Shown here: in pieces, positions 1 through 64,000 of the stretch
Position numbering within the stretch: position 1 is the first letter of the stretch
Layout: each line of letters begins with the position of its first letter
Source of the DNA: an uncultured Bacteroidales bacterium
Lineage (GTDB): Bacteria; Bacteroidota; Bacteroidia; Bacteroidales; UBA932
Direction of reading: 5' to 3'
Assembly (NCBI GenBank): GCA_900317925.1
Contig: ONIQ01000009.1
Location: 22,605 to 86,604, forward strand
Length of the DNA: 64,000 nt
Program-made: the position numbers and the translations under genes
Notes under the pieces: generated by a model
What the model saw: the letters and a program-made list of their open reading frames with translations, nothing else
Databases searched by the model: none
What the model was told of the DNA's origin: nothing

Positions 1-389
1 ACGGTCGTGGGGGTGTAAGAGCAGGCGGGCTGCCCGAAAACGACGCTGTAGGAATTGGTTCCGTCAATCAGCTCGCGTCCGCAGATCTTGTAGCGGTAGC
101 GCGTGCCGGGCTTCAAGCCGGTCACGGTAACGCTGTGGCTGGTCCGGGTTACCGTGCGTCCGCCGAGGGTCTCATAGAAACGCGGGCGCTCCATTTTGTA
201 GAAATTGGTACCGTCGTCCGGTGCCACCTCCACCCAGGCCTGGGTGGGTACTTCCGTAACCCAGTTTACGGTAAAGGAGGTCTCGTCGACGACGGGGACC
301 CAGGGCCCGTATTTGACCTTGTGTTTCGCGGCCTGAAGGGCCAGGGTGCAGACAAAGAGGCAGAGCGCTGCCGTAAGGAACCGTTTCAT
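1..389 (-). CDS. secreted metallophosphoesterase, N-terminal part (runs off left edge)
   Basis: The minus-strand frame starts at ATG 389-387 and is still open at base 1, so only the first 129 codons are visible. It begins with a signal peptide (MKRFLTAALCLFVCTLALQA). A fibronectin III-like domain follows, with segments such as YGPWVPVVDETSFTVNWVT and TGLKPGTRYRYKICG. This is the usual N-terminal domain of purple-acid-phosphatase-like phosphoesterases in Bacteroidetes. The catalytic domain lies outside the window, so the enzymatic assignment is inferred from this domain alone. The start is 4 nt after the RNase R stop codon, so it is probably cotranscribed with rnr. Confidence 0.65.
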   Translation of the reverse strand, partial: MKRFLTAALCLFVCTLALQAAKHKVKYGPWVPVVDETSFTVNWVTEVPTQAWVEVAPDDGTNFYKMERPRFYETLGGRTVTRTSHSVTVTGLKPGTRYRYKICGRELIDGTNSYSVVFGQPACSYTPTT

Positions 390-393
390 ATCG

Positions 394-2622
394 TTATTTT
401 TTTCTCGTTGATCGTGCGGGCTTTCTCGTTGATTGTGCGGGTTTGGCCGTTCTCAGCTTTTCCGTTTTCGGGAGAGGCTCTTCAAGGAGCTCGTAATCAA
501 TGATCCGCTGCTCCAGGTTGGCGTTTTTAACGCGAATGCGGACGGCATCGCCCAGATGGAAAACGTGGCCGGTGCGTTTGCCGCGAATCAGGTAGTTGTC
601 CTCGTCGAATTCGTAGAAATCGGATTTGATTTCGCGCAGCGCCACCATGCCTTCCACCTTGCTGGGTTCGATTTCTACATACATGCCCCAGTCGGTGAGA
701 CCGGAGATATGGCCGTCGAACTCGCCGCCCACCTTGTCCATCATGTATTCCACCAGCTTGTACTTGATGCTGTCCCGCTCGGCGTTGGCCGCAATGACCT
801 CCCGCTCGGAAGCATGCTGGCATTCCAGTTCGTAGTAGTCTTTTTTGGCGGATTCGCCACCCTTGAGGTAGGTGGCCAGCAGGCGGTGCACCATCAAGTC
901 CGGATACCGGCGGATCGGGGAGGTGAAGTGGGTGTAGAAGGGGAAGGCCAGCCCGTAATGGCCGATGTTGTCCGTGCTGTAGCAGGCCTTGGCCATGGCG
1001 CGCAGGGCAATCATCTGGAAGGCGTCTGCCTCCGGGGTCCCCTTGGCGGCGTCCAGCAGGCTGTTCAGCGATTTGGCTACGCCCCGGCCGCTCTCGGCCT
1101 TTTCCATCTTGTATCCGAAATGCCCCGCAAAACTGCGCAGGGAGTCGATTTTCATTTCGTTCGGCTCGTCGTGGATACGATAGACGAAGGTCTTGGGGTT
1201 CTTTTCGGCCTTGCCGTTCATCTTCCCGCCGGTGGCCACGAACTCGGCTACGGTGCGGTTGGCCAGCAGCATGAATTCCTCGATGAGCCAGTTGGCTTCT
1301 TTCGTAATCTTCTCGTAGATGCGGATCGGTTTGCCGTTCTCGTCCACTTCCACCTTCATTTCCGGCCGCTCGAAACTGATGGCACCGGCGGCGAAACGCT
1401 TGCGGCGGAAAATCAGGGCCAGCCGGTTCAGTTCCACCAGGGCTTCCACCTGTTCTTTGGGAAGGTTGGCGGCAGGACGGCCTTCCAGCACCTCCTGGAC
1501 CTCTTCATAAGCATATCGCCAGTCGGAACGAATGACGGTGCGGCCCATCCATTGGTTGATGACCTGCCCCTGCGGGGTGATTTCAAAAATGGCGCTGAAG
1601 GTCAGTTTCTCCTCGTTGGGGCGCAGGGAGCAAAGCTTGTTGGAGAGCTTTTCCGGCAGCATCGGGACGGTCCGGTCCACCAGATAGACCGATGTGCCGC
1701 GTTCGCGGGCCTCCTTGTCCACAACCGACCCCGGGCGCACGTACCACGAAACATCGGCAATGTGCACACCCACTTCAAAATTCCCGTTCGGAAGTTTCTG
1801 GTAGGAGAGGGCGTCGTCAAAGTCTTTCGCGTCGGCGGGGTCGATGGTGAAGGTGAGGGTGTCCCGCAGGTCGCGGCGGTTCTTGATATCGGCGGCCGTA
1901 ATGGCGTCCGGAATGGAATCGGCGGCGTTTTCCACCTCTTTTTCGAACCGATAGGGGAGGCCGTATTCGGCCAGGATGGCGTGCATCTCGGTGTTGTTGT
2001 CGCCGGGGGCGCCGAGCACATCGGTCAGATAGCCGTGCGGGGTAGGTTCCTCGCGCGGCCAGCTGTCCACCACCACGGCTACCTTCATGCCGCTCACGGC
2101 TTTCAGGTCACCATCGGCATCGTGGACACCATTCACGGTATAGGAACCATCCTCGTGGCGCGTCAGGGCGCCGGCGAAGTTGCGGCGGGCCGAGGTCTGG
2201 AGGGTGGAACGGCGGCGCACCAGCGGGAGGCCTTCTTCATTGACGATATCGACCGAAATGTCGTACGGCATGTTGCGGCTCTGCATGAGCACCCAGGCCT
2301 GCGGGCCCACGATGTGCAGCACGCCTACAAAGGGCTTTCCGCTGCGCTGGACAATCTCTTTTACCGTTCCTTCCCGCATGGGGCGCGGTCCGGAAGTGGC
2401 CTTGGTCACGGCCACGCGGACGATATCGCCATTCAGCGCGCCCTGCGTTTTACCGGCCTTGACATGAATATCTCCTTCCAATCCTTCAACGATGATATAG
2501 AGGGCGCCTTCACGCGTCATCTGCACCTTTCCTTCGTATTCCGGAATGGATTTTTTCTGTTTTTTGTCTTTTTTGAAATTTTCGTTTACCCGATCACTGC
2601 TTTTACGTCTTTTTGCGTACAT
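394..2622 (-). CDS. rnr: ribonuclease R (3'-5' exoribonuclease)
   Basis: 742 aa, a normal length for RNase R, a cytoplasmic processive exoribonuclease that degrades structured RNA. An N-terminal cold-shock/OB region spans about residues 30-190. The RNB catalytic domain spans about 240-570, with the metal-binding aspartates in DAKDFDDALS (about 264-273). An S1 RNA-binding domain lies near 635-715 (GLTDWGMYVEIEPSKVEG). The C-terminal tail is strongly basic (KPARSTRKK) and probably binds RNA. The start is the ATG at 2622-2620, about 27 nt downstream of the expected start of transcription from the minus-strand promoter at 2656-2663. The phosphoesterase gene follows 4 nt downstream. Confidence 0.95.
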   Translation of the reverse strand: MYAKRRKSSDRVNENFKKDKKQKKSIPEYEGKVQMTREGALYIIVEGLEGDIHVKAGKTQGALNGDIVRVAVTKATSGPRPMREGTVKEIVQRSGKPFVGVLHIVGPQAWVLMQSRNMPYDISVDIVNEEGLPLVRRRSTLQTSARRNFAGALTRHEDGSYTVNGVHDADGDLKAVSGMKVAVVVDSWPREEPTPHGYLTDVLGAPGDNNTEMHAILAEYGLPYRFEKEVENAADSIPDAITAADIKNRRDLRDTLTFTIDPADAKDFDDALSYQKLPNGNFEVGVHIADVSWYVRPGSVVDKEARERGTSVYLVDRTVPMLPEKLSNKLCSLRPNEEKLTFSAIFEITPQGQVINQWMGRTVIRSDWRYAYEEVQEVLEGRPAANLPKEQVEALVELNRLALIFRRKRFAAGAISFERPEMKVEVDENGKPIRIYEKITKEANWLIEEFMLLANRTVAEFVATGGKMNGKAEKNPKTFVYRIHDEPNEMKIDSLRSFAGHFGYKMEKAESGRGVAKSLNSLLDAAKGTPEADAFQMIALRAMAKACYSTDNIGHYGLAFPFYTHFTSPIRRYPDLMVHRLLATYLKGGESAKKDYYELECQHASEREVIAANAERDSIKYKLVEYMMDKVGGEFDGHISGLTDWGMYVEIEPSKVEGMVALREIKSDFYEFDEDNYLIRGKRTGHVFHLGDAVRIRVKNANLEQRIIDYELLEEPLPKTEKLRTAKPAQSTRKPARSTRKK

Positions 2623-2641
2623 AATAATGAGATTAAATGAT

Positions 2642-2649
2642 TATCTTTG
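2642..2649 (+). promoter_or_regulatory. Bacteroidetes -7 box for gpmI
   Basis: TATCTTTG matches TAnnTTTG, 38 nt before the gpmI ATG. I see no good -33 element. The box overlaps the region transcribed by the opposing rnr promoter. Confidence 0.6.
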
Positions 2650-2655
2650 CACCCG

Positions 2656-2663
2656 CAAAGGTA
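2656..2663 (-). promoter_or_regulatory. Bacteroidetes -7 box for rnr
   Basis: The minus strand reads TACCTTTG, 33 nt before the rnr ATG. Together with the gpmI box it forms a perfect inverted repeat, CTTTGC-ACCC-GCAAAG (2645-2660). The two promoters face away from each other with overlapping cores. Confidence 0.6.
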
Positions 2664-2687
2664 CGAAAATAAAATAACAAAAGAGAT

Positions 2688-4211
2688 ATGAACAGAAAAG
2701 TACTCCTGATGATTTTGGACGGCTGGGGTGAAGGCCGCCACGATTATTCCAACGCCATTTGGACCCAGGGAACGCCCGTGATCGATTCCCTGCGCGCAAA
2801 ATATCCGCACAGCTCGCTACAGGCATGCGGCGAATACGTAGGACTGCCGGACGGACAGATGGGCAATTCCGAGGTGGGCCACATGAACCTGGGCGCCGGC
2901 CGCGTGGTCTATCAGGACCTGGTCAAGATCAACATGGCCTGCCGGTCCCACAAACTGCTGGACAATCCGGAAATCAAGGCGGTCTATGAGTATGTGAAGA
3001 CTTCCGGCAAGAAACTTCACCTGATGGGCCTTACGTCCCATGGCGGTGTCCACAGCTCCCTGGAGCATGTGTATGAATTCCTGTCCGTAGCGGCGCAGGA
3101 AGGTCTGGACAAGGTTTATGTCCACGCGTTCATGGACGGTCGCGATACCGATCCGCGCAGCGGCCGCGGCTTTCTGGAGGAGCTGGAAGGCAAGATGGCC
3201 GAAACCACCGGTAAGATTGCCACGGTGTGCGGCCGTTTCTATGCCATGGACCGCGACAAACGCTGGAACCGCGTCAAAGAGGCCTACGACATGCTGGTGA
3301 GCGGCGTGGGTGCCAAATATACGTCCGCCATCGATGCCATCCAGGCTTCGTACGATGCCGACGTGACCGATGAATTCGTAAAACCCTGCGTCATTACCGA
3401 TGCCGCCGGCGAGCCTCTTGCCAAGATTGAAGAAGGCGATGCCGTCATCTTCTACAATTTCCGCAACGACCGTGCCCGCGAAATCACCGCCGCCCTTACC
3501 CAGCAGGATATGCCCGAGGAAGGGATGCACACGATTCCGCTGTACTACTGCTGCCTGACCCCGTATGACGCTTCCTTCAAAGGCGTCCACATCCTGTTCG
3601 ACAAGGAACTGGTGGACCAGACCCTGGGCGAGACCGTCGCGGCCGCCGGAAAACGCCAGCTGCGCATTGCCGAGACCGAGAAATACGCCCACGTGACCTT
3701 CTTCTTCAACGGCGGCCGCGAGGCCCAGTTCCAGAACGAGGATCGCATTCTGGTGAACTCCCCGAAGGTGCCCACCTACGACCTGCTGCCGCAGATGAGT
3801 GCCCCCGAGGTAGCCGAGAAACTCATCGATGTCATCCGGACCGGCAAGGAGGACATGATCATCCTGAACTTCGCCAATGGCGATATGGTCGGCCATACCG
3901 GTGTCTATACCGCCGTGACCAAGACGGTGGAAACCATCGACAAGCTGGTGGGCCGCGTCGTGGAGGAAGCCATCGCCCAGGATTATGTGGTCCTGCTGAC
4001 GGCCGATCACGGCAATGCCGATTTTGAGGTGAATGCCGATGGTACGCCGAACACGGCACATTCTTTGAATACCGTTCAGTTCGTGGTGATCAATGCCGGT
4101 GATGCGGTGAAAGAGGTGAAGAACGGTGCCCTGTGCAACGTGGCGCCGACCATCCTGAAGCTGATGGGCATCCCGCAGCCCCCGAAGATGACCGCGGAAC
4201 CGCTGATTTAA
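2688..4211 (+). CDS. gpmI: 2,3-bisphosphoglycerate-independent phosphoglycerate mutase
   Basis: 507 aa, the usual length. It interconverts 3- and 2-phosphoglycerate in glycolysis with a bimetal (Mn) site and a phosphoserine intermediate. The N-terminal metal-binding LDGWG is at residues 10-14. The nucleophilic serine (Ser61) lies in [18 protein letters not shown]. The C-terminal phosphatase-fold metal ligands include ADHGNADF. The start is the ATG at 2688, downstream of a TATCTTTG box. The processing protease gene begins 6 nt after the stop, suggesting cotranscription. Confidence 0.97.
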
Positions 4212-4217
4212 TTGTTT

Positions 4218-5801
4218 ATGAAAAGAACCGTCTTGTTTTGGGCTGCCGCCCTGCTGATGGGCTGCGTGGCCGTCCTGCCTGCCGGGGCGCAGTCGAAAGG
4301 CTTCAAACTGGGCCAGTGGGTGGAAATCCACAACGCGTTGCTGAGGGAACTCAACCGGAACTACGTGGATACCCTTCCGCTGGACCGGATGCATCGCAAG
4401 GGGATTGAAGCGATGCTGGAGGAACTGGATCCTTATACGGAATACGTTCCGGAAGAGGACCAGGAGGACTTCCAGTTGATGATCGGGAAGACCTATGGCG
4501 GCATCGGCGCCATCATCTTCAAGCCCGAAAAAGACGGGAATGTCATCATCAACGAACCCTACAAGGATTCGCCGGCCTATAAGAACGGACTGGTGTGCGG
4601 GGACGAAATCCTGGCCATCGACGGGGTCAGCACCCACGGACTTGAAACCAAGGAGTGCAGCGACCGGATGAAGGGAAAGCCCGGCACCGTGGTGAAGTTC
4701 CTGGTGAAAAAACTGCGCTCCGGGGATACCCTGGAGGTGGCGGTGACCCGCGAACGCATCCATCTGCCCGATGTGGAATATGCCGGCATCCTGGAGGACG
4801 GGAAGACGGGTTACATCTACCAGAGCGGCTTTACGGAGGGCGTTTCCGATGCGGTGAAAGCCGCGGTGAAGTCCCTGCGGGCCCAGGGCATGGAGCGCCT
4901 GGTGCTGGACCTGCGCAACAACGGGGGCGGCATCATGCAGGAAGCCGTGAAGATCGTCGGCTTCTTCGTCCCCAAAGGTTCCCTGGTGGTGAGCGCACGT
5001 GGCCGCGATTCCCTGCAGACCCGTGAGTATCGGACCTCGTCCGATCCCATCGAACCCGACCTCCCCATCGTCGTGATGGTGAATGCCGGTTCGGCATCGG
5101 CCTCCGAGATCGTGTCGGGTGCCCTGCAGGATTTGGACCGGGCAACGGTGATTGGTACGCGTACCTTCGGGAAAGGATTGGTACAGAGCATGGTAGCCTT
5201 ACCGTACAACGGCCAGATGAAGGTGACCACGGCCAAGTACTACACCCCGAGCGGCCGCTGTGTGCAGAATGCCCCTGATTCCTTGACCCACGAATTTAAG
5301 ACGGCCCACGGCCGTACGGTGCGCGATGGTGGCGGCATCACCCCGGATTACATCATCAAAGGCCACAATTACAGCCGGCTGACCTATTCGCTGGTGGTGA
5401 ACGGCATTGTGGAACAATACACCCTGCAGTATGTGCGGAATCATCCCACCATCCCGGCCGTGGACGATTTCCACTTCACGGACTACGATGACTTTGTGAC
5501 CTTCGCCATGGACAAGGAGTTCGACTACCGCTCATCGGCCCGGACCTACTTCGACCAGATGAAAAAAACGCTGGAGGAGGATGGCCTGGCGGAGAGCATG
5601 TCTGCCCAGCTGGAGGCCATGCAGAAAGCCCTGGAAATGGATAAGGAGACCTTCCTGCGCCTGAAGAAGGACGAGATTATCCCGTTCATCGAGGAAGAAA
5701 TCGCCGTACGCTACTACTGGCAGGAAGCGGGAATCCGGGTGCGTCTGCGCTACGACGACCAGCTCCGCGAGGCCCTCACCAAGGCCCCGATTCAGTTCTA
5801 A
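4218..5801 (+). CDS. S41 family C-terminal processing peptidase
   Basis: I chose ATG 4218 rather than the TTG two codons upstream because a signal peptide then starts at once (MKRTVLFWAAALLMGCV, then PAGAQSKG). The protein is 527 aa. A PDZ domain lies near residues 90-170 and an S41 protease core near 190-380. The Ser-Lys dyad is probably Ser294 in GSASASE and Lys319 in TFGKG. A helical C-terminal extension follows. The family cleaves C-terminal tails of periplasmic or envelope proteins; the substrate is unknown. The C in LLMGC could be a lipobox, but the AQ cleavage site looks at least as likely. Confidence 0.9.
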   Translation: MKRTVLFWAAALLMGCVAVLPAGAQSKGFKLGQWVEIHNALLRELNRNYVDTLPLDRMHRKGIEAMLEELDPYTEYVPEEDQEDFQLMIGKTYGGIGAIIFKPEKDGNVIINEPYKDSPAYKNGLVCGDEILAIDGVSTHGLETKECSDRMKGKPGTVVKFLVKKLRSGDTLEVAVTRERIHLPDVEYAGILEDGKTGYIYQSGFTEGVSDAVKAAVKSLRAQGMERLVLDLRNNGGGIMQEAVKIVGFFVPKGSLVVSARGRDSLQTREYRTSSDPIEPDLPIVVMVNAGSASASEIVSGALQDLDRATVIGTRTFGKGLVQSMVALPYNGQMKVTTAKYYTPSGRCVQNAPDSLTHEFKTAHGRTVRDGGGITPDYIIKGHNYSRLTYSLVVNGIVEQYTLQYVRNHPTIPAVDDFHFTDYDDFVTFAMDKEFDYRSSARTYFDQMKKTLEEDGLAESMSAQLEAMQKALEMDKETFLRLKKDEIIPFIEEEIAVRYYWQEAGIRVRLRYDDQLREALTKAPIQF

Positions 5802-5833
5802 AAGAAAAATGTTCGGATTTTGAAAGAATTGCG

Positions 5834-5841
5834 TATATTTG
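5834..5841 (+). promoter_or_regulatory. -7 box upstream of mscL
   Basis: TATATTTG lies 37 nt before the mscL ATG, in the only sizeable gap (5802-5878) between the protease gene and mscL. The -33 element is weak or absent. Confidence 0.6.
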
Positions 5842-5878
5842 TAAGAGATATACGCTAACCCTTTAAATCCAATTTCTT

Positions 5879-6310
5879 ATGAAGAAGTTTCTGCAAGAGT
5901 TCAAGGAGTTTGCCATGAAAGGCAACGTGATGGACATGGCTGTGGGTGTCATCATCGGTGGTGCCTTTGGCAAAATTGTCTCCTCGCTGGTCAACGACCT
6001 TTTGATGCCGCTCGTGGGCGCACTCATCGGTAACGTGGACTTCACGACGCTTTCCGCCACCCTGCGCCAGGCCGTTATGGATGGCGAGACGGTGGTGAAA
6101 CCGGCGGTTGTCCTCCATTACGGTAACTTCATCCAGGTTACGGTAGATTTCCTGATTGTGGCCTTCTGCATCTTTGCCGTCATCAAGGGCATCAATGCCA
6201 TGAAGAAGAAAGAAGAACCGGCTCCTGCAGAGCCCGAGGCTCCCGCACCGAAACCGGACGATGTGGTTCTTCTGGAAGAAATCCGCGATCTGCTCAAGAA
6301 ACAGAAATAA
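5879..6310 (+). CDS. mscL: large-conductance mechanosensitive channel MscL
   Basis: 143 aa inner-membrane protein that opens under membrane tension to release solutes during hypo-osmotic shock. The N-terminal helix and first transmembrane segment carry the family signature ([20 protein letters not shown]). A second membrane helix ([18 protein letters not shown]) follows. The cytoplasmic bundle ends in [13 protein letters not shown] after a short Pro/Glu/Ala linker. It has its own promoter box at 5834. The GH78 start codon follows directly after the stop (TAA-ATG), so the rhamnosidase may be expressed by readthrough from this promoter. Confidence 0.96.
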
Positions 6311-8947
6311 ATGAAGAGGCTGTTTTTCGCGGCCGTGATTTCGCTGCTGTGCCTGGGCATGGCGGCGAAATCCGGTTATAAGCCCCGGGTAGAGGACTTG
6401 TCTGCAGAAGGGCAGGCGATGCCGCGGTTCAGTTGGCGCATCGTTTCTACGGCTCCGGATGTGGTACAGGAAAGCTATCGGATTATCGTCTCCTCTTCCC
6501 GCCGGAATCTGCGGAAGGGCGTGGGCGATATCTGGGACTCCGGCGTGGTCGAAAGCCCGGAAAGCCGGTTTATTCCCTATGTGGGGCAACCCTTGAAGAG
6601 CAGGACCAAAGCCGTGTGGAAGGTGATATCCTATACCAACAAGGGGGTTGCGAAAAGCAGGCCGGCATGTCTGGAGGTAGCACTGAACGATGCTGCCGAC
6701 TGGCAGGCCCGATGGATCGGGCTGACCCATCCGGGGGACAGCCTGAACGGTAAATCCCGGTTCCCGGCCCGGTATCTCCGGAAAGAATTCCGGCTGGGCC
6801 GCAGGGTGCGATCGGCCCGTCTGTATATCTGCGGCCTGGGCCTGTACGAGGCCTGGCTGAACGGGCGCGAGGTGGCGCCGGACCAGGTACTTTCTCCTAC
6901 CCTGGCAGATTACAACAAGCACGTCTATTACAATAGTTTTGACGTTACCCCGCTGCTGCGCCGCGGTGAAAACGCCCTGGCCGTGGCCGTGGGAAGCGGC
7001 CGCTATGTCTCCCTGCGCAATCCCGGTAAGCCCTTCAACATCCCGAATATCCGGCACTATGGTTCCCCCGTGCTGCGCTGCCAGCTGGAGGTGACGTATC
7101 GGAATGGGCGTACGGAGGTGTTTGTATCGGACACCAGTTGGCAGGCGACCTGTGACGGCCCCATCCTTGCGAACAATGAGTTTGACGGCGAGATATACGA
7201 TGCCAACCGTGAACTGGGCGCCTGGACCCGGGCGGGATATGATGGCCAGTGGGCTGCGGCCGAGGAACTTCCCGCGCCCAAAGGGGCGCTCGCTGCCCAA
7301 CCCAATCCCAATATCGCCATCCAGGATATCGTCCGTCCGGTTTCCGTAACGGAAAAGGACGGGGGACGGTATATCATCGACATGGGACAGAACATGGTGG
7401 GATGGGCGGAAATCTCGGCCATCGGCCTGCAGAACGTCCCCGTGATGATGCGTTTTGCCGAGACCCTTACCGGGGACGGAGAACTCTATACCGCCAATTT
7501 GCGCAGCGCCGAGGTGCGCGATCTGTATATCCCTGCCCGTAACGGCCGTTTTACCTGGGAGCCGACCTTTGTCTATCACGGCTTCCGCTATGTGGAAGTT
7601 GTGGGGACGCAGGATGTCCCGCAACTGGTGGGCAAGGTTTTCTACGACAGGATGGCCACAACCGGCCATTTCTCCTGCTCCAACGAGGTGATGAACCAGG
7701 TTTATCGGAACGCCTTCTGGGGCATCCGCGGCAATTATCGGGGCATGCCTACCGATTGCCCGCAGCGCGACGAGCGCATGGGCTGGCTGGGCGACCGCAC
7801 CACCGGCTGCTATGGCGAATCGTATCTGTTCGACAACCGCCAGCTCTATGCCAAATGGCTGCAGGATATTGCCGATTCGCAGGAACCTTCCGGCAGCCTG
7901 CCCAATGTGGTTCCGCGTTTCTACGACATCCTGGGCGACAATATGACCTGGCCGGCGGTCTTCCTGACGGCGGCCGATATGCTTTATACCCACTTTGGCG
8001 ATGCGCAGCCCATCCGCGACCACTATCCGCAGATGAAACGTTGGCTGGCGCACATGAAGGAGCACTATGACCGCGACGGCATCCTTGAAAAAGACATCTT
8101 TGGCGATTGGTGCATGCCGCCGGAATCCTTGGAGCTGATTCATTCCAAGGACCCTTCCCGCATCACGTCCGGCCCCTTGATGGCGACGGCCTTCTATAGT
8201 TGGATGTGCCGGCTGATGGCCCGCTTTGCGGGGATTGTCGGCCAGGAGGAGGATATCCCGTTCTATGAAAACGAGGTGCGTTTGACGAATGCCGCCTTCA
8301 ATCGGGAATACTGGCACGAGGAGGAAGGCTATTACGGCAATAACACCGTGACAGCCAACCTGTTGGCCTTGTGGCACGGGATTGCTCCGGAAGCGGTTCG
8401 CGACCGGGTGTTCGCCCACATCGTGGAGAAGACGGAGAAGGAGTGGGATGGCCACGTGAGCTGCGGGGTCATCGGCATCCAGCAGCTGATGCGGGTGCTC
8501 ACCGAGTACGGCCGGCCCGATCTGGCGTTGAAGATTGCTTCCTCCGACACCTATCCTTCCTGGGGTTATATGGCCCGGAACGGGGCTACCACCATTTGGG
8601 AACTTTGGAACGGCAATACGGCCGATCCGTCCATGAATTCCGGCAACCATGTGATGATCCTGGGCGACCTGCTGACCTGGGAATACGCATACCTGGCGGG
8701 GATCCGGGCAGCGGCTCCCGGTTTCCGGAAGATCGAACTGCGGCCCTTGCCTATTCCGGGACTGGATTGGGTAAAGTGCTCGTATGAAAGCGGTTACGGA
8801 ACCATTGAAAGCAATTGGGAATGTGCCGACGGCCGGTTTATCTGGGAGATTACCATCCCGGCCAATACCACGGCAACGGTCTATCTGCCCGGCCAGGACC
8901 GGCCGCTGGAAAAGGGGTCGGGAACGCATCGTTTTATTGTAGATTGA
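6311..8947 (+). CDS. secreted GH78 alpha-L-rhamnosidase
   Basis: 878 aa. A signal peptide (MKRLFFAAVISLLCLGMAA) is followed by the beta-sandwich domains of GH78 (WIG..; YICGLGLYEAWLNGREV). The (alpha/alpha)6 catalytic barrel includes TDCPQRDERMGWLGD near residue 480, the acidic segment conserved in GH78. A C-terminal beta domain ends the protein. It should release terminal alpha-L-rhamnose from pectic polymers or glycosides in the periplasm or outside the cell. It begins immediately after mscL and precedes rsgA by 4 nt, an odd housekeeping setting for a glycosidase. It probably acts with the GH106, GH28 and GH95 enzymes encoded from 11205 on. Confidence 0.93.
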   Translation: MKRLFFAAVISLLCLGMAAKSGYKPRVEDLSAEGQAMPRFSWRIVSTAPDVVQESYRIIVSSSRRNLRKGVGDIWDSGVVESPESRFIPYVGQPLKSRTKAVWKVISYTNKGVAKSRPACLEVALNDAADWQARWIGLTHPGDSLNGKSRFPARYLRKEFRLGRRVRSARLYICGLGLYEAWLNGREVAPDQVLSPTLADYNKHVYYNSFDVTPLLRRGENALAVAVGSGRYVSLRNPGKPFNIPNIRHYGSPVLRCQLEVTYRNGRTEVFVSDTSWQATCDGPILANNEFDGEIYDANRELGAWTRAGYDGQWAAAEELPAPKGALAAQPNPNIAIQDIVRPVSVTEKDGGRYIIDMGQNMVGWAEISAIGLQNVPVMMRFAETLTGDGELYTANLRSAEVRDLYIPARNGRFTWEPTFVYHGFRYVEVVGTQDVPQLVGKVFYDRMATTGHFSCSNEVMNQVYRNAFWGIRGNYRGMPTDCPQRDERMGWLGDRTTGCYGESYLFDNRQLYAKWLQDIADSQEPSGSLPNVVPRFYDILGDNMTWPAVFLTAADMLYTHFGDAQPIRDHYPQMKRWLAHMKEHYDRDGILEKDIFGDWCMPPESLELIHSKDPSRITSGPLMATAFYSWMCRLMARFAGIVGQEEDIPFYENEVRLTNAAFNREYWHEEEGYYGNNTVTANLLALWHGIAPEAVRDRVFAHIVEKTEKEWDGHVSCGVIGIQQLMRVLTEYGRPDLALKIASSDTYPSWGYMARNGATTIWELWNGNTADPSMNSGNHVMILGDLLTWEYAYLAGIRAAAPGFRKIELRPLPIPGLDWVKCSYESGYGTIESNWECADGRFIWEITIPANTTATVYLPGQDRPLEKGSGTHRFIVD

Positions 8948-8951
8948 CAGG

Positions 8952-9890
8952 ATGGAAGGAACAGCAACAGTGGTAAAGAATGCCGGAAGCCATTACCTGC
9001 TTTCGGCCCTGCCCGTCTGGGCGCCCTTCCCGGCCGTCCTGAAAGGGAAGATCCGTCTGAAAGGAGGGTCTTCTACCAACCCGGTGGCCGTGGGTGACCG
9101 GGTGCGATGGTCCAGCGAGGGAGATCCTTCGCTGCAGGCCCCGGCGGTGATTTCGGAGGTGTTGGACCGGAAGAACTACGTGGTCCGGAAATCCACGAAC
9201 CTGTCGCGTACCTCGCATGTGATCGCAGCCAACATCGATCGGGCCTATCTGATTGTCACCTTGTACTTTCCGCAAATCAAACTGGCCTTTTTGGACCGCC
9301 TTTTGGTCACGTGCGAGGTGTACGGCATCCCGGCAACGGTGGTCTTGAACAAGGTGGATCTGTACCGGGACGAGTGTGCCGATGAAATAGCCGATTTCCG
9401 GCGGATTTACGAGGGAGCGGGCTATCCGGTCATCGAAACCTCGGCCGTGACGAGGGAGGGTGTGGAGACGCTGCGGGCCGATATGGCTGGCAAAGTCATC
9501 CTCTTTTCCGGAGAGTCCGGCGTGGGAAAATCTTCCCTGGTCAAAGCCCTGGACCCCTCGTTGGATCCCAAGGTGGGCCGCATTTCGGATGTGCATCTCC
9601 AGGGAAAGCACACCACCTCCCTGTATGAAATGTACCCGCTTTCGGGCGGAGGCTATGTGATTGATACGCCGGGGCTTCGCGGCTTCGGACTGGTGCATCT
9701 GGAAAAAGAGGAGATTCCGCTGTATTTCCCGGAGATGCTCCGTGCCTCGCGCGCGTGTCGCTTTACCCCCTGTACGCATACCCACGAACCCGGCTGCGCC
9801 GTCAAGGCGGCGGTCGAGGCGGGAACCATCAGCGCGGAGCGCTACAATTCCTACCTGGGCATGCTGGAAGAAGACAAGAAATTCCGATGA
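8952..9890 (+). CDS. rsgA: ribosome small-subunit GTPase RsgA
   Basis: 312 aa circularly permuted GTPase that helps late 30S subunit maturation. An N-terminal OB fold is followed by the permuted G motifs: G4 (NKVD) comes before the Walker A motif GESGVGKSS (about 187-195), with DTPGLRGFG further on. The C-terminal zinc-binding module is visible as CRFTPCTHTHEPGC. Length and architecture are normal. It begins 4 nt after the GH78 gene, and its TGA overlaps the start of the MATE gene as ATGA. Confidence 0.96.
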   Translation: MEGTATVVKNAGSHYLLSALPVWAPFPAVLKGKIRLKGGSSTNPVAVGDRVRWSSEGDPSLQAPAVISEVLDRKNYVVRKSTNLSRTSHVIAANIDRAYLIVTLYFPQIKLAFLDRLLVTCEVYGIPATVVLNKVDLYRDECADEIADFRRIYEGAGYPVIETSAVTREGVETLRADMAGKVILFSGESGVGKSSLVKALDPSLDPKVGRISDVHLQGKHTTSLYEMYPLSGGGYVIDTPGLRGFGLVHLEKEEIPLYFPEMLRASRACRFTPCTHTHEPGCAVKAAVEAGTISAERYNSYLGMLEEDKKFR

Positions 9891-11218
9891 AACCGCTCGA
9901 CCGGGAAATCCTGCGCCTGGCCCTACCCAGCATCCTGGCCAATATTACCGTTCCCCTGGTGGGGATGGTGGACCTGGCCGTGGCGGGACACTTGGGTTCA
10001 CCGGGCGAAGCGGCGACCCTGATTGGCGGGGTCTCGGTGGGAACCATGCTGTTCGACCTGCTGTACTGGAACTTCGGTTTCCTGCGTGTGGGGACGGGAG
10101 GCCTTACGGCCCAGGCCTATGGACGGGAAGACTGGCAGGGAACGCGGGTAATCCTGTTCCGCGGGGTGGTCCTGGCCTTGCTGATTGCCGCATTGATTCT
10201 GGTGCTCCAATGGCCCTTTGTTCACCTGGCCCTGTATGTCACCCACGGTTCCGATGCCGTGCGCGAACTGGCCCTGCGCTACTTCTTCATCCGCATCTGG
10301 GCTGCGCCGGCCACCCTTTCCCTGATGTCCATCAAGGGCTGGTTTATTGGGATGCAGGACACCGTCAGTTCCATGGCTACCGACCTGGTTGTCAATGTGG
10401 TAAACATTGTCGCCAGCGTTATCCTGGGCCGCTGGATCGGCTTTGCCGGCATTGCCTGGGGAACGGTCATCGCCCAGTTCACCGGCCTGGCCTTTGCCGG
10501 GGTCCTGATTGCCCGCCGAATGCCACCCGGGAAGGGCGGCATCCGGCAGGCGGTATCGGGTGCGGATTTGGGGGCGTTTCTTACGATGAACGGAAACCTG
10601 TTCGTCCGGTCGCTCTGCATGGTGGCCATCTATGTGGGATTCACCATGATATCGGCCCGGTACGGCGACCTGGTCCTGGCCGTCGGCGCCATTCTCATGA
10701 AACTCCTGCTGCTGTTCTCGTTCTTTACCGATGGCTTTGCCTATGCGGCCGAAGCCCTGGTGGGGAAGTTTATCGGCCGTCGGGACATTCCGGCCGTGAA
10801 GATGACCGTCCGCCACGTCTTTGTCTGGAGCATGGGGGTTGGAATGTTTTTCGTGCTGGTTTACCTGTTCGGAAGCGATCCCGTTTTCCGGGTGTTGACA
10901 TCTGACGCTCAGGTGGTTCATGCCGCCCGGCCGTTTTATTTCTGGCTTTTGCTGATGCCGCCCATCGGCTGCGCCGCCTTCACCTGGGATGGCGTCTTTG
11001 TGGGGGCGACGGCATCCCGTTCCCTGCGCAATTCCTTGGTCTGGGCCCTCGTCGCCTTCTTCGGGCTGTGGCTCTTTGGCTATGCGGTCCGGGGCGGTTC
11101 CCTCCTGCCGGAAGAGGCCCTGCACCTTTTGCTGGCGGCCTATTTCGCCCATCTGCTGGTGCGGACCCTCTATCTAACCGGGCGGTATAAAAGGACGCTT
11201 TCGGCTATCGCGGCGTAA
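9887..11218 (+). CDS. MATE family efflux transporter (DinF-like)
   Basis: 443 aa from ATG 9887, which overlaps the rsgA stop (ATGA). The open frame extends further upstream, but that part is only the rsgA region in another frame. About 12 hydrophobic segments and the N-terminal MATE motif ([19 protein letters not shown]) place it with Na+- or H+-coupled multidrug or metabolite exporters of the inner membrane. The substrate cannot be told from sequence. The 3' end overlaps the convergent GH95 gene by 14 bp and no terminator is visible between them. Confidence 0.9.
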
Positions 11219-13673
11219 GTGTATAGGAACGTCCTGCCCGGGCGGCAAAGGCGGTTTTCCAGAAGGCTCCGTCACGCGTGGAACGGGAGCGTACACCATT
11301 CACTTTCAATGGTTTGGCAGACAGGACCGTGCAGGTTCCGTCCACTCCGGCGCGAACCGTTGCCGTGGTCAGCGTCCCCTTGTCCCAGTCGATATCTACC
11401 GTGTAGGCTCCCCGGCCGCGCAGGCCTTTGACGGAACCGCAGGGCCAGGCCGCCGGCAGGGCAGGGAGGAGGTGCAGGGCTCCCGTCTGGCTTTGGAGCA
11501 GCATCTCGCTCACCCCCGCAATGCTTCCGAAATTCCCGTCAATCTGGAAAGGCGGATGCGTATCGAACAAGTTGGGCAGGGTGGATTTATGCAGGAGCTC
11601 GCGGTACATCTTGTAGGCATGGTCACCATCCAGCAGGCGGGCCCAGAAGCAGATCTTCCAGGCTTTGCTCCATCCGGTACCGCCATCGCCGCGCAGTTCC
11701 AGGGTCTTGCGGGCTGCCACCGCCAGTTCTGGGGTGGTGACGGGCGACAGCTGCCGTCCGGGATAGAGCCCGTACAGGTGCGATACATGGCGGTGATGCG
11801 GTTCGGTATCCATCCAGTCTTTGTACCACTCCATCAGGTTGCCGCGCGCGCCGATTTGCAGGGGATGCAGGTGGTCGCGGTAGTGCTGCCACCGTTTGCG
11901 CAGGTCGCGATCGGTGTCCAGCACCTGGCTGGCTTCGATGAGATTGTTGAACACGTCCCAACAAATTTCCAGGTCCATGGCGGTGCCGATGGTCACGGCG
12001 CCGCGCCGCCCGTTGTCGTCCAGGAAGGCATTCTCGGGCGATGTGGCCGGGGCGGTGATGTACTCGCCGTCTTTTTCGATGAGCCAGTCCATCAGGAATT
12101 CACCGGCCCCTTTCATGAGCGGGTAGCCGGTTTCCCGCAGCCAGTCTTTGTCTTGTGTAAAGAGGTAATGGTCATAGACATGCTGGCAGACCCAGCCGCC
12201 GCCCATGGCCCAGTTGGCCCAGGAAGGGCTTCCTTTCTTGTTGCCCACAGGATTGGTCCGGGCCCAGATGTCACTGGTATGGTGCACCGTCCAACCGCCC
12301 ATGCCATAGAAATCCCGGACGGTCCCGGCTCCATTTACGGCCCAGTGGCCCACGTAATTCAGGAAGGGTTTCGTGAGTTCGCTCAGGCCCAACGGTTCGG
12401 CGGGCCAGTAATTCATCTGGACGTTGATGTTCGTGTGTAGGTCGCTGCCCCAGGCGGGCCGGCGGTCTTTGTTCCAGATACCCTGGAGGTTGCACGGGAC
12501 TTCGCTATCCTCGCGGGAGGAGGAAATGAGCAGGTAGCGGCCGAACTGGAAATACTGCATTTCCAGGAACGGATCGCCCTTCTCTACATCGTATGCTGCC
12601 ACGCGCTGCGGAACGCTTATCACCGCCTCTCCCGCGGCCGGGCCCGAAGGCACCTCGTCGCAGGGAACTAGGGAATCAGACCCCAGGACCAGCGAAACGC
12701 GGTTGAAAAGGGCCCCGAAATCGGCGGTGTGGGCCGCCAGGAGTTCATCGTAAGATTTCTGCCGTGCGGCATCCAGGAACGATGCAGCCAGCGCCGCCTC
12801 GTCCCGTCCCTGCGCATCCGGACGATGGTCAAACCCGTTGAAACTCGTGGCCGCGCTTACCAGCACCACGGCCTCGGTAGCGCCACTGACGTGGATGCCC
12901 GGCGTGGTGTACAGCTGGCCATCGCACCGCACGCATTGGACGCGGAACTGATAGCGCATGCCTTTTTCTTCCGCCGTTCCTTTTACCCGTCCGCTCACCA
13001 CGAAAGAAGCGTCTCCCAGGCTCTCGATCTTACAGCCGTTCCACGGGGTACTGCCGTCCAGAACGAACTCCAATTTGCCTTTTTCGGAGGCTGTGAGCCG
13101 AAGGACCAGCACCCGGTTGGGATGGGAAACGAATACTTCACGGGTGTAGCGGACACCGTCCCGGGTGAAGGCGACGGTAGCTACGGCACGCGAGAGGTCC
13201 AGGGTCCGCGAATAATCGCTTATCCGGGCGGGCGCGGTGCCGGCCTTTTCCGTGCGTTTGCCGTTATAGGCGGCGTATTGGGATTGGTTCTCCTCTGCGC
13301 CGAAGGTCTGGTGCAGGTGCAGCGAGCCCAGGGGGAGGAAGGCCTCCGCATCCCGTCCCTGCAGGCCTTTGGCCAGTTCGTGCCCCAGGGCCCAGTCTTC
13401 GGCCAGCAAGGCCTTGCGGACATCGGCCAGCAGGGACCGCCCGTCGATGGGATCGGTATCGGCCCCGGTGCCACTCCACAGGGTGGCCTCGTTCAGGCGG
13501 ATGAGCTCGTCGCCGATCCGTCCGTAAACCATGGCTCCCAGATGGCCGTTCCCCAGGGGAAGGGCCTCTTCGAAAACGTTGGCCGGCTGGTTGAAAACCA
13601 AAACCGTCGGGTTTTGGGAAAAGGCGGCCTGGCAGGCGAGGAACGCCCCGGCGCAGAGGAGTATCTTTTTCAT
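11205..13673 (-). CDS. secreted GH95 alpha-L-fucosidase or alpha-L-galactosidase
   Basis: 822 aa with a signal peptide ([20 protein letters not shown]). The N-terminal domain contains [13 protein letters not shown] and LNEATLWSG, typical of GH95. The catalytic region has [12 protein letters not shown] (near residue 415) and QIDGNFG (near 710), corresponding to the conserved Asn pair and Asp of GH95. The family removes alpha-1,2-L-fucose; some Bacteroidetes members act on L-galactose in RG-II. I cannot decide between these. It is the last gene of the minus-strand operon and its ATG overlaps the stop of the GH78-like gene (ATGA). Confidence 0.92.
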
Positions 13674-15844
13674 ATCGTCAATGTATGTGTCCCGGCCGAT
13701 AGGATGGCCGTTTTTCCGTTAGAGAGGGGGACTTCTGCGGTGGTTCCGGCGGGAACGGTAAGCATCATCCGGATGCGTTTGCCGCGCCGTTCCAGCGCGA
13801 CGGATATCGGTCCGAAACCGGTATCGACCGTGCAGGAAACCTGCTTCAGCGAACCCATTTGCGGGGCTACGCGGAAACGCCGCCAGCCGGGAGCCGTCGG
13901 TTCGAGTCCCGCGACCTTGCCGCTCAGGACGATGATGCCGGCGCCGGTCCAGGCATGGTTGCTGCTGCCGTCGAAGTTCCAATGCTCCCACAGGGTGCTG
14001 CAGGAGTCCTTCATGACGGTCGGGTAGAGCTTATGCATGCGCTGCAGGGCCATGTCGGCCTCGCCCATGCGGAAGAGGGCCTCCAGGACGTATTTCTGCA
14101 TATAGACGGTGGCGTGGTATTCCCGCGCGAAAATCTCTTTCAAGGCCGGGTATTTGTCCGCTCCGGCAATGCCGCTCACCACGGCCAGGGCCTGGACGCG
14201 GTCGTCGTACGGACCCTCGTGTCCGGGCGTCCGGTAACCGGTTCCGTCCCAGCAGGTGGCGTTGAACCGCCGGGCGATGTTCTCCATCATGTCTTCCAGC
14301 AGGACCACGTCGGACGGCCGGTAGAGCATGTGGGCGAAGGCCAACTGTCCTTTCAGGGCCAGGTAGTACCACAGGACCGCCTGGGAATACCGATCCTGGT
14401 TTTTGCCGGCATCGGGCCAGTCCCAGTCACCCTTGCGGTAAAGCGGCATGCCGTCTTTGTCCAGCTGCCAGGCCTCCAGGAGATAGCGGCCCACCCGGTC
14501 ATAAACCGGCGCTACAAAAGTAGAATCACCACTGTACCAATAATATTGATGGAAACCGTACCAGCCCACGGAGGCCAGCATCTGCATGGGGAGCTCCGAT
14601 ACGTAATTGCCGGCAGGGACGGGAGCGTGGAGGGAACCATCGGGCTTCTGCCAGTTGACCAGCTCGTAAATACCCTTGCGGGCCAGGGCCCAAGAGGAGG
14701 GGCTCAGGGCGTAAAAAGCCATTCCCAGCTCGTTCACCTCGTCGCCCCACCATTGGGCGCGTTCGCGGTCGGGGCAGTCGTAATACGTGTCCCGCATGCA
14801 CACCATCAGGGTGCGGGCCGATTTCTGCCAGTACGTATTCAGGAAGGGGTCGTCGCAGGAGAAGGAACCGGTAAACTCCGTGTTGTACGAAGTCTCACGG
14901 TAGCCCACTTCCAGCACTTCCACCCCTTCGGGGATGTGATAGAACATCTTCTCCCCGTTCATCCAGCAGAAATGCTCGTATTCCTGTACGCCCTCGCGGG
15001 TAACGTATTCTGCGCGCACGCACTGCTCTTTTCCCACGGTCAGGTGGTCGGTGTGGATGCCAACCACCTTTCCCGCCGGCGCTTTAACTTTCAGCCAGGG
15101 CGAGAAGTGCCCGTTGTAGGGGAGGGTGCAGACCAGCGTTCCGTTCTCCATCCGGGTCTGTTCGTAGGCGCGGCGTCCGTAGTCTTTCCACTGGGGAATG
15201 GGACGTTCTACCAGGGCGCCCAGGGGCGGCTGTCCGGGGGCGAAACCCAGTTCCATCGCACTTCCCAGCCATTTGGGGTTGCGGCCCAGATACCAGTCAA
15301 AGGGATAGGCCCGGGCATCGAAGCGGACATTGCTTTCCGGCAGACGGTAATTGGGAATGGGACCGGGAGCGGTCTGGTAGCCGTGCTGGACGCTGGCTTC
15401 CCAGGTTTTGTCCGAAAGAATCTCCACGCCATCTCCGATGGCTTCGAAGAGCAGGGCTGCCATGCCGCTGTCCAAGTGGCTGAAGCCGTTGCGGCCCAGG
15501 TGCCAGACCAGAATGGAAATCAAATTTTCGCCCGGGCGCAGCCACGGGGCGATATCCACCGTATCTACATAGCCGTCGCCGGGGGCGGGACCACGTTTCA
15601 GACCGCCTTCATAGACAGCCAGTTCGCCGTTGATCCACAGCCAGTATTTGGTGTCGGCGGCGATGCGGGCGGGAAGACTCTGCGGTACCTTGTCCAGGTT
15701 AACCCGCTTGCGGAAGGCAATCCATTCGTTGGAACCGCTGTTGCTCTGTTGCTTGGAAATCCATCTGGCCCTCCAGACGGGTTCCTGCGCCAAGGCGAGG
15801 AAACCGGTACAGAGGGCCAGAATCAGGAATAGGATTCTTTTCAT
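13670..15844 (-). CDS. secreted alpha-L-rhamnosidase-like protein (GH78-related six-hairpin glycosidase)
   Basis: 724 aa from ATG 15844-15842, with a signal peptide ([20 protein letters not shown]). The earlier in-frame start adds no recognisable sequence. An N-terminal jelly-roll ([24 protein letters not shown]) precedes a six-hairpin domain with [19 protein letters not shown] near residue 356, the counterpart of the GH78 DCPQRDER segment. It is a divergent member, shorter than the GH78 protein at 6311-8947, so substrate specificity is uncertain. The ATG shares one base with the stop of the preceding short GH28-like gene, and its own stop overlaps the GH95 start, so translation is likely coupled. 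Confidence 0.82.
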
Positions 15845-16413
15845 TATAACGGGGTGTCGGTGTAACAACCGTCTTCAACCACCTCGGAATTCTCAGCTAC
15901 AAAGAGCGACGGGGTGGCGGGATTGCGGAAAATGAAGGTGCGCAGCACGATTCCCTTGCAGTCCTTGAAGGAAAGGATGGCGGGAACGGGAACATCGGCG
16001 GCTACATAACCCTTCTTCTGCTGGGCTTCGATAAACGCTTTCAGCGCCGGCCCCTGGCCGTCAATGACGCCCTTGCCGAAGATGGTTACATTCTCCAGAC
16101 CTTCACCCCAGAAAATACCCTTCTGGCCTTTGTAGGCATAGATGTTGGCAGCGCCTACGATGACGGCGCCCTCGTTCAGGCGGATGTTCACGCCGCTGCG
16201 CAGCTGAACAGATCCGGTGAGGTAACGGCCCACGTTAAACACGAGGGTTCCGCCGCCCTGTTCGGCAATCCAGTCCACCGCCTTCTGGATGGAGGTGGTG
16301 TTATCAATCAGGCCGTTGCTTTTGATCCCGAAACGGGAGGCCTTGTATTCTACCTGTGCGGCAGCCTGGAGGCTCACCAGGACAAGCATCGCAAAAATCA
16401 GTATCTTTTTCAT
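15844..16413 (-). CDS. truncated GH28/pectate-lyase-like beta-helix protein
   Basis: Only 189 aa, less than half a normal polygalacturonase. After the signal peptide (MKKILIFAMLVLVSLQAAAQ) come the first coils of a right-handed beta-helix (FGIKSNGLIDNTTSIQKAVD; GGTLVFNVGRYLTGSV). The frame ends at CYTDTPL before any catalytic Asp region would be reached. The ATG overlaps the upstream GH28 stop (ATGA), so the reading frame is maintained within the operon. It may be a degraded remnant, a deletion product of a second GH28, or a non-catalytic partner protein. No lost C-terminal half is visible downstream, where the next gene starts at once. Confidence 0.7.
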   Translation of the reverse strand: MKKILIFAMLVLVSLQAAAQVEYKASRFGIKSNGLIDNTTSIQKAVDWIAEQGGGTLVFNVGRYLTGSVQLRSGVNIRLNEGAVIVGAANIYAYKGQKGIFWGEGLENVTIFGKGVIDGQGPALKAFIEAQQKKGYVAADVPVPAILSFKDCKGIVLRTFIFRNPATPSLFVAENSEVVEDGCYTDTPL

Positions 16414-17927
16414 TTGCATTCGAAATCGGTGACGTTGTGGGTAATGATCTGCTGCTTGCCTTCCGCAGCATCTGCCTGGCTGATGACGAAGTTGGTCATC
16501 TTCAGGCCGTTAACATCATCGGCGACCACGGCGGGACGATAATCCTCACCGACCACCTTGATCTTTACGTTCTGGAAGGAAAGGCCGTCGGCATGGCGGA
16601 TATAGAAGCCCCAGGCGGGGAGTTCCTTCCAATTGGAGAACTCGGGATAGGACCTTTCCAGTTCGGGAATGGCCGCCAGTTCTTCGGGGGAGGTGCCGCG
16701 ATAGGCATAGGTCGAATCGGCCTGGCCGGGATATACGATTTCCACATTTTCGAAGCGGACATTGTCGATCCTCAGACCGGGGATACCGGTGATGATGCTC
16801 GGGCAGACGTTGCGCGGCAGGTCCTCGACGGGGCCTTCATAGCTGTAGCCGGCATCCGGTTTCTCGAAGGGAACCTCGGCGTACACATTCTTGATGACCA
16901 CATCCTTCAGGCAGGGCGCCTCCCCTTCGTGACGGCTGGCGAGACGGATGAAGAACGGATTGCCCGTATGCAGGCTCTGCAGACCGTCGATTTCCACATC
17001 CTCGATGGAGGCACCGTCCACGCTGGCCACCGTAAAGGCGCTGCGATAGGTGTCGAAAATCTTGATGTTTTTGAAACGGAAGTGCTTGAAGGTGCCCCGG
17101 GTATAGGTGCCGAACTTCACGCCGTTGGCGCTGGATCGGCCGATGCAGTTTTCCACGAGGATGTTCTCACTCACGCCGGTGGCGCTGTGGCTCTTGAAGC
17201 AGTAGGAATCGTCGGCCGAGTCGATGTAGCAGTTCCGGATGGTTACGTTCTTGCTGTCCACGACATCGATACCGTCATTGTTCCAGTAGCATTTGGCATC
17301 GACCTTCATGCCCTCCACGAGAAGACCGTCGCACTGGTCGTACTGCTGGGTCCAGCTGGCGGGATCCTTGAGGGTGATGTCCTTCATTACGATGTTCTTG
17401 CAGCGGAAGAAGTGAATCAGCTCGGGACGTTTGACTTCCTGGACGCGGTCGAGTCCGAGGGGATCCTCCAGCAGGCCGAGGTGGACATACTGCACCAGGT
17501 TGTTGGCTACCTGGAAACCGCGGCAGTCGAGGGTCCCTTCGCCGGTTACGCCGATGTTCTCCTGGTCCACGGACAGCACGAAGGCGGTCCAGTGGGCTAC
17601 CGTGTCGCGGATGAAGTCCCAGGGGTTCAGCGAACCGAGCAGGACGGCGTCTTTCTGCAGGTGCAGGGTGACGTTGTTCTTAAGGTAGATGGAACCGCAG
17701 ACAAAGGTGCCGGGCGTAAAGACAAGACGTCCGCCTCCGTTCGCGGAGATATAGTCGATGGCGGCCTGAACAGAGGCGGTGTTCAGGGTGACACCGTCTG
17801 CAACGGCGCCGAATTCGGTTGCAAGATAGTCTTTGCCACTGTCGGCGGCCGGTTTAGCGGTACAGCCGCAAAGCATCAGGGCAAGGGCTGCAAAGAGGGC
17901 AAGGCCCCGGAAGAGTTGTTTGGTCAT
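16410..17927 (-). CDS. GH28 family lipoprotein (polygalacturonase-like)
   Basis: 505 aa with a lipoprotein signal (LALMLCGC). A pectate-lyase-type parallel beta-helix starts at FGAVADGVTLNTASVQAAID. The catalytic aspartates of GH28 are present in NNDGIDVVD (residues 216-224) and DSADDSY (about 236-242). The classical GHG and RIK motifs are not recognisable at the expected places (SSANGVKFGT instead), so the substrate may differ from plain homogalacturonan. Exo-acting GH28 enzymes on rhamnogalacturonan or RG-II backbones are possible. It follows the GH106 gene by 6 nt. Confidence 0.85.
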   Translation of the reverse strand: MTKQLFRGLALFAALALMLCGCTAKPAADSGKDYLATEFGAVADGVTLNTASVQAAIDYISANGGGRLVFTPGTFVCGSIYLKNNVTLHLQKDAVLLGSLNPWDFIRDTVAHWTAFVLSVDQENIGVTGEGTLDCRGFQVANNLVQYVHLGLLEDPLGLDRVQEVKRPELIHFFRCKNIVMKDITLKDPASWTQQYDQCDGLLVEGMKVDAKCYWNNDGIDVVDSKNVTIRNCYIDSADDSYCFKSHSATGVSENILVENCIGRSSANGVKFGTYTRGTFKHFRFKNIKIFDTYRSAFTVASVDGASIEDVEIDGLQSLHTGNPFFIRLASRHEGEAPCLKDVVIKNVYAEVPFEKPDAGYSYEGPVEDLPRNVCPSIITGIPGLRIDNVRFENVEIVYPGQADSTYAYRGTSPEELAAIPELERSYPEFSNWKELPAWGFYIRHADGLSFQNVKIKVVGEDYRPAVVADDVNGLKMTNFVISQADAAEGKQQIITHNVTDFECK

Positions 17928-17933
17928 ATCGGA

Positions 17934-20735
17934 TTAATAAAGTTTTACGGGTCCAAGCAGTCCCAGAGAGGCCATCGGCTGTTCGCGGCGGATGACATAG
18001 CGCTGGGCTACCTTATTGTCTTTCAGCGTGTACATGTAATTGACCATCAAGGTGCTGACCTTGATCTCAATCGTATTGTCGCCCGGATGCAGGAGCTTGG
18101 AAACATCCAGGATGCGGCGGCCGAACCAGCTCACACCGGCGCTCTGGCCGTTTACCTTGACGTCGGCGATTTCGCAGACCTTGCCCAGGTTCAGGTACTT
18201 GGGCAGGCTGGGGCCGTCCAGGGAGACCGTGGTCTTGTAGGTGACCGTGCCGTAGAAATGTGTGTATTCCTCGATATCTTTCAGGTCCTTCAACTCCTCC
18301 ATGTCCAGATAACGGACCTCCACGCTGTCCTGCGGGTTGCGGAGTTCTACCTTCCAGCCCTTGACGCAGAGGGAATCGGCACCGGCGACGGGGGCGGGAG
18401 CCCAGGCGCGTCCGGCGGCCTTGCGGCCAAAGCGGATGAGGACGGTCTCGGCCGGGCCCAGGGCCAGGTGATACTGTCCTTTCACCACCGGGATGTCATA
18501 GGAAAGACCGTCGGCCGGGTTGAAGATGACCGGTTTGCGGCCTGCCCAGATGGATTTCGGGAAGGAAAGGTCGGTCTCGCGGGGCTCGTGCAGGTTCGCG
18601 TTGGCAAAGAAGAAGAAATTCTCCTTGTTGTCCATCACGTACCGGTTCTGGAGGAGGAAGCGGTCGGGCTGGCCGATGGTAACGGTATGGGGAAGATTGT
18701 ATTGCTCCATCACGTCCTTGTACCATTCCAGGAATTTATTGTCGGCCGGCTTGTCCAGGACGATGAAGCGGCCGGTGGCTTTCAATCGCTCCACCGAAGC
18801 GCGGACCTGCTCGTCGCGGGCCACATAGTCCATCAGGCCCAACGACTTTTCGGGAGCCTTGGCAATGCAGAACACCCGGCCGCCCTTGGCGACGAATTCC
18901 TCCAGCTTGTCCAGCGATTCCTGCATGATGGAGGAAACCTCGATCAGGAAGAGTACGCTGTATCGTTTGGGACCGTAGCAGAGTTTGCCGTCGGGGCTGA
19001 CGGTGGCGTCCTTGATGATATCCTCGCTCACATAGTCGGCGCCGCCACCGTTCTTGTGGATGGCTTCCCAGACCAGCGAGGTATAGGGAATGTTCAGTTT
19101 AACGGGGAAGGGTTCCTGCTGGACACCCATTTCGCTCCACATATCGTTGTTGGCGGGCAGCAGGGCGATATCGGTGTACATATCGGCATTCTGCAGCAGG
19201 CTGCTCATGCGGGCGCGATACTCGTTCAGCAGGTGGAAATACGGCCAGTACGGGTTGCGCTCGTTGTGGAAGCAGCCGTACTGCACCCAGCCCGGGAAGG
19301 CCGCTTCGGCGGGGGAGTAATTGAAACCGTGCCAGACCGAATGGGTGATGCCGGAGAAGGCGGCCATATCGGATCCCAGTTTGATGAATTCCAGCGAGGT
19401 GCCGAAGACCTTGTAGGTGTTGGTCATTTCTTCGGCGCTCACCAGCCGTTTGCCAGTCAGGTGGGCCGCCGACGAGACGTATTTGTCAATCATCGTGTAA
19501 CCGCGGCCGCGCCGATAATCCTCGTCGCCCATTTCCTCGCCCAGACGGTGTTTGAGCCAGTTGGTGGTCCAGGATTCGCCCTCGGGGATGTCCAGGTTCA
19601 TGGACGATTCCAGCGGGAAGAAACCGCAGCCGTAGGCCTGTGCGCGGGATTTGATGCCTTTTTCACGGCACCATTGCGCATAGACCGAGAAGAACCGCTC
19701 CTGGAGGAGTTCAGCCTTCGTGCGTTCGAAATCGTACCGGACGCGGTTTACCTCGTTGGCAAACTGCTCGCCCTTCTTGGCTCCGTAGTTGAAATCCAGC
19801 ACGTTGCCCAGCCGTCCCACCTTGAACATGGTGAAAGGCAGCCAGGGCATCAGGTCGTACCCGCGGCGTTTCTTGAATTCCTCGGCCATGTCGGAGGTCC
19901 AGTTGCTGCCCTCCAGCTCCATGGAATCCACGAAGAAGGCGCGGATATGCTTGTTGAGGGGGCCGATGCGACCCTCGATGGTGTCGGTCATGTGGTTGAG
20001 GTACTTCAGGACAGCCTCTTTGTTCATGTGGTCCAGGATGCTGCCGGCTGCACCGGGAGCACCGTTGATCACACAGGCGAAGGAATCATATTCCACCAGG
20101 GCGTAGAACTGGTGCTTGCCCTCGGGAACCTCCACGGAGAGGATGCCGTCTGCATCGAAGCGGTCGGTCACGTCAATGGCCTCGTCCAGTGAGTTGATGG
20201 GGTCAGGTGCCAGCAGGGCGCGCAGCAAATGCGGCGTGCGGCGGGGGTTGACGACCGATACACCCGGGTCCAGTTCCTTGAAAATGGCGAACTTGGAAAC
20301 TTCCAGGGTCTCGCCGCCCTTTACCTCGCGGGCCAGGGTCAGCAGCACCCGCGCACGTTCGTCACGGTTCAGGGACTCGGCGCCGAAGGGCCAGCCGGAA
20401 CCGATGATCAGGTCGCAGGTCATGCCGATCTTTTCGGCCTCGTCAAAAACGACCTGCAGCATGTCGATCCATTCATCGCTGAGCCATTTCAGCTCTTTGG
20501 TGTTCAGGGTGTCGGATCCGGAGGGGAAGGAAATCGGGTTGATTTCCACGCCGCCGATACCGGCTTCCTTGAGCAGGTGCAGCTCGCGGACCAGTTCTTC
20601 GGCCTGGACGCGGTCGCCATTCCACCACCAGCGGACGAAGGGGCGGTACCGGTTCTCGAGCGGAGCTTCTGCCAGCAACGATACCGCTGACAGCAGGCAC
20701 AGGGCCAGGGTAAGGATCAATTTATTTGTCTTCAT
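17934..20735 (-). CDS. secreted GH106 alpha-L-rhamnosidase-like protein
   Basis: 933 aa from ATG 20735-20733, where a signal peptide starts (MKTNKLILTLALCLLSAVSL). An upstream in-frame ATG would add 7 residues and a larger overlap. The N-terminal region is typical of GH106: a WWWNGD motif near the start, KEAGIGGVEINPISF, and DLIIGSGWPFG. A long (beta/alpha)8 region and C-terminal beta-sandwich domains with GH2-type carbohydrate-binding features (VKVNGQSAGVSWFGRRILD) follow. GH106 enzymes remove alpha-L-rhamnose from rhamnogalacturonans. The start lies 14 nt inside the preceding gene, so the two are translationally linked. Confidence 0.88.
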   Translation of the reverse strand: MKTNKLILTLALCLLSAVSLLAEAPLENRYRPFVRWWWNGDRVQAEELVRELHLLKEAGIGGVEINPISFPSGSDTLNTKELKWLSDEWIDMLQVVFDEAEKIGMTCDLIIGSGWPFGAESLNRDERARVLLTLAREVKGGETLEVSKFAIFKELDPGVSVVNPRRTPHLLRALLAPDPINSLDEAIDVTDRFDADGILSVEVPEGKHQFYALVEYDSFACVINGAPGAAGSILDHMNKEAVLKYLNHMTDTIEGRIGPLNKHIRAFFVDSMELEGSNWTSDMAEEFKKRRGYDLMPWLPFTMFKVGRLGNVLDFNYGAKKGEQFANEVNRVRYDFERTKAELLQERFFSVYAQWCREKGIKSRAQAYGCGFFPLESSMNLDIPEGESWTTNWLKHRLGEEMGDEDYRRGRGYTMIDKYVSSAAHLTGKRLVSAEEMTNTYKVFGTSLEFIKLGSDMAAFSGITHSVWHGFNYSPAEAAFPGWVQYGCFHNERNPYWPYFHLLNEYRARMSSLLQNADMYTDIALLPANNDMWSEMGVQQEPFPVKLNIPYTSLVWEAIHKNGGGADYVSEDIIKDATVSPDGKLCYGPKRYSVLFLIEVSSIMQESLDKLEEFVAKGGRVFCIAKAPEKSLGLMDYVARDEQVRASVERLKATGRFIVLDKPADNKFLEWYKDVMEQYNLPHTVTIGQPDRFLLQNRYVMDNKENFFFFANANLHEPRETDLSFPKSIWAGRKPVIFNPADGLSYDIPVVKGQYHLALGPAETVLIRFGRKAAGRAWAPAPVAGADSLCVKGWKVELRNPQDSVEVRYLDMEELKDLKDIEEYTHFYGTVTYKTTVSLDGPSLPKYLNLGKVCEIADVKVNGQSAGVSWFGRRILDVSKLLHPGDNTIEIKVSTLMVNYMYTLKDNKVAQRYVIRREQPMASLGLLGPVKLY

Positions 20736-22275
20736 GTCGGGTAAGGTGGAGTTCATCGGAATAGGTGAGCTGGCTTCCGATAATCAGACGGACGCCTTCT
20801 TCGGGATTCAGCAGTTTAAAGGAAACGGTGTGCTTGCCTTTCGGCAGATTGTAATGGAAGTACAGTTCATTGACCAGGTTGTTGCCCCCGCTGGGAATGC
20901 GCACGGTCTTGTCCAGTTTGCCGTCCAGGTAGCATTCCACTTCGGCTTCGTACCCATGCTCCTGATAGTCCTTGGGTTTCTGCCACGAGAAGCTGTACAC
21001 CACGCCGATGCCTTCCCAGCTGAGTTCTCCGGCTTTGTCGACGTAACGTTTGATGTCTTTCTTTTCCTGGGGCCAGTGGCCGGGGAAGGACTGCTCGAAG
21101 CGAACCGGTACCGGTTTCTGGCAGGGGAGGATGACTTTGTCGTCCGCTACGGTGCCGCCATTGAGCCGGATGACCTGCAGGGCCTGGTCGAAGGACATAT
21201 CGGTAGCCTTGTTCACGGATATATCGGTATAGACCAGATCGCGGTCCAGTACTTCGTAGATGGGTTTGCGCCAGTATTCGGGGATACCCTCGAAGCCCAG
21301 GACGGTGCCCAGGATGCCGCCGGCCGATGCCGGGTTGCAGTCGGAATCGGCGCCGCAACGCGTGGAAATGTCGAGGGTGCGATAGTAATTCTTCTGACCG
21401 TACAGCAGGCCGATGAGGATGTAGGCGCTGTTCAGGACGGCGTCGATGTTGAAGGCACTGTACACGCCGCCGGGGCAGCCGATGTCAAAGGCGTGTTCCT
21501 TGTTCACCAGGGCCCAGCAGATGTGCCAGTCATCGGGATACTGCTTGTGCCAGCGGATAACATCGGACATGGCCGTATGGTAGCGGGTTCCTTCGGGGAT
21601 GACCTTCAGGGCCTCGTTGACGATAAAGTCGATATCGTCGCTTACGAAGGCAAGGGCGTACATGGCCGCCACGTAAACGCCGCCGTACCAGCCATCTCCG
21701 TAGTTCATCATGTGGCCGATCCCGTCGCAGTAGTGTGCGGCGGCATTGACCATGCCGGGGGCCATGATGCCTGCGTAGTCGGCCTCGATCTGGAAGTCGA
21801 TGTCATCGGCGTGCGGGTTGTTCAGCCAGTGGCCCGATTCAGGCGGCATGATGCCGGCGAGGATGTTGTAACGGGCCTGGCGGTTGGCATGCCAAAGCGG
21901 ATAGGGCGCGTTGGCGAAGGCCTTGGCAAAGGATTCGATGGGGGCGTCCAGGCCTTCCTTGGCGAATACTTCTACGAAGGTCAGGTCCATGTACACATCG
22001 TCGTACAGGCCCGGGAAGCGGTCGTACCAGCGTTTGATGCCGTGTTCCGGCCAGGGAATGTCGATTTTCTGGTCGATGGTGGTAGCATACTTGAATTCGG
22101 TGGGGCCACCGTAGGAGCAGCCGATGATCTGGCCGGCCCAGGCGCCTTTGATCTTGTCCTTGAGGACTTCTTTGGAAAGGGTGACCTCGGCGGGAACCTT
22201 CGGTTTGCGGGCCTGGGAAGGGGTCGCCAGGATCAAGACTGCCGCGAGGGCGATGAAGATGTGTTTGATTTTCAT
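20722..22275 (-). CDS. secreted ADP-ribosylglycohydrolase-family protein
   Basis: 517 aa. A signal peptide (MKIKHIFIALAAVLILATPS) precedes an ADP-ribosylglycohydrolase fold: KIKGAWAGQIIGCSYGGPTEF near the start and CGADSDCNPASAGGILG near residue 305, giving the two metal-binding acidic segments of the family. The C-terminal 130 residues look like a beta-sandwich (HTVSFKLLNPEEGVRLIIG). Secreted members encoded among glycosidases are common in Bacteroidetes but their substrates are poorly known; a sugar rather than ADP-ribosyl-protein is likely here. It sits 32 nt downstream of the M64 gene and overlaps the GH106 start. Confidence 0.85.
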   Translation of the reverse strand: MKIKHIFIALAAVLILATPSQARKPKVPAEVTLSKEVLKDKIKGAWAGQIIGCSYGGPTEFKYATTIDQKIDIPWPEHGIKRWYDRFPGLYDDVYMDLTFVEVFAKEGLDAPIESFAKAFANAPYPLWHANRQARYNILAGIMPPESGHWLNNPHADDIDFQIEADYAGIMAPGMVNAAAHYCDGIGHMMNYGDGWYGGVYVAAMYALAFVSDDIDFIVNEALKVIPEGTRYHTAMSDVIRWHKQYPDDWHICWALVNKEHAFDIGCPGGVYSAFNIDAVLNSAYILIGLLYGQKNYYRTLDISTRCGADSDCNPASAGGILGTVLGFEGIPEYWRKPIYEVLDRDLVYTDISVNKATDMSFDQALQVIRLNGGTVADDKVILPCQKPVPVRFEQSFPGHWPQEKKDIKRYVDKAGELSWEGIGVVYSFSWQKPKDYQEHGYEAEVECYLDGKLDKTVRIPSGGNNLVNELYFHYNLPKGKHTVSFKLLNPEEGVRLIIGSQLTYSDELHLTRHEDK

Positions 22276-22307
22276 ATCGTAAATAAAGATAAAATACTAT
22301 TCAAGAA

Positions 22308-24131
22308 TCATTCGTTTATCGGTTCGGCACCCAGGGGGACGAAGGTGTTTTCGGAGTAATCGATCAGGCTGCTGCGAGGGAATCCCTTGCTGCGCTGGAT
22401 TTTCCAGGTGGGGTCGGTAACCTGTTTGGGAACCTCGCGGATAAAGTCGCTGACGCTGTAGTCCTGGCCGGTAAGCGAGTGGATCCGCTTGGCAATAAGA
22501 TACCGGTTCCAGACGCCCCAGACCAGGCGGTTATCGGCCATACAGCCTTGATAATCGGACCGGTACACATCGTTCTTGCAAAGGTATTCACCCAAGCCGG
22601 CATTGCCGGTGGCATAGCCTCCCGCTTCCTGAATCTCCTGCTTGAAACTCTTCCAGCCGGGGTTTGACTTGTCCAGAGCCAGGTTGTTCGCGAATCCGAC
22701 CATCTGATTGGACAGGATGGATGTGCGGTTGAATTCTGAGCTGGGGTATTCGTCGGTAAGGTAGCCGATGGCGTGTCCGCCCAGTTCGTGGGCCACCAGG
22801 TTGGCGACGTCTCCGCTTGTCTGGCCGGTGGACGTATCCCAGCGCCCGTTCCAGGTAAGGGAACGCGGGGCCGTCCACGAAGAGTTGAGGCACATGCTGG
22901 CCAGGGCTACATGCTGGGACCAATAGCACAGACCGCCGTAGGTGTCGGTATTGCACAGGACCAGCGCGAAGGAACGGGTGGTGGAATAGCCGGGAATCTG
23001 CTGGGCGAGACTCTGCAGTCGGGCACGGCTTGTAGCATTCATCATGGAACCGTAATGGGTGGCGTCCTGCCAGCCCACGTTGAAATAGGTATTCTTCTTG
23101 TTGTCGCCGATGCTGACACCCCGTTCCGGAGAAACGGCTGCAACCAGCACCACGGTGAAGCAGTCCTTGTAGGTCTTGTAGGGTTCGATGGAAAAGAGTT
23201 TCTCCATGACGTAGGAACCCCATTTTTCGAAGTTTCCGCCTTTCTTGAGGTCGTACACGTCGAAACCGTCGCCCGTGACGATAATCTGGACCGGGGAAGC
23301 AACCGTGGCGGTGTGCCAGGTGATGATGTCACCGGTCTCATAGTGGTCGAAATCGTAGTGGAGGTCCCAGTCGTCGGGCGCGTTCACCGGGCCGTCGATG
23401 GTGGTCATTTCGCTTCCCGAGAGTGCCGTGACCGTGGCCTTGCGGTACCAGGCCTGTTCCGCTTCATTGTCGTATTGGAGTTGCACAAGCCGGTCTTCCG
23501 GCAGGCTTCCGTAGCAGTAGGCGATATCGGCGTCCTTGTCGTAAATGGCCGATACGCGGGTGGACGTGAGGTCCCATTCCAGGTCCGCGAGCGAGGTCAG
23601 GGAGGTGTAATTCACCAGGTTGCGGATCTTGCAGGACCGGCCGGCTCCGCGTACTTTCACCAGCGACATGTCACGCGTGCCCAGGTGCATCTTGAACGTA
23701 ACCGTCTTCCCTTCTTTGGTGTAGGTTCCGTCCTTGGCATAGACCACATCGCCGTCGGTGGTGCCGCAGAACTTTCCGTTCTTGAAGGCTAGGGTGGCCT
23801 TGTGCGCGTGCAGGGCCACGGTGGTGCCGGCGTCGCGGAAACCCTGGTTCACCGCTCCCGGTACCGTGTAGATGGTGAAACGGTCCGTCCCGGCACTGTA
23901 CTGCAGGCGGTACACGTCCTTGTCGCGTCCGTCCAGGGCGATATAAATCTCGTCCCCGTCTTCCCACGTTCCGGCGGTCGTCATCTTGGTCCCGGCGGTG
24001 GCCTCCACGACGATCTCATAATCTTCCAGCCGGAAGGGCTCCGGTTCCGGGAAGGGAAGGTCCAACGTATCGCAGGCAAGCCATCCGGACAGGATGGCCG
24101 ACAGGGCAAGCAGTTTGGGGAACGGTTTCAT
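22308..24131 (-). CDS. M64-family (IgA peptidase-like) lipoprotein
   Basis: 607 aa with a lipoprotein signal (AILSGWLAC). Residues 30-220 resemble the N-terminal domain of fimbrillin-like surface proteins (EATAGTKMTTAGTWEDGDEIY). The C-terminal half matches Bacteroidetes M64 peptidases (PVQIIVTGDGFDVYDLKKGG; FNVGWQDATHYG). The zinc segment near residue 445 reads HELGGHAIGYLTDEY, one residue longer between the histidines than a plain HExxH. I do not know whether that spacing is normal for this subgroup. It may cut glycoproteins or plant cell-wall proteins at the cell surface. It lies 4 nt downstream of the GH127 gene. Confidence 0.8.
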   Translation of the reverse strand: MKPFPKLLALSAILSGWLACDTLDLPFPEPEPFRLEDYEIVVEATAGTKMTTAGTWEDGDEIYIALDGRDKDVYRLQYSAGTDRFTIYTVPGAVNQGFRDAGTTVALHAHKATLAFKNGKFCGTTDGDVVYAKDGTYTKEGKTVTFKMHLGTRDMSLVKVRGAGRSCKIRNLVNYTSLTSLADLEWDLTSTRVSAIYDKDADIAYCYGSLPEDRLVQLQYDNEAEQAWYRKATVTALSGSEMTTIDGPVNAPDDWDLHYDFDHYETGDIITWHTATVASPVQIIVTGDGFDVYDLKKGGNFEKWGSYVMEKLFSIEPYKTYKDCFTVVLVAAVSPERGVSIGDNKKNTYFNVGWQDATHYGSMMNATSRARLQSLAQQIPGYSTTRSFALVLCNTDTYGGLCYWSQHVALASMCLNSSWTAPRSLTWNGRWDTSTGQTSGDVANLVAHELGGHAIGYLTDEYPSSEFNRTSILSNQMVGFANNLALDKSNPGWKSFKQEIQEAGGYATGNAGLGEYLCKNDVYRSDYQGCMADNRLVWGVWNRYLIAKRIHSLTGQDYSVSDFIREVPKQVTDPTWKIQRSKGFPRSSLIDYSENTFVPLGAEPINE

Positions 24132-24135
24132 TTCG

Positions 24136-25893
24136 TCAGTTGTTTACTTTGATCCAGAGGGTCCGGAAGTCCGAGCCTTCATAGGGCGGCATCTGGCAGG
24201 CGGGGCGGAATTCGGTCCCGTTCACGCAGAAACGGTGGGCATCGATCTGCAACGCCTCGGCCTCGTCGCGCGAAAGGGTCAGCGGGTTGGGTTTATCGAC
24301 GGCATCGGTATAGTCGGCCAGATACACCAGCGGCCCCTGGGCGTAGCAGACGTAGTGCTCGCGATGTCCCAGATACCAGGCGTTGAAGCCCCAGCGGGTC
24401 TCATGGGTGTATTCCCGCACGCGTTCGATGCGACGGGTCCCGTAGGGAAGCGTCACGGTAAGCCGGTCTCCGGCTTTCCAGTCCTGTTTGATGCACAAAT
24501 ATCCCTTGTTCTCTTTGGCCTGCACCGGGGTCCCGTTGAGTTTGAAGGAAACGCTGTCTGCCCAGCCCGGCCGGGCGATGGCCAGGGTCCAGGACCCCGC
24601 CTCGGAGATAACGAAGGATGTCTGGCCTTCGAAGGGATAGTTCCCTTCCTGCCGGAAAGCGGCCTTCTTGCCGTTGTCCAGCGTAAGCTCGGCGGTGGAA
24701 GGGGAGAGGATGTTGGCATAGACGGTCTTGCCGGAAGTGGTGTAGAGGTAGTTGGCAATGTCTTCGACGGCGATCATTCCGCTGGACCAGCAGCAGCTCC
24801 ATTCATTGCCACGGCCATAGACACCGTTGGTCCGCACGTAATAGATCCAGCGCAGGCCGTCGGTAGCGCGGGCTGCCATCAGGGCGTTGTAGACCGATTT
24901 TTCCAGTTCGGCAGCAAAACGAGCCTCGCCGGTAATGTCCAGCAGGGCCTTGTTCAGGTGCATCCATTCCATGACGGAGCAGGTCTCGGTCACTTGCCAG
25001 GGAGCGAAGCAGCAGTCCCGGTTGAAGACTTCCTGGCAGAGGTTGATGCCGCCCCAGGGGCCACCGAGCGGGGTCAGGTGGTCATTGACGATGCTGGTCC
25101 AGCCGTTCAGGCAGGCATCGAGCCAGGTCTTTTCGCCCAGCAGCGAATAGGCCTTGGCCAGGCCGGTGAGGTTGCGCACCATCTCGTAAATCTTGGCATT
25201 GCCCACCAGGGCCACGTCCAGGCCCTTGGACAGGCGGTCCACCAGGCCCAGGCCCGGCGTCGTATCCATCTCCTCGATGCAGCGGAGGATGAGCGCCTTC
25301 ACCTTCGGCGAGGGACGCAGGGCGTACAGGTCGCACAACGGTTCTACGCTGCCCGTTCCCACCATACCGGAATGCTCGCCCGTCTGGGCAATCTTCAGGC
25401 CCCGGACGATGAAGGTATCGTACATGAGGCCGGCAATCCGCTCGGCAGCATCGAGGTATTTCTCCTGGCCGGTAACCTGCGCCACTGCGCACAGCCCCTT
25501 CAGCATATAGGTGTTGATCCACACGTCCCAGCCCACGTTCATCGCCTCTTCGGAGGGGCGGACATAGTAGCGCTTGTCGGTGCGGTAGCACCCCAGGTAA
25601 CCGTTCTCTTCCTGCCAGCCCAGCAGACGGTCGGCCACTTCGACCAGTTGCCGGCCGATGGTCTCATCGCCCGTGCGCGCGTACGACAAAGAAGCGGCAT
25701 AGAGCCACTTGCCCGCATGCTCGCCCCGCCAGCCGCCCTTCCCAAGGGCCTGCTGTTCAGGTGAAAATGTTTCGATTGCCGCGCTTTGCGGTCCTGCTAC
25801 AAATTGGGAAATGCGTCCCTGGTAGTTGCTGTCAACGGCTCCGCCCAGCAGGCCGCCGACCACGACAGAAAGAAATATTGAAAGAATATTCAT
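24136..25893 (-). CDS. GH127-like beta-L-arabinofuranosidase
   Basis: 585 aa with a weak N-terminal hydrophobic signal (MNILSIFLSVVVGGLLGGAV). The (alpha/alpha)6 barrel contains the GH127 zinc and nucleophile elements: VTETCSVMEW near residue 304 and EWSCCWSSG near 366, matching the Glu plus three-Cys site of the family. A C-terminal beta domain follows. The GH127/GH146 group removes beta-L-arabinofuranose from plant glycans; the subfamily is uncertain. It is the first gene of the operon, directly behind a TATATTTG promoter. Confidence 0.88.
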   Translation of the reverse strand: MNILSIFLSVVVGGLLGGAVDSNYQGRISQFVAGPQSAAIETFSPEQQALGKGGWRGEHAGKWLYAASLSYARTGDETIGRQLVEVADRLLGWQEENGYLGCYRTDKRYYVRPSEEAMNVGWDVWINTYMLKGLCAVAQVTGQEKYLDAAERIAGLMYDTFIVRGLKIAQTGEHSGMVGTGSVEPLCDLYALRPSPKVKALILRCIEEMDTTPGLGLVDRLSKGLDVALVGNAKIYEMVRNLTGLAKAYSLLGEKTWLDACLNGWTSIVNDHLTPLGGPWGGINLCQEVFNRDCCFAPWQVTETCSVMEWMHLNKALLDITGEARFAAELEKSVYNALMAARATDGLRWIYYVRTNGVYGRGNEWSCCWSSGMIAVEDIANYLYTTSGKTVYANILSPSTAELTLDNGKKAAFRQEGNYPFEGQTSFVISEAGSWTLAIARPGWADSVSFKLNGTPVQAKENKGYLCIKQDWKAGDRLTVTLPYGTRRIERVREYTHETRWGFNAWYLGHREHYVCYAQGPLVYLADYTDAVDKPNPLTLSRDEAEALQIDAHRFCVNGTEFRPACQMPPYEGSDFRTLWIKVNN

Positions 25894-25912
25894 ATATTAA
25901 AGGTTATTCCTA

Positions 25913-25943
25913 CAAATATACGAAAATCTTTCGTCACCTGCAA
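25913..25943 (-). promoter_or_regulatory. promoter of the GH127-to-GH95 operon
   Basis: The minus strand has TTG (25943-25941), 20 nt spacing, then TATATTTG (25920-25913). The expected transcription start is about 13 nt before the GH127 ATG. It is the only clear promoter for the eight-gene operon. Confidence 0.65.
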
Positions 25944-25994
25944 GCCGCTTCTCCGGTTCCATAACGAGCTCTCGAGGAGGACGGCCTGCCTGCC

Positions 25995-26040
25995 GGGCTG
26001 CCAGCCCTTCCCATCCACCAAAACGCCTTATTTGGTGGAT
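25995..26040 (-). terminator. hairpins downstream of aroK
   Basis: A perfect 10-bp stem with an 8-nt loop (ATCCACCAAA at 26013-26022 with TTTGGTGGAT at 26031-26040) starts 10 nt after aroK. A smaller palindrome, GGGCTGCCAGCCC, lies at 25995-26007. No U-run follows, so it may be a weak or factor-assisted terminator or an mRNA-stabilising end. Confidence 0.45.
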
Positions 26041-26049
26041 GAACGGGGA

Positions 26050-26829
26050 CTAGATGGTAGAAAGGATGCTGCGGGCAACGTCTTCGACGGAGAGGCCATC
26101 TACATCAATAATGTGATGGGCAACGGATTCATAGGTGGCGCTGCGTTGGGCCAGCAGGCTGGAAATGCGTTCGCGCAGGGCTATGTCTGCGTCGGCAGGG
26201 GTAGGGCAAGGTTCGGTGCCGGGGTCCGGCGTCCGGGTCCGGAGCATGGGCCGGCCCGCCGCCTCGTTGCGAAGGCGCTGGACAAGCGTATCAACGGTGG
26301 CGCGAAGGTAGATGCACCAGGTCCGCTCCTGGACCATGTGGGCGCAGTCCGGCGTCATTACCGTTCCTCCGCCCAGCGCTAGCACGGCCGAAATTGCCGG
26401 CGCCGTTCCGCCGGACACACCCCCTTTCCCCGAGCGACATATTCCCTCATTTCCTGGAGTGAGGGGAGAGGGGGTGTGTCCGGCAGTCGAGCGACATATT
26501 CCCTCGTTCCCTGGAGTGAGGGAAGAGGGGGTGTGTCCGGCAGTCGAGCGACATATTCCCTCATTCCCTGGAGTGAGGGAAGAGGGGGTGTGTCCGGGAA
26601 GGGAGTGTCCGGTTAAGGTGTGTCTGGAAAGGGTGGCGGACAGGACGTCGGATTCCAGGGTGCGGAAAGCAGCTTCGCCGTGCCGGGCGAAAAACTCCGG
26701 AATGGTGCAGCCGATGCGCTCCACAATGGCGGCATCCAGGTCTGTAAATGGGCAACCGAGCCGCGCCGAAAGTACTTTCCCGACACTGCTTTTTCCGCAG
26801 CCCATAAAACCTGTAAGGCTGATAATCAT
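26050..26829 (-). CDS. aroK: shikimate kinase with a large in-frame repeat insertion
   Basis: 259 aa; shikimate kinases are usually about 170-180. It phosphorylates shikimate in the aromatic amino acid pathway. The Walker A motif FMGCGKSSVGK (residues 8-18), the FTDLDAAI metal/substrate segment (28-35), FRTLESDVL (55-63) and LALGGGTVM (150-158) are all intact, as is a C-terminal lid/nucleotide region. Between Glu59 and the GGG motif about 75 extra residues are inserted, including three copies of GHTPSSLTPGNEGICRSTA or close variants. The insertion is at a surface loop and keeps the frame. It coincides with a DNA palindrome (26411-26483) and a 57-bp tandem repeat. The gene lies 4 nt after parC. 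Confidence 0.92.
   Translation of the reverse strand: MIISLTGFMGCGKSSVGKVLSARLGCPFTDLDAAIVERIGCTIPEFFARHGEAAFRTLESDVLSATLSRHTLTGHSLPGHTPSSLTPGNEGICRSTAGHTPSSLTPGNEGICRSTAGHTPSPLTPGNEGICRSGKGGVSGGTAPAISAVLALGGGTVMTPDCAHMVQERTWCIYLRATVDTLVQRLRNEAAGRPMLRTRTPDPGTEPCPTPADADIALRERISSLLAQRSATYESVAHHIIDVDGLSVEDVARSILSTI
26411..26483. repeat. in-frame palindromic element, copy 1
   Basis: The left arm at 26411-26431 and the right arm at 26463-26483 are complementary at 20 of 21 positions. They flank a 31-nt core (26432-26462). The core holds a second, overlapping hairpin, CCCTCA with TGAGGG. A copy with the same architecture and a 31-nt core lies at 42155-42226; the two cores agree at 19 of 31 bases and both are bounded by CCCC and GGGGAGAGG. 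The stem covaries: CCCTCA/TGAGGG here, CCCTCG/CGAGGG there. Confidence 0.75.
26432..26602. repeat. three tandem 57-bp repeats inside aroK
   Basis: Units start at 26432, 26489 and 26546 and begin GAGCGACATATTCCCTC. Units 1 and 2 are nearly identical; unit 3 diverges in its last few bases. The period is 19 codons, so the frame is kept. Each unit carries the core plus right arm of the palindrome, so the right half seems to have been amplified after insertion. Confidence 0.9.
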
Positions 26830-26833
26830 TCTG

Positions 26834-29800
26834 TTAGAATAAGGTCAAATCCTCGGCCGGCGGCTCATCGGGATCCTTCTTCACACTCTTCCGCGAGGTG
26901 CGTTTGCGTGCAACCGGTTCCAGCAAGTCCATCTCTCCGATATCCGGAAGATCCAAATCCAATTTTCCTACCGTAATGTTTGTCTCTTCCTCTCCGAGAT
27001 CAATGTCCAGCGGTGTAATTTGTTTCGGTTCGATGGTCTCTGCCGGCTTGGGTTTCGATGCCGGTTTCTTCTTCGCTTTTGGTGCCGGTGCCGGTTTTTC
27101 AACAACTTCGGTAGCAGGTTCCGGGGTTTCTTCCGGTGCCGGTTCAAGTGCCAATGCCGGAGTCGCTTCTGCGACCGGTTCAGGAGCGGGAGCGGGAGTG
27201 GTCTCTTCAACCACTTCCGGAGCCACTTCCGAGGCGATAAATTCCACTTTCTTCACCTCCAGCGAACTGCACTTCTTGCCCTTCGCCGTAATGCCTTTCT
27301 TTCCGATAAAGGATTCTGCATCAATGATTTCCGGCTCTCGGTGGGCACTCTTGCCCTTGAAAGTCACCTTGACCTGCGGCCGTTCATCAGCGCTCACATC
27401 CACCAGGAACGAATTCTTGCCCTCCGCGATAAAGAGGAAGGGCGTATTGTCGCTGGGTGTGAAGGAGAAACGCTTCACATAGAAGGCCTTGGCTCCGGCG
27501 TCCCAGTAAAGCGCCGTAAAGGTCTTCATCTCATCCAGCTTCTCAATAAACAGCAGATCGCCCTGGTAACGGTTCGACAAATCGAACGACGTGGTATAAT
27601 AGGTTCCGTTCTTGAAGACGGCCAGCACCTTGTCTTCGCCCGAGAACTGGCCCAGGTAGATGCCCCGTCCGTCCTCGTCGAGCTTCTGGATGTCCGGATC
27701 GTACCAGATATCTTTTCCGCCGATGGTCGAGACGCCTTTCGCCTTCAGCACAATCTTCTGGATGACGTTCTTGCTCACCAGGTTACCGCGCGAGGTCTTG
27801 CCCTTGATGGCCAGTTCGGAGAAGTCGTACTCGAACGAAAGCTTCTTCAGTTTCGGCTTGGCCCGCAGGTTCACCCGGACCGTCTCGGCCTCGCCGTTGT
27901 GGTTGGCCGTAAACCAGAGGATGGTAGAACCGGGCGCGCCCGTGGTGATATCGTATTCGCGGTCGCGGGTAATGCCCGTCACCGCAAAGCGTTTCGCATA
28001 ATAAATCGAGGTCTTTCCTTCGCGATAAATCACATTGTAGATCGTGCGCGTATCGTTGCGGTTGAACACGCCCACGTACAGCAGGTCCTTCCCAAAGAAA
28101 GCCTTGTCCGTAACTTTCGTAACGCGGTATTTGCCGTCTCGGCCGATCACGATAATTTCCGACAGGTCGGAGCAGTCGCCGATAAAGATGCCGTTGTCGT
28201 CCCGTTTCAGGCCGATGCCCACGAAGCCCTCCTCCATGTTCGCGTAGAGTTTGGCATTGTTGTTCACGACCTTGGTCACGGCGATGGTCTCGAAAGCGGT
28301 AATCTCTGTCTGCCGCGGGTAATCTTTCCCGTATTTCTTCTTCAGGCCCTTGAACCAGTCAATCGTGTACCGGACGATATGGTCGATTTGGTCGCGTACC
28401 TCGGCCATCTGCTCCTCGATAGCCGTAATCTTCTCGTCGATGGCTTTGGTATCGAAGCGCGAAATCTTGCGGACCGGTTTCTCCACCAGTCGGTCGATAT
28501 CCTCCATCACAATCTCCCGGCGCACCTGGTCGCGGTATTCCTGCATCTTGGCAAGGATGGCTTCTTTCTGGTCTTCCCAGGAAGGGAAGTCCTTGCTTTC
28601 CAGCAGTTTATAAACGCCGTACTCGAAGAAGATGCGTTCCAGCGACGTGTAATGCCAATCGTTTTCGAGCTCGCCCAGCCGGATGCGGAGTTCCTGTTCC
28701 AGCAGGTCCTTGGTGTGGTTGGTATCGTAAATCAGGATATCTTTCACCGAGAGGAACTGCGGTTTGTTGTCCACAATCACGCACGCATTCGGGTTGATGG
28801 TGGTCTCGCAGTCCGTAAAGGCATACAGGGCGTCGATGGTCTTGTCCGGTGACACGTCGGCCGGCAGGTGAATCAGGATTTCCACCTTTTCGGTGGTCAT
28901 ATCCTCGATTTTCTTGATCTTGATCTTGCCCTTGTCCTTCGCGCGCAGGATGGATTCAATCAGGCTGTGGGACGTGCTGCCGTAGGGAATCTCGTTGATG
29001 GAGATGGTGTTCTTGTCGATTTTTTCGATTTTCGCGCGAACCTTCACCACGCCGCCGCGGTGGCCGTCCATGTATTTGGAACAGTCGATGGACCCCCCGG
29101 TAGGGAAGTCCGGATAAATCTCGAAATCTTTTCCCTCGAGGATGGATACCGATGCATCCATCAGCTCGTTGAAGTTATGCGGGAGGATCTTCGATGCCAT
29201 ACCCACGGCGATGCCCTCGGTGCCCTGTGCCAGCAGGAGCGGGAATCGGACCGGAAGCTCAATCGGCTCTTTGTTGCGGCCGTCGTACGAGGTCATCCAG
29301 TTGGTGACCTTATCGTCGAATACTACTTCTTTCGCGAATTTGCTCAGGCGGGCCTCGATGTATCGGGGCGCCGCGTTGCTGTCGCCCGTGAGGATGTTAC
29401 CCCAGTTACCCTGGCAGTCAATCAGGTAGCCTTTCTGGCCCAGTTGGACCAGGGCGCCCAGGATGGAGGCGTCGCCGTGCGGGTGATACTGCATGGCCTG
29501 GCCGACGATATTCGCCACCTTGGTGTAGCGGCCATCGTCGATGCGCGACATGGCGTGCAGCACACGGCGCTGGACCGGCTTCAAGCCATCCACGATGTGC
29601 GGCACCGCCCGCTGCAGGATGACGTACGAGGAGTAGTCCAGAAACCATTCCTTGAACATCCCCGACAGCTTGTACTTGCTGCTGTCCGATCCCAGAAGCC
29701 TGTCGTACTTCCCGCTGTCGGAGTTCTCGTCTCCTTCCAGCGGCTGTTCGCCAAGTTCGCTGTCGTCGAACGGCTCGAGGTCCTGATCAATATCACTCAT
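26834..29800 (-). CDS. parC: DNA topoisomerase IV subunit A
   Basis: 988 aa, with the GyrA/ParC breakage-reunion domain at about residues 45-480. The catalytic tyrosine is Tyr147 in AAPRYIEARLS, preceded by the conserved Arg. A coiled-coil region (AIEEQMAEVRDQIDH) and a divergent C-terminal DNA-wrapping domain follow, as in Bacteroidetes ParC. The last 100 or so residues are a low-complexity Ala/Pro/Glu tail followed by a basic stretch (KKKPASKPKPA, RKRTSRKSVKK). It should decatenate chromosomes together with ParE, which is not in this window. It lies between era and aroK and is probably cotranscribed with both. Confidence 0.94.
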   Translation of the reverse strand: MSDIDQDLEPFDDSELGEQPLEGDENSDSGKYDRLLGSDSSKYKLSGMFKEWFLDYSSYVILQRAVPHIVDGLKPVQRRVLHAMSRIDDGRYTKVANIVGQAMQYHPHGDASILGALVQLGQKGYLIDCQGNWGNILTGDSNAAPRYIEARLSKFAKEVVFDDKVTNWMTSYDGRNKEPIELPVRFPLLLAQGTEGIAVGMASKILPHNFNELMDASVSILEGKDFEIYPDFPTGGSIDCSKYMDGHRGGVVKVRAKIEKIDKNTISINEIPYGSTSHSLIESILRAKDKGKIKIKKIEDMTTEKVEILIHLPADVSPDKTIDALYAFTDCETTINPNACVIVDNKPQFLSVKDILIYDTNHTKDLLEQELRIRLGELENDWHYTSLERIFFEYGVYKLLESKDFPSWEDQKEAILAKMQEYRDQVRREIVMEDIDRLVEKPVRKISRFDTKAIDEKITAIEEQMAEVRDQIDHIVRYTIDWFKGLKKKYGKDYPRQTEITAFETIAVTKVVNNNAKLYANMEEGFVGIGLKRDDNGIFIGDCSDLSEIIVIGRDGKYRVTKVTDKAFFGKDLLYVGVFNRNDTRTIYNVIYREGKTSIYYAKRFAVTGITRDREYDITTGAPGSTILWFTANHNGEAETVRVNLRAKPKLKKLSFEYDFSELAIKGKTSRGNLVSKNVIQKIVLKAKGVSTIGGKDIWYDPDIQKLDEDGRGIYLGQFSGEDKVLAVFKNGTYYTTSFDLSNRYQGDLLFIEKLDEMKTFTALYWDAGAKAFYVKRFSFTPSDNTPFLFIAEGKNSFLVDVSADERPQVKVTFKGKSAHREPEIIDAESFIGKKGITAKGKKCSSLEVKKVEFIASEVAPEVVEETTPAPAPEPVAEATPALALEPAPEETPEPATEVVEKPAPAPKAKKKPASKPKPAETIEPKQITPLDIDLGEEETNITVGKLDLDLPDIGEMDLLEPVARKRTSRKSVKKDPDEPPAEDLTLF

Positions 29801-29811
29801 ATCTCACACTG

Positions 29812-30702
29812 TTATTCTTCGTACCCAAACTTGCGGAGTTCCCGTTTGCTTTCGCGCCAGTCGGGATCCACTTTTACAAAGAGGTTCAGGAAAACCTTCT
29901 TCTGGAAGAAGTCTTCCATCTCCAGGCGGGCTTCCGTGCCGGTTTTCTTCAGCGCCGATCCGCCTTTTCCGATCAGGATACCCTTCTGGGAATCCCGCAT
30001 CACATAGATGACCGCGCTGATCTCGTATCGTTCCGCACCCTCCTTGAACGCCTCGACCACCACCTCGCAGGAATACGGAATCTCCTGCGCATAATTCAGC
30101 AGGATCTTCTCCCGGATGATTTCCGATGCGAAGAAGCGCAGGTTCCGGTCGGTGAAGGCATCCTTGTCGAACCACGGCGGGGCAACCGGCAGGCGGGACA
30201 CCACGGCGTCCATGATGCTTTCCAGGTTGAACCGCTCCTGCGCGGATGCCGGAATGATCTCGGCCTTCGGCAGCTGTTCCTTCCACCATGCCATCAGTTC
30301 CATCACCTTCGGCTGGTCGCTGATGTCGATCTTGTTGATAACCAGCACCACCGGGCAGTCCACTTTCTGGAGCTTCGCGATGTATTCGTCATGTTTGTCC
30401 GCCTTTTCGACGGTATCGGTTACATACAGGATGATGTCCGCGTCGCCGATGGCCGTGTCCACGAAGTTCATCATGTTCTTCTGCAGGCGGTAGTTCGGCT
30501 TCAGGATACCCGGCGTGTCGGAATAGACGATCTGGAAATCGTCCGTATTCACGATGCCCATGATGCGGTGACGCGTGGTCTGGGCTTTTGCCGTCACGAT
30601 GGACAGCTTTTCCCCGACCAGTGCGTTCATCAGGGTCGATTTGCCGACATTCGGGTTCCCGATGATGTTGACGAATCCGGCGCGATGCTTATTCTCAGAC
30701 AT
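29812..30702 (-). CDS. era: GTPase Era
   Basis: 296 aa from ATG 30702-30700; a GTG two codons upstream is possible but less likely. It is a membrane-associated GTPase that binds the 3' end of 16S rRNA during 30S assembly. G1 is GNPNVGKST, G3 is DTPG, and G4 is NKID. A C-terminal KH domain contains the signature IGKGGSALKKTGTEAR. The ATG overlaps the end of the pseudouridine synthase gene by 8 nt, so the two genes are translationally close. parC follows 11 nt downstream. Confidence 0.96.
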   Translation of the reverse strand: MSENKHRAGFVNIIGNPNVGKSTLMNALVGEKLSIVTAKAQTTRHRIMGIVNTDDFQIVYSDTPGILKPNYRLQKNMMNFVDTAIGDADIILYVTDTVEKADKHDEYIAKLQKVDCPVVLVINKIDISDQPKVMELMAWWKEQLPKAEIIPASAQERFNLESIMDAVVSRLPVAPPWFDKDAFTDRNLRFFASEIIREKILLNYAQEIPYSCEVVVEAFKEGAERYEISAVIYVMRDSQKGILIGKGGSALKKTGTEARLEMEDFFQKKVFLNLFVKVDPDWRESKRELRKFGYEE

Positions 30703-31816
30703 AGGCACCCATCCTGAGGATGTTGACTTCTCCCTCGGTCAGATAACGCCACTCACCTTTCTGCAGGCCCTTTTTCGTAAGGCCGGCGAAGTAAACGCGA
30801 TCCAGCGCCTTGACATCGTATCCGAGCGATTCGAAAATGCGGCGGACGATGCGGTTCTTTCCGGAATGGATTTCAATGCCGAGTTTGCGGTGGTCGTGCT
30901 CGTCGATGTATTCGAGTTCATCGGCCTTGATCAGGCCGTCTGTCAACTCGATGCCTTCTTTGATTTTGTCGAAATCGGCCTGATCCAGGGGCTTGTCCAC
31001 GATGACTTGGTAAATCTTCTTCTTGTCGTAGGACGGGTGGGTCAGCTTTTCGGCCATCTCCCCGTCGTTGGTAAACATCAGGACGCCCGTGGTGGCCTTG
31101 TCCAGGCGGCCCACCGGGAAGACACGGGTCTTGCAGGCCTTCAACAGGTCCATTACCGTCTTTTCCGCGTGGGGGTCGCTGGCCGTGGTGACAAAGCCCT
31201 TCGGCTTGTTCATCACGATATACACCTTGGCCTCTCCCTTTAGGCGCTCGCCGTTGAAACGGATATCATCGTTGAAAATGTTCACCTTCGTTCCCAGTTC
31301 GGTAACCACTTCGCCATTGACGGTAACCACGCCGGCGAGGATCATGTTATCGGCCTCGCGACGCGAGCAAACACCGGAATTGGCGATAAATTTGTTCAGG
31401 CGAACCACCTCCTTGATACCAGTATCGGCATTGTCGAAATCGGAATAGACGGGTGCTTGGCGGAATTCGGGTTTCTCGAATCTCGGTTTGAAATTCTTTT
31501 TGGGGCGGTTGAATCCGCCGCCCGGACGCGGTTTGTCGCCAAAACTCTTGCGTTCACCGAAATTCTTGTGCTCACCGAAGCTTTTGCGTTCTCCATAGTT
31601 CTTGCGCTCACCTTGCGGCCTCTCGCCGTAGCTCTTGCGCTCTCCGAAACTCTTATGCTCGCCGAAACTTCTGTGTTCGCCGAAGCTTTTGTGCTCACCA
31701 AAACTCTTGTGTTCACCAAAGGTTTTGTGCTCGACGGGTTTGGCGCTAGCGCTCTTGCGCGGCCGGAGTTTCCTTCCTTCGGCAGTATAACCACTGCCCT
31801 TGATTTTTTCTTCCAT
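30695..31816 (-). CDS. RsuA/RluB-type pseudouridine synthase with repetitive basic N-terminus
   Basis: 373 aa. The C-terminal 240 residues are a normal rRNA pseudouridine synthase: an S4 domain (VRLNKFIANSGVCSRREAD) and a catalytic domain with Asp239 in VGRLDKATTGVLMF. The N-terminal 130 residues are a low-complexity tract of KSFGEHKSFGE-type repeats, rich in Lys, Arg, Gly, Ser and Glu, and probably disordered and RNA-binding. Such extensions are known in Bacteroidetes members. It modifies large-subunit rRNA (RluB-like) by inference; the exact uridine cannot be told. Confidence 0.9.
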   Translation of the reverse strand: MEEKIKGSGYTAEGRKLRPRKSASAKPVEHKTFGEHKSFGEHKSFGEHRSFGEHKSFGERKSYGERPQGERKNYGERKSFGEHKNFGERKSFGDKPRPGGGFNRPKKNFKPRFEKPEFRQAPVYSDFDNADTGIKEVVRLNKFIANSGVCSRREADNMILAGVVTVNGEVVTELGTKVNIFNDDIRFNGERLKGEAKVYIVMNKPKGFVTTASDPHAEKTVMDLLKACKTRVFPVGRLDKATTGVLMFTNDGEMAEKLTHPSYDKKKIYQVIVDKPLDQADFDKIKEGIELTDGLIKADELEYIDEHDHRKLGIEIHSGKNRIVRRIFESLGYDVKALDRVYFAGLTKKGLQKGEWRYLTEGEVNILRMGAYV

Positions 31817-31851
31817 ACTTACTTGCTTGGCATCACGCCAAAAATAAAATG

Positions 31852-32628
31852 TTATTTGAGTTTGAAAATATATGTAATTGTTCCTTCTTGAAGGGCGGGG
31901 GCGTCCCCGCTCACATTGAAATGCGCCTCCATGGCGGCCTTCCTGGCTGCATTCCAGAGGTCTTTGTCGGTTACCGTCGTGCCTCCCGCACCCGGGATGG
32001 CTTTCTTAACGGTACCATACTGGTCCACCCAGATGCTCACGACAACAACCCCGTCTTTCTGGGCGGCATACGTCGGCCGGGGCAGGGTGCCCAGGACAGA
32101 GCGGCCTTTCAGGTGGGCGTTGGGCGTACCCTCGGTCTTGCCGACCTTGGTGTTGCCCTTTACCTCTCCCGCCTTGAACTCGTTGGACGGGTCGGTTGCG
32201 GAATGCGGTGCGGTTTTGGTGCTGTCCTTCTTGCTCATGCCCGGGAAAAGGGCGTTGGTGTTGATTTCCGGCTCCTTCGGGGCGGGCACTTCCACGTCCC
32301 CGTGGGCATCCGGCTTGGCCTGGGCGGTCGCATTGCGCTTCGTGGCCGTATAGGGCGATTCCGAGCGCTGGACCAGTTCCAGTTCCTTGGTCCGGTCAAC
32401 TTCTTCGGCCCGGGGCTGGGTGCCCGTACGAACCTGGCGCACCTTGGGCTGCACCTCCTCTTCGAAATCGATGAGGAAGGTCTGCTCCTGCGGCGGCGGC
32501 CAGATGTATTTCAGGCCCGTGAAGGCAAAACAGGACGCGGCCGCCACGTGAATGGCCACCGTCAGGATGACGCCGGTAACCCGGGAAATCCTTTCCTGCT
32601 TCTGTCTGTCACGCAAGTACTGTTCCAT
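31852..32628 (-). CDS. tonB: TonB-like energy transducer
   Basis: 258 aa. A short cytoplasmic N-terminus precedes one membrane helix (VTGVILTVAIHVAAASCFAF). A periplasmic linker rich in Pro, Lys and Glu follows, ending in a TonB C-terminal domain (VVVVSIWVDQYGTVKKAIPG). It would pass the proton-motive force from ExbB/ExbD to outer-membrane receptors such as SusC-like transporters, none of which is encoded here. It is 4 nt downstream of exbD in an exbB-exbD-tonB operon. Confidence 0.88.
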   Translation of the reverse strand: MEQYLRDRQKQERISRVTGVILTVAIHVAAASCFAFTGLKYIWPPPQEQTFLIDFEEEVQPKVRQVRTGTQPRAEEVDRTKELELVQRSESPYTATKRNATAQAKPDAHGDVEVPAPKEPEINTNALFPGMSKKDSTKTAPHSATDPSNEFKAGEVKGNTKVGKTEGTPNAHLKGRSVLGTLPRPTYAAQKDGVVVVSIWVDQYGTVKKAIPGAGGTTVTDKDLWNAARKAAMEAHFNVSGDAPALQEGTITYIFKLK

Positions 32629-32632
32629 CTTT

Positions 32633-33043
32633 CTATTCGGGTTGAGTGGCCAGGATAACCTTGTAGTGGTTCCGTTTGGCGATGTTCATGACCGCGACCA
32701 CTTCCTTGATGGGTACGCTTTCATCGGCGTAAATGGAGAAGGTCGGGTCTTCTTCGGTCTGCAGCAGGCCGATGAGTTCATCTTCCACATCGGTGAAGGC
32801 GATAGGGGCCTCCTGCCCGTTGATGTGGTAGGAATACACATCCTCTCCCCAGTCCTTGATGGATACGCTCACGGTGGCTTTCGCGCTCACCTGGCCCGTG
32901 CTCTTGGGGAGCAGGAGCTTCAAGGCGTTGGGATTGACCAGCGTAGAGGTGATGAGGAAGAAGATGAGCAGCAGGAACACCAGGTCCGTCATGGACGACA
33001 TCCCCAGGTCCGAAAGCACCTTCGTTGTTCTTCTGAATTTCAT
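32633..33043 (-). CDS. exbD: ExbD/TolR biopolymer transport protein
   Basis: 136 aa with one N-terminal membrane helix (MTDLVFLLLIFFLITSTL) containing the conserved protonatable Asp20, then a periplasmic domain. This is the classical ExbD/TolR layout. The stop of exbB is 6 nt upstream. It forms the proton channel with ExbB. Confidence 0.93.
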   Translation of the reverse strand: MKFRRTTKVLSDLGMSSMTDLVFLLLIFFLITSTLVNPNALKLLLPKSTGQVSAKATVSVSIKDWGEDVYSYHINGQEAPIAFTDVEDELIGLLQTEEDPTFSIYADESVPIKEVVAVMNIAKRNHYKVILATQPE

Positions 33044-33049
33044 GGCTGC

Positions 33050-33775
33050 TTATTTTTCAGTCTCGGCGGGTTCGTTGAGGAGGTCCATGAAGTCGATGGT
33101 CGTGCTCTCCATCTTGAAGGCGATGTCCGAAATCTGCGAGGTGAGGTAGTTGTAGCCGAAGTAGGCCAGGATACCCACGATCAGACCGCCGACCGTCGTA
33201 ATCATGGCGGTGTAGATACCGCTGGAAAGCAGGGTGATGTCGATGTTGTTACCGGCATTGGCCATGTTGAAGAAGGCCTGCACCATGCCCAGTACCGTTC
33301 CCAGGAATCCGATCATCGGGGCGCCGCCGGCGATGGTGGCGAGGGTCGGGAGACCCTTCTCCAGGCGGGCTACTTCCACGTTGCCCATGTTTTCCACCGC
33401 GGTCTGGATGTCGGACAGCGGGCGACCGATGCGCTCCAGTCCCTTTTCGACCAGGCGGGCTGCCGGGGAGTCGTATTTTCCGCACAGGGTGATGGCCGAT
33501 TTGACCTTTCCGCTATGGATGTAGTCCCGGATGTCGTTCATGAAGTTCTTGTCGATCTGGGATGCGCGGTTCAGCATCCACCATTTCTTCCCGAAGATGT
33601 AGATGGCAATGATGGACAGTGCCAGCAGGACCAGCATCAGCCAGCCACCTTTGGCGGCCATTTCGATGAGGGAATAGGTCTGCTCGGTCTGAGCGACTTG
33701 GGGAACCGTAGCGGCAGCGGCGGCGGCAGCGTTGGCCGTCGAATCGATACCTGCCTGTAAGAGTTGGAACAGCAT
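33050..33775 (-). CDS. exbB: ExbB/TolQ/MotA-type proton channel subunit
   Basis: 241 aa from ATG 33775-33773. A longer in-frame start at TTG 33814 lies inside the promoter -7 box and is rejected. It has an Ala-rich N-terminus, a first membrane helix (GGWLMLVLLALSIIAIYIF), and the two C-terminal helices of the family (IGFLGTVLGMVQAFF; GLIVGILAYFGYNYL). It is first in the exbB-exbD-tonB operon, with a consensus promoter at 33812-33842. Confidence 0.93.
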   Translation of the reverse strand: MLFQLLQAGIDSTANAAAAAAATVPQVAQTEQTYSLIEMAAKGGWLMLVLLALSIIAIYIFGKKWWMLNRASQIDKNFMNDIRDYIHSGKVKSAITLCGKYDSPAARLVEKGLERIGRPLSDIQTAVENMGNVEVARLEKGLPTLATIAGGAPMIGFLGTVLGMVQAFFNMANAGNNIDITLLSSGIYTAMITTVGGLIVGILAYFGYNYLTSQISDIAFKMESTTIDFMDLLNEPAETEK

Positions 33776-33811
33776 TGTTATGAATGTTTTTAGTTTTTCT
33801 AAATAATCGTG

Positions 33812-33842
33812 CAAATATAAGAATATTTGGCGGTTTTTCCAA
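33812..33842 (-). promoter_or_regulatory. consensus promoter of exbB-exbD-tonB
   Basis: The minus strand reads TTGG (33842-33839), 19 nt, then TATATTTG (33819-33812). It is one of the best Bacteroidetes promoter matches in the window. The -33 element abuts the truA stop codon. Confidence 0.75.
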
Positions 33843-34598
33843 TCAATACAAGAAAAGCGCGTTCCCGGGAACGGATTCGCCTGCGACAGAACGGTTTCCG
33901 CTGTCCAGGACCTCCTGCATCCATTCGGCGGGATGCCTCCCGCGGCCGATTTCGACCAGGGTCCCCACCACCGCGCGCACCATGTTCCGGAGGAAGCGGT
34001 CGGCGCTGATGCGAAACACCAGATAATCTCCCTTCGAGGCCGGATAACCCAGCAGGCGGACGTGATCGGGTTCGTAAGTCTCCCAGCGGGCCTGGGTAAC
34101 CGTGCAGATGGATGTCTTGTTGTCAGAACCGGTTTTTTCGAAGCAGCTGAAATCCCGCGTTCCCAGAATCATCTGCGCCGCCCGGTTCATTTCCTCCACG
34201 TCCAGGGGATAGGGACATCGCCACGAAAAAGCCCCTGCAAACGGGTCTTTGCCCCGATGGAGGAAGTAGGCGTAGGACCGCCGGACCGCATCGAACCGGG
34301 CGTGAAAATCCTCCCTAATGGGAGAAATTTCATGAATCCGGATGGAAGAAGGCAAAATGGCATTTAATTTGTAGCCGAATTGCGGTGCGTCAAGATCGGC
34401 AGAGGTATCGAAATGGGCGACATAGCCCACCGCGTTTACGCCCGTATCGGTTCTTCCGGCTCCCGTGACGGTGATTTCCTCATTCAGGAGGGTTCTCAGG
34501 GCATCCTGCAGACACCCCTGGATGCTGGGTGCGTTGTTCTGCACCTGCCAGCCGCAGAAGGAGGCTCCGTCATAAGAGAGTGTGATTGAGTAGCGCAT
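33843..34598 (-). CDS. truA: tRNA pseudouridine(38-40) synthase TruA
   Basis: 251 aa from ATG 34598-34596. The open frame extends more than 900 nt upstream through moxR on the other strand, but that part has no homology signal and is rejected. TruA modifies the anticodon arm of tRNAs. The catalytic Asp51 lies in GAGRTDTGVNAVG, and RYSITLSYDGASFCGWQ is the typical N-terminus. Length is normal. A TAATTTTG box lies upstream on the same strand, within the start region of moxR. Confidence 0.95.
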   Translation of the reverse strand: MRYSITLSYDGASFCGWQVQNNAPSIQGCLQDALRTLLNEEITVTGAGRTDTGVNAVGYVAHFDTSADLDAPQFGYKLNAILPSSIRIHEISPIREDFHARFDAVRRSYAYFLHRGKDPFAGAFSWRCPYPLDVEEMNRAAQMILGTRDFSCFEKTGSDNKTSICTVTQARWETYEPDHVRLLGYPASKGDYLVFRISADRFLRNMVRAVVGTLVEIGRGRHPAEWMQEVLDSGNRSVAGESVPGNALFLY

Positions 34599-34619
34599 GA
34601 CACATATGGTTTGACAATG

Positions 34620-34650
34620 CAAAATTATCAATAAAAAATGGAGAGCACAA
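34620..34650 (-). promoter_or_regulatory. probable truA promoter
   Basis: The minus strand has TTG (34650-34648), 20 nt, then TAATTTTG (34627-34620), 22 nt before the truA ATG. It overlaps the 5' end of the divergent moxR gene. I see only a poor match (TATGGTTTG, one base too long) for a moxR promoter at about 34604. Confidence 0.5.
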
Positions 34651-35630
34651 GCATCAAAGAGCTCAATGAGCGAATCCAGAAAGAAAGTTCTTTCGTGGAC
34701 CTTCTTTCGATGGAAATGGGCAAGGTCATCGTGGGCCAGAAAGCCCTCGTGGAGAACCTGCTGATAGGCCTTCTGGCCGACGGACACATCCTGTTGGAAG
34801 GCCTTCCCGGCCTGGCCAAAACCTTGGCTATCAATACCCTGTCCCGTTCGGTCGGCGGAAAATTCAGCCGCATCCAGTTCACCCCGGACCTCCTGCCTGC
34901 CGATTTGACCGGTACGCTGATCTATTCCCAGAAGGAAGGCAGCTTCGAAGTCCATAAAGGTCCTGTTTTCGCCAACTTTGTCCTCGCGGATGAAATCAAC
35001 CGAAGCCCGGCCAAGGTCCAGAGCGCCCTGCTGGAAGCCATGCAGGAACGCCAGGTGACCATCGGTGACGAAACGTTCAAGCTTCCGGATCCGTTCCTGG
35101 TGATGGCTACCCAGAACCCCATCGAGCAGGAAGGAACCTATCCGTTGCCCGAGGCGCAGGTGGACCGTTTCATGCTCAAAGTGGTGGTGGACTATCCCAA
35201 AAAAGAAGAAGAGCGCCAGATTGTGCGCATGAACAATACAGGCGAGTTCCCGAAGCCGCAGGCGGTCGTGTCCCCGGAAGACATTGTCCGGGCCCGCCAG
35301 GTGGTGCGCGAAGTCTATATGGACGAGAAGATCGAACGGTACATCGTGGACATCGTCTATGCCACCCGTACCCCGGCCGAATATGGCCTGGGCAAGCTCA
35401 AGGACCTGATTTCCTACGGTGGCTCGCCGCGTGCCAGCATCTCGCTGGCCATGGCCTCCAAGGCTTACGCCTTCATCAAACGCCGCGGTTACGTGATTCC
35501 GGAGGATGTCCGCGCCGTCTGCAACGAGGTGCTCCGTCACCGCATCGGCCTGACCTATGAGGCCGAAGCCGAAAACGTGACGCCCGAGGAAATCATCGCC
35601 GAAACGTTGAACGCCGTTATCGTCCCGTAA
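34638..35630 (+). CDS. MoxR-family AAA+ ATPase
   Basis: 330 aa. Walker A is EGLPGLAKT (about 54-62), Walker B is VLADEINRSP, and sensor 1 is ATQNP. The C-terminal lid matches MoxR proteins. MoxR ATPases act as chaperones for von Willebrand factor A proteins encoded beside them, here BatA and BatB. It opens the Bat operon of seven close or overlapping genes running to 42981; the DUF58 gene begins 2 nt downstream. Confidence 0.94.
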   Translation: MESTSIKELNERIQKESSFVDLLSMEMGKVIVGQKALVENLLIGLLADGHILLEGLPGLAKTLAINTLSRSVGGKFSRIQFTPDLLPADLTGTLIYSQKEGSFEVHKGPVFANFVLADEINRSPAKVQSALLEAMQERQVTIGDETFKLPDPFLVMATQNPIEQEGTYPLPEAQVDRFMLKVVVDYPKKEEERQIVRMNNTGEFPKPQAVVSPEDIVRARQVVREVYMDEKIERYIVDIVYATRTPAEYGLGKLKDLISYGGSPRASISLAMASKAYAFIKRRGYVIPEDVRAVCNEVLRHRIGLTYEAEAENVTPEEIIAETLNAVIVP

Positions 35631-35632
35631 CC

Positions 35633-36523
35633 ATGGCGGAATCCCGTGCGACAGACCTGCTGAAAAAGGTCAGGAAGATTGAAATCCGCACGAGGGCCCT
35701 GTCCCACCAGGTCTTCGCGGGCGAGTACCATTCTGCGTTCAAGGGACGCGGCATGGCCTTCAGCGAAGTGCGTGAGTATCAGTATGGTGACGATGTGCGG
35801 AACATGGACTGGAACGTGACCGCGCGCCTGCGTGCGCCCTATGTAAAGGTGTTCGAGGAAGAGCGCGAGATGACGGTGGTGTTGCTGGTGGACGTGAGCC
35901 GCAGCGGCGCTTTCGGCACCCGGGTCCAGACCAAGCGGGACATGCTGGCGGAAATCGCCGCCGTGCTGTCCTTCTCGGCCATCCTGAACAATGACAAGGT
36001 GGGCGCCCTGCTGTTCAGCGACAAGGTGGAGCTTTTCATCCCGCCCAAGAAGGGACGCAGCCACCTGCTGCACATCATCCGGGAACTGCTTGAATTCCAG
36101 CCGGTTTCCGGCGGAACCGATATCGGGGAAGCCCTTCGATTCCTCACCAACGCCCTCAAGAAGAAATGCACCGCCTTCCTGTTGTCCGACATGCTGGATG
36201 CCGATGCGTCCGGCGCGCTCCGGTACGAGGATGCGCTGAAAGTGGCGGCCGGCCGGCACGATTTGTCGGTCATCAAGGTATGGGATCCGCGCGAAAAGGA
36301 AATCCCGTCCGTCGGGGTGGTCCATGTGGCCGATCCGGAAACGGGGGCCGATGCGTGGGTGGACACCTCCCGCCGTCGGGTGCGGCGTGCCTATTCGGAC
36401 TGGTTTGCCCGGGTGGGGGAGAACGAACGCAAGCTCTTCAACCGCTATCGGATCGACCATGTTGACATCGCGACCGATGAGGATTATGTAAAAGGCCTGA
36501 TGGGCTTTTTCAAGAACCGTTGA
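35633..36523 (+). CDS. DUF58 domain protein of the Bat operon
   Basis: 296 aa cytoplasmic protein. The DUF58 signature is visible as GRGMAFSEVREYQYGDDVRN, followed by DWNVTARLR. A VWA-like region has a partial MIDAS (LLVDVSRSG). DUF58 genes nearly always follow moxR in this locus. The molecular role is unknown; it probably works with MoxR on the membrane VWA proteins. It is separated from the next gene by 1 nt. Confidence 0.9.
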   Translation: MAESRATDLLKKVRKIEIRTRALSHQVFAGEYHSAFKGRGMAFSEVREYQYGDDVRNMDWNVTARLRAPYVKVFEEEREMTVVLLVDVSRSGAFGTRVQTKRDMLAEIAAVLSFSAILNNDKVGALLFSDKVELFIPPKKGRSHLLHIIRELLEFQPVSGGTDIGEALRFLTNALKKKCTAFLLSDMLDADASGALRYEDALKVAAGRHDLSVIKVWDPREKEIPSVGVVHVADPETGADAWVDTSRRRVRRAYSDWFARVGENERKLFNRYRIDHVDIATDEDYVKGLMGFFKNR

Positions 36524-36524
36524 T

Positions 36525-37484
36525 ATGAAGAAATTCCTATATATAATTGCGTTAGCGGCCATTGCGCTCCTGGCCCGGAGCGAGGTGATCCCGAAAGACG
36601 GATCCTTCCTCCGGCAGCTCCAGAAGCGCGATTCTGTGCTGATTGCCGACCAGCTCCGCTACGGCTTTCTGCTGGAGGGGGTGGAGCCCGGCACGCAGAT
36701 CGCCCTGCCGGATTTGTCCAAGGGGCTGATGGACAGCGTGGAAGTGGTCTCTTCCTGGCAGGCCGATACCGTCAAGCGCGCCCGTAAAAGCGGTCTTTGC
36801 GACATTGAGGTGAGCGCGGTCATCACCGCTTTCGATGAGGGCGATTTCCTGCTGCCGCCCATCGTGGTGGCACGCCGCCTGCCCGATGGCACCGTAGATA
36901 CGCTGGCCTTCAATCCCAAACTGCTTTCGGTACGCACCATGCCGGTGGATACGGCTACCTTTGTCCTGCACGACATCAAGGGACAGGTCCGTTATCCGCT
37001 CACCCTCAAGGAAATCCTCCCGTACATCGCGGCTCTCTGGCTGCTGGCCCTGGTGGTCATCGCGATTATTTGCCTGGTCATGATGCACAAGCGCAAGGAG
37101 GCCGGCGAGGTGTACCACGAACCGGCTTATATCACCGCCCTGCGCAAGCTGGATAAACTGCGTGGAGACAAATACTGGGCCCCCGAGAAACAGAAACAGT
37201 TCTATTCCGGCATTACCGATACGGTGCGCGAATACATGGCCGCCCGGTACGGAATTGACGCCCTGGAGCAGACGACGGATGAGATTTTCGCTGATTTGAA
37301 GGGGAAGGACTTGTCGCCCGAGCTGTTCCTGGAAATGAAGGACCTTTTCGAGCTATCCGATTATGTGAAATTTGCCAAGCATGTGGCGACCCAGGAAGAA
37401 AATGCGGCCGCGATTCCGGCGGCGGTACGCTTCGTCACCGAAACCTGGCAGGAACAAGCGCCCGAAGGGGAAGGAGGAAAGTAG
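36525..37484 (+). CDS. DUF4381-like membrane protein of the Bat operon
   Basis: 319 aa. A signal sequence (MKKFLYIIALAAIALLARS) is followed by a periplasmic domain of about 140 residues. One membrane helix (ILPYIAALWLLALVVIAIICLV) and a cytoplasmic helical domain (ITALRKLDKLRGDKYW) follow. The layout matches the protein found between DUF58 and BatA in Bacteroidetes. Its function is not established; the topology suggests a link between the periplasm and the MoxR/DUF58 side. Confidence 0.75.
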   Translation: MKKFLYIIALAAIALLARSEVIPKDGSFLRQLQKRDSVLIADQLRYGFLLEGVEPGTQIALPDLSKGLMDSVEVVSSWQADTVKRARKSGLCDIEVSAVITAFDEGDFLLPPIVVARRLPDGTVDTLAFNPKLLSVRTMPVDTATFVLHDIKGQVRYPLTLKEILPYIAALWLLALVVIAIICLVMMHKRKEAGEVYHEPAYITALRKLDKLRGDKYWAPEKQKQFYSGITDTVREYMAARYGIDALEQTTDEIFADLKGKDLSPELFLEMKDLFELSDYVKFAKHVATQEENAAAIPAAVRFVTETWQEQAPEGEGGK

Positions 37485-37487
37485 CCT

Positions 37488-38474
37488 ATGGTCTTTGCAA
37501 ATCCCAAGTTATTGTGGCTCCTGGTCGTTCCGGCCTTGCTGGCGGTGCTCTACGTGTACCGCGAGCTGTCGGGACGCAATCCGCGTCTGGAGGTATCCAC
37601 CCTGACGCCCTGGGTGAGCGGTGGCAGATCGGTGATGGCCTGGCTGCGCCACCTGCCCTTCCTGCTGCGCACGGTGGCCCTGGTAATGATTGTGATCGCC
37701 CTGGCGCGTCCGCGCTCCTCGACCGAAACCGAGCGGGTGGACGTGGAGGGCATCGACATCGTCCTGGCGATGGACGTTTCCACGAGTATGCTGGCCCGCG
37801 ATTTCAAGCCGGACCGCATCAATGCCGCGAAGGACATCGCCATTGAATTCATCGCCCAGCGGCCCAGCGACCGCATGGGTATCGTGGTGTTCGCGGGTGA
37901 GAGTTACACGCAGTGCCCGCTGACGACGGACCGTGCCACCCTCATCAACCTGATGAAGGAAATCTCCACCGACCTCATCGAGGACGGAACGGCCATCGGC
38001 AACGGCCTGGCTACGGCGGTGGCGCGCCTGCAGGATTCCGATGCCAAGAGCCGTGTGGTGATCCTGCTCACCGACGGCGTGAACAACAGCGGCGAAATCA
38101 CCCCCGCCACGGCGGCCGAAATCGCCAAAACCTACGGGATCCGGGTCTATACCATCGGCGTGGGTGCCAATGGGGAGGCGCCGTATCCGGTGATGACGCC
38201 CTGGGGCGTGCAGGTGCAGAACGTGAAGGTGGAAATCGATGAAAAACTGCTTTCCACCATCGCCGAGACCACCGGCGGCAAGTATTTCCGGGCGACGGAC
38301 AATACCAAGCTTGCCGAGATTTATTCCGAAATCAACAAAATGGAGAAAGCCAAGACCACGGTGGATTCGTTCCCGGTCTATAAGGAACTCTTCGGCCGCT
38401 ACGGGGTGATCGCCCTGGTGTGCCTGCTGCTGGAGTTCCTGCTTTCTGCCCTAATCCTCAGACGTTTGCCATGA
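37488..38474 (+). CDS. batA: BatA, von Willebrand factor A membrane protein
   Basis: 328 aa. Two N-terminal membrane helices (LLWLLVVPALLAVLYVY; FLLRTVALVMIVIALA) precede a VWA domain with the MIDAS motif AMDVSTSM near residue 95, plus the downstream Thr (CPLTTDRA) and Asp (LLTDGVN). A C-terminal membrane helix (GVIALVCLLLEFLLSALIL) ends it. Bat proteins were named for Bacteroides aerotolerance, but their mechanism is unclear. The stop overlaps the batB start as ATGA. Confidence 0.92.
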   Translation: MVFANPKLLWLLVVPALLAVLYVYRELSGRNPRLEVSTLTPWVSGGRSVMAWLRHLPFLLRTVALVMIVIALARPRSSTETERVDVEGIDIVLAMDVSTSMLARDFKPDRINAAKDIAIEFIAQRPSDRMGIVVFAGESYTQCPLTTDRATLINLMKEISTDLIEDGTAIGNGLATAVARLQDSDAKSRVVILLTDGVNNSGEITPATAAEIAKTYGIRVYTIGVGANGEAPYPVMTPWGVQVQNVKVEIDEKLLSTIAETTGGKYFRATDNTKLAEIYSEINKMEKAKTTVDSFPVYKELFGRYGVIALVCLLLEFLLSALILRRLP

Positions 38475-39478
38475 ACCTGGTTGTATTTTCCCGTCCCGTT
38501 TTCCTGTACCTGCTCCTGCTGGTGCCCCTGATGCCGCTCCTCTATGGCATCGGCCGGTATCTGCGGGTGCGCCGGCTGCGCCGGTTCGGCGATGAGGAGA
38601 TGGTGCGGCGGCTCATGCCCCGCTGGTCGCGATCCCGGGGATGGGTGAAGGTCGTCCTGTTCTCCGTGGCATTCGGCTTTTTCGCCATCGGCCTCTCCCG
38701 GCCGCAGATCGGTGCCAAACTGAAGGAGCACAAGGCCAAGGGGGCCGAGATCATGATCGTGCTGGACGTATCCAATTCCATGCTGGCCCAGGATTACTCT
38801 CCGAACCGCCTGGAGCGTGCCAAACTGGCGATTTCGCGCCTGGTGGACCGCTTGCAGGGGGACCGGGTGGGCCTAATTATCTTCGCGGGCAGCTCTTTTG
38901 TCCAACTGCCGATTACGACCGATTACATATCGGCCAAAATGTTCTTGAATTCCATCACCACCGAATCGGTCCCCATCCAGGGCACCGCCATCGGGGACGC
39001 CTTGTCGATGGCAGCCCGCTCCTTCAGCGTGCAGAGCGAGAACAGCCGGGCCATCATCGTGATTACGGACGGTGAAAACCACGAGGACGACCCCGTGAGC
39101 GTGGCGAAGGACGTGGCCGACATGGGAATCAAGATCTACACCATCGGCGTGGGCTCTTCCCAGGGCAAACCGATTCCTTATAAAGGGGAATACCTGAAGG
39201 ATAAGGACGGCAACATGGTGGTGACACGGCTGGACGAGAATACCCTCCGGGAGATTGCCCGGGTGGGGGGCGGCGCCTATATCCATGCCGGCAACGAGGA
39301 ATTCGGCCTGAACCCCATCATTGACGACATCCGCCGCCTGCAGCAGGAGGAATTCAGCAATGTCGTCTTTGAAGAATACGACGAACAGTATATGTATTTC
39401 TTTGCCATCGCCCTGGCCCTGCTGGCCCTCGAGGCCCTGGTCGGGCAGCGGCGCGCAAAGCGGCAATTGTTTGATTGA
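38471..39478 (+). CDS. batB: BatB, von Willebrand factor A membrane protein
   Basis: 335 aa from ATG 38471, which overlaps the batA stop; an earlier in-frame start would give a larger overlap and no better N-terminus. Membrane helices near the N-terminus (PVFLYLLLLVPLMPLLYGIG) precede a VWA domain with MIDAS motif VLDVSNSM and ITDGENHED. A C-terminal helix (MYFFAIALALLALEALV) follows. It is a paralogue of batA and its likely partner. Confidence 0.92.
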   Translation: MNLVVFSRPVFLYLLLLVPLMPLLYGIGRYLRVRRLRRFGDEEMVRRLMPRWSRSRGWVKVVLFSVAFGFFAIGLSRPQIGAKLKEHKAKGAEIMIVLDVSNSMLAQDYSPNRLERAKLAISRLVDRLQGDRVGLIIFAGSSFVQLPITTDYISAKMFLNSITTESVPIQGTAIGDALSMAARSFSVQSENSRAIIVITDGENHEDDPVSVAKDVADMGIKIYTIGVGSSQGKPIPYKGEYLKDKDGNMVVTRLDENTLREIARVGGGAYIHAGNEEFGLNPIIDDIRRLQQEEFSNVVFEEYDEQYMYFFAIALALLALEALVGQRRAKRQLFD

Positions 39479-39479
39479 T

Positions 39480-40223
39480 ATGAAGATACGCTTTCAATAT
39501 ATCGTGCTGATGTGGGTCGCGTTCGCGGCCGTCGCCCCATCCGTCCAGGCCCAGCCGGACCGGCGGGAAGTGCGGCAGGGAAACCGCCAGTTCCGCAAGG
39601 AAAACTGGCGCGAGGCCGATGTCGATTACCGGCGTGCTCTCTTGAAGGACAGCACGTCCTTCGCGGCGAACTACAACCTGGCGAATACCCTGTACCGCCA
39701 GGCGGCTTATGACGAGGCGGGGAAGTCCCTGGAACGGCTGAAAGAAGCGGCGAGCGCATCGGTCCATGCAGCGGATTATTATTATAATAGTGGCGACGTG
39801 GCCCTCCAGAAGAAGGATTATGCCGCGGCCGTGGAGGCCTTCAAGCAGGCCCTGCTGCGCCGTCCGGACGACCTGGATGCCAAAGAGAACTACATCTACG
39901 CCAAGAAGATGCTGGAGAACCAGCAGAACCAGGATCAGAATCAGGATCAGGATCAGAATCAGGATCAGAATCAGGACCAAAACCAGGATCAACAGAACCA
40001 GGATCAGAACCAAGACCAGGATCAGAACCAAGACCAACAGAATCAGGACCAGAACCAGGATCAGCAGCAACAGCAGCCCCAGCCGCAGGAGCAGCAGATT
40101 TCTCCCCAGCAGGCCCGGCAGATGCTGCAGGCCATTCAGGCCAAGGAGAAAGAGACCCAGGACAAGGTGAACAAAGAAAAGGCGGCGGTGCTGAAGAGCC
40201 GTCAGAAAGACAAGAATTGGTAG
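39480..40223 (+). CDS. batC: BatC, TPR protein with a Gln/Asn/Asp repeat tract
   Basis: 247 aa from ATG 39480, one base after the batB stop; a longer in-frame start overlaps batB and lacks the signal peptide (YIVLMWVAFAAVAPSVQAQ). Three or so TPR units cover residues 30-140 (NRQFRKENWREADVDYRRAL; AADYYYNSGDVALQKKDY). A low-complexity tract of about 60 residues made of NQDQ units follows, encoded by AACCAGGATCAG-like 6- and 12-bp repeats, then a charged helix. Such tracts are known in BatC. The repeat length may vary between strains by slippage. Confidence 0.88.
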   Translation: MKIRFQYIVLMWVAFAAVAPSVQAQPDRREVRQGNRQFRKENWREADVDYRRALLKDSTSFAANYNLANTLYRQAAYDEAGKSLERLKEAASASVHAADYYYNSGDVALQKKDYAAAVEAFKQALLRRPDDLDAKENYIYAKKMLENQQNQDQNQDQDQNQDQNQDQNQDQQNQDQNQDQDQNQDQQNQDQNQDQQQQQPQPQEQQISPQQARQMLQAIQAKEKETQDKVNKEKAAVLKSRQKDKNW

Positions 40224-40224
40224 T

Positions 40225-42981
40225 ATGAAGCAATGGATAACAACGATGGCCCTGGCGCTTGTGTGCGCCCTGGCATCGGCACAGACCGTTCGGGTAAAAG
40301 CCCCGGCGGTGGTGGCCGCGGACGAGCAGTTCACGGTCTCCTTCACCATAGACGGAGAAAAGGCTCCAAAGGAGTTTTCCTGGAGTCCCGGCGATGACTT
40401 CCAACTGGTCTGGGGACCGCAGAAGGGAACATCGTCCAGCATTCAGATTATCAACGGAAAGACCACCCGGTCGTCCCAGACTACTTATACCTACGTGCTG
40501 CTGCCGCGCGCCACGGGCCGGTTCACCCTGGCCCCCGCCGTGGCGAATTTCGGGAAGGACAAAGAGGTGGCCTCGCCGAGCGTGACCATCGAGGTGGTCT
40601 CTAACGGCGCCGCTTCCCAGGCGGGTCAGTCATCTTCGGCCGCGGCCGGAAGTGCTGCCGGCGCATCTCAGGCTGCCGCAACGGGTTCCATCCCCGACAA
40701 GGACATCTTCCTCCGTTTCGCCTTAAGCAAGACGGATGTGGTGCTGGGCGAGCCGATCACCGCTACGCTGAAACTGTATCAGCGGGTGAATATCGCCGGC
40801 TTCGAGAATGTGAAACTACCCACCTTCAACGGCTTCTGGAGCCAGGAAGTGCAGGCGCCTACCAACATCGAGTTCCACCGCGAGAGCGTGGACGACAAGA
40901 TTTACAACGCGGCCCTCATCCGCAGTTACGTAATTATCCCGCAACAGACAGGCACGCTCGTCATCGAACCGGCCGAAATGGTCTGCCTGGTGAATGTCCG
41001 CCGCGAACTGCGTTCCTCCAACCCGCTGGATATCTTCTTCCAGGACGACTACCAGACCCTCCGCAAACGCGTCACGTCCACGTCGTACAAGGTGCGGGTG
41101 TCGGGCCTTCCCGGCGGAGCGCCGGCCGGTTTCGGCGGCGGCGTGGGGAATTTCACCCTCAGCGCCCGCCTGAGCAAGGATTCGCTCAAGGCCCACGACG
41201 CAGCTTCGCTGCTGGTGACGGTGTCCGGACGCGGCAACGTGTCCCTGCTGGAGGCGCCCAAGATTGCTTTCCCGCCCGATTTCGAGGTGTACGACACCAA
41301 GGTGACGGAGAATGTGACCGCCGGCGGTACGCAGGGCAGCAAAACCTTTGAATATCCCTTCATCCCGCGCAGCCACGGCGACTTTACCCTGGGCCCCGTA
41401 ACCTATAGTTATTACGATACGGGTACGCGCTCGTACCAGACCCTGCAGTCGCAGCCGCTGGAGCTGTCCGTCGCCCGCGGAGAGGGTGGCGAGTCGGTCC
41501 AGACCGTCTCTACCGCTCCTACCGCCAGCCTCCGCAAGGGGGTGAAGGACCTGGGTACGGACATCCGCTTTGTCGCCACCCGTCAGCCCCGTCTGGTGGA
41601 GGAAGGCCATTTCTTCCTGGGCTCCGGCTGGTTCTGGACCCTTTTCCTGCTGCTGGCCGCCGCTACCGCCGGGTCCTATTTCGCCGTCCGCGGGTATGCC
41701 GCCCGTCGGGCCGACGTGGTGGGCGAGAAGAACCGCCGCGCCACCAAGATGGCCCGCGCCCGGCTCAAACAGGCCGGGGAATTCCTGTCGAAGAATCTCT
41801 ACACGGCCTTCTACGAGGAACTTCACAAGGCCCTCCTGGGCTTCATTTCCGACAAGTTGAACATGGATCAGGCAGACCTGAACAAAGACAACATCGCACA
41901 GGCCCTGCTGGCCGGCGGTGTTCCGCAGGACCAGACCGATGCGTTCACGGGACTGCTGGATGCCTGCGAATTCGCACGCTATGCGCCGGATGCCGGTCAT
42001 GAAGCGATGGATGCGCATTACCAGGAGGCGCTCAAGGTCATATCTTCCATCGATGCCAAAATGAAACACAAATCCGTCACCCCTTCCCGCACGCTCTCCG
42101 TCCTCGTATTCCTCCTCTCCGGTACGTTGGCTTTCTCCATTTCCACTAGGGCGGCAGAGGCAGCACCTCTCCCCGAGGAGCATAATCCCTCGTACACTGC
42201 GACGAGGGGAGAGGCCGCTGCCTCTGACAGGCAGTTGGCAGAGGTCGCTGCCTCTGACAGGCAGTTGGGAGAGGCGACAGTCTCTGACAAGCAATTGTGG
42301 GAAGAGGCAACTGCGGCATATCAGGAGGGGCGATGGAGCGATGCCATAGCCGCCTACGAGGCGATCCTGGCAACAGGCCGGACCGCTCCGGAGTTGCAGT
42401 ACAACCTGGGCAATGCCTGGTTCAAATCCGGCGAACCGGCCCGGGCCATCCTTTGTTACGAACGCGCCCTGAAACTGGACCCGTCCTACGACGACGCCCG
42501 CTACAACCTGGAATTCGCCCGCGAGCAGACCCAGGATCGCATCGATGTGGTGCCGGAGTTCATCATCGAACGCTGGGGCCGCAGCGCCTGCTACCTGCTG
42601 GATTCCGACACGTGGACAGTCCTGTTCTTCGTGTTCGCGGCTGTGTTTGCCGTATTGCTGCTGGCCTTCCTGCTGTCGGCCCGGACATCCTGGAAACGGG
42701 TGGGCTTTTACGGCGGCATCGTGGTGCTGCTTCTGGCCCTGCTGTGCCTGGACTTCGCCCACTGGCAGCTGGCCGACTACCGAAAGGCCGACAGCGCCAT
42801 CGTGATGCGTCCGGTGTGCTCGGCCAAGAGTTCGCCGTCGGAAGCTTCGGCCAAAGACCTCTTTGTCCTGCACGAGGGCACCAAGGTGAAGATCCTGGAC
42901 GAGGTGGGTGGCTGGAAGAACATCGAGCTCTCCGACGGCCGCACCGGCTGGGTCCCCGCTTCCGACATCGAAGTCATCTAA
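40225..42981 (+). CDS. BatD-BatE fusion protein
   Basis: 918 aa. Residues 1-612 are BatD: signal peptide (MKQWITTMALALVCALASA), periplasmic beta domains, a membrane helix near 475 (FWTLFLLLAAATAGSYFAV) and a cytoplasmic tail. Met613 starts what looks like a complete BatE, with its own signal-like helix (LSVLVFLLSGTLAFSI), TPRs (LQYNLGNAWFKSGEPARAIL), two membrane helices and a C-terminal SH3-like domain (GWVPASDIEVI). These are normally two genes. At the junction GCCAAAATGAAA, removing one A gives a TGA that overlaps the BatE ATG, so the fusion rests on one base in a 4-A run. Residues 645-690 hold a palindromic-element insertion and 10-residue repeats. Confidence 0.88.
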   Translation: MKQWITTMALALVCALASAQTVRVKAPAVVAADEQFTVSFTIDGEKAPKEFSWSPGDDFQLVWGPQKGTSSSIQIINGKTTRSSQTTYTYVLLPRATGRFTLAPAVANFGKDKEVASPSVTIEVVSNGAASQAGQSSSAAAGSAAGASQAAATGSIPDKDIFLRFALSKTDVVLGEPITATLKLYQRVNIAGFENVKLPTFNGFWSQEVQAPTNIEFHRESVDDKIYNAALIRSYVIIPQQTGTLVIEPAEMVCLVNVRRELRSSNPLDIFFQDDYQTLRKRVTSTSYKVRVSGLPGGAPAGFGGGVGNFTLSARLSKDSLKAHDAASLLVTVSGRGNVSLLEAPKIAFPPDFEVYDTKVTENVTAGGTQGSKTFEYPFIPRSHGDFTLGPVTYSYYDTGTRSYQTLQSQPLELSVARGEGGESVQTVSTAPTASLRKGVKDLGTDIRFVATRQPRLVEEGHFFLGSGWFWTLFLLLAAATAGSYFAVRGYAARRADVVGEKNRRATKMARARLKQAGEFLSKNLYTAFYEELHKALLGFISDKLNMDQADLNKDNIAQALLAGGVPQDQTDAFTGLLDACEFARYAPDAGHEAMDAHYQEALKVISSIDAKMKHKSVTPSRTLSVLVFLLSGTLAFSISTRAAEAAPLPEEHNPSYTATRGEAAASDRQLAEVAASDRQLGEATVSDKQLWEEATAAYQEGRWSDAIAAYEAILATGRTAPELQYNLGNAWFKSGEPARAILCYERALKLDPSYDDARYNLEFAREQTQDRIDVVPEFIIERWGRSACYLLDSDTWTVLFFVFAAVFAVLLLAFLLSARTSWKRVGFYGGIVVLLLALLCLDFAHWQLADYRKADSAIVMRPVCSAKSSPSEASAKDLFVLHEGTKVKILDEVGGWKNIELSDGRTGWVPASDIEVI
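42155..42226. repeat. in-frame palindromic element, copy 2
   Basis: The left arm at 42155-42174 and right arm at 42206-42226 pair at 19 positions with a small bulge. They flank a 31-nt core (42175-42205) related to the core at 26432-26462. The inner hairpin is CCCTCG with CGAGGG. The arms share only CTCCCC/GGGGAGAGG with copy 1; the outer arm sequence differs, yet pairs within each copy. Here the element is read in the orientation opposite to that in aroK. It lies just after the BatE signal helix. Confidence 0.72.
42208..42300. repeat. three tandem 30-bp repeats after the batE palindrome
   Basis: The repeats encode AAASDRQLAE, VAASDRQLGE and ATVSDKQLWE. The period is exactly 10 codons. The first unit overlaps the right arm of the palindrome, as the 57-bp repeats do in aroK. 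The third unit is the most diverged and leads into the TPR domain. Confidence 0.8.
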
Positions 42982-42994
42982 TCTGTCCCTTCAT

Positions 42995-43098
42995 CCAGGC
43001 TCAACCGGCCTGGCGACGAACGGCCCTGCGGCCGGCCTGGACCTGGCCTGTAACGGAAAGTTGGACCAGGTCCAATTCCATGTGCTGGACCAGGTCCA
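42995..43098. promoter_or_regulatory. cluster of palindromes between batDE and the phosphoesterase gene
   Basis: The 180-nt gap holds several dyads: CCAGGC/GCCTGG (42995-43013), CGGC/GCCG (43021-43034), and two identical palindromes TGGACCAGGTCCA at 43062-43074 and 43086-43098, spaced 24 bp centre to centre. A related half-site, TGGACCTGG, lies at 43038-43046. The twin palindromes end 15 bp before the -33 element of the downstream promoter and look like a tandem operator; the first dyads may help terminate the Bat transcript. Confidence 0.5.
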
Positions 43099-43112
43099 CC
43101 ACTGGCCACTGA

Positions 43113-43144
43113 TTTGGAAAAGACCGAAGAAAAGGCTAAATTTG
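43113..43144 (+). promoter_or_regulatory. promoter of the phosphoesterase-GH2 operon
   Basis: TTTG (43113-43116), 20 nt, then TAAATTTG (43137-43144). The predicted transcription start is about 11 nt before the ATG at 43162, which excludes the upstream in-frame start at 43114. Confidence 0.7.
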
Positions 43145-43161
43145 AAAAAGATTATCTTTTT

Positions 43162-49812
<6,651 letters not shown>

Positions 49813-49835
49813 CCGTCCGTTTCTTTTTTCCACAG

Positions 49836-49843
49836 CAAAGATA
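49836..49843 (-). promoter_or_regulatory. -7 box of the SpoU methyltransferase gene
   Basis: The minus strand reads TATCTTTG, about 24 nt before the ATG. It is divergent from the glyA promoter, whose -33 element starts 9 nt away. Confidence 0.6.
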
Positions 49844-49851
49844 CAAAAACC

Positions 49852-49883
49852 TTTGCAGGGGTGGTAATTTTTCAGTAGCTTTG
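49852..49883 (+). promoter_or_regulatory. glyA promoter
   Basis: TTTG (49852-49855), 20 nt, then TAGCTTTG (49876-49883); the ATG is at 49910. Good fit to the Bacteroidetes consensus. Confidence 0.7.
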
Positions 49884-49909
49884 TATCCTGTTAGTTAGCA
49901 AGGCGTATT

Positions 49910-51253
49910 ATGAAACAGGATTTACAGGTTTTTGACCTTATCAAGAAAGAGAAAGAGCGGCAGTCTGCCGGATTGGAACTCATCGCATCAGAAAATTATG
50001 TGAGCAATCAGGTATTGGAAGCCATGGGTAGCATCTGCACCAATAAATATGCGGAAGGCTATCCGGGCAAACGCTACTATGGTGGGTGTGAGGTGGTGGA
50101 CCAGATTGAGCAGCTGGCCATCGACCGGCTCTGCCAGTTGTATGACGCGGAATATGCCAATGTGCAGCCGCATTCGGGCGCCCAGGCCAACATGGCCGTC
50201 ATCATGGCCTGCCTGAAACCGGGCGATACCTTCATGGGCCTGGATCTTTCCCAGGGCGGTCACCTGACCCACGGCTCGCCGGTGAATGCCTCCGGTCTGC
50301 TGTACAACGCCGTGGCCTATGGTCTGGATCCGGACACGGGCTGCATTGACTATGACAAAATGGAGAAGACGGCCCTGCTCTGCAAGCCGAAGTTAATCAT
50401 CGGCGGTGCCTCGGCCTATTCCCGTGAGTGGGATTACGAGCGGATGCGTGCCATTGCCGACAAGGTGGGCGCACTCTTGTGGATCGACATGGCTCATACC
50501 GCCGGCCTTATCGCCGCCGGCCTGCTGAAGAATCCGGTCAAATATGCCCATATCGTCACTTCTACCACCCACAAGACCCTCCGTGGCCCGCGTGGCGGCG
50601 TGATCCTGATGGGCAAGGACTTCGACAATCCCTGGGGCCTGACCACTCCGAAGGGCGAGGTGAAGAAGATGAGCGCCATTCTTAATTCCAGCGTATTCCC
50701 CGGTGTACAGGGCGGCCCGCTGGAGCATGTCATTGCCGCCAAGGCCGTAGCCTTTTTCGAGGCTCTCCAGCCGGAATTTGTCGCCTATCAGAAGCAAGTA
50801 GTCGCCAATGCGAAGACCATGTGCGATGCCTTCCTGGGCAAAGGGTATAAGATTATTTCCGGTGGAACGGACAATCACCTGATGCTCATCGACCTGCGTA
50901 CCAAGTTCCCGGATCTGACGGGCCGTCTGGCAGAGAAGGAGCTGGTAAAAGCCGACATCACCGTCAACAAGAATATGGTTCCGTTCGACAGCCGCTCGCC
51001 CTTCCAGACATCCGGTCTGCGGATCGGCACGCCGGCCGTGACTTCCCGCGGTTTCGTGGAAAAGGACATGCTCGACATCGTCGAACTGATCGATACGGTA
51101 CTGGCATCGGCTGCTTATCACGCCGAGGCGCTTGCTGCCAAGGAGCCTACCGAGGCCCAGCAGCAGGAGCTTGCCGGACACCGGGCGGTGCTGGAGGATG
51201 TGAAGAAGCGCGTCCACATGCTGACGAGCGGTCGTCCGTTGAACAATTATTAA
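49910..51253 (+). CDS. glyA: serine hydroxymethyltransferase
   Basis: 447 aa PLP enzyme, slightly longer than the common 415-430. It converts serine and tetrahydrofolate to glycine and methylene-THF. The PLP lysine is Lys222 in [14 protein letters not shown]. The N-terminal [19 protein letters not shown] and YPGKRYYGG are classical. It has its own promoter and is followed 7 nt later by the mutarotase gene. Confidence 0.97.
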
Positions 51254-51260
51254 TCTTCAT

Positions 51261-52382
51261 ATGAAAAGAATCCTCCTTCTGGCGCTTTCGCTGGCCGTGT
51301 TGTCCTGCGGCCCGAAAAAGGCGGAACTGCTTCCTGCAGAGAATTTCTCCGGTTCGGTTGACGGCAAGCCCGTCTCCCTTTACACCCTGAAAGGGGGAAA
51401 ACTGATTGCCCAGTACACCAACTTCGGTGGCCGCGGGGTGACGCTTTTTGCGCCGGATCGCCATGGCAACATGCGCAACATCGTAGTGGGCCATGCCACC
51501 CTGGACGAGTATGTCCATCCGGTCGGCGAGCGCTTCCTGGGTGCCTGCGTGGGCCCGGTGGCCAACCGCATCGGCGGGGCGCATTTCTGCATCGGCGAGG
51601 AACTTTTCTCGACTCCCGCGAATGACAACGAGGTGAATACCCTGCACGGTGGATTCATCGGCCTGGACAACGTGGTGTGGGATGTGGAGGCGGTGACCGA
51701 TTCGTCGCTCACCCTGCATTTCCTGCATCCCGACGGCATGGAAGGCTATCCCGGCAACCTGGACATCACCATGACCTACAGCCTCACGTCGAAGGATGAG
51801 CTCCGGGTCGATTATCGCGCTACCACCGATGCGCCCACCCCGGTGAACATCTCCCACCATCCCTTCTTCAACCTCCGCGGCGAAGGGGAGGGAACGGTGG
51901 AGGACTATGCCATGTGCATCAATGCCGACGGCTACCTTCCCATCGATTCGCTCAGCATCCCGCTGGGTTATATCGCCCCGGTGGAAGGGACTCCGTTCGA
52001 TTTCCGCACCCCGCATCCCATCGGCGAACGCATTGGGGAGGACGATGTGCAACTTCGCAATGCGCGCGGGTATGACCACTGCTGGTGTCTGAACAAAACG
52101 GCTCCCGGCGCGCTGGAAAGCGCCTGCACGGTGTACGATCCCGTAAGCGGCCGCTGTGTCGAGGTAATCACCGACCAGATCGGACTGCAGTTCTACAGCG
52201 GCAATTTCTTTGACGGGAATACCATCGGATCCAACGGTTCAAAGCAGGAGTTCCGCTCCTCCTTTGTGTTGGAAACGCAGCAGTTCCCCGACGCTCCCAA
52301 TCAGCCCGCCTTCCCGTCGATCCTGCTCCTTCCCGGACAGACCTATACCCACACGGCCCTCTATCGTTTTTCCGCCCGTTAG
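51261..52382 (+). CDS. galM: aldose 1-epimerase (mutarotase) lipoprotein
   Basis: 373 aa with a lipobox (LSLAVLSCG), so it is probably anchored in the periplasm or outer membrane rather than cytoplasmic like E. coli GalM. Family motifs include GERFLGACVGPVANRI, NEVNTLHGG, and ISHHPFFNLRG with the catalytic His. Near the C-terminus lie YDHCWCLN and LQFYSGNFFDG with the expected acidic partner region. It interconverts alpha and beta anomers of sugars such as galactose, matching the GH2 and GH27 galactosidases in this window. Confidence 0.9.
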   Translation: MKRILLLALSLAVLSCGPKKAELLPAENFSGSVDGKPVSLYTLKGGKLIAQYTNFGGRGVTLFAPDRHGNMRNIVVGHATLDEYVHPVGERFLGACVGPVANRIGGAHFCIGEELFSTPANDNEVNTLHGGFIGLDNVVWDVEAVTDSSLTLHFLHPDGMEGYPGNLDITMTYSLTSKDELRVDYRATTDAPTPVNISHHPFFNLRGEGEGTVEDYAMCINADGYLPIDSLSIPLGYIAPVEGTPFDFRTPHPIGERIGEDDVQLRNARGYDHCWCLNKTAPGALESACTVYDPVSGRCVEVITDQIGLQFYSGNFFDGNTIGSNGSKQEFRSSFVLETQQFPDAPNQPAFPSILLLPGQTYTHTALYRFSAR

Positions 52383-52404
52383 ACGGAACGCCCGCGGGCG
52401 TGTG

Positions 52405-52446
52405 TGACAAATTGTCAGTCCGTGTCTTCATGGCACGGGCTTTGTT
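52405..52446 (+). promoter_or_regulatory. candidate sigma-54-type promoter and operator of groES-groEL
   Basis: No TAnnTTTG box precedes groES. Instead TGGCACGGGCTTTGTT (52431-52446) fits the -24/-12 form TGGCAC-N5-TTGCA except that GT replaces GC. A near-perfect dyad, TGACAAATTGTCA, lies just upstream at 52405-52417. No CIRCE element is seen. The same bases also form the hairpin listed as a possible galM terminator. Confidence 0.45.
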
Positions 52447-52450
52447 TTTT
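52419..52450 (+). terminator. possible terminator after galM
   Basis: CCGTG (52420-52424) pairs with CACGG (52434-52438), followed by TTTGTTTTTT. The stem is short and overlaps the candidate groES promoter, so only one function may be real. Confidence 0.35.
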
Positions 52451-52504
52451 CCATGGACGGTCCTTCGGGACAAAAGATGCATAAACAAATAAAAAGTAAT
52501 AAGT

Positions 52505-52771
52505 ATGATCAGACCATTGGCAGACAGAGTCTTGATCGAGCCCAAGGAGGCCGAAACCAAGACCGCATCGGGACTTTACATTCCTGATACCGCAAAAGAA
52601 AAACCGCAGCAGGGTGTCGTTATCGCAGCCGGACCCGGCAAGAAGGACGAACCCATGGAGGTAAAAGTGGGCGACCAGGTGCTCTATGGCAAATATGCCG
52701 GCACCGAGGTAACGGTGGAAGACAAGAAATACCTTATTGTCAAACAGTCGGACATTCTGGCAATTCTGTAA
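52505..52771 (+). CDS. groES: co-chaperonin GroES
   Basis: 88 aa, normal for Cpn10. The N-terminus [16 protein letters not shown] and the mobile-loop region ([19 protein letters not shown]) are typical, as is the C-terminal [10 protein letters not shown]. It caps GroEL, encoded 20 nt downstream. Confidence 0.97.
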
Positions 52772-52777
52772 ATCATT

Positions 52778-54414
<1,637 letters not shown>

Positions 54415-54436
54415 TCGCTTTCATTTTCCATAAAAA

Positions 54437-54468
54437 GGCCCGTGTCTCAGGATGCGGGCCTTTTTTTT
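54437..54468 (+). terminator. intrinsic terminator of groES-groEL
   Basis: GGCCCG (54437-54442) and CGGGCC (54455-54460) form a stem, followed by eight T. It lies 22 nt after groEL. Confidence 0.85.
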
Positions 54469-54542
54469 GGTAGAAACCGAAAAACTGACTAACTTTATCT
54501 CGTGGGCCTCGGTGCCCGCAACATAGTTAGTACACCTATCAG

Positions 54543-56126
54543 ATGAAAAAAGCCTTATTGTCAGTCGTATGGATGGGAATCCTGGTGGCGGGATGCTGCC
54601 GGGATGAGGGAAAGGCAGCCTGGGAAAAACTGAACCGGCAGGCTGCGCAGGAATATCTCGAGCCGGTCCGGCCGGGTTATGAAGGGCGCAATCCCTATTG
54701 GAACGGCTTTGCCAAAAAGTTTATCTATGCGCCCGCCTTTGGCTTTGCGGACGTGAGCGGGGCGGTAAAATACCGTTTCGAGTTGTCCCAGGAAGGAGGG
54801 AACTGGTCCTTCGAAGCCCAGCGGCCCTGTGAACCGCTGTCGAAGGTGTGGAACGAGATACCGGTGGGGAAGACCGAACTGACGGTCCTGGCCCTGGACG
54901 CGTCTGGAACGGTGATTGACACCGCCGGGGTGCGCACCTTCCTCCGCGATTATCCCTTTGCCGGTCCCTATCGGCCCGCGCTGCTCGACTACCGGACGGC
55001 GGCGGTAAAGGGTGCCTTGTACAACCATACGATGCCCGCGGTGCGCTGGTGGCGCGACCATATCGAACCGGACATGTCCTATCACCACAATACCTATCCC
55101 TGCAAGATTATCGGAGCGACGATCCGCAACGAGTGCCTGGTGGCCCGGTTGCTTCCGGACCGCCGCGAGGAAGCGTTGCAGATCGCACGGAATGCCGCGC
55201 AGTTCCTGATCGACCAAAGCCGTCCCGAGGATGCTCCGCTGGCGTTCTTCCCGCCTACCTATTATAAGGACCTGGAGGCATCCCGCCGCGATTGGAACCA
55301 GGGAAAGACCATGGTGTTGGAAGCGCTTTCGGCCGCACAGGCCTTCATGGACCTCTTCGATGCAACGGGGGAGCAGGGCTGGTATGATCGCGCCCTGGCC
55401 ATAACGCGGACCTATGCAAAACTGCAGCGCGAGGACGGCTCTTTGCCGGTGAAGGCGGATTTTGTGACGGGCGAGCCGGTAAACGCCTCCTGCGCGATGC
55501 TGCATCCCCTGCTAAACTGGCTGCGTCGGCTGAAAGAGCAATATGGCGTGGAAGAATTCGAACCCATGCGAGCCCGCGCCTTCAACTGGATGCGCGAGGT
55601 GGCCCTGGAACGCTTCGATATGACGGGACAATTCGAAGATGTGTCGGTGCTGAACCTGGAACCCTATCAGAATCTAACCAACTGTACAGCTGCTCCTTAC
55701 GCCTCGTATCTGCTTCGGCAGGCGGCCCCCGCGGACCGGGATATCGCGGATGCGCGGGACCTGATCCGACTGAGCGAGGATCAGTTTGTCCACTGGGACT
55801 GGCCCGAAAATGCCGACGGCTTCAAAAAGAACTGGACGCCTTGTGTGCACGAGCAGTACCATTACGAGATGCCGGTGGACAACAGCGCCTGCAATGTGGC
55901 GAACGCCTGGCTGGATTGGTTCGATGTGACGGGAGACCGCCTGGCATTCGAAAAGGCGAAGGCCCTGATTGACAGCATTACCTTGATGCAGAATCAGAAC
56001 AACGGCCAGCTTCCCACTACCTGGGAGTGGCGGCCGGCTTACAAAGACCGCAACCGAACCTATTGGATCAACTGCTCTTTCGCCTCGATCCGCACCCTGC
56101 TGCGGATGTCGGAATACCCTTTGTGA
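54543..56126 (+). CDS. lipoprotein with a six-hairpin glycosidase-like fold, function unknown
   Basis: 527 aa with a lipobox (GILVAGCC). Residues 40-130 look like a fibronectin-type or sugar-binding beta domain (VKYRFELSQEGGNWSFEAQ). The rest is helical with spaced aromatic and acidic residues (MLHPLLNWLRRLKEQYG; NWTPCVHEQYHYEMP), as in (alpha/alpha)6-barrel lyases and hydrolases. I cannot assign a family. The 74-nt gap upstream holds a small hairpin (GGGC-GCCC near 54503-54516) and TAACTTTA, a poor -7 match. The neighbouring sugar genes suggest a carbohydrate role. Confidence 0.6.
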   Translation: MKKALLSVVWMGILVAGCCRDEGKAAWEKLNRQAAQEYLEPVRPGYEGRNPYWNGFAKKFIYAPAFGFADVSGAVKYRFELSQEGGNWSFEAQRPCEPLSKVWNEIPVGKTELTVLALDASGTVIDTAGVRTFLRDYPFAGPYRPALLDYRTAAVKGALYNHTMPAVRWWRDHIEPDMSYHHNTYPCKIIGATIRNECLVARLLPDRREEALQIARNAAQFLIDQSRPEDAPLAFFPPTYYKDLEASRRDWNQGKTMVLEALSAAQAFMDLFDATGEQGWYDRALAITRTYAKLQREDGSLPVKADFVTGEPVNASCAMLHPLLNWLRRLKEQYGVEEFEPMRARAFNWMREVALERFDMTGQFEDVSVLNLEPYQNLTNCTAAPYASYLLRQAAPADRDIADARDLIRLSEDQFVHWDWPENADGFKKNWTPCVHEQYHYEMPVDNSACNVANAWLDWFDVTGDRLAFEKAKALIDSITLMQNQNNGQLPTTWEWRPAYKDRNRTYWINCSFASIRTLLRMSEYPL

Positions 56127-56150
56127 TTCCAGTTTTTTTTATTAAATTTG
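56120..56150 (+). promoter_or_regulatory. promoter of the ribokinase operon
   Basis: TTTG (56120-56123), 19 nt, then TAAATTTG (56143-56150). It lies 22 nt before the rbsK ATG and its -33 element overlaps the end of the lipoprotein gene. Confidence 0.7.
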
Positions 56151-56172
56151 TAGGTTAACTGATTGCAACAAG

Positions 56173-57078
56173 ATGAATAGCAAAAAGATTCTTATTCTCG
56201 GAAGCAGCAATACGGACATGACCATCAAGTCGGCCGTGCTGCCCGTCCCGGGCCAGACGGTGACGGACGGACTGTTCTATATGGGACCCGGCGGAAAGGG
56301 CGCCAATCAGGCGGTTGCAGCCGCCCGGCTGGGCGGTGACGCCAAGTTGGTCTGCAAGGTGGGCAAGGATATTTTCGGAGACAATGCGGTGAAACATTAT
56401 CAGGAAGAAGGCCTGGATGTGAGCGGTGTGTTGCGTAGCGACCTGCCTTCGGGCATCGCCCTGATCAATGTCGATGCGAAAGGGGAGAACTGCATCGCGG
56501 TGGCTCCCGGTGCGAATACCGATATCACCGAGGCGGAAATCGATTCCATCGCGGAGGAGATCCGCGCGGCGGCCATTCTGCTGCTCCAGCTGGAAATTCC
56601 GCTTCCGGCGGTGATGCGGGCGGCGAAAATCGCCCACGAGGCCGGGGTGAAAGTGGTTCTGAATCCGGCTCCCTATCGTCCGCTTCCCGACGAGATTTTC
56701 CGCTATGTTGACCTGTTTATCCCGAACGAAACGGAACTGGCGGCTTTCTCCGGCATGCCGGTGGAGAACCAGGAGACGGCGCTCGCCGCTGCCCACGCGA
56801 TGGTGGAGAAGGGCGTGAAGGAAATCATCGTTACCCTGGGCTCGAAAGGCTCGCTGATAACCGATGGCGTTTCGGTACGGCCGGTGCCTTCGTTCAAGGT
56901 CCAGGCCGTGGATACCACTGCGGCGGGCGACACCTATTGTGGAGCCCTCTGTGTGGCCCTTTCCGAAGGAAAACCCTTGGAGGAGGCGGCCCTGTTTGCC
57001 AGCAAAGCCTCATCGCTGTCGGTTACCAAGGCCGGTGCGCAGGCGTCGATGCCGTATCGTAAAGAGATTGTTTTATAA
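56173..57078 (+). CDS. rbsK: ribokinase
   Basis: 301 aa PfkB-family kinase, probably phosphorylating ribose to ribose 5-phosphate. Evidence: the substrate-binding GPGGKGANQAVAAARLGG, NPAPYRPLP and PNETELAAF, and the anion-hole/catalytic region DTTAAGDTYCGAL with the base Asp. The neighbours are a sugar permease (10 nt downstream) and a nucleoside hydrolase, so the ribose probably comes from nucleosides. The set resembles the ribose-utilisation genes of Bacteroides thetaiotaomicron, without the SusC/SusD pair. Confidence 0.92.
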   Translation: MNSKKILILGSSNTDMTIKSAVLPVPGQTVTDGLFYMGPGGKGANQAVAAARLGGDAKLVCKVGKDIFGDNAVKHYQEEGLDVSGVLRSDLPSGIALINVDAKGENCIAVAPGANTDITEAEIDSIAEEIRAAAILLLQLEIPLPAVMRAAKIAHEAGVKVVLNPAPYRPLPDEIFRYVDLFIPNETELAAFSGMPVENQETALAAAHAMVEKGVKEIIVTLGSKGSLITDGVSVRPVPSFKVQAVDTTAAGDTYCGALCVALSEGKPLEEAALFASKASSLSVTKAGAQASMPYRKEIVL

Positions 57079-57088
57079 TTTTTAAGAT

Positions 57089-58111
57089 ATGTTTATTGTT
57101 CCTACTTATGGCGTGGCGGTGGCCCTTTGCTTCGTCACCATGTTATGCTGGGGCTCCTGGGGAAATACCCAGAAACTGGCCGCCAAGAGCTGGCGCTACG
57201 AGCTCTTCTACTGGGACTATGTCATTGGTATGGTCCTCTTTGCCCTGTTACTGGCCTTTACGCTGGGCAGCATCGGCTCTGAAGGCCGCTCCTTCCTGCC
57301 CGACCTGGCGCAGGCGTCGGCTTCCAGTATCCTTTGGATCCTGGTGGGCGGTATCATCTTCAATGCCTCCAACATCCTGCTGTCGGCCTCGATTTCCCTG
57401 GCCGGCATGTCGGTAGCCTTCCCCTTGGGCGTCGGTATCGCCCTGGTGATGGGTGTGGTGAACAACTATCGCGTGGCAGTGGCCCAGGGCGCCAAGACGG
57501 GCAATGTGACCCTGCTGGTGCTGGGTGTTATCCTCGTGGTGTGCGCCATCGTGGCCAACGGTGTCGCCTCCGGCCGCAAGGGCGACGGGGATGTGGCCAA
57601 GGCAGACCAGAAGAAAGGCATTGTGCTGGCCCTGATTGCCGGTCTGGTGATGTCGTTCTTCTCTTCCTTCGTGATGCGGGCCATGGATACGACCAACTTC
57701 GTTACGCCGGAAGCCGGAAAGGTTACCCCTTACACAGCCATCGTAATCTTCACGCTGGGCGTGCTTGTGAGCAACTTCCTGTTCAATACCCTCGTCATGC
57801 GCAAGCCTTTCGTGGGCGAACCGGTGGCCTACAGCGCCTATTTCAAGGGGGACTTCAAGACCCACCTGGTGGGCGTGCTGGGCGGCTCCATCTGGTGCCT
57901 GGGTACGGCTCTCAGCTATATCACCGCTGAAAAAGCCGGTCCTGCCGTTTCCTATGCCCTGGGTCAGGGTGCACCGCTCGTGGCGGCCCTGTGGGGCGTG
58001 TTCATCTGGAAAGAATTCAAGGGTGCCAAGAAGGGTACCGGCGTCCTTCTGGCTGCGATGTTTATCCTCTTTCTCGTAGGCTTGGCCTGCATCGTGAAGG
58101 CCGGTATGTAG
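57089..58111 (+). CDS. GRP/DMT-type sugar permease (probable ribose transporter)
   Basis: 340 aa with about ten membrane helices in two similar halves, typical of the glucose/ribose porter branch of the drug/metabolite transporter superfamily (N-terminus LCWGSWGNTQKLAAKSWRYE; C-terminal ALGQGAPLVAALWGVFIW). Such proteins are often annotated as multidrug DMT permeases, but the position between ribokinase and a nucleoside hydrolase points to ribose or nucleoside uptake over the inner membrane. Confidence 0.82.
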   Translation: MFIVPTYGVAVALCFVTMLCWGSWGNTQKLAAKSWRYELFYWDYVIGMVLFALLLAFTLGSIGSEGRSFLPDLAQASASSILWILVGGIIFNASNILLSASISLAGMSVAFPLGVGIALVMGVVNNYRVAVAQGAKTGNVTLLVLGVILVVCAIVANGVASGRKGDGDVAKADQKKGIVLALIAGLVMSFFSSFVMRAMDTTNFVTPEAGKVTPYTAIVIFTLGVLVSNFLFNTLVMRKPFVGEPVAYSAYFKGDFKTHLVGVLGGSIWCLGTALSYITAEKAGPAVSYALGQGAPLVAALWGVFIWKEFKGAKKGTGVLLAAMFILFLVGLACIVKAGM

Positions 58112-58112
58112 T

Positions 58113-60239
58113 ATGAGGTTTTCCAGTATAGTTTTTCTAATGGCTTCTCTCGCCTTTGCGGGAGAAGCCGTTTTGGCTCAGCCTTCCTCTGATCCGATTC
58201 CCGTTATCATTGAAACGGATCTGGGCAATGATATCGATGATGCGCTGGCGCTCGATCTGGCGTATCAGGCCGTCTGCGACGGTAAGATTGATTTGAAGAT
58301 GGTCAGCGTTCACAAGAAAAGTCCGACAGCCTGTGGCTATGCCGACATCCTGAACCGCTGGTACGGGTACCCGGAGGTCTGTGTGGCGCAAGCCCGCACC
58401 CCCGTGGAAAACAACCAGGCGTGCGACTATACGGTGCCGGTGGTGGAAAGCGGGGCCTTCCCGGGATCGGGCCACTATGCAGACGGGAACTTCCCCGATG
58501 CGGTAACGCACTACCGCCGCCTCCTGTCGTACAGCGAAGACCGCAGCGTGGTGATCATCTCGCTGGGTTTCGCCACCACGCTGGCGCAGTTGCTGGATAC
58601 GCCGCCGGATGAGTACAGCACGTTTAACGGCCGCGAGCTCGTCTCGCGCAAGGTAAAATACCTTTCCATCATGGCGGGCAGTTACGGCCCCAAACAGCGG
58701 GCGGAGTTCAACGTGGTGAACGATCTGCCAGCCATGCGGAAACTTTTCGACCAGTGGCCGACTCCCATCTACCAGAATCCCTTCGAACTCGGGAAAATGG
58801 TGATGTATCCTGCATCGGCCGTGCAGCCGCAGGGGACGCATCCGGTATTCGATGCGTACAAGGCCTACCAGCAGATGCCGTACGACCGTCCGTCGTGGGA
58901 TATCCTCTCGGTAGCGTGGGTGCTGCATCCCGAGCTGTTCGGGGTAGGCGAGGACGTGACGGTTTCGGTCGATGAAAAAGGCTTCAACCACGTGCGTCCG
59001 GGCGGGAAGCATCATATCCTGTCCCTGACGCCGCAGCAGGCCGATTCGCTGAGGGCCTATGTCGTGGCGGAAACCACCCGCGGTCCCCGGTACCTGACAC
59101 CTTGGCAGGAAGGCTACCTGGATATCCACAGCCTCGCAACCGGGCAGGGAGACTGCACTTTCCTGGCCCTCCCCGACGGGACGACCTGGATGATCGATGC
59201 CGGCGATATCGGGATGCCGAAGGGCCGCCCCGGCTGGTCCGGGACGATTCCCGATGACCGAATCTCTGCGCCCGACCGGATTGTGAACTATATCCGCCAT
59301 TTCTCTCCTTCGCCCGATCACCTGAACTATGTGATGGTGACGCATTTCCATACCGATCACATGGGTGCCCGCCGCAGGGGGATGCGCATCGGTCCGGACG
59401 GCTACGTGCTGTCGGGTTTGTCGGCGGTTGGCCAGCACATCCGGTTCGACCGCCTGATCGACCGGGACTGGCCGGATTATTCCTTCCCTTCCCGCGAAAA
59501 TATCCTCAAGGAATGCAATTTCATGAACGATTACTGGAAGTTCTGCGAGGTTATGCAGGGGCGCGGGATGAAGATGGAGCGTTTCGAAATTGGCAGTAAC
59601 AAACAGTTTGCCTTGCTGAAAAATCCGCGCGGATATGATTTTGAGGTGCGCAACCTGTGCGCGAATGCCGAGGTCTGGACCGGAAAGGGGAAGAAAACCC
59701 GGAAAATGTATACCGGCGATCCGCTCCTGTTCGACGAGAACCTGAACAGCTGTGGCATCCTGCTGCGATACGGAGATTTTACCTATTATAATTGTGGGGA
59801 CCTTGCGGGTGGCAATCATCCGGCTTATCCCTCGCACGACCGGGCCCAGGAGGATTTCCTGGCCGATGTAGTGGGCAAGGTGACCGTGATGAAAAACGGC
59901 CACCACGGGTCGATTGATTCGTCCTCGCCGAAACTCATCGCCGCATCCCGTCCCGAGGTGCATCTGTTCATGGCGGCCCATCGGCAGCATCCGTACACGG
60001 GAACGATGCGCCGGCTGACGGACCGGATGCTCTATCCCGATCCGCGGGAATTCTTCGTGACATCGGAATGGGGACGGAAGGATCTGGGGGAGGAAATGTG
60101 GTGGTACCTGCGGCCCTGCGGTCATATTGTGGTGCGGGTCTATCCCGGCGGCAAGCAATATCAGGTGTTTGTCCTGGATGTCAATGCCGGCGATTATCGC
60201 ATCAAATATACCGGTCCTGTCAAAAATGTTCAAAAGTAA
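58113..60239 (+). CDS. secreted nucleoside hydrolase fused to a ComEC-like metallo-beta-lactamase domain
   Basis: 708 aa with a signal peptide (IVFLMASLAFAGEAVLA). Residues about 28-310 are an inosine/uridine nucleoside hydrolase: the calcium/ribose site IIETDLGNDIDDALAL near the start and a conserved central domain. From about 335 a metallo-beta-lactamase fold starts (LATGQGDCTFLALPDGTTW), with the zinc motif THFHTDHMGA (about 410) and KNGHHGSIDSS (about 594), most like the C-terminal nuclease-like domain of ComEC. A single protein might cut nucleic acid or nucleotides and release the base in the periplasm. The fusion is continuous with no frameshift sign. It begins 1 nt after the permease gene. 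Confidence 0.82.
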   Translation: MRFSSIVFLMASLAFAGEAVLAQPSSDPIPVIIETDLGNDIDDALALDLAYQAVCDGKIDLKMVSVHKKSPTACGYADILNRWYGYPEVCVAQARTPVENNQACDYTVPVVESGAFPGSGHYADGNFPDAVTHYRRLLSYSEDRSVVIISLGFATTLAQLLDTPPDEYSTFNGRELVSRKVKYLSIMAGSYGPKQRAEFNVVNDLPAMRKLFDQWPTPIYQNPFELGKMVMYPASAVQPQGTHPVFDAYKAYQQMPYDRPSWDILSVAWVLHPELFGVGEDVTVSVDEKGFNHVRPGGKHHILSLTPQQADSLRAYVVAETTRGPRYLTPWQEGYLDIHSLATGQGDCTFLALPDGTTWMIDAGDIGMPKGRPGWSGTIPDDRISAPDRIVNYIRHFSPSPDHLNYVMVTHFHTDHMGARRRGMRIGPDGYVLSGLSAVGQHIRFDRLIDRDWPDYSFPSRENILKECNFMNDYWKFCEVMQGRGMKMERFEIGSNKQFALLKNPRGYDFEVRNLCANAEVWTGKGKKTRKMYTGDPLLFDENLNSCGILLRYGDFTYYNCGDLAGGNHPAYPSHDRAQEDFLADVVGKVTVMKNGHHGSIDSSSPKLIAASRPEVHLFMAAHRQHPYTGTMRRLTDRMLYPDPREFFVTSEWGRKDLGEEMWWYLRPCGHIVVRVYPGGKQYQVFVLDVNAGDYRIKYTGPVKNVQK

Positions 60240-60249
60240 ATCCTTGTAT

Positions 60250-62544
60250 ATGAAAAAGTTATTCCTCTCTTTTTTGCCGATGATGCTGTCGCTGGCGATG
60301 GCCGCACAGCCGAAAATCATGTCTCACCGGGGATTCTATGCCAAGGAAGGGGCATTTGAAAACACGCTTACGGCCTTGAAAAACGCCCAGGAATTCCGCT
60401 CCGATGCCGTGGAACTGGACGCTCATCTGACGGTGGACGATTCGCTCGTGGTCCTTCACGGACCGAAAATCGCCAAAACGCAGGTGGAGGCGCAGAAGAG
60501 CACCTTTGAGCAGGTGCGCGCCTGCACGCTTCCCAATGGCGACAAGGTACCCACGCTGCGCGAATACTTCGCTCAAGCGAAGCAGACTCCCTCGCTGATG
60601 CTTTTCCTGGAACTGAAGTCGCATCCCACTCCCGAGCGCGAGACGCAGCTGGCCGAAAAAGTGCTGTCGCTGTGTGACGAAATGGACATGTACGGACAGA
60701 CGGTTTTCATCTCGTTCAGTTACCATCTGTGTGACGAGGTGCTGCGCCTGCATCCCGGTGCCAGGGTCATGCCCATCTCATCGACGAAGAAGATGCCCGA
60801 ACCTGCTGCGCTGAAGCAGAAGGGTTATGTGGGAGTATCCTATTATTACGGGGTGGTGAAAGAGCATCCCGAGTGGCTCGACCAGGCCCGCGAGGCGGGC
60901 ATGGAGACGGTCCTGTGGCCGGTAAACGATCTGCCGCTGGTCGATGTGGCCAAGGCGCACGGGGTGACGTGGGTATCGACCGATCATCCGGACGAAATGC
61001 GCTACCTGCTGGCCATCCTGACCCCGCCGGCGCCCGAGACGCCCCGCATCAACGGGCCGAAGGTTTATGGCGCCCGCCCCGGAGCCGATTTCCTGTTTAA
61101 GATCCCTGCCACCGGTGTCCGTCCGATGACTTTTGCCGCTACGGGGCTCCCGAAAGGCCTGTCGCTGGATGCGGAAACCGGCATCATTACCGGTCGTGCC
61201 AAAAAGGCAGGGGAGTATCGGGTGATGTTGCGCGCAACCAACGCCCTGGGAGAGAACGAGCGTGAACTGCGGATTGTTATCGGCGATAAAATCGCCCTTA
61301 CGCCGCCGCTGGGCTGGAATTCCTGGAATGTGTGGGGAAATTCGGTGAGCCAGGAGAAGGTGCTGAGTTCCGCCCGCGCCATGCTGGAGAGCGGCCTGGC
61401 CGAATACGGCTGGAGCTACATCAACATAGACGATGGGTGGCAGGGCTTGCGTGGCGGCAAGTACAATGCAATTCAGCCCAACAAGAAATTCCCCGATATG
61501 AAGGGGATGGTGGATGAACTGCATGCCGCCGGCCTGAAAGTGGGCATCTATTCCGGTCCGTGGGTGGCAACCTATGCCGGTCATATCGGAACGGGCTGCG
61601 AGAATGCCGAAGGAACCTACTGGTGGGTGGAAAAGGGTATGGTCGATGACGTATGCAAACTGGACCGCAGTAAGCTCAAACGGGATTCCCTTTGGTATTT
61701 CGGCGCGGTATCCTTTGCCCGCGAAGATGCGATGCAGTGGGCCGACTGGGGGATCGACTACCTGAAATACGACTGGGGCCCGAACGATCTGTGGCACCTG
61801 AAAGATATGCACGACGCATTGCGCGCGACCGGGCGGGATATCATTTACAGCATCTCCAATTCCGGTAAGATCCCCATGGCGCCCTATCTGGAGCAGTATG
61901 CCGAATGCTGGCGCACCACCGGCGATATCCGGGACGAGTGGAAGAATATGTCCAAGATCGGATTCGGCGGCCAGGATCAGTGGGGGCCGTACAAGAAACC
62001 CGGTCGCTGGCCCGATGCCGATATGCTCGTGGTGGGCAAGGTAGGCTGGGGCCCCAAGACGCATCGGTCCCGGCTTACGCCCGATGAACAATATACACAC
62101 ATGACCCTGTGGTCGATTCTGGCTTCGCCGATGCTCATCGGCTGCGACATGGCCGATATGGATGCGTTTACCCGGAGCCTGCTCTGCAACAATGAGGTGC
62201 TGGATGTGAACCAGGATCCCCTGGGCCTTCAAGCTTCGCGAGTGGAAGGGGACTGGAACGTGAAAAATGACGGTACCTACGCCATCTATTGCAAACCGCT
62301 GGAGGACGGAAGCGTTGCCATTGCCTTGTTTAACCTGACAACGGCTCCCAAACGAATCGGGTTCGTGCCCCGTTCGCTGGGGATGGTGGGAACACAGCAC
62401 CTGCGCGACCTTTGGCGTCAGCAGGATTTGGGATCGATTTGGTTCCGTGACAGATGGGAAACGGAAGTGGCTCCTCATGGCACTGTTTTCCTGCGGGTTA
62501 CGCCCGGTACGACGGGAGAACAAATCGTGGGTGTAACGAGGTAG
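60250..62544 (+). CDS. secreted GDPD - Ig-like - GH27 fusion (phosphodiesterase plus alpha-galactosidase)
   Basis: 764 aa from ATG 60250, where the signal peptide begins (MKKLFLSFLPMMLSLAMAA); an upstream in-frame start overlaps the previous gene. Residues 20-275 are a glycerophosphodiester phosphodiesterase domain (MSHRGFYAKEGAFENTL; AVELDAHLTVDDSLVVLHG); the usual HD after the acidic motif reads HG. Residues about 285-370 form a putative Ig domain (ATGLPKGLSLDAETGIITG). The rest is GH27 (LTPPLGWNSWNVWG; nucleophile Asp in YLKYDWG near 507; acid/base Asp in RWPDADML near 588). It may act on a phospho-galactosyl substrate such as a galactosylated glycerol lipid or teichoic-type polymer; that is inference. 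Confidence 0.85.
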   Translation: MKKLFLSFLPMMLSLAMAAQPKIMSHRGFYAKEGAFENTLTALKNAQEFRSDAVELDAHLTVDDSLVVLHGPKIAKTQVEAQKSTFEQVRACTLPNGDKVPTLREYFAQAKQTPSLMLFLELKSHPTPERETQLAEKVLSLCDEMDMYGQTVFISFSYHLCDEVLRLHPGARVMPISSTKKMPEPAALKQKGYVGVSYYYGVVKEHPEWLDQAREAGMETVLWPVNDLPLVDVAKAHGVTWVSTDHPDEMRYLLAILTPPAPETPRINGPKVYGARPGADFLFKIPATGVRPMTFAATGLPKGLSLDAETGIITGRAKKAGEYRVMLRATNALGENERELRIVIGDKIALTPPLGWNSWNVWGNSVSQEKVLSSARAMLESGLAEYGWSYINIDDGWQGLRGGKYNAIQPNKKFPDMKGMVDELHAAGLKVGIYSGPWVATYAGHIGTGCENAEGTYWWVEKGMVDDVCKLDRSKLKRDSLWYFGAVSFAREDAMQWADWGIDYLKYDWGPNDLWHLKDMHDALRATGRDIIYSISNSGKIPMAPYLEQYAECWRTTGDIRDEWKNMSKIGFGGQDQWGPYKKPGRWPDADMLVVGKVGWGPKTHRSRLTPDEQYTHMTLWSILASPMLIGCDMADMDAFTRSLLCNNEVLDVNQDPLGLQASRVEGDWNVKNDGTYAIYCKPLEDGSVAIALFNLTTAPKRIGFVPRSLGMVGTQHLRDLWRQQDLGSIWFRDRWETEVAPHGTVFLRVTPGTTGEQIVGVTR

Positions 62545-62605
62545 AAGGCTGAATCGTTTTAAAATCAGGGTACGCGAAAAAACGCTGAAAATTTTTGAAA
62601 AAAGT

Positions 62606-62636
62606 TTTGGAGGTTAGAAAAAAAGGTGTACCTTTG
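62606..62636 (+). promoter_or_regulatory. rRNA operon promoter
   Basis: TTTG (62606-62609), 19 nt, then TACCTTTG (62629-62636). A tract of A and T lies upstream (62573-62608), like an UP region. It is a consensus Bacteroidetes promoter. Confidence 0.75.
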
Positions 62637-62640
62637 CATT

Positions 62641-62745
62641 CCCGTTCGGACAACGAGCGGGATTTTTTGAGAAGTTCATTGAAAAGTTTGGAAGGAAAGT
62701 ACAAGCAAGTACCGAAAAAGTACAAGAAACGAGAGCGTCAATTCT
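62641..62745 (+). promoter_or_regulatory. 16S rRNA leader with 5' hairpin and boxA-like site
   Basis: CCCGTTCG (62641-62648) pairs with CGAGCGGG (62654-62661) and is followed by ATTTTTT, so a terminator-shaped hairpin sits at the very start of the transcript. AGTTCATTGAAAAG (62673-62686) resembles a boxA antitermination site. No tRNA or protein gene lies between GH27 and the rRNA. Confidence 0.5.

Positions 62746-64000
<1,255 letters not shown>

Follow-up and report, generated by a model that had tools for sequence, protein, structure and literature searches.

A dispersed family of in-frame palindromic elements with conserved cores and copy-specific arms in uncultured Bacteroidales

Short palindromic elements were found in frame in unrelated genes of uncultured Bacteroidales. 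Well over 150 copies were located in many species, and the family is assigned to one uncultured genus, perhaps Cryptobacteroides. The insert was mostly about 55-95 bp long. It consisted of a core, mostly 22-38 nt long and of the type 5'-GAGCAT...GCGA-3' with several sub-types that differed between lineages, and of two arms of about 10-30 nt, which were inverted copies of each other and specific to each copy. The core was found in both orientations at orthologous sites. Judged from sequence comparisons, this is probably a family resembling the Rickettsia palindromic elements (RPEs): the core would be the part passed on, and template switching during replication would make the arms match and turn the core round. 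No description of the family was found in the literature searched (open-licence PMC papers).

Palindromic elements in the window

The window was a stretch of 64,000 nucleotides from one contig of the genome termed G000 here. Its elements were scored with the covariance model R2, built from 55 copies. The features were:

26050..26829, minus strand: aroK (shikimate kinase), 259 amino acids, with inserts in frame; Pfam SKI, 1.2e-35, in two stretches
26410..26484, plus strand: palindromic element in aroK, arms 26410-26431 and 26463-26484, core 26432-26462
26431..26601, plus strand: three tandem 57-bp units in aroK, each core plus right arm (26431-26487, 26488-26544, 26545-26601)
40225..42981, plus strand: open frame of 918 amino acids with batD-like and batE-like (TPR, SH3) parts, hosting the second element
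42155..42226, plus strand: palindromic element in batE, core at about 42175-42205, facing the opposite way to the aroK element relative to the host gene
42207..42296, plus strand: 30-bp tandem units starting in the right arm of the batE element
12633..12697, minus strand: possible decayed copy, weak (R2 19.8 bits, E 0.051)

The arms of the aroK element were 22 nt long and 95% complementary, with 31 nt between them. Those of the batE element were broken by small bulges. Both elements matched R2, with 66.3 bits (E 3.5e-12) for aroK and 65.6 bits (E 4.9e-12) for batE, each copy being a member of the model's own training set. The aroK tandem gave core-only matches with E 0.0044 and 0.0095. The E value at 12633-12697 did not improve on the values that the two known copies gave on their reverse strands (0.011 and 0.044); the corresponding place in the sister species held a full element (L101 3048-3121). 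Other tandem repeats in the window were short-period units of 6, 12 and 18 bp (CAGGAT/CAGGACCAGGATCAGAAT type) at 39924-40064 and 18-bp units at 31542-31732.

Folded as single-stranded DNA and compared with shuffles, the aroK element had z scores of -6.9 (plus strand) and -7.1 (minus strand). The batE element had -4.7 on the plus strand and -3.0 on the minus strand, where 1 of 200 shuffles was equally good. A core pattern matched four times in the window versus a mean of 0.00 in 100 shuffles. The aroK element was the sole perfect inverted repeat with arms of at least 13 nt and a loop of at most 80 nt within the 64 kb, so the region is not generally palindrome-prone at those limits. The same criterion returned one repeat in the first of ten Markov controls and none in the other nine.

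An earlier description of this DNA, made from its letters and open reading frames (the sequence-only reading), had placed both palindromes correctly to within 1-2 bases. Its count of 19 matching positions between the two 31-nt cores was reproduced manually, and the opposite orientation of the element relative to the two genes was correct. The covariation of the inner stem that it described held for the aroK and batE copies and was not kept over ten aligned copies. The 57-bp tandem in aroK, the 30-bp tandem in batE and the possible decayed copy at 12633-12697 were absent from it.

Distribution of the family

A loose core pattern was found in 20 of 200 genomes of the genus. G000 had ten matches and its sister species, G063, had three; the one or two matches in each of 18 others were taken as chance, not all being inspected, and a reversed control pattern matched seven genomes. 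A covariance model of eight copies (R1), one of which came from G063 and was an ortholog of another, had an 18-pair stem. At E <= 1 it returned 38 matches in G000 and 39 in G063. After 4 and 5 reverse-strand duplicates were dropped, 68 distinct places remained, 34 in each genome, a few of them weak with arms of only 5-6 bp.

At E <= 0.01, R2 had matches in 55 of 400 genus genomes; up to 12 candidates per genome were scored, so the copy numbers from this search are lower bounds. One locus was viewed in 28 of the 55 genomes. By eye, 24 of these carried a GAGCAT-like loop, exact or one base off, and four (in G023, G048, G194 and G200) had a short loop and may be unrelated. Ten genomes picked for having hits contained 1-26 matches each when more candidates were scored. 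Across a sample of the phylum, R2 matched 1 of 296 genomes, which was G000 itself, and with the same filters 0 of the 295 others. A sample of the family gave 4 of 249, namely G000, G089 and two genomes of another genus. The latter had one weak match each with a similar GAGCATTTTT...GCGAGCGAG loop. At these loci (L302 and L303), the loop read GAGCGAGCATTTTT...GCGAGCGAG and the arms GGTATCCG/CGGATACC; they are perhaps a sister sub-family.

Core sub-type b was present in at least 119 stretches of named genomes. All 80 titles listed were Bacteroidales or Bacteroidia, and the animals mentioned in them were water deer, roe deer, red deer, reindeer, goat and water buffalo. Viral contigs gave 0 exact matches to one b pattern and one a pattern. 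From the two window copies it had been suggested that this lineage has a dispersed family of in-frame palindromes. Strong support for this comes from the copies found with R1, the R2 matches in 55 of 400 genomes, the b-core stretches and an empty aroK ortholog described below. The sequence-only reading had made this suggestion depend on further copies, and the covariance-model scans found such copies in the genome and its relatives.

Genomes tended toward their own core type. In G000 and G063, cores were mainly gaggagcatattccctcgtttcctgcgacga-like, with one element of G000 (L071) having a b-type core. Core ggagcattttcccgtacagggtcgcgaagcgacgcgga was seen in five of six elements viewed in G140 and in four of six in G045, one of the latter being a variant. 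G355, G132 and G076 had a gagggagcatcggccttcttttcagcgaccga-like core, and further types occurred elsewhere. L084 of G000 and L112 of G063 shared an element with a 72-nt loop. In G045, which also has 38-nt cores, L336 and L339 had minimal 22-nt loops (gatgagcatttttctgcgaaga type) between perfect arms of 16-17 bp.

Host genes and reading frame

Hosts in G000 were identified via Pfam domains, the gene names being readings of these domains, and were mostly housekeeping genes. They comprised shikimate kinase, BatD/TPR, RsmH, a glycosyltransferase, a RidA-type protein, HisD with an aminotransferase, peptidase U32, MurG with MurC, a PurL-type protein, RsmF, a PP-loop protein (TilS-type), a further aminotransferase, LptF/LptG with a formyltransferase, CysS, a radical SAM protein, a FolP-type protein, DnaX, a THUMP-like protein, a GH3 enzyme, alpha-2-macroglobulin and a thioredoxin-fold protein. 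Pfam returned nothing for the open frames of L072, L081 and L084. At L074, an HtrA-type frame, the element apparently lay upstream of the true start, and the element of L075 looked intergenic.

Length differences between orthologous intervals, counted in both directions and thus not independent, were multiples of three in 115 of 121 non-zero cases when a b core was found in both intervals, and in 76 of 83 when none was found in the partner. The encoded peptides varied with orientation and frame; between G000 and G063, sense and antisense readings and different frames occurred. The sequence-only reading had likewise held that the peptides differ. Because of this variation, no single peptide is kept.

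Two further properties were considered and set aside. Elements were located inside open frames in 62 of 62 and 78 of 79 cases, but random places reached 96.5% and 93.9%, so this location is uninformative. Openness in all six frames was observed for 115 of 118 b cores versus 18% of random 38-mers. As the b copies share one core, this amounts to one observation rather than a selected property, and a cores were not special.

In G000, murG and murC formed one open frame of 887 amino acids (L065 1595-4255, minus strand, G000:C26), with a linker of two adjacent palindromic elements. A murG-murC frame of at least 800 amino acids was present in nine of 59 genomes with a match (61 searched), G000 included. 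One of these nine had a stop inside the match, and the remaining genomes had shorter frames. hisD and a hisC-type aminotransferase gene formed one frame of 819 amino acids (L069 1763-4219, plus strand, G000:C44), with a palindromic element directly 3' of the HisD domain. The elements may take part in joining neighbouring genes such as these.

Conservation of cores and arms

In an alignment of 55 copies, which had been fitted to the covariance model and so favours pairing, 95.3% of 923 arm cells were standard pairs. All 18 pairs showed double changes (403 cells versus 113 in shuffles). Pairing fell to 43.6-45.5% when the partner was slid by one column, and 42 G-U cells were counted manually. 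A MAFFT alignment of eight copies gave 96.5% standard pairs and double changes in 15 of 18 pairs.

For sub-family b, 83 distinct copies were listed from 80 of its loci. Arms were good enough to be profiled in 67. The comparison took the 59 of these whose arms reached 18 nt and whose core measured 38 nt, leaving out 24. Mean pairwise identity among the 59 was 95.2% for the core and 54.2% for the arm. Their arm pairs were Watson-Crick in 1030 of 1062 cases, G-T in 18 and other in 14. The rarity of G-T pairs suggests copying at the DNA level, not selection on RNA. The statement of the sequence-only reading that arms differ among copies yet stay complementary within each was thus borne out, with near-perfect pairing. 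The b arms followed a degenerate purine-then-pyrimidine consensus, with inner CCCYTTYC and outer GGRRGGRA, and part of sub-family a had a common inner CCTCCGG/CCGGAGG.

Inversion and arm change at orthologous sites

The evolutionary evidence consists of comparisons between species in draft genomes. Among 102 orthologous pairs of b type, the core had the same orientation in 60 and was inverted in 42. The pairs are not independent of one another, and neighbouring elements may have been joined in some. In all, they represented 28 sites, and inversion occurred at 16 of them. When the closest pair per site was taken (24 usable sites), the core was inverted at ten. The arms were at least 60% alike at 15 of the 24 sites, six of which were inverted. 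At these 15 sites, 27 changes were joint and compensated, 14 affected a single arm and 2 were double changes of another kind; the core differed at 9 of 570 positions. At the other nine sites, with arms less than 60% alike, arms could have been replaced or elements could have been inserted independently at hot spots.

Core differences, counted by flank identity for pairs with arms scored in both, were 0/456 at 90% or more, 3/494 at 85-90%, 22/760 at 80-85% and 50/1102 at 75-80%. The core was thus more conserved than the surrounding DNA, which suggests selection or re-insertion.

In the comparison of G000 with G063, 32 of the 34 places in G000 were used, two with poor arms being dropped. The automatic count was 16 same, 8 inverted, 1 absent and 7 without anchor, with some neighbours mispaired. 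After the arms were read, 12 sites were accepted as having the same orientation, and at two further same-orientation sites the arms had been replaced. At three sites, in the rsmH, rsmF and alpha-2-macroglobulin genes, the core was inverted and its arms were the same or clearly related. Seven other automatic pairings joined different elements.

Filled and empty sites

An alignment of AroK orthologues with and without the insert had been proposed in the sequence-only reading, and an empty ortholog was found in G063. This comparison covers the aroK site, the G063 contig ending before batE. The aroK gene of G063 had no inserts. The flanks of the G000 insert region stood 33 bp apart there, and the G063 protein ran from LSDVLAASLAGQPS directly to AVLALGGG. 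The rsmF gene of G000 had a second element that was absent from G063. Its outer right arm, CCTGCCGGGGC, resembled CCTGCCGGTGC at the G063 site lacking this copy. For the pair L251/L213, the whole element with both arms was extra, amounting to 86 bp, which is not a multiple of three. Filled and empty sites at aroK, rsmF and L251/L213 show that elements come or go between species. The differences in the pairs L070/L090 and L081/L103 could be losses as well as gains.

Evidence for host-derived arms at empty sites conflicted, rsmF standing against aroK, where the empty site matched the arm only weakly, and L251/L213. No direct target-site duplication was seen in the few, highly diverged empty/filled pairs.

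Candidate mobilising proteins

RAYT-like (HUH, Y1-type) proteins of about 300 amino acids were common in the genus. At E <= 1e-5, a match was present in 24 of 29 genomes with elements versus 74 of 171 (p 8.7e-5); G000 itself had none at this threshold. A more sensitive profile matched in 11 of 12 chosen genomes, including G016, in which no element had been reported, and gave up to 13 matches per genome among the 12. The five in G000 were on C21, C22, C46 (11771-12400), C66 and C19, one of them on the window's contig and outside the window. None of 19 Y1-type loci had a recognised element beside the RAYT gene in a search with literal GGAGCAT and reading by eye, which would miss variant cores. 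A RAYT/Y1 transposase was rejected as a proven mobiliser, as the correlation at the strict threshold weakened with the sensitive profile and no element stood beside the 19 loci. The RAYT-like proteins are candidates only.

Origin of cores and arms

The core would be the inherited unit. It seems to have reached dozens of sites, most of them within housekeeping genes, and the copies that persist would stay in frame whichever way they face. A single strand may fold into a hairpin, either during insertion or later, and DNA polymerase may switch template between the arms and so copy one arm onto the other. Such switching would keep the arms complementary while their sequence changes, would flip the core and may seed tandem copies. 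Part of a study of Saccharomyces describes template switching at inverted repeats with arm homogenisation and spacer inversion, in coding genes too (PMC8604942). We infer template switching as the cause, together with mobility of the core and a mobilising enzyme. Template switching explains why the two arms change jointly and why the core flips, and plausibly how the tandems arose. It does not account for the core reaching new sites, nor by itself for the degenerate arm consensus of sub-family b, and the single-arm changes, at 14 versus 27 joint, are not rare. The yeast inversions described also concern spacers of 2-5 bp, not of 31-38. Neither a mobiliser nor a donor molecule was found, and the few empty/filled pairs showed no target-site duplication.

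An ordinary coding palindrome or MITE would transpose whole, arms included, and its arms would then drift with compensatory changes. The b arm consensus, the inner motif shared by part of sub-family a and the complete 86-bp element at L251/L213 fit this, but within the same copies identity is 95% for cores and 54% for arms, and joint arm changes outnumber single-arm changes. Since the arms are nearly unchanged at many orthologous sites, slow drift does not explain the arm differences between paralogous copies, and we regard such an origin as unlikely. An inverted duplication of the target is slightly less likely. Here an enzyme or hairpin-primed synthesis would insert the core and copy 10-25 nt of neighbouring host DNA in inverted form, one arm being host sequence and the other the new copy. 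Copy-specific arms beside near-identical cores would follow, and the resemblance of the outer rsmF arm to the G063 site lacking this copy agrees with it. The b arm consensus, the empty ortholog of L251/L213 without either arm and the weak match at the aroK empty site speak against it.

The inversions in the b-type pairs and sites, some of which may join neighbours, and the strong conservation of the core also invite the idea of a switch, with a site-specific recombinase flipping the core to alter the encoded peptide. This is very unlikely, as the flanking repeats, the expected recognition sites, are not conserved and the hosts in G000 are mostly housekeeping genes; the recombinase search covered the Y1 type only. 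Selection on an RNA structure, be it a terminator, a regulatory hairpin or a translational bypass, is highly improbable despite the stable hairpins, which were folded as DNA. G-U pairs are rare where RNA selection would permit them, window positions 26000-42600 had no Rfam match at the gathering score, the frame is mostly preserved and both orientations occur within genes. The genomes are drafts, and at L129 (G048:C42) a core-like loop lies within a suspicious perfect inverted repeat whose arms are each at least 60 nt long; this repeat may be an assembly fold-back. For the family, however, an assembly or fold-back amplification artefact has a practically negligible probability, given conserved cores, mostly in frame, at orthologous sites of different species in separately assembled genomes.

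Beyond the RPE-like family with template switching favoured here, a bolder proposal is tentative and on balance unlikely. It would make these a new class of mobile element, with inheritance confined to the hairpin loop. When it arrives or afterwards, the core would turn the host DNA around it into a fresh, exact inverted repeat, which it would keep re-copying while flipping. If inheritance were of the loop only, dozens of everyday proteins would carry a continually rewritten in-frame segment. The family may provide a natural system for measuring hairpin template switching and the spread of a core without conserved ends, and a chance to gauge the cost to an enzyme of insertions of 20 or more residues. 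The lineage concerned consists of uncultured gut and rumen bacteria with dozens of hairpin inserts in everyday genes.

Comparison with known systems

To our knowledge, Rickettsia is the main bacterial group whose genes are known to carry palindromes in frame. A passage of a review suggests the same (PMC10969869). The present family would add a second lineage, spanning many species, where the loop persists and the arms are rewritten. As described in that part of the review, RPEs are short in-frame palindromes in unrelated metabolic genes, with many copies in several families, about 150 bp in length and encoding a conserved peptide (PMC10969869). The Rickettsia parallel drawn in the sequence-only reading holds for behaviour, a palindromic insert lying in frame in unrelated genes, and fails for membership. 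Whereas RPEs are conserved in sequence across copies, arms included, arms here were 54% and cores 95% alike. In place of the one conserved peptide in the passage on RPEs (PMC10969869), both orientations and more than one frame occur here, and the core inverts.

By the features tested, the family is not a MITE or REP family. Family-wide terminal inverted repeats, as in MITEs, were not observed, the degenerate arm consensus being confined to sub-family b. REP elements, which are associated with RAYT (Y1) transposases, are short extragenic palindromes. The present elements share the short palindromes and the RAYT-like proteins in the genome, but they are intragenic. In intragenic invertons, inverted repeats flank a segment that is found in both orientations. 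A segment in both orientations between inverted repeats was also observed here between species, but the segment is very small, the repeats are not conserved between copies and a recombinase is hypothetical.

Template switching at RNA hairpins reportedly leaves the same signatures of arm homogenisation and spacer inversion. In yeast, as far as the relevant part of the study describes it, template switching is a general mutational process at scattered repeats with inverted spacers of 2-5 bp (PMC8604942), whereas here it would act on a dispersed family with a shared core of mostly 22-38 nt. PARCELs, in the portion of their description considered, are likewise palindromic DNA inside coding sequence but differ as tandem domains of 25 residues (PMC2996958). 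The palindromes of nematomorph mitochondria also lie in coding sequence; there, according to part of the report, both arms encode conserved protein regions (PMC6649704).
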